Below are positions 1-36,060 of a DNA stretch of 36,060 nucleotides, in pieces; positions within the stretch are counted from its first letter, which is position 1; the number at the start of each line of letters is the position of its first letter. The position numbers were made by a program, and so were the translations under genes. Under the pieces are notes generated by a model. It had not been told where the DNA came from. It saw nothing but the letters and a program-made list of their open reading frames with translations, and searched no databases. The stretch covers positions 1-36,060 of the forward strand of contig JAFIGC010000044.1 in the NCBI GenBank assembly GCA_020831635.1. The letters are read 5' to 3'. The stretch is from Verrucomicrobiota bacterium (lineage in GTDB: Bacteria > Verrucomicrobiota > Kiritimatiellia > SS1-B-03-39 > UBA6053).

Positions 1-54
1 TCGCGGTGCTCGCTACACGCACTCCAAAGCGGCTTCGCCGCGCTCCTTACTCCG
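1..54. repeat. Partial copy (right half) of the ~178 bp palindromic element
   Basis: This stretch matches the right-hand part of the elements at 1554-1730 and 1871-2048, from the inner part of the right arm through the terminal GC palindrome (gcggcttcgccgc). It has the 'gcggtgctcgct' arm variant seen in the 1871-2048 copy. The left half lies outside the window. From 55 to 170 I see only AT-rich DNA with no gene. Confidence 0.8.
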
Positions 55-170
55 GTGAAAGGTCCGAGTTCACGATTTTCCGCATTTCGTAAAAAACTAA
101 AAATTAACTTGCATTCACTCCATAAATTTACGTTAATTTGTGGATTATGATCCACAGATTCATGTAAATT

Positions 171-326
171 GATTACATCGAAGAGGAAAAAGGAAACTTG
201 CTGGCGGCGGAATTCAAGTGGAAATCCGGGAAACGGGTCTCGTTCCCGAAAGCCTGGAGAGAAAGTTACCCGGCGTCCCGCCAGATCTTGGTCACCCCGG
301 AAACGGTTTCCGATTTTTTGCTCTGA
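171..326 (+). pseudogene. C-terminal remnant of a DUF4143-type AAA ATPase
   Basis: An open frame of 51 codons reads DYIEEEKGNLLAAEFKW, then FPKAW, ESYP, and ends VTPETVSDFLL before TGA. This matches, by recall, the extreme C-terminus of the large family of ATPases with a C-terminal DUF4143 domain, where an 'IDYIEE..G.L.A.EFKW' strand is followed by a PKAF..YP helix and an 'ITP.N...FL' tail. There is no start codon, and an in-frame stop (taa at 165-167) lies directly upstream, so about 85-90% of the gene is missing. It lies among repeats in a decayed region. The fragment is short, so the family call rests on its motif pattern only. Confidence 0.6.
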
Positions 327-398
327 CCCTCCGTGCCTCTGCGCCTCCGTGAGAACATCGTGAAACCGTGTGGGAACAGGGAGAGTGGCATCGGGAGA

Positions 399-492
399 GT
401 GGCATCCCGTTGGGATGCTGTTTCGGGTTGGGGCGCATGGACCAGGGGTTTCACCCCCGGCTGACGGGTGGCATCCCGTTGGGATGCGTGTT
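399..492. repeat. Direct pair of hairpin-forming repeats
   Basis: The unit gtggcatcccgttgggatgc occurs at 399-418 and 468-487, starts 69 bp apart. Each contains a 7 bp stem (gcatccc/gggatgc) with a 3 nt loop. A further short stem (aggggtttcacccccgg) lies between them. No gene is supported from 327 to 794. Confidence 0.75.
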
Positions 493-512
493 CCGAGAGG
501 GGGGGGCGTTTA

Positions 513-740
513 CGATTGACCCCAACGGGGTCACACTCCTCAGCCCGGCGGCAACGCCCCGGGAAATGGTTCCCATTTTTCATTGCCGACCCCAACGAGG
601 GCGCACTCTTTTTCTGAGGTATGGAAGGTTTTTTTTTCATAGAAAATGTCCAAACACCTATCGTCGCGTAGCAACGTTCGACGAATAGCCGTGGATTTCA
701 ATCCACGGTTCGGGTACGACCCAGACCCGTGCGCCGCTGG
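513..740. repeat. Composite intergenic repeat C1-C2, copy 1
   Basis: Submodule C1 (513-655) begins cgattgaccccaacggggtc and contains two gaccccaacg-type hairpins. Submodule C2 (661-740) contains the dyad cgtggatttcaatccacg. Both recur downstream at 1161-1302 and 1436-1510, but there they are separated by about 130 bp, so they behave as separable units. The copy ends just upstream of the vapB promoter. Confidence 0.8.
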
Positions 741-759
741 ACAATTCCTCATGGAAAAC

Positions 760-794
760 TTGACAAGACACATAAAACGTCGTTTTATGTGTCT
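760..794 (+). promoter_or_regulatory. vapB promoter with overlapping perfect dyad operator
   Basis: A consensus -35 box TTGACA (760-765) is followed after 17 bp by a -10-like TTTTAT (783-788). A perfect inverted repeat with 14 bp arms (766-779 and 781-794) and a single central base fills the spacer and -10 region and ends one base before the ATG at 795. Transcription would begin at about the ATG, so the message may be leaderless; no Shine-Dalgarno is present. VapB-type antitoxins usually repress their own promoter by binding such dyads, so this is very likely the operator. Confidence 0.75.
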
Positions 795-995
795 ATGAAA
801 ACAAATGTGGATCTTGATGAAAAACTGGTTGTCGCCGCCAGAGAACTGACGGGGTTAAAAACCAAAAAGGACTTGGTCAATCATGCCTTGTCCGAACTGG
901 TGCGCAGGGGCGACCAGAAAAAGATACTGGCGTTGCGTGGAAAAATACAATGGCAGGGAGATCTTGCCGATATGCGGTCCCTGCGCTCATCATGA
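795..995 (+). CDS. vapB: VapB-like type II antitoxin
   Basis: This 66-residue protein starts MKTNVDLDEKLV and continues with a helical region containing TGLKTKKDLVNHALSELVRR, the pattern of the DUF2191/VapB antitoxin family. The N-terminal strand would form a ribbon-helix-helix DNA-binding dimer, and the basic, Trp-containing C-terminus would wrap around VapC. I chose the ATG at 795, not the upstream frame opening at 729, because family members start at MKTN and a perfect operator dyad abuts this codon. The stop overlaps the ATG of the downstream vapC remnant (atga at 992-995), the usual vapBC coupling. The gene looks intact although its toxin partner is destroyed. Alternatively it may now act in trans against other VapC toxins. 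Confidence 0.8.
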   Translation: MKTNVDLDEKLVVAARELTGLKTKKDLVNHALSELVRRGDQKKILALRGKIQWQGDLADMRSLRSS

Positions 996-1130
996 TTTTC
1001 GTGGACACCAGTGTCTGGATAATGGCTTTTTGCCGCATGCTGTTTGCAACAGGATGCCCGCATTCTTGCCCGGGACCGCGACTTCGCTTATTTGTCGCAA
1101 ACATCAAATCTGAAGGTCTATGCTCTTTAA
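992..1130 (+). pseudogene. vapC: VapC PIN-domain toxin remnant with internal deletion and frame change
   Basis: Translation from 992 gives MIFVDTSVWI, the start of a VapC PIN domain with the first catalytic Asp. From about 1029 a different frame (phase of 1050-1130) reads LQQDARILARDRDF, then AYLSQT and KVYAL before TAA at 1128-1130, which is the normal C-terminus of VapC with its late acidic residues. The intervening ~75-85 residues, including the central catalytic acids, are absent, and the two ends are in different phases. The product from the ATG would be a 47-residue nonsense fusion. The deletion junction falls near 1020-1030. The toxin cannot be active as a nuclease. Confidence 0.8.
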
Positions 1131-1160
1131 CCTGAATTTTCCGTGAGGGGAAGCCGTTCC

Positions 1161-1302
1161 CGATTGACCCCAACGGGGTCACACTCATCAGCCCGGCGGC
1201 TACGCCCCGGGAAATGTGTCCCATTTTTCATTGCCGACCCCAACGGGGTCGCACTCTTCTTCGGAGGCATGGGAGGGTTTTTTCTTGGAAAATTTCCAAA
1301 CG
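1161..1302. repeat. Composite repeat submodule C1, copy 2
   Basis: It aligns with 513-655 over nearly its full length, including the two gaccccaacgggg(t)c hairpin motifs, cagcccggcgg and the cccatttttcattgccgac segment. It lies just downstream of the vapC remnant. From 1303 to 1435 I see no gene or repeat. Confidence 0.8.
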
Positions 1303-1435
1303 CCAAGATCATGACCTCGTTCCATGGGGGGAGGGCGGGTCTTATGAAATTACCACGAAACATTCAAACTTCCAAGCAATTCATCGCCAAAGTTATATAC
1401 AGATCCTCTGTGAGAGACATATGATAATCCCTTTC

Positions 1436-1549
1436 CGTCGCGTAGCGACGTTCGACGCATAGCCGTGGATTTCAATCCACGGTTCGGGTACAACCCAACC
1501 CGTGCGCCGCGTAGCGTCGCCTGACGGATCTGGGGGTTTTAACCCCGTC
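1436..1549. repeat. Composite repeat submodule C2, copy 2, with extension
   Basis: The first ~75 bp match 661-740 (dyad cgtggatttcaatccacg, then cgggtac and gcgccgc). The extension contains gcgtcgcctgacgg and the hairpin ggggttttaacccc. The extension and part of C2 reappear in reverse orientation at the right end of the window (35981-36060). Confidence 0.8.
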
Positions 1550-1553
1550 TCGG

Positions 1554-1730
1554 TTTGTGACGCGAAGCGTCTTTGGAGTGCGTGTAGCGAGCCCCGCGAA
1601 GCTACCGCTTTGCGTTGGCTTGGGGGAATGCCGGCCCTTTTTCTTTGGCAGGGGGGAAAGCGGTAGCTTCGTTGCACTCGCTACACGCACTCCAAAGCGG
1701 CTACGCCGCGCTCCTTACTCCGTACTTGCA
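1554..1730. repeat. ~177 bp palindromic element, copy 1
   Basis: It begins tttgtgacgcgaagcgtc and ends ctccttactccgtacttgca. Arms at 1572-1611 and 1657-1696 are 40 nt each and complementary except for about four positions; a 45 nt loop lies between. Small palindromes (gacgcgaagcgtc, gcggctacgccgc) cap both ends. There is no open frame for a transposase, so it resembles a MITE or another non-autonomous structured repeat. Confidence 0.85.
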
Positions 1731-1870
1731 ATATATTGTATGTCCTCTCAAAGGCACGGAGGCACAGAGGTCAAAGTATACTTCCCCTCCATGCCTCTGC
1801 GCCTCCGTGAGAGCGAAAAACACGTCTCTATGTTGTGTTGAGGTAACATACAACTGATGTCAGCGATGGA
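1731..1870. other. Spacer with an inverted 'cctctgcgcctccgtga' motif
   Basis: Between the two palindromic elements, aaggcacggaggcacagagg (1751-1770) faces a near-complementary cctctgcgcctccgtgag around 1794-1812. The latter motif also occurs at about 337-355, making it a third small intergenic repeat family. No coding potential was recognised. Confidence 0.5.
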
Positions 1871-2048
1871 TTTGTGACGCGAAGCGTCTTTGGAGTGCGT
1901 GTAGCGAGTGCAACGAAGCTACCGCTTTGCGTTGGCTTGGGGGGAATGCCGGCCCTTTTTCTTTGGCAGCGGGGAAAGCGGTAGCTTCGCGGTGCTCGCT
2001 ACACGCACTCCAAAGCGGCTACGCCGCGCTCCTTACTCCGTACTCGCA
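1871..2048. repeat. ~178 bp palindromic element, copy 2
   Basis: It has the same outline as 1554-1730 and is in the same orientation. The left arm is 1889-1928 and the right arm 1975-2014, pairing at about 36 of 40 positions around a 46 nt loop. The left arm here is an exact reverse complement of the right arm of copy 1, while its own right arm carries the variant found at 1-54. The element lies directly beside the hexamer array and the 3' end of the ABC-F gene. Confidence 0.85.
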
Positions 2049-2065
2049 CAAAAAACCTGCCAAAT

Positions 2066-2118
2066 CTCCTCCTAATCCTGCTCCTAATCGTAATCCTAAT
2101 CCTAATCCTAATCCCCTG
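2066..2118. repeat. Hexamer (cctaat)n array downstream of the ABC-F gene
   Basis: About eight imperfect copies of cctaat, some as cctgct or cgtaat, end 10 bp from the stop codon of the minus-strand ATPase gene. The same hexamer family occurs upstream of that gene at 4247-4331. Confidence 0.8.
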
Positions 2119-2128
2119 GAATGTGAGC

Positions 2129-4072
2129 CTATTCTATTTTCTTCTGCAACGTTTCCAATTCCTCGCCCAGGATCACCCATTCCCGGGTCTCGGCTTGGAT
2201 TTGGCCGGCGAGTTCGTTGAGACCTTTTTGGTGGGTGGCGAAATCTTTGATTTCTCCGCGTTCCAGTTCGGCCAAGGCGTCGGCTTGTCGGGCTTCGAGT
2301 TTTTCGATTTCGGCTTCGTGTTTGCTCATGCGGCTTTCGAGGCGGCGGATCTGCTTTTGGATCTCTTTGCGCTCTTTTCCGCCCAGTCCGGGCGAGGAAG
2401 CCGACGCGGGGTCATCTTTGGCGGTTCCGACCGGGGCTGTCTTTGAGTCTTTGGCTTGGTCCAGCGCTTTCAAGCCGCCGGTTTTTTCGAGAAAATAGTC
2501 GTAGCCGCCCGGCCAGCGTTGGATGCCGGCGGGGGTGACCGCGAGGATGCAGTTGGCCACGGTGCGGACGAAGCTGACGTCGTGGCTCACCAGGCAAACG
2601 GTTCCTTGGTATTTTTTCAGGGCGTCCTCCAGAGCCTCCCGTCCGGCAATGTCCAAGTGCGTGGTGGGTTCGTCGAGGATGAGGAGGTTGGGCGGGTTGA
2701 CGAAGATGCGGGCGAAGGCGAGGCGGATTTTTTCGCCGCCGCTGAGAATGCCGGTGGATTTTTCGATGTCTTCGCCCCGAAATCCGAATCCGCCCAAGAG
2801 GGAACGGATTTCCTGTTCGCTGATGTTGCGTTTGGCCGCGTCACGGATCACCCGATAGGCACTCTGTTCCGGGGGCATGGTGTCGGCGAATTCCTGACTT
2901 TGATACCCGGGCACGGCATTGTGTCCCATGACCCGTTTGCCGGTGGTGGGGGGCATGACCCCGGCGAGAATTTTCAGCAGCGTGGATTTGCCCATGCCGT
3001 TGTAGCCCACCAGGGCAAGCCGGTCGCCTTTCTCCAAACGCAAATCCACATCTTGAAAAATCCAGGGATCGTCCCCGTATCGGTGTCCGACCCCTTCCAA
3101 GCGGATCAACTCGTGTCCGGAGGACGGGGGAGGGGGGATGCGAATCAATTTGGCCGGATCGTCGTTTTCCAGGACCGGGAGGGGTTCCATTTTCTCCAGC
3201 ATCTTGATGCGGCTTTGCACTTGGGCCGCTTTGGTGGCCTGGGCGCGGAAACGGGTGATGAAGCGTTCCATTTCCTCGCGTTTTTTGGACAAAGTGCGGT
3301 ACCGGGCCTCCTGCTGGCCAAAGCGGGCTTCGCGCTCCACCTGATATTTGTCATAGCCGCCGGCGTAGCGGGTGACTTTTGCCTGCCGCACTTCCAGAAT
3401 GTCCTTGGCCAGGGTGCGGAGCAAATGCCGGTCGTGGGAAATCAGCATCAGCGTGCCCTCGTATCCGCTCAGGTACCGCTGCAGCCACTCCACCGCCGGC
3501 AAATCGAGATAGTTGGACGGTTCGTCCAAGAGCAGAATATCCGGACGCGACAGCAGCGTTCGGGCCAATTGGGCCCGCATTTGCCAGCCGCCGCTGAAAG
3601 TGCCCATGACATCGTCAAAACGGTCCTCGGCAAAGCCCAGACCGCTCAGGGCTGATTCGGCGCGGGTTTGCAGTCCGTATCCATCCCGATGTTCGAATTC
3701 ATGCTGCAAGTGTCCCAGGCGGTCCAGTAGGTCCGGAGTCGGGGATGCCGCCACCTGTTCCTGCAAACGGTGCAATTCCGCTTCCATTTCCCGCAAGTCT
3801 TCGCTGCCCGACAACACAAAGGACAGCAGGCCGATTTCCCCGACTTCTTCCGGCACCTGCTGACGCAAATACCCGATGGAAAGCTGGCCGGGCACGATCA
3901 CTTCGCCCGCCTCAATGTCCTCCTCCCCGGTAATCAGCCGGAAAATCGTACTCTTGCCGGCGCCATTGGGGCCGACCACGCCGATGCGTTCCCCGGGGTT
4001 CACCGTAAACGAGGTTTCCCGCAAGACATCCTGCGGTCCATAAATTTTGGTCACGTTGTCGAAAACAATCAT
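2129..4072 (-). CDS. ABC-F family ATPase (ribosome-associated, Uup/YheS-like)
   Basis: This soluble 647-residue protein has two ABC ATPase domains and no membrane segments, typical of ABC-F proteins that act on the ribosomal E site rather than in transport. NBD1 has Walker A GPNGAGKST (residues 34-42), a signature FSGGWQMR (~160) and Walker B with LLLDEPSNYLD. A charged helical linker (~240-300) follows, as expected for the P-site tRNA interaction motif. NBD2 has Walker A GYNGMGKST (~356), LSGGEKIR (~443) and LLILDEPTTHLD (~465). Residues ~565-647 form a Glu/Lys-rich coiled coil like the C-terminal domain of Uup. The start ATG at 4070-4072 gives family N-terminal MIVFDNVTK. Subfamily and any antibiotic-resistance role cannot be decided here; housekeeping translation function is more likely. 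Hexamer arrays flank the gene. Confidence 0.93.
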   Translation of the reverse strand: MIVFDNVTKIYGPQDVLRETSFTVNPGERIGVVGPNGAGKSTIFRLITGEEDIEAGEVIVPGQLSIGYLRQQVPEEVGEIGLLSFVLSGSEDLREMEAELHRLQEQVAASPTPDLLDRLGHLQHEFEHRDGYGLQTRAESALSGLGFAEDRFDDVMGTFSGGWQMRAQLARTLLSRPDILLLDEPSNYLDLPAVEWLQRYLSGYEGTLMLISHDRHLLRTLAKDILEVRQAKVTRYAGGYDKYQVEREARFGQQEARYRTLSKKREEMERFITRFRAQATKAAQVQSRIKMLEKMEPLPVLENDDPAKLIRIPPPPSSGHELIRLEGVGHRYGDDPWIFQDVDLRLEKGDRLALVGYNGMGKSTLLKILAGVMPPTTGKRVMGHNAVPGYQSQEFADTMPPEQSAYRVIRDAAKRNISEQEIRSLLGGFGFRGEDIEKSTGILSGGEKIRLAFARIFVNPPNLLILDEPTTHLDIAGREALEDALKKYQGTVCLVSHDVSFVRTVANCILAVTPAGIQRWPGGYDYFLEKTGGLKALDQAKDSKTAPVGTAKDDPASASSPGLGGKERKEIQKQIRRLESRMSKHEAEIEKLEARQADALAELERGEIKDFATHQKGLNELAGQIQAETREWVILGEELETLQKKIE

Positions 4073-4141
4073 GCGCGGCTACTTATCCGAAAGTAGCCCG
4101 CAGGGGAAGGTTCCTTTTCAATTGTGTAGGGGCGGAGGGGG

Positions 4142-4394
4142 ACAGGAGCGCCGATCGCCGCATCGGCTGGGGCTAGGGGGCGGGAGCTTAGCTTTCCGCA
4201 ATTAGAGTCTTGCGGAAAAAGATGATACATAAAAGCGTTTATCTTCATCGTAATCCTGATCGTAATCGTAATCGAAAAGGGAGATTTCGTCGATTAGGAT
4301 TACGAGTACGATTAGGATTACGAGTACGAGGAAAGACAGGTTTGGTTGCGGGCGTCCCCCCGTGCCCCGCCAATACGGCGATTGGCGCTCCTGT
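4142..4394. repeat. Long imperfect inverted repeat enclosing a hexamer array
   Basis: The arm at 4142-4173 (acaggagcgccgatcgcc...) and the arm at 4364-4394 (...ggcgattggcgctcctgt) are complementary with a few mismatches. Between them are a perfect 9 bp stem (tttccgcaa/ttgcggaaa, 4193-4218) and the hexamer array. The architecture is that of a non-coding mobile or hairpin element between the ABC-F gene and the propionate operon. Confidence 0.65.
4247..4331. repeat. Hexamer (taatcg/ggatta)n array in two opposed orientations
   Basis: Units tcgtaatcctgatcgtaatcg (4247 onward) are followed by the opposite-strand version (cgattaggattacgagtacg, twice) up to 4331, so the array can fold on itself. It belongs to the same hexamer family as 2066-2118. 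Confidence 0.75.
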
Positions 4395-4483
4395 CGCCGT
4401 GGCTCCGCAAAAACCTTTCCCCCCATTCGTGCACCCACTCGGAGAATCGCTCCATTTTCGGGTGGAAATTCACGAAAAACGTC

Positions 4484-4508
4484 AAATCGTACAATCAATA
4501 TACGATTT
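4484..4508. promoter_or_regulatory. Dyad upstream of the propionate operon, candidate operator
   Basis: aaatcgta (4484-4491) and tacgattt (4501-4508) form a perfect 8 bp inverted repeat with a 9 nt AT-rich centre, about 93 bp upstream of the first operon ATG and in a locally AT-rich stretch suitable for a promoter. It looks like a dimeric regulator site. No regulator gene is adjacent. From 4509 to 4600 nothing else was recognised apart from a weak purine-rich ribosome site (agaagg, ~4578). Confidence 0.4.
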
Positions 4509-4600
4509 ATATTGCAATGCGGTTTTTCGCGTTTATGTTGGACGCATGAAAAGCCCGAAACGGGCATGAAACCGAACCGAAAAGAAGGCGAAGTATCGAC

Positions 4601-6118
4601 ATGAGTCCCTCACAAATCGTGACCCAAAAGCGTATGACGGCCGAAGAGGCCGCCGCCATGATTCAGAATGGCGAGGTGATCAGCACCAGTGGTTTCACCC
4701 CCGCCGGATATCCCAAGGCCATTCCCCTGGCGCTGGCCGCCAGAGCCGAAGCCCTGCACGCCCAAGGGCGGGAGTTCAAGGTTTCCCTCTACACCGGCGC
4801 CAGCGTCGGCGACGAGTTGGACGGCTCCTTGGCCCGAGCCAAGGCCCTGAATTTCCGGATGCCGTATCAGTCCAACAAAGAGATTCGGGACGGCATCAAC
4901 TCCGGCGAGATTGAATTCGTCGACTTCCACCTGTCGCACGTGGCCCAATATCTGCGTTACGGCTTCATCCCCCGTTCCACCACCGCCATCGTCGAAGCCG
5001 TGGAAGTGACCAACGACGGGAAAATTTATCTCAGCACCTCCGGCGGCATGAGCGCCACCTTCCTGAAATCCGCCGATCGGATTTTCGTGGAACTCAATGA
5101 GTCCATGCCCAAAGGGTTGATGGGCTTTCACGACGTCTACGTCCCCAAATCCCCGCCCAATCGTCCGCCCCTGCCCATTTACCATCCCGGCGACCGCATC
5201 GGCACGCCGTATGTGAAAGTGGACCCCTCCAAAATCGTCGGCATTGTCACCACCGAGATGCCCGACAAGACCCCGCCGTTCCGGGCCCCGGACGCGGACA
5301 GCGAGGCCATTGCCGCCAACGTGATCGATTTCCTCCTGCACGAACAGAAAAAGGGACGCCTCCCCGAGCATCTGCCCTACCAATCCGGCGTGGGCAATGT
5401 CGCCAATGCGGTCCTGTCCGGCTTCGCCTCCCATCCCCAAATCGACGCGATTTCCCTGTACACGGAAGTCATGCAGGATGGCGTGTTCGAACTCATCGAA
5501 GCGGACCGGCTGGAAATGGCTTCCACCTGTTCGCTGACCCTTTCGCCCGCCGGTCAGGTCAAATTCCGGGCCAATATCGACGAACTCAAGCACAAGATCA
5601 TCATTCGTCAGCAGGAAATGTCCAACAATCCCGAAGTCATTCGCCGTCTGGGGGTGATCTCCATGAACACGGCCCTGGAAATGGACATTTTCGGGAACGT
5701 GAACTCCACCCATGTGGTGGGCAGCAAGATGATGAACGGAATCGGCGGCAGCGGCGATTTCTGTCGCAACGCCTACATTTCCATTTTCATGACCCCGTCC
5801 ATCGCCAAAAACGGAGATATTTCCGCGGTGGTGCCGATGGTGAGCCACGCCGACCACAACGAGCACTCGGTGCAGGTGATGGTGACCGAGCAGGGTCTGG
5901 CCGATTTGCGGGGTCTGTCCCCGGTGCGTCGGGCCCGGCTGATCATCGAAAAATGCGTGCATCCGGATTACAAGGAGATGCTGACGGATTATTTGGACTT
6001 TGGTCTCAAAAACGCCCCGTCCAAGCACACCCCGCACGTTTTGGCCCACGCCTTTGACTTTCACAAACGCTTTCTCGAAACCGGCAGCATGAAAATGCGC
6101 GAACCCGCCGGCGTCTGA
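4601..6118 (+). CDS. Acetyl-CoA hydrolase/transferase family, probable propionyl-CoA:succinate CoA transferase
   Basis: This 505-residue class I CoA transferase of the Cat1/ScpC/AarC family swaps CoA between acyl groups through a glutamyl-CoA thioester. Visible family motifs are GASVGDELDG (~68), the SLYTEVMQDG segment whose Glu289 is the expected catalytic residue, GGSGDF (~383) and VPMVSHADHNEHSVQVMVTEQG (~410-430). Length is typical. It opens a chain in which the mutase, epimerase and decarboxylase follow with tiny gaps, so the natural reaction is transfer of CoA from propionyl-CoA to succinate, releasing propionate. Acetate or acetyl-CoA use cannot be excluded from sequence. The ATG at 4601 is preceded by a purine-rich stretch. 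The operon layout recalls E. coli scpA-argK-scpB-scpC, but here the transferase comes first. Confidence 0.9.
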   Translation: MSPSQIVTQKRMTAEEAAAMIQNGEVISTSGFTPAGYPKAIPLALAARAEALHAQGREFKVSLYTGASVGDELDGSLARAKALNFRMPYQSNKEIRDGINSGEIEFVDFHLSHVAQYLRYGFIPRSTTAIVEAVEVTNDGKIYLSTSGGMSATFLKSADRIFVELNESMPKGLMGFHDVYVPKSPPNRPPLPIYHPGDRIGTPYVKVDPSKIVGIVTTEMPDKTPPFRAPDADSEAIAANVIDFLLHEQKKGRLPEHLPYQSGVGNVANAVLSGFASHPQIDAISLYTEVMQDGVFELIEADRLEMASTCSLTLSPAGQVKFRANIDELKHKIIIRQQEMSNNPEVIRRLGVISMNTALEMDIFGNVNSTHVVGSKMMNGIGGSGDFCRNAYISIFMTPSIAKNGDISAVVPMVSHADHNEHSVQVMVTEQGLADLRGLSPVRRARLIIEKCVHPDYKEMLTDYLDFGLKNAPSKHTPHVLAHAFDFHKRFLETGSMKMREPAGV

Positions 6119-6140
6119 ACCTTCCCGGAGAACCGTCCCC

Positions 6141-8240
6141 ATGTCGACAGCCCCCTTGACTCCCCATCTCAACCTGCGCGAAACCTTCGGCGCACCCGAT
6201 CCCGCTTTATGGATGAGCCTCACCGAAAAAGTGCTCAACGGCGTGCCGTTTGAGAAGAAGCTGGTGGTGCGGACCCCGGAAGGCATTCCCGTCCAACCCA
6301 TTTACGATGTCAAGACCCTGGAATCCACCCCCTGGGGGGACGGCACGCCGGGTGAATTCCCCTATGTGCGAGGAACGGAAGCGGCCGGATATCACGCCGG
6401 GTCTTGGGAAGTTCGCCAGAATCTCCCGTACCCCACGGCGGCCGAATTCAACGCCGCCGCCAAACGGGATCTGGGCCGGGGACAGGATGCCCTGGTGCTG
6501 CGTTTCGACAGCACCGGACGTCAGGGGATGGATCCCATTGACCGCGCGGGCATGGACGGCACTTCGATTTGTTGCAAAAAAGATTTTGACGAAGCCCTGG
6601 AAGGCATCGACCTCAGCGGCCTCGCCGTACATGTCGAAGCGGGCGTCAGTGCCCCCGCCGCCGCCGAGATGTTGCTCAACCGGGACGGAGCCCCCACCCG
6701 GGGCAGCGTTTGTCTGGACCCCGTCGCCCTGCTGGCGGTGGATGGGCAGTTGCCCATGACCCAGGAACGGGCCTGGGATTTGCTGGCCGTGCATGTGAAA
6801 TTCATGCACCGTCGCGCCCCGCAAATGAAAAGCATCGGCGTGGACGTCACCTGGTCCGGCAATGCCGGGGGCCACGCGGTCACGGATTTGTCTCTCATGC
6901 TCGCGTCCGCCGCCGAAACCCTGCGGGCCTTGGAGGAGCGCGGCATTTCCCCCGATTTGGCCGCCTCCAAAATGTTGGTCCGCTTCACCGTGGGCACCGA
7001 TTTCTTCATGGAAATCGCCAAATTCAGAGCCGCCCGCGGCTTGTGGGCCCACCTCGTCCGCGCCTGCGGGGGAGGGGATGACGCCGCGAAATTGACCCAA
7101 CATGCGGTCACCTCCATTTGGGAGCAAAGCGCCCTCGACCCCTATGTGAATTTGCTGCGGGCCACCTCCGAAGCCTTCAGCGCCGTGGTCGGCGGGGTCA
7201 ATGGACTGACCGTGGATCCCTTCGACACCGTATTCGGACTGCCCAATGAATTTTCCCGCCGCATTGCCCGGAACATTCAACTGGTCCTCCGGGATGAAGC
7301 CCACTTGATGGAAGTGGTCGATCCCGCCGGCGGTTCCTGGGTGGTCGAAGAGCTGACCAAAGAACTTGCCGATGCCGCCTGGAGCAAATTCCAAGAGATC
7401 GAAAAGGCGGGCGGCGTTCTGGCGATGTTGCGGGACGGCAGCCTACGAAACGAATTGCAGGCGCTCGCGAAAGAGCGGAAAACAAAATTGGCCCAGCGTC
7501 GGGAAGTCAAAGTGGGCGTCAACCAATTTGCCAACCTCGACGAAGTCAAACCGCAGGTGCACCGACCCGATCCCGCGGACATGGCCCGCGCGGCCCTGAA
7601 CCGCATCACCACCTTAAGGGGACGACGGGATGAAACCGCGGTTCGGGCCCAGTTGAAATCCCTGCGAAACGACCGCTTGCCCGATGCCCCCTGTGAGCCA
7701 CTCAGGATCGGAGCCACCTTGGGCGAAGTGATTTCCGCCATTGGCGTGGGCGAAACCACCCGCGTGGTGCCCGTGCAATTGGGTCGCCTGACGGAAGGAT
7801 ACGAACGGCTGCGCCAAAACATGGAAGCCTACGTCGCCGAACACGGGGAAGCGCCCAAAATTCATTTCGCGCAGATGGGTCCGGTGCGCCAGCACAAGAT
7901 CCGTTCCGATTTCAGCGCCGAATTCCTGCGGCCCTCCGGGTTCAACCTTGTCGTGGGAGACAGCTACGAGGACGCCGAAAGCGCCGCCGCCGCCGCCGTG
8001 GCCTGCGGCGCCGCCGCCACAGTGATCTGTTCCACCGATCCGACCTATCCCGAACTGGTCCCCGCCTTTGCCAAGGCCGTGAAAGCGGCCGCGCCGAAGA
8101 TGCAGGTACTGGTGGCCGGATTGCTGCCGGAACATCTGGAAGAGTTCAAGGCCGCAGGCGTGAATGAATTCATCCACCTGCGCGCCAACAACCTGCAATT
8201 GCTCACCGACCTTCAAGCCCTTACCGGAGTGGCCCAATGA
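6141..8240 (+). CDS. mutA: Methylmalonyl-CoA mutase small subunit
   Basis: This 699-residue partner of the catalytic mutase subunit shares the same fold: an N-terminal barrel-like region (for example [45 protein letters not shown]) and a C-terminal Rossmann-like domain (~570-699). The C-terminal domain lacks the cobalamin-ligating DxHxxG motif; the equivalent place reads QMGPVRQHK. It should therefore be the non-catalytic beta subunit, as in Propionibacterium. A GGAG ribosome site lies 11 nt upstream of the ATG at 6141. The stop overlaps the large-subunit start by four bases (atga), implying translational coupling and equal subunit output. Confidence 0.92.
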
Positions 8241-10420
8241 CCCGTGTTCCCGACTTCAGCCAAATTCCCTTTTCTCCCGAAACCACCAACTTCGATCCCG
8301 ACGCCTGGCGCAGGGATCTGGAGACCCGCAGCGGCAAGAACGCCGCCGATCTGCTCACCGAATCCCTCGAGCACATCAACCTGCGGGGCCTGTACACGCG
8401 GGCCGACTACGCCAACTGCGATCACCTCGCCTACACCTCCGGGATTCCGCCGTTTTTGCGCGGACCCTACACCACCATGTACTGCATGAGGCCTTGGACG
8501 GTTCGCCAGTACGCCGGGTTTTCCACCGCCGAAGAGTCCAACGCCTTTTACCGCCGCAATCTCGCCATGGGACAGCGCGGACTGTCGGTGGCCTTTGACC
8601 TTGCGACCCACCGCGGATACGATTCCGATCATCCCCGGGTCACTGGCGATGTGGGCAAAGCGGGCGTGGCCGTGGATTCCATCCTCGACATGAAAGTGCT
8701 GTTCGACGGCATTCCCCTCGATAAAATGTCCGTGTCCATGACCATGAACGGCGCGGTATTGCCGATTTTGGCCTTCTTTATTGTCGCCGGCGAAGAGCAG
8801 GGCGTGCCCATGGATCAGCTCACCGGCACCATTCAGAACGACATTCTCAAGGAGTATATGGTGCGGAACACCTACATTTATCCGCCCCTGCCTTCCATGA
8901 AAATCATCGCCGACATCTTCGAGTTCACCTCGCAAAAGATGCCCAAGTTCAACAGCATTTCCATTTCCGGCTACCATATGCAGGAAGCGGGCGCCACCGC
9001 CGACCTGGAAATGGCCTACACCCTCGCGGATGGTCTGGAATATGTCCGCGCCGGCATCGCCGCCGGCATTGACATTGACGCCTTTGCGCCCCGCTTGTCC
9101 TTCTTCTGGGCCCAGGGCAAAAATTATTTCATGGAAATCGCGAAAATGCGGGCCGCGCGCGTGATTTGGGCCAAGCTCATCAAACAGTTTGACCCCAAAA
9201 ACGACAAATCCATGGCCTTGCGCACACACAGTCAGACCTCCGGCTGGTCGCTGACCGAGCAGGATCCCTTCAACAACGTGGCCCGCACCTGCATCGAGGC
9301 CATGGCGGCCACTTTGGGTCATACCCAGTCCCTGCACACCAATTCCCTCGACGAAGCCATCGCCCTGCCCACCGATTTTTCCGCGCGGATCGCCCGGAAC
9401 ACCCAGTTGTATTTGCAGCACGAAACCGGCATTTGCCGGACCGTGGACCCCTGGGGAGGTTCGTATTACGTGGAAACCTTGACCCGCCAGCTCATGGAGC
9501 GCGCCTGGGAACACATCCTCGAAGTGGAGCAACTCGGCGGCATGGCCAAGGCCATCGAAACCGGTCTGCCGAAAATGCGCATTGAAGAAGCCGCCGCCCG
9601 CAGGCAGGCGCTCATCGATTCCGGACAGGAAACCATCATCGGGGTCAACAAATACCGCCTCGAAAACGAAGATCCCCTCGAAATTCTCGAAGTGGACAAC
9701 ACCGCCGTGCGCGACTCCCAAATTCGTCGTTTGCAAAAACTGCGGGACGAGCGGGACGAGCCCAAGTGTCAGGCCGCCCTCGAAGCGCTGGGCGCCTGCG
9801 CTGAAAGCGGCAAGGGCAACTTGTTGGAACTCGCCGTGGACGCCGCCCGGGCCCGGGCTTCGCTCGGCGAAATTTCCGACGCCCTCGAAGAACATTTCGG
9901 ACGGCATCAGGCGGTCATCCGCTCGATTTCCGGCGTTTACAGCAGCACATACGGAGAGGACGGCAGCGTGAAAGAAATCATCGAACTCGCGGACAAATTT
10001 GAAAAATTGGAAGGACGCCGTCCCCGCATTCTCATTGCCAAGCTTGGACAGGACGGACACGACCGCGGCGGCAAAGTCGTGGCCACCGCCTTTGCCGACT
10101 TGGGCTTTGACGTGGATGTGGGCCCTCTGTTCATGACCGCCGAGGAGGCCGCGCAGATGGCCGTCGAGAACGATGTGCACATCGTGGGCATGAGTTCCCT
10201 GGCCGCCGGACACAAAACCCTCTTGCCGCAACTGGTGGAAGAATTGAACAAACGCGGACGCGAAGACATCCTCGTGGTCATTGGCGGGGTGATTCCGGCC
10301 CAGGACTACGCATTTCTGCGCGAGCACGGCGCCGCCGCCATTTTCGGACCCGGCACCGTCATTCCCGTGGCCGCCAAAAATCTTCTGGAACAGCTTTTGA
10401 GCGAAGGGGATGAGGCATGA
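8237..10420 (+). CDS. mutB: Methylmalonyl-CoA mutase large (catalytic, B12-binding) subunit
   Basis: This 727-residue protein interconverts succinyl-CoA and (R)-methylmalonyl-CoA using adenosylcobalamin radical chemistry. The TIM-barrel domain carries [17 protein letters not shown] (Tyr82, probably the active-site Tyr that stacks by B12), [10 protein letters not shown], and [12 protein letters not shown]. The C-terminal B12 domain has GQDGHDRGG with His608 as lower cobalt ligand, and GGVIP further on. Length and motifs match the Propionibacterium large subunit closely. It overlaps both mutA and meaB by four bases (atga). Direction of flux is set by neighbours: with a decarboxylase and CoA transferase in the operon, succinyl-CoA to methylmalonyl-CoA is likely. 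Confidence 0.97.
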
Positions 10421-11586
10421 CCGAAACCGGACGACGCAAACCCGAGTGGGCGGGAGAAGGCGAAGGCTTTACCTGCTCGGTCATGGATGGGGTGACCGGA
10501 GGCCATGACGGCCTGCCCGGCGCGGTCGCGCGTCCCCGTTTTCAGCGTCGTCGGCCCACCTACAGCGAAGCCCAAATGTTGGCGGGCGTGCGTGCCGCCG
10601 ACCGCACCGTCCTGGGCCGGGTGCTTTCCCTGATCGAAAGCAATGCCGATCATCACATGGAATTGGCGCAAAATCTTCTCCGCCAACTGTTGCCCGAAAC
10701 CGGTGGCGCCATCCGCATTGGCATCACCGGCGTGCCCGGCGCCGGAAAAAGCACCTTCATCGACGCCTTTGGCAGCCTGCTTTGCGATCAGGGGCATCGG
10801 GTCGCCGTCTTGGCCGTCGACCCCAGCAGCACCCTCACCCGGGGCAGCATTCTCGGGGACAAAACGCGCATGGAGCGTCTGTCCCGTCACCCCAACGCCT
10901 TTATCCGTCCGTCACCCACCGGCGGCACTTTGGGCGGGGTCAGCCGCAAAACCCGCGAAACCATGCTGCTCTGCGAGGCGGCGGGATTTGATGTGATTCT
11001 CGTGGAAACCGTCGGCGTGGGGCAAAGCGAAGCCACCGTCCGTTCCATGACCGATTTTTTCATGCTCCTGACCCTGACCGGGGCCGGGGACGATCTTCAG
11101 GGCATCAAACGCGGGGTCATGGAAAACGCCGACGCCATTGTCATCAACAAAGCCGATGGGGACAACCGGACCAAGGCCGAGCGGCTGGGGCACGAATTCA
11201 CCCATGCCTTGCGCTACCTCAAGACGCCCACCCCCGGATGGCAGCCCAAAGCCTTTTTGGTGTCCGCCCTGGAAAAAGAGGGGCTCGACGAGGTGTGGGC
11301 CGCCATCGAACGCTTTCGGGAGATTACCGCCGACAATGACTTTTTCGAGACCCGTCGCCATGAACAGGTCACCGAATGGATGATGAGCATGGTGCTCGAT
11401 CAGGTGCAGCAGCGTTTTTTGAGTTTGCCCCGCGTTCAACAACGTCTGCCCGGACTCAAGCGCGAAGTGATGGAAGGCAAACTGCCCGCCACCGCCGCCG
11501 CCCGCGAATTGCTCAATACCGCCAATTGCCCGCTTTTTTCACCCAAAACCCCTGAAAAGGACTCCACGCATGATTCAGAAAGTTGA
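10417..11586 (+). CDS. meaB: MeaB/ArgK-type GTPase, methylmalonyl-CoA mutase chaperone
   Basis: This 389-residue G3E P-loop GTPase guards B12 loading and protects methylmalonyl-CoA mutase from inactivation. Walker A is GVPGAGKST (residues 105-113), followed by VDPSS, the ETVGVGQSE segment and a GTP-specificity NKAD motif. The C-terminal helices (~300-360) would provide the dimer arm. About 55 residues precede the usual family start; this N-terminal segment ([18 protein letters not shown] and an Arg-rich stretch) is longer than in typical MeaB and is of unknown use. The start is fixed by the atga overlap with mutB. Its 3' end overlaps the epimerase gene by 17 bases. Confidence 0.95.
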
Positions 11587-11977
11587 CCATATCGGCATTG
11601 CCGTGCGTTCATTGGCGGAAAGCATTCCGTATTACGAAAACGCCCTCGGCATGAAACTGCTCAAAACCGAGGAAGTGGCCTCCCAAAAAGTGCGCACCGC
11701 ATTTTTCGAAGCGGGCGAAACCCACGTGGAATTGCTCGAACCCACGGCGGAAGACTCCCCCATCGCCAAATTTTTGGAAAAGAACGGCGAAGGCATCCAC
11801 CACGTCGCCTTTGGCACCGACGACATCACCGCCCAGCTCGCCCAAGCCGCGAATGCCGGGGTGCGCCTCATTCACGAAGTACCCATGATCGGCGCCGGCG
11901 GCAAACAGGTCGCCTTCCTGCATCCCAAATCCACCCAAGGCGTTCTCACCGAATTCTGCTCCGGCGGCGAACACTAA
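11570..11977 (+). CDS. mce: Methylmalonyl-CoA epimerase
   Basis: This 135-residue vicinal-oxygen-chelate protein interconverts (R)- and (S)-methylmalonyl-CoA, linking the mutase product to the decarboxylase substrate. Two beta-alpha-beta-beta-beta modules are visible: VDHIGIAV with His7 and THVELLEP with Glu54, then GIHHVAFGTDD with His77/His78 and GVLTEFC with Glu128. His7, one of His77/78 and Glu128 fit the expected divalent-metal ligands. The start lies within meaB (17 nt overlap), so translation is probably coupled. Length is typical. A heptamer array begins directly after the stop codon. Confidence 0.95.
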   Translation: MIQKVDHIGIAVRSLAESIPYYENALGMKLLKTEEVASQKVRTAFFEAGETHVELLEPTAEDSPIAKFLEKNGEGIHHVAFGTDDITAQLAQAANAGVRLIHEVPMIGAGGKQVAFLHPKSTQGVLTEFCSGGEH

Positions 11978-12054
11978 TCCCATATCCCATATCCCATATC
12001 CCATATCCCATATCCCATATCCCATATCCATTATCCCTTATCCCTTATCCCCCA
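11978..12054. repeat. Heptamer tandem array (tcccata)n inside the operon
   Basis: Eleven 7 bp units directly follow the mce stop codon. The first seven are perfect tcccata, then tccatta, tccctta twice and tccccca. It forms most of the 92 bp gap between mce and the ABM-fold gene, the largest gap in an otherwise tightly packed operon. Copy number could vary by slippage. Confidence 0.95.
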
Positions 12055-12069
12055 ACCCCAGGTCCAGCC

Positions 12070-12357
12070 ATGTCCGTGAAAATCATCATCCTCCGCAAAG
12101 TGCCGCAAGGCAAAGAAGCCGCCATCAAACCGCTTGTCATGCAACTGCGCGCCCTGTGCATGAGCAATGACGGCTACATTGGCGGCGAAACCCTGATCAA
12201 CGCCGATGACCCCACCGAAATTCTGGTCATCAGTTCCTGGAAAGACGTTGGCGAATGGAACTGCTGGCTCGCCAGCGAGGAACGCGCCATGATCCAGCAA
12301 CAAATCGACGACATCACCGGTCATCAGACCGTGTATCAAGTTTATTATCACGCCTGA
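12070..12357 (+). CDS. Small ABM-fold (dimeric alpha/beta barrel) protein
   Basis: This 95-residue protein begins [16 protein letters not shown] and has the pattern of the antibiotic-biosynthesis-monooxygenase fold: a first strand, a helix ([15 protein letters not shown]), [10 protein letters not shown], a strand ILVISSWKD, then a Trp-rich helix ([19 protein letters not shown]) and a final strand TVYQVYYHA. Members form dimers and include monooxygenases, heme-degrading proteins and many of unknown role. It lies between the epimerase and decarboxylase genes, in the same direction, 22 bp upstream of mmdA, so it probably serves the pathway or its regulation. No catalytic residues can be assigned, and an oxygenase reaction would be odd in a fermentative operon. 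Confidence 0.75.
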
Positions 12358-12379
12358 ACCGACGAAAGGCCCCATCCAC

Positions 12380-13936
<1,557 letters not shown>

Positions 13937-13951
13937 TTGGAGCCCGCACCG

Positions 13952-14383
13952 ATGCCACGATTCATTCACCTTTTCACCGGACTGTTGTTCCATCTGCCGC
14001 TGCTGGTCTTGGCAGAGGACGCGGTCGCTGAAGTCCCTTATGACCAAAACGGCGATCCCAGGGGCATTTTCCTCGCCCTCACCGGAGTCCTCATCGTTTT
14101 TGCGGGGCTGGCGGCCATCAGCCTCTTTATCGCCCTGCTTCCCAAAATCCTGGGGGGACTGGAACGAAAAAGCAAAGAACCGGAAAGCCCGAACACCACT
14201 GCGGTTCCGCATACCGGCGGCGGCTATATTGACGAGGGCACCCTCGCGGCCATCGGCATGGTCATACGGGCGGAAACCGAACGAATTTCCGGCTCCAACT
14301 TGAAAGTCACCCTTGGATTCACCCAGTCGTCCTGGGCCCTATCCAGCAAAATGCGCATCATTCCCGGGAGGATCAACTCATGA
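13952..14383 (+). CDS. mmdD: OadG-like small membrane subunit of the decarboxylase (delta)
   Basis: This is a 143-residue protein. I chose the ATG at 13952 because ttggag (13937-13942) gives a ribosome site 9 nt upstream; the open frame itself reaches back to a TTG at 13937. Residues 1-21 are a hydrophobic leader (FTGLLFHLPLLVLA), then a short polar stretch and a strong membrane segment at ~38-65 (GIFLALTGVLIVFAGLAAISLF), followed by a hydrophilic tail. OadG/MmdD subunits tie the soluble carboxyltransferase to the membrane pump. The leader plus one helix is a little more than the usual single-helix form. The last four bases overlap the biotin-carrier gene (atga). Confidence 0.8.
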   Translation: MPRFIHLFTGLLFHLPLLVLAEDAVAEVPYDQNGDPRGIFLALTGVLIVFAGLAAISLFIALLPKILGGLERKSKEPESPNTTAVPHTGGGYIDEGTLAAIGMVIRAETERISGSNLKVTLGFTQSSWALSSKMRIIPGRINS

Positions 14384-14838
14384 GAACCTATACCCTGAAC
14401 ATCGAAAACAAAGACTACGAGGTGGAAGTCAAAAGCTTCAGCCTCCAACACGCCACCCTGGTGGTCAACGGCAAAACCATTCACGTGGACGTCAAAGACG
14501 TCACCACCAAAGCCACCGCGTTGAGTCAATCGGAGTCCTCCCCCGCGCCAGTGCGGGCACCCGCGCCGTCCAGCGCCCCCGCCGCTCCCAGGGTGGCCAA
14601 TGGACCCGGTCCCGCCCCCGCGGGTGGAAACGGGGTGAAAGCCCCCATCCCCGGCGCCATTCTCAGCGTGGACGTCGCCGAAGGCGATACCGTGCAGGCC
14701 GGTCAACTGCTCCTGAAAATGGAAGCCATGAAAATGGAAAACCAGATCAAAGCGCCCCGGGCCGGCAAAGTGACGAAAATTCTCGTCAAAGTGGGTGACG
14801 CCGTTGCCCAAGGCGCGGATTTGTTACTCATCGAATAG
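14380..14838 (+). CDS. mmdC: Biotin carboxyl carrier subunit of the decarboxylase (gamma)
   Basis: This is a 152-residue biotinyl protein. Residues 1-45 form a small N-terminal domain, 50-85 an Ala/Pro-rich flexible linker, and 86-152 the biotinyl domain. The biotin site is EAMKMEN with Lys118, flanked by the expected APIPGAI and the closing GDAVAQGADLLLIE strands. The linker lets biotin swing between MmdA and the membrane beta subunit. The start overlaps the OadG-like stop by four bases. A biotin protein ligase is needed but is not in the window. Confidence 0.95.
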   Translation: MRTYTLNIENKDYEVEVKSFSLQHATLVVNGKTIHVDVKDVTTKATALSQSESSPAPVRAPAPSSAPAAPRVANGPGPAPAGGNGVKAPIPGAILSVDVAEGDTVQAGQLLLKMEAMKMENQIKAPRAGKVTKILVKVGDAVAQGADLLLIE

Positions 14839-14842
14839 GCAC

Positions 14843-15919
14843 ATGAACTGGCTCATGCTACTCTTTGGGGCGGTGATCATCGCCTACGCCTTTGTCAAAG
14901 ACGCGAAACCGCTTTTGCTGGTTCCCTTGGGCTTTGGCATCCTCGTCGGCAATATTCCCGTCGGGGGACTCGGCATCGGGGTATCCGAGCCGGGTTCCAT
15001 CCTGAATATCATTTACTTGGGGGTTCAATTGGGCGTTTTGCCGCCCATCCTGTTCTTTGGCATTGGCGCCATGACCGATTTTTCCCCCTTGATCGCCAAT
15101 CCCAAGGCCCTGATGTTGGGCATGGCCGCGCCCATCGGCATTTTCGTGACCATCCTGTTCGCGTCCCTGTTTGGGTTCAACGCCTCCGAAGCCTTTGCCA
15201 TCGGCATCGCCGGGGGAGGGGACCCCGCCTCGGCCGTTTACCTCTCCACCCGCCTGGGTGGCGAGTCCGCGGCCCTGTTCGCCATCGTCTGTCTGGCGGC
15301 GGTGCTAATTACCTCCCTGACCCCGGTACTGTTGCCACCGACCTTGCGTCGCTTGACCACCGCCAAAGAGCGGGCCATCGTGATGCCCCCGCCCCGAATC
15401 GTGGGCAAGCTGGAACGCCGCGTGTTTCCGGTGGCCGCCTTTTTGATTTGCGCCCTCATCGCCCCCGGGTCCATCGCATTGACCGGCATGTTGTTTTTCG
15501 GAAACCTCCTCAAAGAAAGTGGCGTGGCCGAGCGACTCGCCGGCACCGCGCGGGGAAGTCTCTTGGACTTCGCCTACATCTTCTTTGGGTTCGGGGTCGG
15601 CGCGGCCGCCGAAGGCAGTCTCATTCTCTCCCGGAACGGCCTGCTCATATTCGTGGCCGCCCTGATCGGCTATCCCGTGGGCGCCGTGGCCGGGGTATTG
15701 ATCGCCAAAGTCATGAACAAAGTCTTCAAAACCAACCTCAATCCCCTCATTGGCGCCGCCGGTGTGGCCGCACTCCCCGAAGCCGCCCGGGCAGCCAACC
15801 AAGTGGCCACCGAAGAAAATCCACAGAACTACTTGCTCATGCACGCCATGGGACCCAACGTCGCCGGCCTCATCGCCACCGCCATCACCGTCGGCATCCT
15901 TTGGGCCGTGATGGCATGA
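14843..15919 (+). CDS. mmdB: Ion-translocating decarboxylase beta subunit (OadB/MmdB family)
   Basis: This 358-residue, strongly hydrophobic protein has about nine to eleven membrane segments. It should decarboxylate carboxybiotin and couple this to cation export. The ATG at 14843 gives the family N-terminus and lies 4 nt after mmdC; an in-frame codon at 14795 would add 16 residues inside mmdC and is unlikely. Family landmarks are a GGGDPASA segment (Asp127) and NPLIGAAGVAALPEAAR (300-316). Compared with the Klebsiella OadB sequence as I recall it, Asp203, Asn373, Gly377 and Arg389 are kept (Asp127, Asn300, Gly304, Arg316), but Ser382 is Ala309 and no Tyr is found near the Tyr229 position. 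Ion specificity is therefore uncertain. It ends the operon. Confidence 0.92.
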   Translation: MNWLMLLFGAVIIAYAFVKDAKPLLLVPLGFGILVGNIPVGGLGIGVSEPGSILNIIYLGVQLGVLPPILFFGIGAMTDFSPLIANPKALMLGMAAPIGIFVTILFASLFGFNASEAFAIGIAGGGDPASAVYLSTRLGGESAALFAIVCLAAVLITSLTPVLLPPTLRRLTTAKERAIVMPPPRIVGKLERRVFPVAAFLICALIAPGSIALTGMLFFGNLLKESGVAERLAGTARGSLLDFAYIFFGFGVGAAAEGSLILSRNGLLIFVAALIGYPVGAVAGVLIAKVMNKVFKTNLNPLIGAAGVAALPEAARAANQVATEENPQNYLLMHAMGPNVAGLIATAITVGILWAVMA

Positions 15920-15955
15920 TGATTTTGGTCAGGATGATGCGGGAGATATGGATTG

Positions 15956-16067
15956 GACAGAATGATGGGGTATAGAGAAGGAAAGAAGTAAAGAAGGAGA
16001 GAGAACAGAATGATGGGATGAAATTCCGCACTCCGAACTCAGCACTTATCCTGATAGAATGATGGGG
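15956..16067. repeat. Composite repeat module A (acagaatgatggg cluster), left copy
   Basis: The motif acagaatgatggg or tagaatgatgggg occurs at ~15957, 16005 and 16055, with purine-rich agaaggaaagaag filler between. The same filler and motif order occurs at 17366-17480. It starts 37 bp after the decarboxylase operon ends. No clear operon terminator was found between 15920 and 15955. Confidence 0.75.
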
Positions 16068-16162
16068 GGTGGGAGAGACCCTGAATCCGTGTGAACTTGG
16101 CAAAGAAGTCGTGAAGGATCATGGAGCGAAAGGGTTGTCGGGAACCGAGGCAGAATCGCTTT

Positions 16163-16295
16163 CGTGCGGCCCTCCGGGACGCTCAATCATCTCTTCTTTT
16201 CCCCGGGGTGAGCTACGGCGGGTCGTGAAACGCCCCTCCAAACCGCACCCCGAGACAGGATCCCAATCATCCAGGGCGTCCCGGAGGGCCGCACG
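16163..16295. repeat. Perfect 20 bp inverted repeat around a 93 bp core
   Basis: cgtgcggccctccgggacgc (16163-16182) is repeated exactly in inverse at 16276-16295. The enclosed ~93 bp has no credible frame. Inverted arms of this size around a short non-coding core are typical of MITE or REP-like intergenic elements, and could also fold as a long hairpin in RNA. Confidence 0.8.
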
Positions 16296-16349
16296 GAAAA
16301 CAGGGCGGGAGGCTCGAGGGTGAGCGGAATCGTTGCCGTGGGCGGTGTT

Positions 16350-16457
16350 TTCCGACGTTCGGAAGCATTTCGAAAAAGGTTTCCGATGCTCGGAAAATAT
16401 TTGAAAAAACCTTCCGACGCTCGGAAGCGATTCTAAAAAATCTTCCGACGTTCGGAA
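16350..16457. repeat. Module B: 31 bp periodic array of TTCCGACGxTCGGAA palindromes, left copy
   Basis: Four 15 bp palindromes start at 16350, 16381, 16412 and 16443, exactly 31 bp apart. The 16 nt intervals are also related (gc-gattt--aaaa--- in most). The array is preceded by gcggtgtt, as is the right copy at 17529. The constant helical spacing would place the dyads on nearly the same face of the DNA. Confidence 0.9.
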
Positions 16458-16582
16458 TTCCGTTTGAGCTGAGGATCGGATGGACAGAGTTTCCCGACCT
16501 TCGTTCCAGTCCGCCGAATTTTTTGAACAGGAGGACGCAGAGGGTAATGGTGTTGGAGATGCCTTTGCTCTCTTTGCTTTTT

Positions 16583-16635
16583 ATTTTAAGCGTGCATTTC
16601 GCGTGTTTTAGTGGTTACAAAATATCTGCAATGAA
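16583..16635. repeat. Module C (attttaagcgt...atatctgcaatgaa), left copy
   Basis: This 53 bp stretch matches 17711-17763 at most positions and ends 34 bp before the start of the secreted-protein gene. It is AT-rich, with ttttaagcg and ttttag..gtt motifs that could hold a promoter for that gene. From 16458 to 16582 I see nothing recognisable. Confidence 0.75.
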
Positions 16636-16669
16636 AATCGCTCAATAGACCCTTGAACCCTCCAAAAAC

Positions 16670-17452
16670 ATGAAAACGATCCATTACATCCTGTTTGCCT
16701 TGATCGCCGGTCACTTGATCCGATTTGCCCATGGTCAAGAAATTGAAAATGACGCTCCTGAAGGTTTCACCCCCATGGTCTTCGAGATTTCCAGTTATGA
16801 TGCTCAATTAAGTGAAGGGGAATCCATGAAAATCAAAGGGGTGGATTCCCAAGGATATTTTGTTTTCAGGACGCCGGTTCCAGTGCTTGAAGTTGCCAAA
16901 CATTACATCCGATATTTTATGGAAGACGGATGGCAAAAGCTCGGTGACTATCCATTCCTTCGAACAACGAATGAAGGAGATGATTGGGGAGGCGTGTATG
17001 GCAAGGATGATTTCATTGTTGCCATTTCATGTCATGGATCATGGAATTTTGGTGTCCTCACGAAGGATGGGGAAATCAAATCCTATACGGCGAACGGTAT
17101 CCATATCCAGGTTTTACGGGGGGACCCAAAGGTTTTGTTCGGAGGGGATCCGACGACGATGCACGCGGTTTCCGCCATTGAAGACTATCTTGAAGAATGG
17201 GTGTCCACCGATCCAAACAGCTTGATTCGATATCAAAATGATCAAGTGACTCCTTCGACCGGTCGCAAGGCATACAAGGCTTATCTGGAAAAATTCGAAG
17301 CAATTCTAAGCTTTGAGCGGACCTCCGCTGAGCTTGGTGAAGATATTCAGCCACAATCATTTGTGGACAGAATGATGGAAAAGGGAAGTCGGAGAGAAGG
17401 AAAGAAGGAGAGCGGGCAAAATGATGTTGAGGTGGGGGATGGGACAGAATAA
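16670..17452 (+). CDS. Secreted protein of unknown function in a repeat-bounded cassette
   Basis: The encoded protein has 260 residues. Residues 1-22 are a signal peptide (basic MKTIHY, hydrophobic ILFALIAGHLIRF, cleavage after AHG). The mature part has no motif I recognise: VPVLEVAKHYIRYFMEDGWQKLGD looks like a helix, then alternating strands (DWGGVYGKDDFIVAISCHG, WNFGVLTKDGE), and a helical region near 180-220. The last ~30 residues (DRMMEKGSRREGKKESGQND...) and the stop codon are encoded by repeat DNA (module A), so the natural C-terminus has probably been replaced. Its composition is visibly more AT-rich than the flanking operons. No good ribosome site is seen. It may be a horizontally gained cassette; function cannot be inferred. 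Confidence 0.7.
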   Translation: MKTIHYILFALIAGHLIRFAHGQEIENDAPEGFTPMVFEISSYDAQLSEGESMKIKGVDSQGYFVFRTPVPVLEVAKHYIRYFMEDGWQKLGDYPFLRTTNEGDDWGGVYGKDDFIVAISCHGSWNFGVLTKDGEIKSYTANGIHIQVLRGDPKVLFGGDPTTMHAVSAIEDYLEEWVSTDPNSLIRYQNDQVTPSTGRKAYKAYLEKFEAILSFERTSAELGEDIQPQSFVDRMMEKGSRREGKKESGQNDVEVGDGTE

Positions 17453-17480
17453 TATGATGACAGAATGGTGAGGAGATGGG
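17366..17480. repeat. Composite repeat module A, right copy, overlapping the 3' end of the secreted-protein gene
   Basis: gacagaatgatgg at 17366 is followed by the agagaaggaaagaaggag filler and further acagaat/caaaatgatg motifs, matching 15956-16067 in content and order. It begins inside the preceding open frame and supplies its stop. Confidence 0.75.
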
Positions 17481-17528
17481 ATGAGTGGCGTGGGGAAGGG
17501 ATGCGGTAAATTGTTTTTGAGCGGTGTT

Positions 17529-17574
17529 TTCCGACGCTCGGAAGCGATTTGGAAATGGGTTCCGACGGTCGGAA
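17529..17574. repeat. Module B, right copy (two palindromes, 31 bp apart)
   Basis: TTCCGACGCTCGGAA at 17529-17543 and ttccgacggtcggaa at 17560-17574 have the same 31 bp period and the same gcggtgtt lead-in as the four-unit array at 16350. The interval gcgatttggaaatggg also matches the left-array intervals. Confidence 0.9.
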
Positions 17575-17659
17575 GCGGTAGATGCGAGTTTTTCCGTGCC
17601 CCTGAAGGGGCGCGGGGAACCGGCTAAAGGGCCTGTTGATTTATTGAAACGAAAAGGTT

Positions 17660-17763
17660 TTTAACCGCTTAAGGACGCTAAAAGAACGCTTAAATTAACT
17701 TGATTAGATTATTTTAAGCGTACATTAAGCGTATTTTAGCGGTTTCTAAATATCTGCAATGAA
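17660..17763. repeat. Module C, right copy, within an imperfect inverted repeat
   Basis: 17711-17763 repeats the module C sequence of 16583-16635. Here it is also paired with an upstream inverse: aaccgcttaagg..cgcttaaa (17660-17692) versus ttttaagcg...ttttagcggtt (17712-17744), giving a long imperfect hairpin. Confidence 0.7.
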
Positions 17764-17811
17764 TACGTGAGGCTACGTGATTGACCTGGAACGGGTTGTG
17801 TGTTCCGAGTC

Positions 17812-17989
17812 CCGGATTTATCCGGTTCCAACTGGGGCTTTAGCCCCTGTTTTCGGAGCCGGAATTGAATCTGTAATATCCGCGGCGTGGAGCGTGGGAG
17901 GGGGAACGGAGCGCGGACACTCCTGTCCGCATTTTTTCCGAAATTGACTCCGGGCCTGAAGGCCCATCGTTGAAACCTCGTAAACGAGG
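17812..17989. repeat. Cluster of five short perfect hairpins
   Basis: Tight palindromes occur at 17812-17825 (ccggatttatccgg), 17834-17847 (ggggctttagcccc), 17913-17930 (gcggacactcctgtccgc), 17952-17965 (gggcctgaaggccc) and 17976-17989 (cctcgtaaacgagg). Each has a 5-7 bp stem and a loop of 2-4 nt. The stems differ in sequence but share the design, as in the intergenic hairpins at 399, 1534 and 35983. No gene lies between 17453 and 18057. Confidence 0.8.
17913..17937 (+). terminator. Candidate rho-independent terminator
   Basis: The 7 bp GC-rich stem gcggaca/tgtccgc with a 4 nt loop is followed by attttttcc. On the plus strand this could stop transcripts from the secreted-protein region before they run into the convergent msrA. 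The stem is short and is also one of the repeat hairpins, so the role is uncertain. Confidence 0.4.
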
Positions 17990-18057
17990 GACTCCAAACA
18001 CCCCAATCCGCATTCGTCACTCCCCTGACCTCTATCCTCCGACCTCTGACCTCTCTC

Positions 18058-18663
18058 TTATTTCAGTAATTCCGGACGAATTTCGATTCGTTCCTTTTTC
18101 GGGGCGATTACCAGGCGGCAGTAGGGGGCGTTGGGGTTGCGGCGGAAATAGTTTTGGTGATAGTCTTCGGCTTTGTAGAACGTGGGAGCTTCTTCGACTT
18201 GGGTAACGATGGGGTCATCAAAGGTTTTGGCTTCGGTCAGTTTTTTGATTTTGGCCTTGGCGGCGGCATTTTGGGCTTCGCCGTAAGTGAAAATGACGGA
18301 GCGGTACTGTGTGCCCACGTCGTTTCCCTGTCGATTGAGGGTGGTGGGGTCGTGGATGGCAAAAAAGACTTCCAAGAGGTCTTCATATTGGATGACTTCG
18401 GGGTCGAAGGTCACCTTGACCACTTCCGCGTGTCCGGTACGCCCGCTGGTGACTTCATTGTACGTGGGACGGGCCACGGTGCCGCCCTGATAGCCGGAAA
18501 CCACTTTGTCCACGCCTTTCAAGCGTTGGAAAAAGGCTTCGACGCACCAGAAACAGCCGCCCCCGAAGGAGGCTTCCTGCAATTTTGGGTTCGGAGGGGA
18601 ATCACTCATCCCCCAAAGTCCGATGGAGCAGAGAAAAAGCAAGGCGAAGAATTTGATTTTCAT
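18058..18663 (-). CDS. msrA: Exported peptide-methionine (S)-S-oxide reductase
   Basis: This 201-residue MsrA reduces methionine-S-sulfoxide in proteins. The active-site motif GGGCFWC is at residues 34-40, with catalytic Cys37. Further family motifs are GYQGG, HAEVVKVTFDP and QYRSVIF, plus a late Cys in PYCRLVIAPK that is probably the resolving residue. Residues 1-19 (KIKFFALLFLCSIGLWG) form a hydrophobic leader, so the enzyme should be in the periplasm or lipid-anchored near Cys12, unlike the usual cytoplasmic form. It would repair envelope proteins such as those encoded by the neighbouring operon. A frameshifted secreted-protein gene lies 19 bp upstream on the same strand. Confidence 0.94.
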   Translation of the reverse strand: MKIKFFALLFLCSIGLWGMSDSPPNPKLQEASFGGGCFWCVEAFFQRLKGVDKVVSGYQGGTVARPTYNEVTSGRTGHAEVVKVTFDPEVIQYEDLLEVFFAIHDPTTLNRQGNDVGTQYRSVIFTYGEAQNAAAKAKIKKLTEAKTFDDPIVTQVEEAPTFYKAEDYHQNYFRRNPNAPYCRLVIAPKKERIEIRPELLK

Positions 18664-18682
18664 GGGATAAGATAAGGCCGGA

Positions 18683-19320
18683 TTAGTTATTTTCCACCCT
18701 CATGCCGAAAAGAAGAGTGTTTTCTTGGCCGGGGAAGAGGTACAGTTCGCGGGCGTGCAATTGCAGGTTGCGTTCGCGGGCTTCAAGGCGCAATCTGGCG
18801 GCGGCCCGGACAAAAGCGGGTTCGGCCCGGCGGGCCTCTGCCGCTTCTTCGAGTTCGACGCGCACCAGCAGCCATCGCATGGGGGGAAGGGGGCTGATGT
18901 CCGCGCCGAGGGGGAGGGGGGGATGTCCTCGCCGTCCACACGCAGTCCCACGCTGACGTTGTCGTCCGCGTGGATGACGATCATCAGCGGCGGACTGACC
19001 TCCAATTCCGCTTTTTTCACGGCATCCCCGATCAGGGCGTAGGCCCGGGCAAGGTTGGCGGGATTGGCGACCACCAGCAGATTTCCGGCGGGTAGCGCCA
19101 TTTCTTCCACGATTTTTCCAGGTGGTGTTTCAAATTCGCGCACAGATTGGGGCAAATGCTCCCATCCTTGGAAAATCCGCCGGTTCTCGACCGTGGGCGC
19201 CGGACGTTCAAAGGTCTCGGGAATGAGAATTTCATTGAATTCAAAGTCTCCGGGCCTGCCCAATCCGGTGAGCAGGACGCATAGCAGGGCGTAACCCAAG
19301 CGCGAAAACGGGGTGGCCAT
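18683..19320 (-). pseudogene. Frameshifted secreted protein of unknown function
   Basis: From the ATG at 19318-19320 the frame reads MATPFSRLGYALLCVLLTGLG, a signal peptide, then a mature part with MALPAGNLLVVANPANLARAYALIGD and PPLMIVIHADDNVSVGLRVDGEDI. At ~18917-18923 there is a run of seven C (minus strand). One extra C would join this frame to the one that reads LGADISPLPP, MRWLLVRVELEEAAEARRAE and ends LYLFPGQENTLLFGMRVENN at 18683. The joined protein would have ~212 residues. As it stands, translation runs on in a low-complexity frame to 18700. This is either a true frameshift, a phase-variable homopolymer tract or a sequencing error. I do not recognise the family; the strand pattern is weakly like an ExbD periplasmic domain. 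Confidence 0.65.
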
Positions 19321-19644
19321 TTTTTTTGGAGGGAAGAAATATGAAGGGATGATTCTGGCGTTTTTCCTATTGAATCCATAGGAATTTCCTTCGAATCCGG
19401 GTATATTCATATTGACTTTTTGGCATTCATATTGAGAAGGGGAAGTGTGAGATCCCTGTATGAGTCGAAACGGGTCTTTTGTCAATATATGGTTTTTTTC
19501 CGTTGCGAAAAAAAATGTTTGCATCCATATTCGTTTGTGTGTTAGTACTCCAATTATGCTTCTTCAGATTAGCCATGCATTTCGCGGAAATATAATCCAT
19601 TTCCAGATAAGCGTGGGTGTTTTTCAAACCCTTAGGTGATGATC
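19321..19644. promoter_or_regulatory. Divergent intergenic region upstream of the envelope-machine operon
   Basis: This AT-rich 324 bp lies between divergent genes. It contains a direct repeat attcatattga at 19405-19415 and 19425-19435, starts exactly 20 bp apart, so two sites on one DNA face. It also has a dyad ttcctat/ataggaa near 19364-19385 and a minus-strand TTGACA-like box near 19481. No convincing -10/-35 pair was found for the plus strand. The layout fits a regulator-bound promoter region. Confidence 0.4.
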
Positions 19645-22600
19645 ATGATGTTTTCCAGATTCCGTTTGTTTTCCTTGTCTTGTTTTCTCTTGGCCCTTCC
19701 GCTTGTGTTGCGCGCCGATCCCATTTCCGATGCCCGGGCACAGTTGCAGGCCGGGGAAACTTCACGAGTCGATTCGACTTTGGCCGAACTGCTGGAGCAG
19801 GAACCGACGCCGCTGGCCGCATTGGAGATCTCTTTCGCCGCCGCCCGCGCCGACGGGCGGGTGTTCACCGCCGAACGGCGCGTACGCGAGTTGATTCGCA
19901 GGGAAGGGGAAAACAACCCGCTTTGGATTTATGAAGGCGCTTTGGTGTCCCGCGATTTGGGAGAGGACGCCCAATATTTGGACCGGCTGATGTTTTTCGC
20001 CCGCCGCCAAACCGAACGCTCGGAAGAACTTGAGCAGGCGCTGCGCACCCTGAGCCTTTCCAGCAATTTTCCCGAGGCTTTCCGGAAATATCGTGAAGTC
20101 TATGGCACTGATCGCGCCAAGTTTCAATATGGTCTGGAGATGCTGCGGCGGATTCGGGCCGCCGACCAAGCGCCCCTGCTTTTGGAGTTGGCGGGGTATC
20201 TGTTGAGTGATTATGGTTCAACGCGCAACAACGAGGCGGTATATGAGGAACTGCACGAGGCCTTGGAATCCCGCTTGTTCGGTCTTTCGCGCAATGACGT
20301 TTATCAGGTGATGTTTTCCCACAAGGTGCACGGTCTCGGCATGATTCAAGAGATGATCCGCCGGCATGGCATGGACGTGCCCACGCTTTTTGCCCTGCAA
20401 CGGGCCTTTGAAGCACCTCTGCCCACTGATTTGGTGCGTCGTTTCGACGGTCTGCGGGATTTGGAAAATGAAACCCTGCGCACCCAACTCGCCCGGGAAT
20501 ACATTACCTTGGAGCCCCTGTACCGTTCACGGGGTTCCGCCGACCAGTATCGGGCCTATGCCTGGCGTCTCGCGAATCGCCCGGAGGTCTTCATTCCGGA
20601 TGCCGGTCGCCTCATCACCGAACGGCAGGCGGCCGACCTCCTGCGCAACGTGATTTCCGCCCATGAGGGGCGCGAGCAAATTTTGAGGGGGCTGTCCCGC
20701 CGCTTTTTCACGAGTCATCGGGATCTGTCCAACCGCTATATCGCCGACGGGGAGATCAAAACCGCGTTGATGCGCGCGGCGCCCGGCGCTTTCCACGCCG
20801 TGGATTTGCGGGAACTGGTCTCCGGACAGGAGGAAAACGAGGGGATGCTCAAGGCTTTGATCGAGTTGACCAACGGGCGTCAGGATGTCCGCATGGAATT
20901 GTTGGAGTCCTTCAGCCGTCACAACCACGGCGAACTCCTTCTCGAAGCGTCGCGTCGCGAGATGATTTTGAACGCCACCAGTTTTGATACCCCGAACTTG
21001 GCCCGGCATTTTCTGAGCAGCAATGCGGTGGACATGGACGCGAAAATCAAGGCCCTGAACGAGGCCTATGCGCACAGCGGCAATACTCCGCGTTTCCGCG
21101 AGTTGGTAACTCGCCGGGAAAACAACACGCGGGATTCGGATGAAATGAAGGCTTTTGTGGAAGGACTGCGGGACGACGCCAGCGCCAAGGACCCCATTCT
21201 CGACATCTTGGTCCGCGTCTCCAATGACAGTCATTTGCGTGGACGGGATCGGAATGAGCCACGGCAGGAATTCACCGACTTGATGATCCGGGCCTTCGAA
21301 ATTTACGGGCGTCCCTTTCCTTCGGACGACGCTCCGGCCATTCAAACCCGTTATTTGGAAGATTTGTTGGCCCGATATCGGGGCACCGCCGACCGGCGCG
21401 AGGGTCGCCGTATTTACGCGGAGGTGGTGGGCCCCCGTTTGAGCAAAGACGCGGATTGGGATCAGTTCATCCAGTTCACGGTGTTGGACAACGGCATGGA
21501 CGGCCCCGCCAGTTATCATGCCGCCGCCGCGTATCTCGCCCATTTTAACGAGTACATCGACGATTTGCGCAACGCCTGGCATCCGGACGGGAACACCGAT
21601 CCGCTGTTCCGTCCCCTGTTTGGCGAAATGTCCGCCGAAGACGTTCGCTACTACTTGCATCGCAACCGGACGCAGTGGTCCCCCAAATTCTTGGCGGAGC
21701 AACTGGGGGCCGCCTTGGCCGCGCAAGATTTAAGCGGCGGCAATCCCGTCCGGATTCGCCAAATCCTGGAGCGGCTGCGTGATCGGGCGGAAGACGCGGC
21801 GGAATCGTATCCCCTGGATTTGCTGGCCGAACAATTTTTGAACCCGCGTGAGGACGGCGAATACGGCGGGAATTGGGAAATCAGACGGGAAGTGATGCGC
21901 ATGTTTGTCGCCGCCGGCAAACAATCCGAAGGCGTGGCCCACATGCTCGCGGGTGCGGCCAAGGCCCACCCTGCACGGGGCATGACCGTGATTTCGTCGC
22001 TGACGGCAGACACGGGCCTTGTGCCAAACGAGGGCAATGAGGACATCGCCCCAAAAGAAGGGCATCGCCGGCATATCATGGCGAACGTGCTGTATCCCAT
22101 GGTTCGGGAAATTCCCGCGGGCGATTCCCCCATGTTGTATGTGCACAATTGGATGCACAGCCACATCAATTGGCTGATAAGCCGCAACAACCCTTCGGAG
22201 GAAGAGCGGAGCATCTATCGGAAACTGCACGTGGAACTGGTGGGCCACCTGGCCCGCGGCGCCCGTGGCGACGCCAATTGGTCGGATTTGGTGCCGGGAA
22301 TTGAACGGGGATTTGACGATGCCCTCGAGCGCAACGACAAACGGGATTTGGTGTCTTTGATTTTGTTGGCGGGCCGGGAGTCCAGCAATGTCCGCCGCAA
22401 CCATGTTGAAGGGTTGATCGAGCGTTTGGAAACGCGCGAAATGTGGGAGCACCTGTTCCTGTTCACCCAGTTGATCCGGGACCCGGATCCTTCCGCCTCC
22501 GCGTTGCTGGCCGAGGCCCGCAGCGACGCCTCCGCCAACGTGCCCGGCATTTACCCGGTGGATGTGGGCCATCCCGCCTATCCCCTCTTCCTGGCCTCCA

Positions 22601-25600
22601 CGGAATTGGCGCAAAACAACCAGGAAATGGCTTGGACCTTGCTTCGGGACAATTTGGACGAATTCGCGGATGATCTTTTTCTGTTTCCCCGCGACTTCTC
22701 CGCATGGGCCTTGGAGCGCCTCCGCGAAGTCAAAGGCGAGAACAACATCTATTTGACCCGGTCTTTGGAACTGAGCAACCTGTTGCTGACCCGTTCCGAC
22801 GATTTGCCCACCGAGTTCACGGCCAGAATCATGTTGAATCGGGCTGAAATTTTCCGGGACCAACGCAATTTCGACGCCGCCCGCTTGGAATATCAATCCA
22901 TTCGCACCAACCCCGATTATCAGCGCACCGCTTACGGACGGCAGGCCATGTTCCGGGACGTGGACCTGATGATCACCATGGGCAATGTCAGTGCCGCCGA
23001 AGGCTTGTTGGAATATTGGATGACCAATCCCGATCAGGAATTGCAGGTGCAAGCCAACTATTTCCAAGCTTTGATCGCATTCAACAATCAGGACGACGAC
23101 GCCACCCGCGAATTTCTGGACAAGGTGTTCGCGGTGGACTTCACCCACGCCGAAGCCCGCCTGTTGCATGGCCGCTGGCGTTTGCGCACCAACTACGAAG
23201 TCGACAACCCCGAGATTTTGTTGGGGACCTTGCGGGACCGCACCATTTTGCGTCCGGGCCAGCCCTTGCGCATTACCGTTTCCGACCGCAACCTCAGCGT
23301 GGTGGGCGGCGGCGCCGCCATTCCCGTCTTGGTCACCACCTCTCACGGGGAAGACCGGGAAGTGATCAACCTGCATCCTTCCACGCGCGATCCGCGTTTG
23401 TTCCGCGGGATGATCGACACCGTCTTGGGCGAGGCCGTGCCCGGAAACCGGGTCTTGGAAATCAACGGTCTTGATGTCATCAGCTATGAAATCGAACCGG
23501 AATTCCTCCAATCCCGCGGCATGGAGTCTGCTGAAGCCAAAACCCTGCGCGTGGTGGATGACGCCACCATGATGGTGAGCGCCGGCAATTTGCTGACGGA
23601 AGCCGAGCAGCAGTCTCTGGAAATCCAGCGCCAGATGAGCGGTGGGCGGACGGAACAAACCGGCGCCGACCAACAAGTGCGTCCCGGCAATCCCTTCTAT
23701 GTGATGGTGCGTGACCGGGACCGGAGCCATGGCGGCGAGGGCGGCAGTGTCACCGTGAACGTGGAAACGCGCAGCGGGGACCGCATTCCCAATTTCAAAT
23801 TGAAGGAAGTCGAACCGTATTCCGGCATTTTCAGGGGCGAAGTGCCCACGGCATTGCCCCCGCCGCGTGCCGCCGCATCCGACACTGCGGACGGAACCCT
23901 GCCCGGCAACACCATCAACTTCAATCGGGACGGCATCTGGCGAAGTCGCGCCGACGGGCGTCAGGATAAATGGTTGGAAGCCGACACCATGAACAGCCAT
24001 TTGATTTCCCGGGTCGAGTTGAAGACCCCCGAAGTCGCGGACATCAGCGAAATTCGCTTGATGGGGCGCTTGACGGGCGAATGGGTGGAAATGGGTGGCA
24101 TTCCCCGCCGGGCCGAGCCCAGTGGCGGGGTGAGTTTGCGGTTGGCCAGTCGGAACGTGAGCGGCATCGACGAGTACCGTCGGTATTTCTCGCAAAGTGT
24201 CGGCACACCCCAATCCCAGACGGATTTCCGTTTTGAGGGTGAAACTGCCGCTAGAATTCATTTGCGCGGGGCTTTTTACATGAGCGAGGCCCGCGACATT
24301 AATTTTCATTTCATTCCCGTGGAACGGGATCATGAAAACGCCTTGAGGGACGCTTGGCTTTTCCTGGTCTTGAACGGAGAAGTGATTGCCAATGGCCGGG
24401 CCTCGGAAATGCATGGGGACGACGGTATTGCCGTGCCTTTGTCCGAGGGCGGACATGTGTTGGAAGTGTACGGATTTGTGCGGCATAATCGGGATCGATT
24501 CATCTTGGGATATGAACGCCAGGACGGTGTCGTCGAGCCGATCCCTGCCGCATGGTTCAGCGTGGAGGAAAATCCCGAACTTTTGGCGTTTCTGAGCGAC
24601 CGCGCCGAAATCAAGCGCACCGGCGATGGCTTTGTGGCCGAGTTCAGCGAACCCGAACGCCTCCGCAGTTTGCGCTGGGAATTCGTCCGATATGTCGGGG
24701 ATGCCATCAGCGTCAGCGAATTCAAAGTCGTGGATGCCGAAGGCGAGACCATTCTCCCCGGCCCGAGCGATTTCACGGATGCCTTGGACAACGATATTCT
24801 CGAAATCGCCCCCGGAGATCAGATCACCGTCACCTATGTGGACCAAGTGACCACCAGTGGCCAACGGCGGACGCTGACCCGGCAACTCGGCTCTCGTTTC
24901 ACCAATGGCAGCATCGGGTTCTTTTTCGAACGACTGACCCCCGGCTCCTCTGGGATTCAGAGCAGCTTGCACGGGGCCTATCGCTTCAGACCCGGAGACA
25001 GTTTCATGGTGGTGGTGAATGACGCCGACGAAGACGTCAGTCCCGCCGCCGATACCGTGGAAGTGACCGTAACCACTCGCAGCGGAGAGTCGCTGACCCT
25101 CAAGGCCGTCGAACAAGGCGGTGGCGGGGATGGCGGCGTGCACACCGGGCGATTCGTGGCCTTGTTGCGTACCACGCTGGACGGCCAAACCGGCGGCGAC
25201 ACCATTCGCGTGCGTCCGGGCGACCGCTTGACCGCCTCCTACGTGGACAAAGAGAACACCAATCCGGGAATCCCCGTTACCCGCACCGCCGAACTTGGCA
25301 GCGTGCAGGCCAGCGAGCCCCAGGTGACCATGTTCCACACCTGGCGGGAACGCCGGGAAGATACCGGGGACGAGGCTCGTCGGCGCATCGAACAAATCCA
25401 GGCGAGAACCGGGAACGACGACATCAATCGCATGTTCACTTGGGACCGCTTTGCCATGCCCATGTCCGAAAACGAAATGGCGGAGGAACGCATCACCGTC
25501 AACGTGGACGCGCCCTTGCCGTTTGAGATTTTGCATCCTTCCCGGGCCATGCACAGTGGCAGCACCTTGCGGTTGCGCGCCTATGCCGCCTCGGAATTGG

Positions 25601-27270
25601 CCTCCGCCCAAGAACAGGGTCGCGAACCCGAAGGCGTGAACATCCCCGTGGGCTTGGGCCGCGCCCGCGGCGGCTTGGCGGTTCGACCCAATCCCGCGAT
25701 CCCGACGCCCGACACGGACGAAGTCACCGCCGTGCCGCCCAACGCGACCTTTGGCGGGGTGTTGAATTTTGCCTTGGGTCAATCCTCCGACAGCCTGACC
25801 CTGGAAGGGGGTGGGGTGGGGGCCAACACCTTGCTGGTGCAGGGCAACGACCAAGTGCGCTTCCAACTTTACGATGATCAGGATCAACTGATTTTCGAGC
25901 GGGAACTGCAGTTGGCGTCCGAAGGCAGCATTGCTTTGTTGGACAGCACCTTCCAGGCGGAACGGACCAAAATCCATCTCGGCCAGCGTTTCTTCGTCCA
26001 GGTCATCGATTCGGACCGGGACATCAGCCCCCGACAGGATGAGATCACCGTGCGCGTGGAAGCGGAAGTCGCCGGAAGCGCCGTGGACTTGGTCTTGCGG
26101 GAAACGCTCCGGAATTCCGGGATTTTCACCGGCGTAATCGTCCCCCAATTCGCGCGGTCGGAAGATGCGCCGCCGTTGGAAGACGACGAGATGGACGCCT
26201 CTTTGATGGGTATTCCCACGATTGACGTCGGGTTTGGAGACAAAATTCGCTTCACCTATCAGGATGAAACCGGATTGCCGAACCGTCCGCCGCAGACGCA
26301 TACCGTCACCGGCGAAATTTTCGATGGGTCCGACGGCAAGGTGTTTGCCTTCACGAAACGCTTCGAAGATCCTGAAATGGCGGTGCGGGTGCAGTTCCGT
26401 CTCGCCGAAAGTCTCTTTGAAATGGCCAAGGATTATCGGCGTCTGGAGCAGACCGACCGTTCCGCCGCCTCCATTGCCGAGGGCAAACGGATTCTCGAAG
26501 AAGCGCTGATGAGTTACCCCGAAACCGAATTGGTGGTGCAGGGCGAATACCTCTTGGCCAACCTCTACCAAGAGCTGGGCGCGGAAGCGGAGAAGGAAGA
26601 CCCCGAAGGGGCCCGCGAATTCTATCAAGAAGCCTTGGGCAGATTTTCCTCCCTGCTGAGCAATTATCCCGACAGTGATTTCGCCCCCCGGGCCCAGTTC
26701 CACAAGGCGCTTTGTTTGGAAAAACTCGGTGACTTTGCCACCGCCAGCGAAGAATATGTGAAAATGACCTACATTTTTCCCGATTCGCCGCTCGTGGGGG
26801 ATGCCGCCATCCGTTTGGCCACCCATTATTACCGCAATGAGCAACGGTACGACATCGCCGGACGCATCTACTCCAACTTCTACCATCGTTTCAGCGGACA
26901 TCCGCTCGCGCCCCGGGCTTTGTTCATGAGCGCGCAGAGCCATATGAAACAGGCCGAGGTCTGGGAAGACGAGGTGCGCGCCCAGGGACGTCCCGAACGC
27001 GAAGCCAAGACCCAGCGGGTTCTCGACGAATACCGCAACGCGGTCAACAACTTCCAGACCCTGATTGACGACAGCTCCGGCATGGTGGACAACGAAGTGC
27101 GGGCCCAGGCCATGTATTGGGCCGGCGACGCCAGCCTGCGCGGGCTTGATTATCCCAACGCCTACATCTTCCTTCGCAGGACGGTGTTCGAATATCCGGA
27201 ATCCGAATGGGCCCGCCGGGCGCGCGGTCTGTTGATGCAATCCGAAGAACAGTTCCGGGGATTGGATTGA
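19645..27270 (+). CDS. Giant secreted TPR/beta-module envelope protein
   Basis: This protein has about 2541 residues. I place the start at the ATG at 19645, 5-10 nt after aggtga (19634-19639); GTG 19636, ATG 19639 and ATG 19648 are alternatives. A signal peptide (FRLFSLSCFLLALPLVLRA) is followed by ~1150 residues of helical TPR-like repeats (AQLQAGETSRVDSTLAELLE onward). Residues ~1200-2230 contain beta modules with a V.D.D.D motif, an S/HxGxF(x)G strand and a PGD.I...Y.D strand: ~1200, ~1355, ~1785 and ~2110, plus a tail near 1730. A PA14-like stretch lies at ~1540-1620. Residues ~2235-2541 are canonical TPRs (YPDSDFAPRAQFHKALCLEKLGDFATASEEY). It opens an operon with ExbB/ExbD and probably forms a periplasmic or outer-membrane scaffold. 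Exact function is unknown. Confidence 0.85.
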   Translation: MMFSRFRLFSLSCFLLALPLVLRADPISDARAQLQAGETSRVDSTLAELLEQEPTPLAALEISFAAARADGRVFTAERRVRELIRREGENNPLWIYEGALVSRDLGEDAQYLDRLMFFARRQTERSEELEQALRTLSLSSNFPEAFRKYREVYGTDRAKFQYGLEMLRRIRAADQAPLLLELAGYLLSDYGSTRNNEAVYEELHEALESRLFGLSRNDVYQVMFSHKVHGLGMIQEMIRRHGMDVPTLFALQRAFEAPLPTDLVRRFDGLRDLENETLRTQLAREYITLEPLYRSRGSADQYRAYAWRLANRPEVFIPDAGRLITERQAADLLRNVISAHEGREQILRGLSRRFFTSHRDLSNRYIADGEIKTALMRAAPGAFHAVDLRELVSGQEENEGMLKALIELTNGRQDVRMELLESFSRHNHGELLLEASRREMILNATSFDTPNLARHFLSSNAVDMDAKIKALNEAYAHSGNTPRFRELVTRRENNTRDSDEMKAFVEGLRDDASAKDPILDILVRVSNDSHLRGRDRNEPRQEFTDLMIRAFEIYGRPFPSDDAPAIQTRYLEDLLARYRGTADRREGRRIYAEVVGPRLSKDADWDQFIQFTVLDNGMDGPASYHAAAAYLAHFNEYIDDLRNAWHPDGNTDPLFRPLFGEMSAEDVRYYLHRNRTQWSPKFLAEQLGAALAAQDLSGGNPVRIRQILERLRDRAEDAAESYPLDLLAEQFLNPREDGEYGGNWEIRREVMRMFVAAGKQSEGVAHMLAGAAKAHPARGMTVISSLTADTGLVPNEGNEDIAPKEGHRRHIMANVLYPMVREIPAGDSPMLYVHNWMHSHINWLISRNNPSEEERSIYRKLHVELVGHLARGARGDANWSDLVPGIERGFDDALERNDKRDLVSLILLAGRESSNVRRNHVEGLIERLETREMWEHLFLFTQLIRDPDPSASALLAEARSDASANVPGIYPVDVGHPAYPLFLASTELAQNNQEMAWTLLRDNLDEFADDLFLFPRDFSAWALERLREVKGENNIYLTRSLELSNLLLTRSDDLPTEFTARIMLNRAEIFRDQRNFDAARLEYQSIRTNPDYQRTAYGRQAMFRDVDLMITMGNVSAAEGLLEYWMTNPDQELQVQANYFQALIAFNNQDDDATREFLDKVFAVDFTHAEARLLHGRWRLRTNYEVDNPEILLGTLRDRTILRPGQPLRITVSDRNLSVVGGGAAIPVLVTTSHGEDREVINLHPSTRDPRLFRGMIDTVLGEAVPGNRVLEINGLDVISYEIEPEFLQSRGMESAEAKTLRVVDDATMMVSAGNLLTEAEQQSLEIQRQMSGGRTEQTGADQQVRPGNPFYVMVRDRDRSHGGEGGSVTVNVETRSGDRIPNFKLKEVEPYSGIFRGEVPTALPPPRAAASDTADGTLPGNTINFNRDGIWRSRADGRQDKWLEADTMNSHLISRVELKTPEVADISEIRLMGRLTGEWVEMGGIPRRAEPSGGVSLRLASRNVSGIDEYRRYFSQSVGTPQSQTDFRFEGETAARIHLRGAFYMSEARDINFHFIPVERDHENALRDAWLFLVLNGEVIANGRASEMHGDDGIAVPLSEGGHVLEVYGFVRHNRDRFILGYERQDGVVEPIPAAWFSVEENPELLAFLSDRAEIKRTGDGFVAEFSEPERLRSLRWEFVRYVGDAISVSEFKVVDAEGETILPGPSDFTDALDNDILEIAPGDQITVTYVDQVTTSGQRRTLTRQLGSRFTNGSIGFFFERLTPGSSGIQSSLHGAYRFRPGDSFMVVVNDADEDVSPAADTVEVTVTTRSGESLTLKAVEQGGGGDGGVHTGRFVALLRTTLDGQTGGDTIRVRPGDRLTASYVDKENTNPGIPVTRTAELGSVQASEPQVTMFHTWRERREDTGDEARRRIEQIQARTGNDDINRMFTWDRFAMPMSENEMAEERITVNVDAPLPFEILHPSRAMHSGSTLRLRAYAASELASAQEQGREPEGVNIPVGLGRARGGLAVRPNPAIPTPDTDEVTAVPPNATFGGVLNFALGQSSDSLTLEGGGVGANTLLVQGNDQVRFQLYDDQDQLIFERELQLASEGSIALLDSTFQAERTKIHLGQRFFVQVIDSDRDISPRQDEITVRVEAEVAGSAVDLVLRETLRNSGIFTGVIVPQFARSEDAPPLEDDEMDASLMGIPTIDVGFGDKIRFTYQDETGLPNRPPQTHTVTGEIFDGSDGKVFAFTKRFEDPEMAVRVQFRLAESLFEMAKDYRRLEQTDRSAASIAEGKRILEEALMSYPETELVVQGEYLLANLYQELGAEAEKEDPEGAREFYQEALGRFSSLLSNYPDSDFAPRAQFHKALCLEKLGDFATASEEYVKMTYIFPDSPLVGDAAIRLATHYYRNEQRYDIAGRIYSNFYHRFSGHPLAPRALFMSAQSHMKQAEVWEDEVRAQGRPEREAKTQRVLDEYRNAVNNFQTLIDDSSGMVDNEVRAQAMYWAGDASLRGLDYPNAYIFLRRTVFEYPESEWARRARGLLMQSEEQFRGLD

Positions 27271-28880
27271 TGCGAAACCGAATTCCCATCTTCCTTCTGG
27301 CGAGTGGGTTGGCGGTTTCCGCCTTTGCCCAACAGTGGTCCCACGTCATGCCCGTGGAATTGTATCAGACCATGAATCTGGCCGAGCGCTCCGCCCTGGA
27401 CCGAGCCCTCAAACTCTTTGATGACGGCGGCGCGGGACGGAACGACCGCGAACAGCAGTTGCATCGCAACGCCACCAACGAATGGGAGCGCTTCCGGTCC
27501 CAATACGCCGATTCCGTGGACTCCGAGATTTTCGCGTATTCGCTCTTCATGCAGGCCAAGAGCCAGCGCGCGTCGAGGGATCGACATACCGCCGTGCGGA
27601 CCTTTACCGAAGTGCTCGATTTCTTTCCCGATGAAGTCTGGTTGGCGGCGCCGTCCCTGTATTTTCGGGCCATGACCCATTTCGACATTGGGGATGATCG
27701 CCGGGGTTTCTCCGATTTGCGGGAAATGGCGGATCATCCCGCCTACGGCAAACACAGCCTCGCCGCCGGCGCCCTCAATCGTATCGCCGACAACCACTGG
27801 GAAAACAAACGACCCGATCAGGCCGTGGAAATCTGGAAAAAAGTCGCCGAGGAATTCGGGGAACTCAACCGGGACCAGACCCGGCAGGCCGCCGACAAGC
27901 TGTACGATTGGACGCTTGTCCGGGGCAACGTGGCCGAGGCGTATGACCTCCGCTTGGAGCGCGAATCCCGCGGTTCCGAGGAACAACGTCGTGCCAATGC
28001 CATTCAACATGTGTTCCAACAAGGGGTCCGGGACGCCGGGGGCGGGTATTACCGTTGGTATTTCAATCACCTTCACGAAGAGGACCGCGCCAACGAGATG
28101 CGGGATGCCCTGCGGACCAAGCTTTATGAATGGTTTGTCTCCAAACAATCGGACTTTTTGGCCGTGGACCGCCTCTGGGATTTTTTGTTGATGCGTTACG
28201 ATTACAACGCCTCCCACAACCAAGAGAAACTCGACGAGCTTTTGTTGGAGATCGTGCAATATTTCCGGTCCAGTGAGACGGAACCCAACCGTAGGGTTTC
28301 CCGCGCCAAAACCATTATTGACCGCTTGGCCCGTTCGGGACGCTGGGACAATGCCCTTTCCATGTTGGAATTCATTCCCGAACCCACGGACCGCCTTTGG
28401 ACCGAATTCGAATTGAGCCAACGCCGCAGGACCCATGAATACAGTCTCACCGTACTCGATCAGATCGACGGCTTGAACGTTCCCGAGGAAAGCCGCAAGG
28501 CCTTGGCCGCCCGGGCCCGGATTCATCATCGCAATCTAAACAATTACGAAGAGGCCATCAAATTGTATCACGAGATCAACGATCCGCCCGACACCCTGTG
28601 GGAAATCGTGGACTGTCATCGCCGCCTCGGCAATCGCGAGCAAGCCCGCAACGTGCTCACCGAAATCGCCAGTATTTTCCCCGATCTTGCCCCCCGCGCC
28701 CTGTACATGCAGGCGGAACATTACCGTTCCGACGGAGAGCAGGAACAAGCCGTCAACCTTTACCGCAGTATTCTCCGCCATCCTGAATGGCGTCGTTCCC
28801 GCGAAGCCTCCCAATCCCATGACCGCCTTGAAGCCATGGGCTTGGACACCGCGGGTGGCGTGATCCACGAAGTGCATTAA
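27270..28880 (+). CDS. Secreted TPR protein
   Basis: This 536-residue protein starts at the ATG at 27270, which shares one base with the preceding stop (tgatg), so it is translationally coupled. Signal peptide: RNRIPIFLLASGLAVSAFAQ. The rest is helical, with TPR-like pairs such as SRDRHTAVRTFTEVLDFFPD (~100), QAVEIWKKVAEEF (~190), NYEEAIKLYHEI (~425) and EQAVNLYRSILRHPEW (~495). No enzyme motif was found. It would be a periplasmic scaffold acting with the giant protein before it and the TPR/beta protein after it. The longer open frame from 27207 would overlap the upstream gene without a leader and is rejected as a start. Confidence 0.85.
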   Translation: MRNRIPIFLLASGLAVSAFAQQWSHVMPVELYQTMNLAERSALDRALKLFDDGGAGRNDREQQLHRNATNEWERFRSQYADSVDSEIFAYSLFMQAKSQRASRDRHTAVRTFTEVLDFFPDEVWLAAPSLYFRAMTHFDIGDDRRGFSDLREMADHPAYGKHSLAAGALNRIADNHWENKRPDQAVEIWKKVAEEFGELNRDQTRQAADKLYDWTLVRGNVAEAYDLRLERESRGSEEQRRANAIQHVFQQGVRDAGGGYYRWYFNHLHEEDRANEMRDALRTKLYEWFVSKQSDFLAVDRLWDFLLMRYDYNASHNQEKLDELLLEIVQYFRSSETEPNRRVSRAKTIIDRLARSGRWDNALSMLEFIPEPTDRLWTEFELSQRRRTHEYSLTVLDQIDGLNVPEESRKALAARARIHHRNLNNYEEAIKLYHEINDPPDTLWEIVDCHRRLGNREQARNVLTEIASIFPDLAPRALYMQAEHYRSDGEQEQAVNLYRSILRHPEWRRSREASQSHDRLEAMGLDTAGGVIHEVH

Positions 28881-28896
28881 CCGGAGTTCCCCAACC

Positions 28897-31113
28897 ATGA
28901 TGAATCAGATGATGAAAACCACGACTTTATCCATGCTCAAATGCTGTTTGGCCCTCACTTTTGTGTTTGGGGTCGCCCACGCGCAAACGGAGTCCGAAGC
29001 CGACGCCCGCAGCACCGCGGCTGTCAGCCGCGATGAATTGCGGGCCCGCCGCATGATCGAAAGCGCCCTCGAGTTGGTCCGCAGCGGCCAGCACGAGCGC
29101 GGCGTCAGCATGCTCGAAGCGGTGGGGGACATGTTTCCAGACAGCGCCGCCCGTTTCCGGGCGTCCCTGGAACTGGCCCGTCATCACATTGAAAGCAACC
29201 AATTCGACAAGGCCGCCGCGCAGTTGAACGTGGCCCGCAATTCCCGCGACGAGGACGAACAGGCCGAGGCTTGGTTCCTGACCGGACGCGTCAATTTCCA
29301 ACGCGCGAATTACAACGAAGCCTTTTCCGCGTTCCGTCGGGTGATCAACGATTTTCCCGCCAGCGAATTCACCAACCTTTCCTATGATATGATTGGTCAG
29401 GCGCATTTTAACCAGGGCCGCTGGGGCAAGGCCGTGGAAGCCTTTCAAATGGTGGGCACCGCCGTTCCCGAGTCCCTCGCCGAAGCGGACGAAGTTCTGG
29501 CCGAGGCCGGGCAACGTCTGTTCGTGAAAGTCCATGACCGCGACCTGCGGATTCTCAGCAGTTTGGGCGAAAAAAGTTACGTCACCATCGAAGCCGAATC
29601 CGGCGACAAGGAAGAAGTGCTCTTGACCCGATTGGGACGCAGCGGCGAAGACTGGATTGCCTCGATCATGATGGCGCCCGAACCCTCCGAACCCAATGAC
29701 GGCGTGCTGACTGTGCGCGGTGGCGAGGTGGTGACCGTGACCTACATCGACCGCAATAACGCCGAGGGCGAAGTGGACGTGCCCATCACCACGCAAGTGC
29801 GCGTGGTGTCCACGGGGGCGGTGGCCTTCACCGACGGCGCCTACAACCGCAGTGTTCGCGGCGTGTTCGCGGGACAGCCCGCCTACGTGCGCCTGGTGGA
29901 TTTGGATTTGGATGTCACGCCGGAGCCCGATGAGGCCGAGGTGGATGTGATCGCGTATTACAAGGTGGAACGGGAAGTCGAAACCACCCTGCCCCAGGAA
30001 GTCGATATCGATACCATGGATGAGCGCGAGCAAGAAGACGAATGGGTGGAACGCGGACGCATCACCTTGCGTCTGACGGAAACCGACAACCATTCCGGGG
30101 AATTCCGGGGTCAGTTCCGTCCCGTGATCGCCGAGTTTGCCACCGGTTCCGATCGGGAACTCGTGGTCATGCCCAACGACGAAATCGTGCTCTCCTACAC
30201 CGATGAAACCCATTTGCGCGGGGACACGCCCGAAGAACGCCTCGCCCGGGTGCAGGTGGTCGTGGGCGGCAGCACCGAGCCCCAGTCCATTGTGTCCGAA
30301 GCCAACGACGCCAATACCCAGGCGCAGAAACTGCTCATCGAAGCGCAACTCCTGCATCGCTGGGCCTCGATCTTCGATGACGTGGGTCTGGAGGAATCCG
30401 CCTTTTCCAAAGCCGAAGAAGGCTTGGACAAAGTCGAGGAGATCATGCAGCTCACCGCTCGCCAGAGTTTGAACCGCGAACTTTTGGAGCAGTCCTTCGC
30501 GGTGCGGTGGGATTTGTATTTGGTCCAGGGCCGTTTGAACGAAGCCATCGCCACTTGCATGGCCTTGGTCGAGTTGTTTCCCGACACCACCCTGGTGGAC
30601 CGGGCCTTCATGAATATTGCCCGCGCCCGTGCCGAGGCCGGCACCTTGGAGGAGATGCGCGAAGCCATCCGGGTGTACCGGACCGTCATCGATTTGCCCC
30701 AGTCCGATTACAAGGCCGAGGCCCAGTTCCGCATCGGCGAGGTCACCGAGGACATGATCCGTTACAATCTCCGTCCCGGCACCGACCCCAATTTCGCCCC
30801 CGCCATGGTCGAGTACCAACGTTGCGCGGAAATGTATCCCCATTCGCCCTTCGCCGGGGAATCGTTCAACAAAATCATCAACTTCCATATCACCCAGCGC
30901 GATTATCTGCGTTCGGTGGAATTGATGGATCGAGTGATGCAGGATTATCCCGACGCGCCCTGGATGGACGAAATCCTCGTCAAATGGGGCGTGGTCGCCT
31001 TCCGCATGGGCAACCGCAACGTCGCCATCCAAAAATTCATGCAGGTTCTCGAAGAATATCCCAACGGCGCTTCCGCCGGACAGGCCCGAAACTTCTTGCA
31101 AAGACTGCAATAA
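28897..31113 (+). CDS. Secreted protein with TPRs and two beta modules
   Basis: This is a 738-residue protein. Signal peptide: LSMLKCCLALTFVFGVAHAQ. N-terminal TPRs at ~45-190 include HERGVSMLEAVGDMFPDS and FDKAAAQLNVARN. Two beta modules of the type found in the giant protein follow: ~205-315 (VKVHDRDL ... RGGEVVTVTYIDR) and ~325-465 (VRLVDLDLDVTPEPDEAEV ... ETDNHSGEFRGQF ... MPNDEIVLSYTDET). C-terminal TPRs (~470-738) include NEAIATCMALVELFPDTTLVDRAF and RNVAIQKFMQVLEEYPNG. The shared module suggests direct assembly with, or descent from, the giant protein. A ccggag ribosome site precedes the ATG at 28897. ExbB follows after 51 bp. Confidence 0.85.
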   Translation: MMNQMMKTTTLSMLKCCLALTFVFGVAHAQTESEADARSTAAVSRDELRARRMIESALELVRSGQHERGVSMLEAVGDMFPDSAARFRASLELARHHIESNQFDKAAAQLNVARNSRDEDEQAEAWFLTGRVNFQRANYNEAFSAFRRVINDFPASEFTNLSYDMIGQAHFNQGRWGKAVEAFQMVGTAVPESLAEADEVLAEAGQRLFVKVHDRDLRILSSLGEKSYVTIEAESGDKEEVLLTRLGRSGEDWIASIMMAPEPSEPNDGVLTVRGGEVVTVTYIDRNNAEGEVDVPITTQVRVVSTGAVAFTDGAYNRSVRGVFAGQPAYVRLVDLDLDVTPEPDEAEVDVIAYYKVEREVETTLPQEVDIDTMDEREQEDEWVERGRITLRLTETDNHSGEFRGQFRPVIAEFATGSDRELVVMPNDEIVLSYTDETHLRGDTPEERLARVQVVVGGSTEPQSIVSEANDANTQAQKLLIEAQLLHRWASIFDDVGLEESAFSKAEEGLDKVEEIMQLTARQSLNRELLEQSFAVRWDLYLVQGRLNEAIATCMALVELFPDTTLVDRAFMNIARARAEAGTLEEMREAIRVYRTVIDLPQSDYKAEAQFRIGEVTEDMIRYNLRPGTDPNFAPAMVEYQRCAEMYPHSPFAGESFNKIINFHITQRDYLRSVELMDRVMQDYPDAPWMDEILVKWGVVAFRMGNRNVAIQKFMQVLEEYPNGASAGQARNFLQRLQ

Positions 31114-31164
31114 TCCACGAAACAACACTCCGTCTGATTTCCAACCCTCCGACCCGATTCCATT

Positions 31165-31797
31165 ATGCTCACATACATCCTCGACGGTGGTCCCATCATG
31201 TGGCCGCTCATGATCCTCTCCATCCTCACCTTTGCCATCATCATCGACCGGGTGCGCGCCTTCCGTGCCGCCGGCTCGGATTTTGATGACTTGCGGCGGG
31301 AAGTGAATGAAAACCTGCTCGACGAAAAAATCGACGAGGCCATCACCCGAGTCGAAGCCGCCGATGGCCCCGTGGCCGCGTGCCTGCTGGTGGGCCTGCA
31401 ACGGTACCGCAAAATGCGCGAGCGCAAACGCGAGCCCGAGGAAATTGAGACCGCCGTGTCCAAAATGATGGAGGATTTCGCGCCCAAAGCCATCAGCGGA
31501 CTCGAAAAGCGCCTCAACCTTTTGGTGCTGATCGCCTCCGTTTCTCCGTTGCTGGGGATGACCGGCACCGTGACCGGGATGATCAAATCTTTTGACAAAA
31601 TGGCCGAGGCCGCCGGGCTGGACCCTGCCGCCGTTTCAAGCGGCATCGCCGAAGCCTTGATCACCACCGCAACCGGACTGATCGTGGCCATTCCCGCCGT
31701 GGTGGCTTACAATCTGTTCTCGCGCCGGGTCGAGGAATACAACATCGCCATCGAAGAATGCGTGACGGATGTGGTCACCGCCATCAGCGAACACTGA
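31165..31797 (+). CDS. exbB: ExbB/TolQ/MotA-family proton channel protein
   Basis: This 210-residue inner-membrane protein has three membrane helices (~10-28, ~117-140, ~158-184) and a cytoplasmic domain between the first two. The channel motifs are clear: SVSPLLGMTGTVTGMI with Thr135, and GIAEALITTATGLIVAIPAVVAYN with Glu163 and Thr168. These match the positions of the functionally important Thr148, Glu176 and Thr181 of E. coli ExbB. It would form a pentameric stator with the ExbD proteins that converts proton (or sodium) flow into motion or force. Its place directly after the large TPR genes suggests it powers that assembly rather than classic TonB-dependent uptake. Confidence 0.95.
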   Translation: MLTYILDGGPIMWPLMILSILTFAIIIDRVRAFRAAGSDFDDLRREVNENLLDEKIDEAITRVEAADGPVAACLLVGLQRYRKMRERKREPEEIETAVSKMMEDFAPKAISGLEKRLNLLVLIASVSPLLGMTGTVTGMIKSFDKMAEAAGLDPAAVSSGIAEALITTATGLIVAIPAVVAYNLFSRRVEEYNIAIEECVTDVVTAISEH

Positions 31798-31808
31798 GTG
31801 ATCCACGT

Positions 31809-32231
31809 ATGAACCGTCGCCGGAAACGAGAAAAACCCGATGCGGAAATCGATGTGGGCGCTTTTGCCGACATCGCCTTCCTGTTGATCATTTTTTTCAT
31901 CCTCACCACCAGCATCATGCGCTCGACAGGACAGGAAGTGAGCCTGCCCCAAGCGCAAACCCCCGAAGACCGGCAGGTGGATGAAAAAACGCCTTCCGTC
32001 AATATTCTCGCGGACCGCATTCTCTTTGGCGAGGACGAGGAAAACATGGATCGGGTCAGTTTGGAGGAACTCCGGAGCAAACTGTTTCAACTGAACATGC
32101 ATGATGCCGAGGATCAGGACCGCATGATCATCGTGGAAGTCGCCGAGGAAGTGACCTACGAAATGTATTTCAGAGTCGTGACCCTTATCAGCGATGCCGG
32201 TGGCATTGTCGCCCTTGTGGAGGCCCAATAA
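31809..32231 (+). CDS. exbD: ExbD/TolR-family protein 1
   Basis: This 140-residue protein has a basic N-terminus (NRRRKREKP), one membrane helix with the ion-carrying Asp21 in the motif ADIAFLLIIFFI, and a periplasmic domain (~45-140) ending in VVTLISDAGGIVALVEAQ, typical for ExbD/TolR. The ATG at 31809 was chosen because it yields the correct short cytoplasmic tail; the frame is open further upstream but overlaps exbB. It is 11 bp from exbB and 2 bp from the second exbD. The periplasmic domain is acidic (GEDEENMDRVSLEEL), unlike the second copy, so the two are not interchangeable repeats. Confidence 0.93.
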   Translation: MNRRRKREKPDAEIDVGAFADIAFLLIIFFILTTSIMRSTGQEVSLPQAQTPEDRQVDEKTPSVNILADRILFGEDEENMDRVSLEELRSKLFQLNMHDAEDQDRMIIVEVAEEVTYEMYFRVVTLISDAGGIVALVEAQ

Positions 32232-32233
32232 CC

Positions 32234-32638
32234 ATGCCGGTGCGCAGACGGAAAAAAGTAAAAATGATGCTCCCATTGGCCTCCATGGGGGACATCGCCT
32301 TTTTGCTGATCATTTTTTTCATGCTGGTTTCCACCTTCATGAAGGACACCATGGACTATGACCCCGCCACGGGCGCGGATTTGCGGGAACTCCAGTCCCC
32401 GGAAATCAGCGTGGTGGTGGATCAGGAAGGCAAGCTCTGGCTTCAGGGTCTGGAAGCGGGCGTGGGCCAATTGGCCGATGCCGTGGAAAACCTGGTCGGA
32501 CAGCGCCGCCACGACACCCCCGTACATCTCAGTGTACACAAAGATTTGAAACGGCCGGACTACATGCCGGTCATCGAAGCCCTCAGCGAAGCCGGCGTGC
32601 GCGTGCTCATGGTGGGCTTACAGGAAAGTGATTCATAA
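32234..32638 (+). CDS. exbD: ExbD/TolR-family protein 2
   Basis: This 134-residue protein has a basic N-terminus (PVRRRKKVK), a membrane helix with Asp20 in SMGDIAFLLIIFFMLV, and a periplasmic domain ending PVIEALSEAGVRVLMVGLQE. The same overall plan as the upstream ExbD, with a strongly diverged periplasmic part, suggests a heterodimer in the ExbB pore, as proposed for machines that use two TolR-like proteins. The genes are 2 bp apart, so expression must be coupled. Confidence 0.93.
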   Translation: MPVRRRKKVKMMLPLASMGDIAFLLIIFFMLVSTFMKDTMDYDPATGADLRELQSPEISVVVDQEGKLWLQGLEAGVGQLADAVENLVGQRRHDTPVHLSVHKDLKRPDYMPVIEALSEAGVRVLMVGLQESDS

Positions 32639-32654
32639 AAACAGGACCTCAATC

Positions 32655-33083
32655 ATGCAGGATTTAAAAACAAGCTCCGAAACCCGTGAACCCGAATCCC
32701 TTTTACAGGGCATCAACCGTTCGATTTTTACCAAGGCCCTGATCGTGTCCACCGTGATTCATGTGGTGGTCCTCGGCGGCACCTCCTTTGCCCTCTACCG
32801 GGATTGGGCCGAATACGGCATCCGCTCCGAGAAATATGGGTTCCACACGCCTTCCACGCTGAAAACCCTGCAACGGGATCAGGCCAAAGAAGCCGAGGAG
32901 GCCGAACGCACCGCCCGTGAAGAAGCCCGTCGGGATGAACAACGCGCCCGGGCCATGGAAGAGGCGGAACGCGAGCCGGAAGAACGGCCCCGCACCACCC
33001 GTCCCGACGGTCCGCCGGAGGAACCCACGATCGAGCCGCTGCCGCCCCGTTCTTTTTCGTTGGATGATGTGTTGGATCTGTAA
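32655..33083 (+). CDS. One-pass coiled-coil protein in the TonB position
   Basis: This 142-residue protein starts at the ATG at 32655 (acagga 9-14 nt upstream). A short cytoplasmic part is followed by a membrane helix (~28-46, FTKALIVSTVIHVVVLGGTSFALY) of the sort seen at the N-terminus of TonB/TolA-like proteins. Then comes a highly charged Glu/Arg coiled coil (~75-110) and a Pro-rich tail (RPDGPPEEPTIEPLPPRS). No TonB or TolA C-terminal domain is present; it ends FSLDDVLDL. It may be a linker that passes force from ExbB/ExbD to the periplasmic TPR proteins, or an adaptor for the next gene product. It abuts the FHA gene with no gap (taaatg). The role is inferred from position and architecture only. 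Confidence 0.75.
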   Translation: MQDLKTSSETREPESLLQGINRSIFTKALIVSTVIHVVVLGGTSFALYRDWAEYGIRSEKYGFHTPSTLKTLQRDQAKEAEEAERTAREEARRDEQRARAMEEAEREPEERPRTTRPDGPPEEPTIEPLPPRSFSLDDVLDL

Positions 33084-35153
33084 ATGAGATTGATCCTACA
33101 ACTTTCCAACGCCGACGGGACCACCCGTCGGTTGGAACCCACACCGCCGATTGCGGTGCTGGGCGCGGATGCGTCCGTGGATTTGGTGCTGGAAGATCCT
33201 TCCATCAGTTCCAAACACGCCAAACTCACCCGGGATGCGGACGGAAATTGGTCGGTGGAGGATTTGGGCTCCACCAACGGCTCTTATCTCAATGGGGATG
33301 AAGTCACGGAGGCCAGGAAAATTCAAGCCGGGGACGAACTGGAGTTCGGCCTTTTGAAAACCAAGGTGGAGTTGCTGCCCCTTGCGCAGACGGCCCCCGA
33401 ACCCGCACCAAAAGCCACTCAAGAACCCGTTCCCGTCACAAAAGCCGCAAAAAAAGCGGGCAAAAAGGCGAACCCGCCTCAAAAGCCCCCCCCCAAGAGG
33501 GTGGACCGGCAGAAGAATTGGAAAGATTCCGAGTTTTATGTGGACCTGTTGTTTTTGGTTTGTGGCTGGATTCATGGCCTCTGTGCCAAATATCTGCCCC
33601 CCGCCATTGGGTGGACCGTGCGGATGCAGGCCAAACTTCCCCTGCAGCTCCGCTTCACCCTCGGGTTTCTGATTCTCGCGGGCATCAGCACTTGGGTAGG
33701 CTGGCGCGCGATTCCTTCGTATTTTGAATGGACGGACTTCAGCGATGAGTACCTCGAGATCCTCCGCAACCATCGCATGATCCAGCAAGGCGAGCAAGTT
33801 GCGGCCTTGGGGCGTCTGACCACGATGGTATTGCTGGGGGTGGCCGTATTGGCTTGGTTGCGTCACAAATTCACCCTGGTGATTTTCAAGGCGGGACTGG
33901 CCCTTTATCTTCTGCTCTGGTTGTATCTGTTTAATTTCTACACCGGGGTGCCCGCGCTCCTCAATGATATCGACTACAAATATTTCGATAATTTTTACCG
34001 CAATGAATATTGGTTGCGCGGTTGGATGCCCTGGTTGCCGGCCTTGATTCCCGCCGCGATTCTCATGCTGGGCGTGGCCTTGCGCCCGGTATGGAATTTT
34101 TACCGCAAGACCGCGGAAACCTCCAAACTGCCCGGCGATCAGGTGGTCGATAGCTTGCGCACGGGTGGACGCGATCCGCGCATGCGCTCTTCCTCGTATT
34201 GGGCCACGTTTCTCTGTTTCTTTGCCCTCGCCTTGCCTTTTATCATGCGCGGTTGCGGATGGGAAGATCCCTACGGCCTGCCCAAAGGTTCCGGCGATCC
34301 GGTGGTGGAAATGGTGCAGGTGACCCGACAGCGGGAAATCCCCGAACGTCGCCTCATCGTCAACAACTGGTCCCCCTTCATTTTCGAGCGCATGGAAATT
34401 GATGACATCAAAATCCTCGATGAAATGGAAGAGCAGACCCTCGACACCTATGAAATCGCCCAAGAACAAACCGGCAAGCTCGGCGAGGGTGGGGGCGACA
34501 CCGGCGGCTGGCCCGAAGGCATGGAAGGGGCCACCGTCCGCTTTATTCGCCTCCAATACAGCGGCGGAGACTGGGACCAGAACATGGACCGGAATTCGGA
34601 TGCCAATTTGCTCCGTCGCTTCAATCGGATCACCGGCTTTCCCGTCGCCCCCGATGGCGAAGGCCGCCGGGCCGATCGCCTGCGGCGTTTCCCGGAAGGA
34701 CTCAAACCGCCATTCGTCTTCATGACCGGACGCGGCAACGTCAATTTCTCCGCCAACGAAATCCGGACCCTGCGCTGGTACACCTTGGAAGAGGGCGGCA
34801 TGATTTTCGCCACCCACGGGGGAGGCAATTTCGACCGGAATTTCCGTAATCAGCTCAACCGCATTTTTCCCGGCTCGCGATTGGTGGACATTCCCAACGA
34901 CGACCCCATCTACCGCGCCCCCTTTGTCTTCCCCAATGGCGCGCCCCCGCTTTGGCAACAGGCCGGCAGCCGTTCCCTCGGCATTCGTCACGAAGGACGC
35001 TGGGTCGTGTTTTATCATCCCGGCGACATGAGCGATGCCTGGCGGGACGGACATTCCGGCGCGTCCCCCGAAGTGGCCGAACAGGCCTACCGCATGGCCA
35101 TCAATGTCATGTACTATGCCTTCAACATGTACTACGCCCGCCATCACCGCTAA
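33084..35153 (+). CDS. FHA - five-helix membrane - DUF4159 fusion protein
   Basis: This 689-residue protein has three parts. Residues ~20-95 are an FHA phosphothreonine-binding domain (DPSISSKHAKL, DLGSTNGSYLNG). A Lys/Pro linker (~105-145) leads to five membrane helices at about 186-206, 247-265, 270-292, 312-334 and 371-390. Residues ~480-689 are a DUF4159 domain (VRFIRLQYSGGDWDQ, PFVFMTGRGNVNFSANEI, EEGGMIFATHGGG), a class I glutamine amidotransferase-like fold. An odd helix count puts FHA inside the cell and DUF4159 in the periplasm. DUF4159 proteins are usually separate secreted proteins near ExbD; fusion to FHA through a membrane domain is unusual to my knowledge. It probably reads cytoplasmic Ser/Thr phosphorylation and controls the machine. 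No kinase gene lies in the window. Confidence 0.88.
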   Translation: MRLILQLSNADGTTRRLEPTPPIAVLGADASVDLVLEDPSISSKHAKLTRDADGNWSVEDLGSTNGSYLNGDEVTEARKIQAGDELEFGLLKTKVELLPLAQTAPEPAPKATQEPVPVTKAAKKAGKKANPPQKPPPKRVDRQKNWKDSEFYVDLLFLVCGWIHGLCAKYLPPAIGWTVRMQAKLPLQLRFTLGFLILAGISTWVGWRAIPSYFEWTDFSDEYLEILRNHRMIQQGEQVAALGRLTTMVLLGVAVLAWLRHKFTLVIFKAGLALYLLLWLYLFNFYTGVPALLNDIDYKYFDNFYRNEYWLRGWMPWLPALIPAAILMLGVALRPVWNFYRKTAETSKLPGDQVVDSLRTGGRDPRMRSSSYWATFLCFFALALPFIMRGCGWEDPYGLPKGSGDPVVEMVQVTRQREIPERRLIVNNWSPFIFERMEIDDIKILDEMEEQTLDTYEIAQEQTGKLGEGGGDTGGWPEGMEGATVRFIRLQYSGGDWDQNMDRNSDANLLRRFNRITGFPVAPDGEGRRADRLRRFPEGLKPPFVFMTGRGNVNFSANEIRTLRWYTLEEGGMIFATHGGGNFDRNFRNQLNRIFPGSRLVDIPNDDPIYRAPFVFPNGAPPLWQQAGSRSLGIRHEGRWVVFYHPGDMSDAWRDGHSGASPEVAEQAYRMAINVMYYAFNMYYARHHR

Positions 35154-35182
35154 TCCCCCCCCCTTTGAGTCCACACCCAGAC

Positions 35183-35965
35183 ATGGATCCAGCCATCACC
35201 CCCATCCCTCCGGACTTCGCCAATGTGGTGTTCAAAGAAGTCCAAGGCCTTGAGTTGAAGTTGGATTTGTATTTGCCGCACATGCCCGAGGCAAAAGAAG
35301 AAGCTCCCTGGGTGGTCTGGTTGTCCGGAGGGGGGTGGAAACACATGGGAAAAGGCGGAGCGGGTAGGCTGGCGGGCTGGTTGGTGGACCACGGGATCGC
35401 CGTGGTCGGCGTCGAGTACCGGGTCAGCGGCCAAGCCGTGTTCCCCGCGCAAATCGAAGATGTGCGGGATGCCGTCCGCTGGGTGCGGGCACATGCGGCC
35501 GACTACGGCTTGCATCCCTGGCTGACCGGCATCTGGGGGGATTCCGCGGGCGGACACCTTGCCGCGCTACACGGGGTCACCGCCGAAGCGGATCTCGCCG
35601 TACGCGCAGTGTGCGCGTTTTTTCCGCCCTGCGAGATGGACCACCTTGACGACTTCGGAGACAATCGGGAGATTCCATTGCTTTTCGGCGGACCCTTGAA
35701 GGAAAAGCTGGACCTGGCCCGCGAGGCCAGTCCCCTACATCATGTCCATGCCGGCGCTCCGCCGCATTTTCTCGCCCACGGCGACGAAGACAAAACCGTA
35801 CCCATCGGCCAAAGCCTCCGATATTTTACCACCTTGCGAGAAGCCGAAGTGCCCTGCGCCTTGGAAGTCCTGCCCGGCGCCGGACACAACGCGCCCTTTT
35901 ACACCGCGCCCGAAACGCGGGCGCATGTGTTGGCGTTTTTTGAGCGGTGTCTGTTGGGCGCATAG
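35183..35965 (+). CDS. Alpha/beta hydrolase (BD-FAE/carboxylesterase-like)
   Basis: This 260-residue cytoplasmic esterase-like protein has no signal peptide. The oxyanion segment is LSGGGWKHM (~48), the nucleophile elbow is GDSAGGH with Ser121, the acid is Asp201 or Asp203 in HGDEDKTVP, and the base is His235 in PGAGHN, so the catalytic triad is complete. The fold matches small-molecule esterases and the acyl/feruloyl esterase-like family; the substrate is unknown. The ATG at 35183 was chosen; the open frame reaches into the upstream gene but the family starts here. It lies 29 bp after the DUF4159 gene and may be co-transcribed, but nothing else links it to that system. Confidence 0.88.
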   Translation: MDPAITPIPPDFANVVFKEVQGLELKLDLYLPHMPEAKEEAPWVVWLSGGGWKHMGKGGAGRLAGWLVDHGIAVVGVEYRVSGQAVFPAQIEDVRDAVRWVRAHAADYGLHPWLTGIWGDSAGGHLAALHGVTAEADLAVRAVCAFFPPCEMDHLDDFGDNREIPLLFGGPLKEKLDLAREASPLHHVHAGAPPHFLAHGDEDKTVPIGQSLRYFTTLREAEVPCALEVLPGAGHNAPFYTAPETRAHVLAFFERCLLGA

Positions 35966-35980
35966 TTCCATCCAAATTTC

Positions 35981-36060
35981 AACGGGGTTGAAACCCCCAG
36001 GTCCGTCAGGCGACGCTACGCGGCGCACCTCGATAGATTGGCGTCGTTCCGTGGATTGAA
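35981..36060. repeat. Inverted copy of the C2-extension repeat at the window edge
   Basis: Read on the minus strand, this is ttcaatccacgg, an unrelated ~20 bp, then gcgccgcgtagcgtcgcctgacgg and the ggggtttcaacccc hairpin, matching 1474-1546 in order. It begins 15 bp after the hydrolase stop, and its first hairpin (ggggttgaaacccc, 35984-35997) could help end that transcript. It continues beyond the window. Confidence 0.8.

Follow-up and report, generated by a model that had tools for sequence, protein, structure and literature searches.

A PVC operon that may encode an ExbB/ExbD-powered envelope machine with two putative transducers and giant TPR proteins

Among the described systems that couple a TolQ/TolR-like motor to large periplasmic proteins, the Agl-Glt core complex combines one TolQ and two TolR with three TPR proteins (~1191, 471 and 673 aa), a membrane protein that has an FHA and a TonB-like part, and one extra gene, and GltG is the partner of AglR in this system (PMC3169522). 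Within the PVC group itself, clusters of the type TPR-tolQ-tolR-tolR were reported together with a vWA transducer that carries an SHLS-type TM segment, and this transducer is described as having three domains, a vWA fold and the residue His35 (Mol Biol Evol 2025, PMC12204202). The SHLS motif, of which Ser-x3-His is part, contacts TM1 of ExbB/TolQ in cryo-EM (PMC12215075). Here, we compare these systems, as well as Tol-Pal and TonB-ExbB-ExbD, with an operon from a Verrucomicrobiota bacterium (assembly GCA_020831635.1). The window, meaning the whole stretch of DNA that was analysed, comprises 36,060 nucleotides (contig JAFIGC010000044.1, positions 1 to 36,060), and the operon lies at 19645-35153.

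The operon consists of eight same-strand, nearly gapless genes, which encode, in this order, P1, P2, P3, ExbB, ExbD1, ExbD2, P7 and P8. This arrangement had been proposed in the first-pass annotation and was borne out by the open reading frames, the coordinates and the junctions, as well as by a gene order that is conserved across PVC bacteria. As read from the sequence, the start of P2 overlaps the stop of P1 as TGATG, while the gaps amount to 16 bp (P2-P3), 51 bp (P3-ExbB), 11 bp (ExbB-ExbD1), 2 bp (ExbD1-ExbD2) and 0 bp (P7-P8). No barrel or Pal-like protein was found among the operon genes, and tolB and pal were absent both from the genes of the window and from the recurrent neighbours of homologous loci. 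A reading as a defence system was dropped, as PADLOC models gave no match for P2-P8.

For the comparison, loci were picked by P8 alone from other PVC genomes, and the counts given here refer to loci with enough flanking sequence. ExbB, two ExbDs and P7 were located directly upstream of P8 in 58 of 59 loci, and the giant TPR protein P1 was also present in 49 of 50. Moreover, P3 and P8 occurred in the same genomes in 14/14 cases in the class (Fisher 1.8e-14) and in 43/44 cases in another family (Fisher 1.8e-35), p-values that overstate independence because the genomes are related. Given these counts and this co-occurrence, the idea that the TPR genes and the exbB-to-DUF4159 genes are usually unlinked in relatives fails; a chance neighbourhood is likewise ruled out by the synteny across PVC bacteria, and the eight-gene set is a real unit. 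Only a minority of Verrucomicrobiota, Lentisphaerae and Planctomycetota carry the set, and where it recurs its genes are always found together; the cultivable relative Rubritalea profundi is among the carriers. Its distribution is patchy, the cluster being present in 22 of the 388 genomes sampled from the phylum, and most members of a large family sample had neither P8 nor P3.

ExbB (31165..31797, + strand) is a TolQ-like protein of 210 aa with three TM helices that matched the Pfam family MotA_ExbB (PF01618; 1.3e-31, 109.4 bits), and both ExbD1 (31809..32231, + strand; 140 aa from the ATG at 31809, with an alternative longer ORF from 31758) and ExbD2 (32234..32638, + strand; 134 aa) matched ExbD (PF02472; 6.6e-18 and 4.1e-14, 65.4 and 53.2 bits, respectively), all above the gathering cut-offs. 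The pore threonines of ExbB were conserved in 62/62 and 57/62 homologues and the TM aspartate in 73/73 (ExbD1) and 74/74 (ExbD2). The ExbB serine that matches the motif-contact site was retained in 57/62, while the equivalent of ExbB Trp32 was mostly Leu in the homologues and Phe in the window. In NCBIfam, tolQ (132 of 221 bits) and tolR (40 and 27 of 127) were the best-scoring models, all below their equivalog cut-offs, so that membership in these equivalogs was not obtained. The whole genome contained 11 MotA/TolQ/ExbB matches in all, and 6 Plug and 2 TonB_C matches show that it has a Ton system apart from the operon. The operon itself has neither a TonB C-terminal domain nor a TonB-dependent receptor, as had been noted at first, and with the Ton system located elsewhere in the genome, standard Ton uptake was rejected as its function.

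Both P7 and P8 carry features of a transducer. P7 (32655..33083, + strand; start ATG 32655, with GTG 32628 also possible) is a one-pass protein without any match in Pfam, whose TM segment 'LIVSTVIHVVVLGGTSFAL' contains Ser-x3-His as in TonB/TolA (STVIH in the window) and whose tail is acidic/Pro-rich. The TM histidine was present in essentially every main-type locus. P8 (33084..35153, + strand; 689 aa) is laid out as an FHA domain (about 1-100), a linker, about five TM helices (187-390), a disordered linker (395-480) and DUF4159 (486-680), with Pfam matches of 6.7e-17 for FHA and of 3.8e-37 for DUF4159 (PF13709; 128.2 bits versus a gathering cut-off of 25.9). Among non-redundant sequences with residues at these positions, the last TM helix carried Ser in 75/87 and His in 72/87; in the window's own P8 the histidine is missing from this helix. 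The likeness of P7 and P8 to the SHLS motif concerns Ser-His alone, without the Leu/Ser part. When the profile of the P8 helix was compared with that of TonB N-termini from this class, the similarity was weak and covered 22 columns only (prob. 39%, E 3e-4), yet it placed Ser on Ser and His on a His/Thr column and ranked above all control pairs; for homology of the P7 and P8 helices to TonB, profile comparison is suggestive, but the match is too short for proof. Neither protein had a Pfam match to a TonB_C or TolA C-terminal domain. With the TonB/TolA motor-contact motif on the last P8 helix, DUF4159 would therefore be a periplasmic head. This head matched Hoch_4089 (Z 23.2) and also glutamine-amidotransferase-like folds, and a vWA fold was not among the fold matches listed. 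DUF4159 had no mention in the literature searched, a search whose scope left out most subscription journals. The FHA-multiTM-DUF4159 architecture holds for the window (Pfam, about five TM helices) but not as a general feature, as most P8 homologues are about 530 aa long and lack FHA. This domain occurs only in the window's own family, within which it appears to have been acquired, and was hence discarded as a defining part. The first-pass annotation proposed an FHA-DUF4159 control subunit; P8 rather resembles a force transducer whose periplasmic head is DUF4159.

The remaining three proteins had been described as secreted scaffolds, which fits their sequences: P1, P2 and P3 each have one hydrophobic segment, at the N-terminus only, as expected for exported proteins, and all three contain TPRs (Pfam), which resemble CpoB/YbgF in the NCBIfam comparison. 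P1 (19645..27270, + strand), a putatively exported giant of 2541 aa, has an N-terminal signal segment and a helical region, beta domains that resemble those of S-layer proteins and carry DxDxD motifs (close to residues 1360, 1796 and 2125), and C-terminal TPRs. P2 (27270..28880, + strand; 536 aa) is a predicted exported TPR protein, and P3 (28897..31113, + strand; 738 aa), likewise predicted to be exported, has two beta domains between TPR regions. In an AlphaFold2 model of P3 (mean pLDDT 79), the beta part aligned with a Nitrosopumilus S-layer protein (Z 15.9), and the beta parts of P1 and P3 resemble S-layer domains.

We propose, with a probability of roughly 0.6, that the operon encodes a force-transducing machine of the Tol/Ton/Agl kind that spans the envelope of PVC-group bacteria and runs on the proton motive force. 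The motor, whose components and key residues were observed and whose stoichiometry we infer, would be a pentamer of the TolQ-like ExbB joined by two non-identical ExbDs. It would drive two different TonB/TolA-type transducers, both with the observed motif and a presumed motor contact, namely P7, which crosses the membrane once and has an invariant TM histidine, and P8, in which the last TM helix (Ser-x3-His in most homologues) would lead through the disordered linker to the periplasmic DUF4159 head. These transducers would act, through putative contacts, on the P1-P3 scaffolds, whose export signals and domains were observed and which may reach toward the outer membrane or the surface. Most likely, by analogy with Agl-Glt/Nfs, the machine would move or remodel material of the surface or the outer envelope, for example glycans. 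In the window's lineage P8 would have gained FHA and lost the TM histidine, and P7 is therefore probably the main motor contact there. That the system is ExbB/ExbD-powered and not a standard uptake system, as first suggested, is well backed by the conservation, the motor residues and the TonB/TolA-type helices. If the proposal is true, DUF4159 would have a role as the periplasmic head of a TonB/TolA-like transducer, the proton-driven 5:2 motors would gain a large machine, and there would be a testable target for the question of what PVC bacteria, with their unusual envelopes, use their many ExbB/ExbD motors for. The Agl-Glt core complex would moreover have a counterpart, either independent or very distantly related, which would help to separate its general from its gliding-specific features.

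A true PVC branch of Agl-Glt/Nfs, derived from the same ancestral core complex (AglRQS plus GltC, D, E and G) and moving surface glycans or propelling cells, seems unlikely. The published core complex has the same parts list as the operon (one TolQ-like and two TolR-like proteins, three proteins with TPRs, of which one is large, a membrane protein with FHA and an extra gene, all clustered; PMC3169522), and GltG's role as AglR partner is the one that P8 would have. This part of the early analogy stands, but membership by sequence is not supported: P8 scored 47.3 bits against GltG (NF033760, cut-off 650), through its FHA part only, and matched no NCBIfam model once FHA was removed, while P2 scored 15.5 bits against GltE (NF033758, cut-off 225). 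Furthermore, FHA was apparently acquired within a single family, the periplasmic domain of P8 is DUF4159 instead of TonB_C, the operon has S-layer-like beta domains in addition, and the homologous loci obtained were nearly all from PVC bacteria, unlike the Myxococcus and gammaproteobacterial systems. Similarly improbable is a role in taking up large polymers (polysaccharides or proteins), with the scaffolds standing in for a TonB-dependent receptor. Sulfatases are common in PVC genomes, and near the compared loci they were found at 10 only; the conserved neighbours include neither a barrel nor a binding protein or hydrolase, and the genome has ordinary TonB receptors. The Ton-like transducers would fit such uptake, and a lead comes from Akkermansia, where the accumulation of mucin products in internal compartments depends on 'MUL' genes, which encode pili and complexes of periplasmic proteins (review PMC12418764).

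We consider it very unlikely that the operon is a diverged Tol-Pal system (TolQRA-TolB-Pal-CpoB) of these bacteria, serving outer-membrane constriction and stability. It shares with Tol-Pal the motor that scores best against tolQ and tolR, the TM Ser-x3-His and CpoB-like TPRs, but every score is below the equivalog cut-off, the cluster lacks the TolA C-terminal domain, TolB and Pal and has two different ExbDs, and 22/388 genomes is too patchy for a housekeeping system. TonB-ExbB-ExbD, in turn, is alike in the motor and the motor-contact motif and differs by its TonB_C and receptor. The odds are just as long for identity with the TPR-tolQ-tolR-tolR-'vWA transducer' cluster, with DUF4159 having been called vWA there, even though the bacterial group, the TPR gene, tolQ, the two different tolR and a TM segment with an SHLS-type His are shared (PMC12204202). 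Against identity, the listed fold matches of the head include Hoch_4089 and glutamine-amidotransferase-like folds but no vWA, P8 is multi-pass whereas the vWA transducer has a TolA/TonB-like topology, the operon has two transducer genes plus a 2,500-residue scaffold, and giant proteins or a DUF are not mentioned in PMC12204202. The force-transducing machine proposed here is nonetheless partly foreshadowed by that 2025 paper, and its novelty, as first claimed, is upheld in that no name was found for it but qualified by these clusters with their different transducer. Whether it forms a distinct, unnamed class, with two different ExbDs in the pore, two different Ser-x3-His transducers at the rim and DUF4159 as a new force-bearing head on giant TPR/S-layer-like scaffolds, is a tentative suggestion to which we give somewhat less than even odds.

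A hydrolase is encoded downstream of P8 (35228-35965); blastp found no counterpart of it near P8 in close relatives, where some loci end soon after P8, and it was not retained as part of the operon. Against the proposed machine, the operon is kept in a type-B paralogue that has lost the TM histidine in both P7 and P8.

At positions 19645-35153 of the window, we confirmed the eight consecutive ORFs described in the first-pass annotation, all on one strand, with neighbours that at closest overlap by 1 base and at most lie 51 bp apart. Pfam matches among the window proteins comprised TPRs in the three big exported proteins (P1, P2 and P3; 2541, 536 and 738 aa), MotA_ExbB, two ExbD and, in the last protein (P8; 33084..35153, 689 aa), FHA and DUF4159, while the same search assigned no family to the one-pass membrane protein P7. 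The window, which is the entire contig of 36060 bases, ends 907 bases past P8. On the 5' side, neither the set of methylmalonyl-CoA/acyl-CoA carboxylase genes nor the divergent MsrA-like gene shows a visible link to the cluster. At 4601-15919 we observed an acyl-CoA transferase, two methylmalonyl-CoA mutase chains, MeaB, an epimerase-like glyoxalase, a carboxyltransferase, a biotin carrier and a Na+-pumping decarboxylase beta subunit, together a complete-looking methylmalonyl-CoA/propionate route. Similar genes occur near an ExbB in locus L229.

An alignment scan of the genome collection with P8 yielded 274 relatives, of which 80 were kept. By record title, which is doubtful in some cases (e.g., 'Nealsonbacteria') and often denotes a MAG, these belong to Kiritimatiellia, Lentisphaerae, Akkermansiaceae, Verrucomicrobiaceae, Rubritalea, Luteolibacter, Opitutales, Phycisphaerae and other Planctomycetota. 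Across these PVC loci the cluster behaved as a unit: ExbB, two ExbDs and P7 were present in 58/59 P8 loci with at least 3.6 kb upstream, the two diverged ExbDs always occurring together in these 58, and P1 in 49/50 loci with 9 kb upstream. The exception, L119, carries a much larger DUF4159-like ORF without motor genes. Within Kiritimatiellia, the window's class, full-length P8 homologues were found in 14/77 genomes, and wherever enough flank was available the same proteins adjoined P8, in the window's order (P1-P2-P3-ExbB-ExbD-ExbD-P7-P8) or with P2-P3-P1 ahead of ExbB. An independent search located P3 in 15/77 class genomes, including all 14 with P8, and in 49/195 genomes of another family, including 43 of its 44 P8 genomes; the TPR genes are thus linked to the exbB-DUF4159 genes. 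The system is patchily distributed: when 388 genomes of the phylum were sampled, 22 carried it. The cluster is real, conserved and, as far as searched, unnamed; the literature searched contained no DUF4159.

ExbB scored nearest to TolQ (132 bits vs a cut-off of 221) and could be aligned over its length with solved TolQ and ExbB structures. Because its pore threonines (62/62 and 57/62 homologues) and the transmembrane aspartate of both ExbDs (73/73 and 74/74) are retained, these proteins likely form a working proton motor. The single TM helix of P7 carries a histidine that is invariant in essentially every main-type locus, usually with Ser, Thr or Ala at position -4 (STVIH in the window), resembling the Ser-x3-His motor-contact motif of TonB/TolA. 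In P8, the last TM helix carries the serine in 75/87 and the histidine in 72/87 non-redundant sequences with a residue there, and is preceded by basic residues and followed by 'GC..PY..P.GSG.PVV..VK..K.KKK'. This histidine is lost in the window's family, and from both P7 and P8 in type B. Such loss need not abolish function, since TonB proteins of the same class often have Thr at that position (e.g., SLACT; L152, L243, L253-L257 and others). In a profile comparison spanning only 22 columns, the P8 helix was in register with these TonBs and scored above control pairs. Elsewhere, a 967-aa protein with an N-terminal TM helix of the Ser-x3-His type (SVILH) and a CBM9 carbohydrate-binding domain adjoins ExbB/ExbD (L229, 7907-11900); it may be another transducer, one whose head binds sugar. 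At L230 (7124-15448), a TPR protein, ExbB and ExbD precede a 1297-aa multi-TM protein that contains an SLALH helix, gives a weak squalene-cyclase-like match and may represent a further type of transducer.

With its N-terminus in the cytoplasm and five TM helices, P8 would place its DUF4159 head in the periplasm. This head was well modelled, beyond a disordered linker (residues 406-472, pLDDT <50), and matched Hoch_4089 (Z 23.2, rmsd 1.8, 185 residues) and, weakly, the class I glutamine-amidotransferase fold. P3 was modelled as TPR-beta-TPR with an overall pTM of only 0.38, so the model does not give the relative arrangement of its parts. Its beta part matched a Nitrosopumilus S-layer protein (Z 15.9), the rmsd of 8.5 over 211 residues meaning that the domains agree better than their arrangement; the beta parts of P1 and P3 also weakly matched an anammox S-layer model. 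DxDxD loops in P1 suggest putative metal binding. The proposed machine would combine a proton motor, two tethers and giant scaffolds, a mechanism that rests on conserved motifs and in which we infer the protein contacts. Surface or envelope movement is our best guess for its role.

The resemblance to the Myxococcus Agl-Glt machinery proposed earlier held for the parts list, which equals that of the Agl-Glt core complex (PMC3169522), but not for the sequences compared: GltG was matched through FHA alone, the GltE match fell far under the cut-off, and P8 without FHA matched no NCBIfam model. The cluster is best described as resembling the Agl-Glt core in construction and probably in how it works, not as belonging to it. 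Work that began from Tichowtungia (Kiritimatiellota) has already reported PVC clusters in which TPR and tolQ genes accompany two different tolR genes and an SHLS transducer with a vWA head (PMC12204202). Judged by the published description, the present cluster appears to differ from those in its head and has in addition a second transducer and giant scaffolds.

Three variants were observed. The window's type has the order P1-P2-P3 and no ninth gene. In the second, P3 lies ahead of P1 and a ninth gene encodes P9, a membrane protein of about 400 aa without a Pfam match, found in 58 loci, mostly directly 3' of P8 (e.g., L115, 3030-4238); within the class, P9 is confined to genomes with the system and absent from the window's genome. 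Many Verrucomicrobiales loci also contain a DUF6288-HEAT gene, and some loci two P1-like giants. The third, type B (P3-P1-ExbB-ExbD-ExbD-P7-P8-P2; family of genome G340), has a shorter P8 of about 475 aa, alignable only from the last TM region onward, and is a paralogous operon (L184-L189, L193) whose P7 and P8 helices have lost the TM histidine. The description of P8 as an FHA-5TM-DUF4159 protein fits the window, where both domains are present, but FHA was limited to the window's family (the window, G004 and, apparently, G005, whose match is on another contig) and was absent from P8 in two genomes of the window's own genus. P8 is duplicated inside the cluster in L070 (9968 and 13413) and L138 (9629 and 11269). 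DUF58-like and BatA-like VWA genes lie downstream of the cluster in L094, L096, L124, L125 and L131, joined by a MoxR-like gene in L094, L096 and L124.
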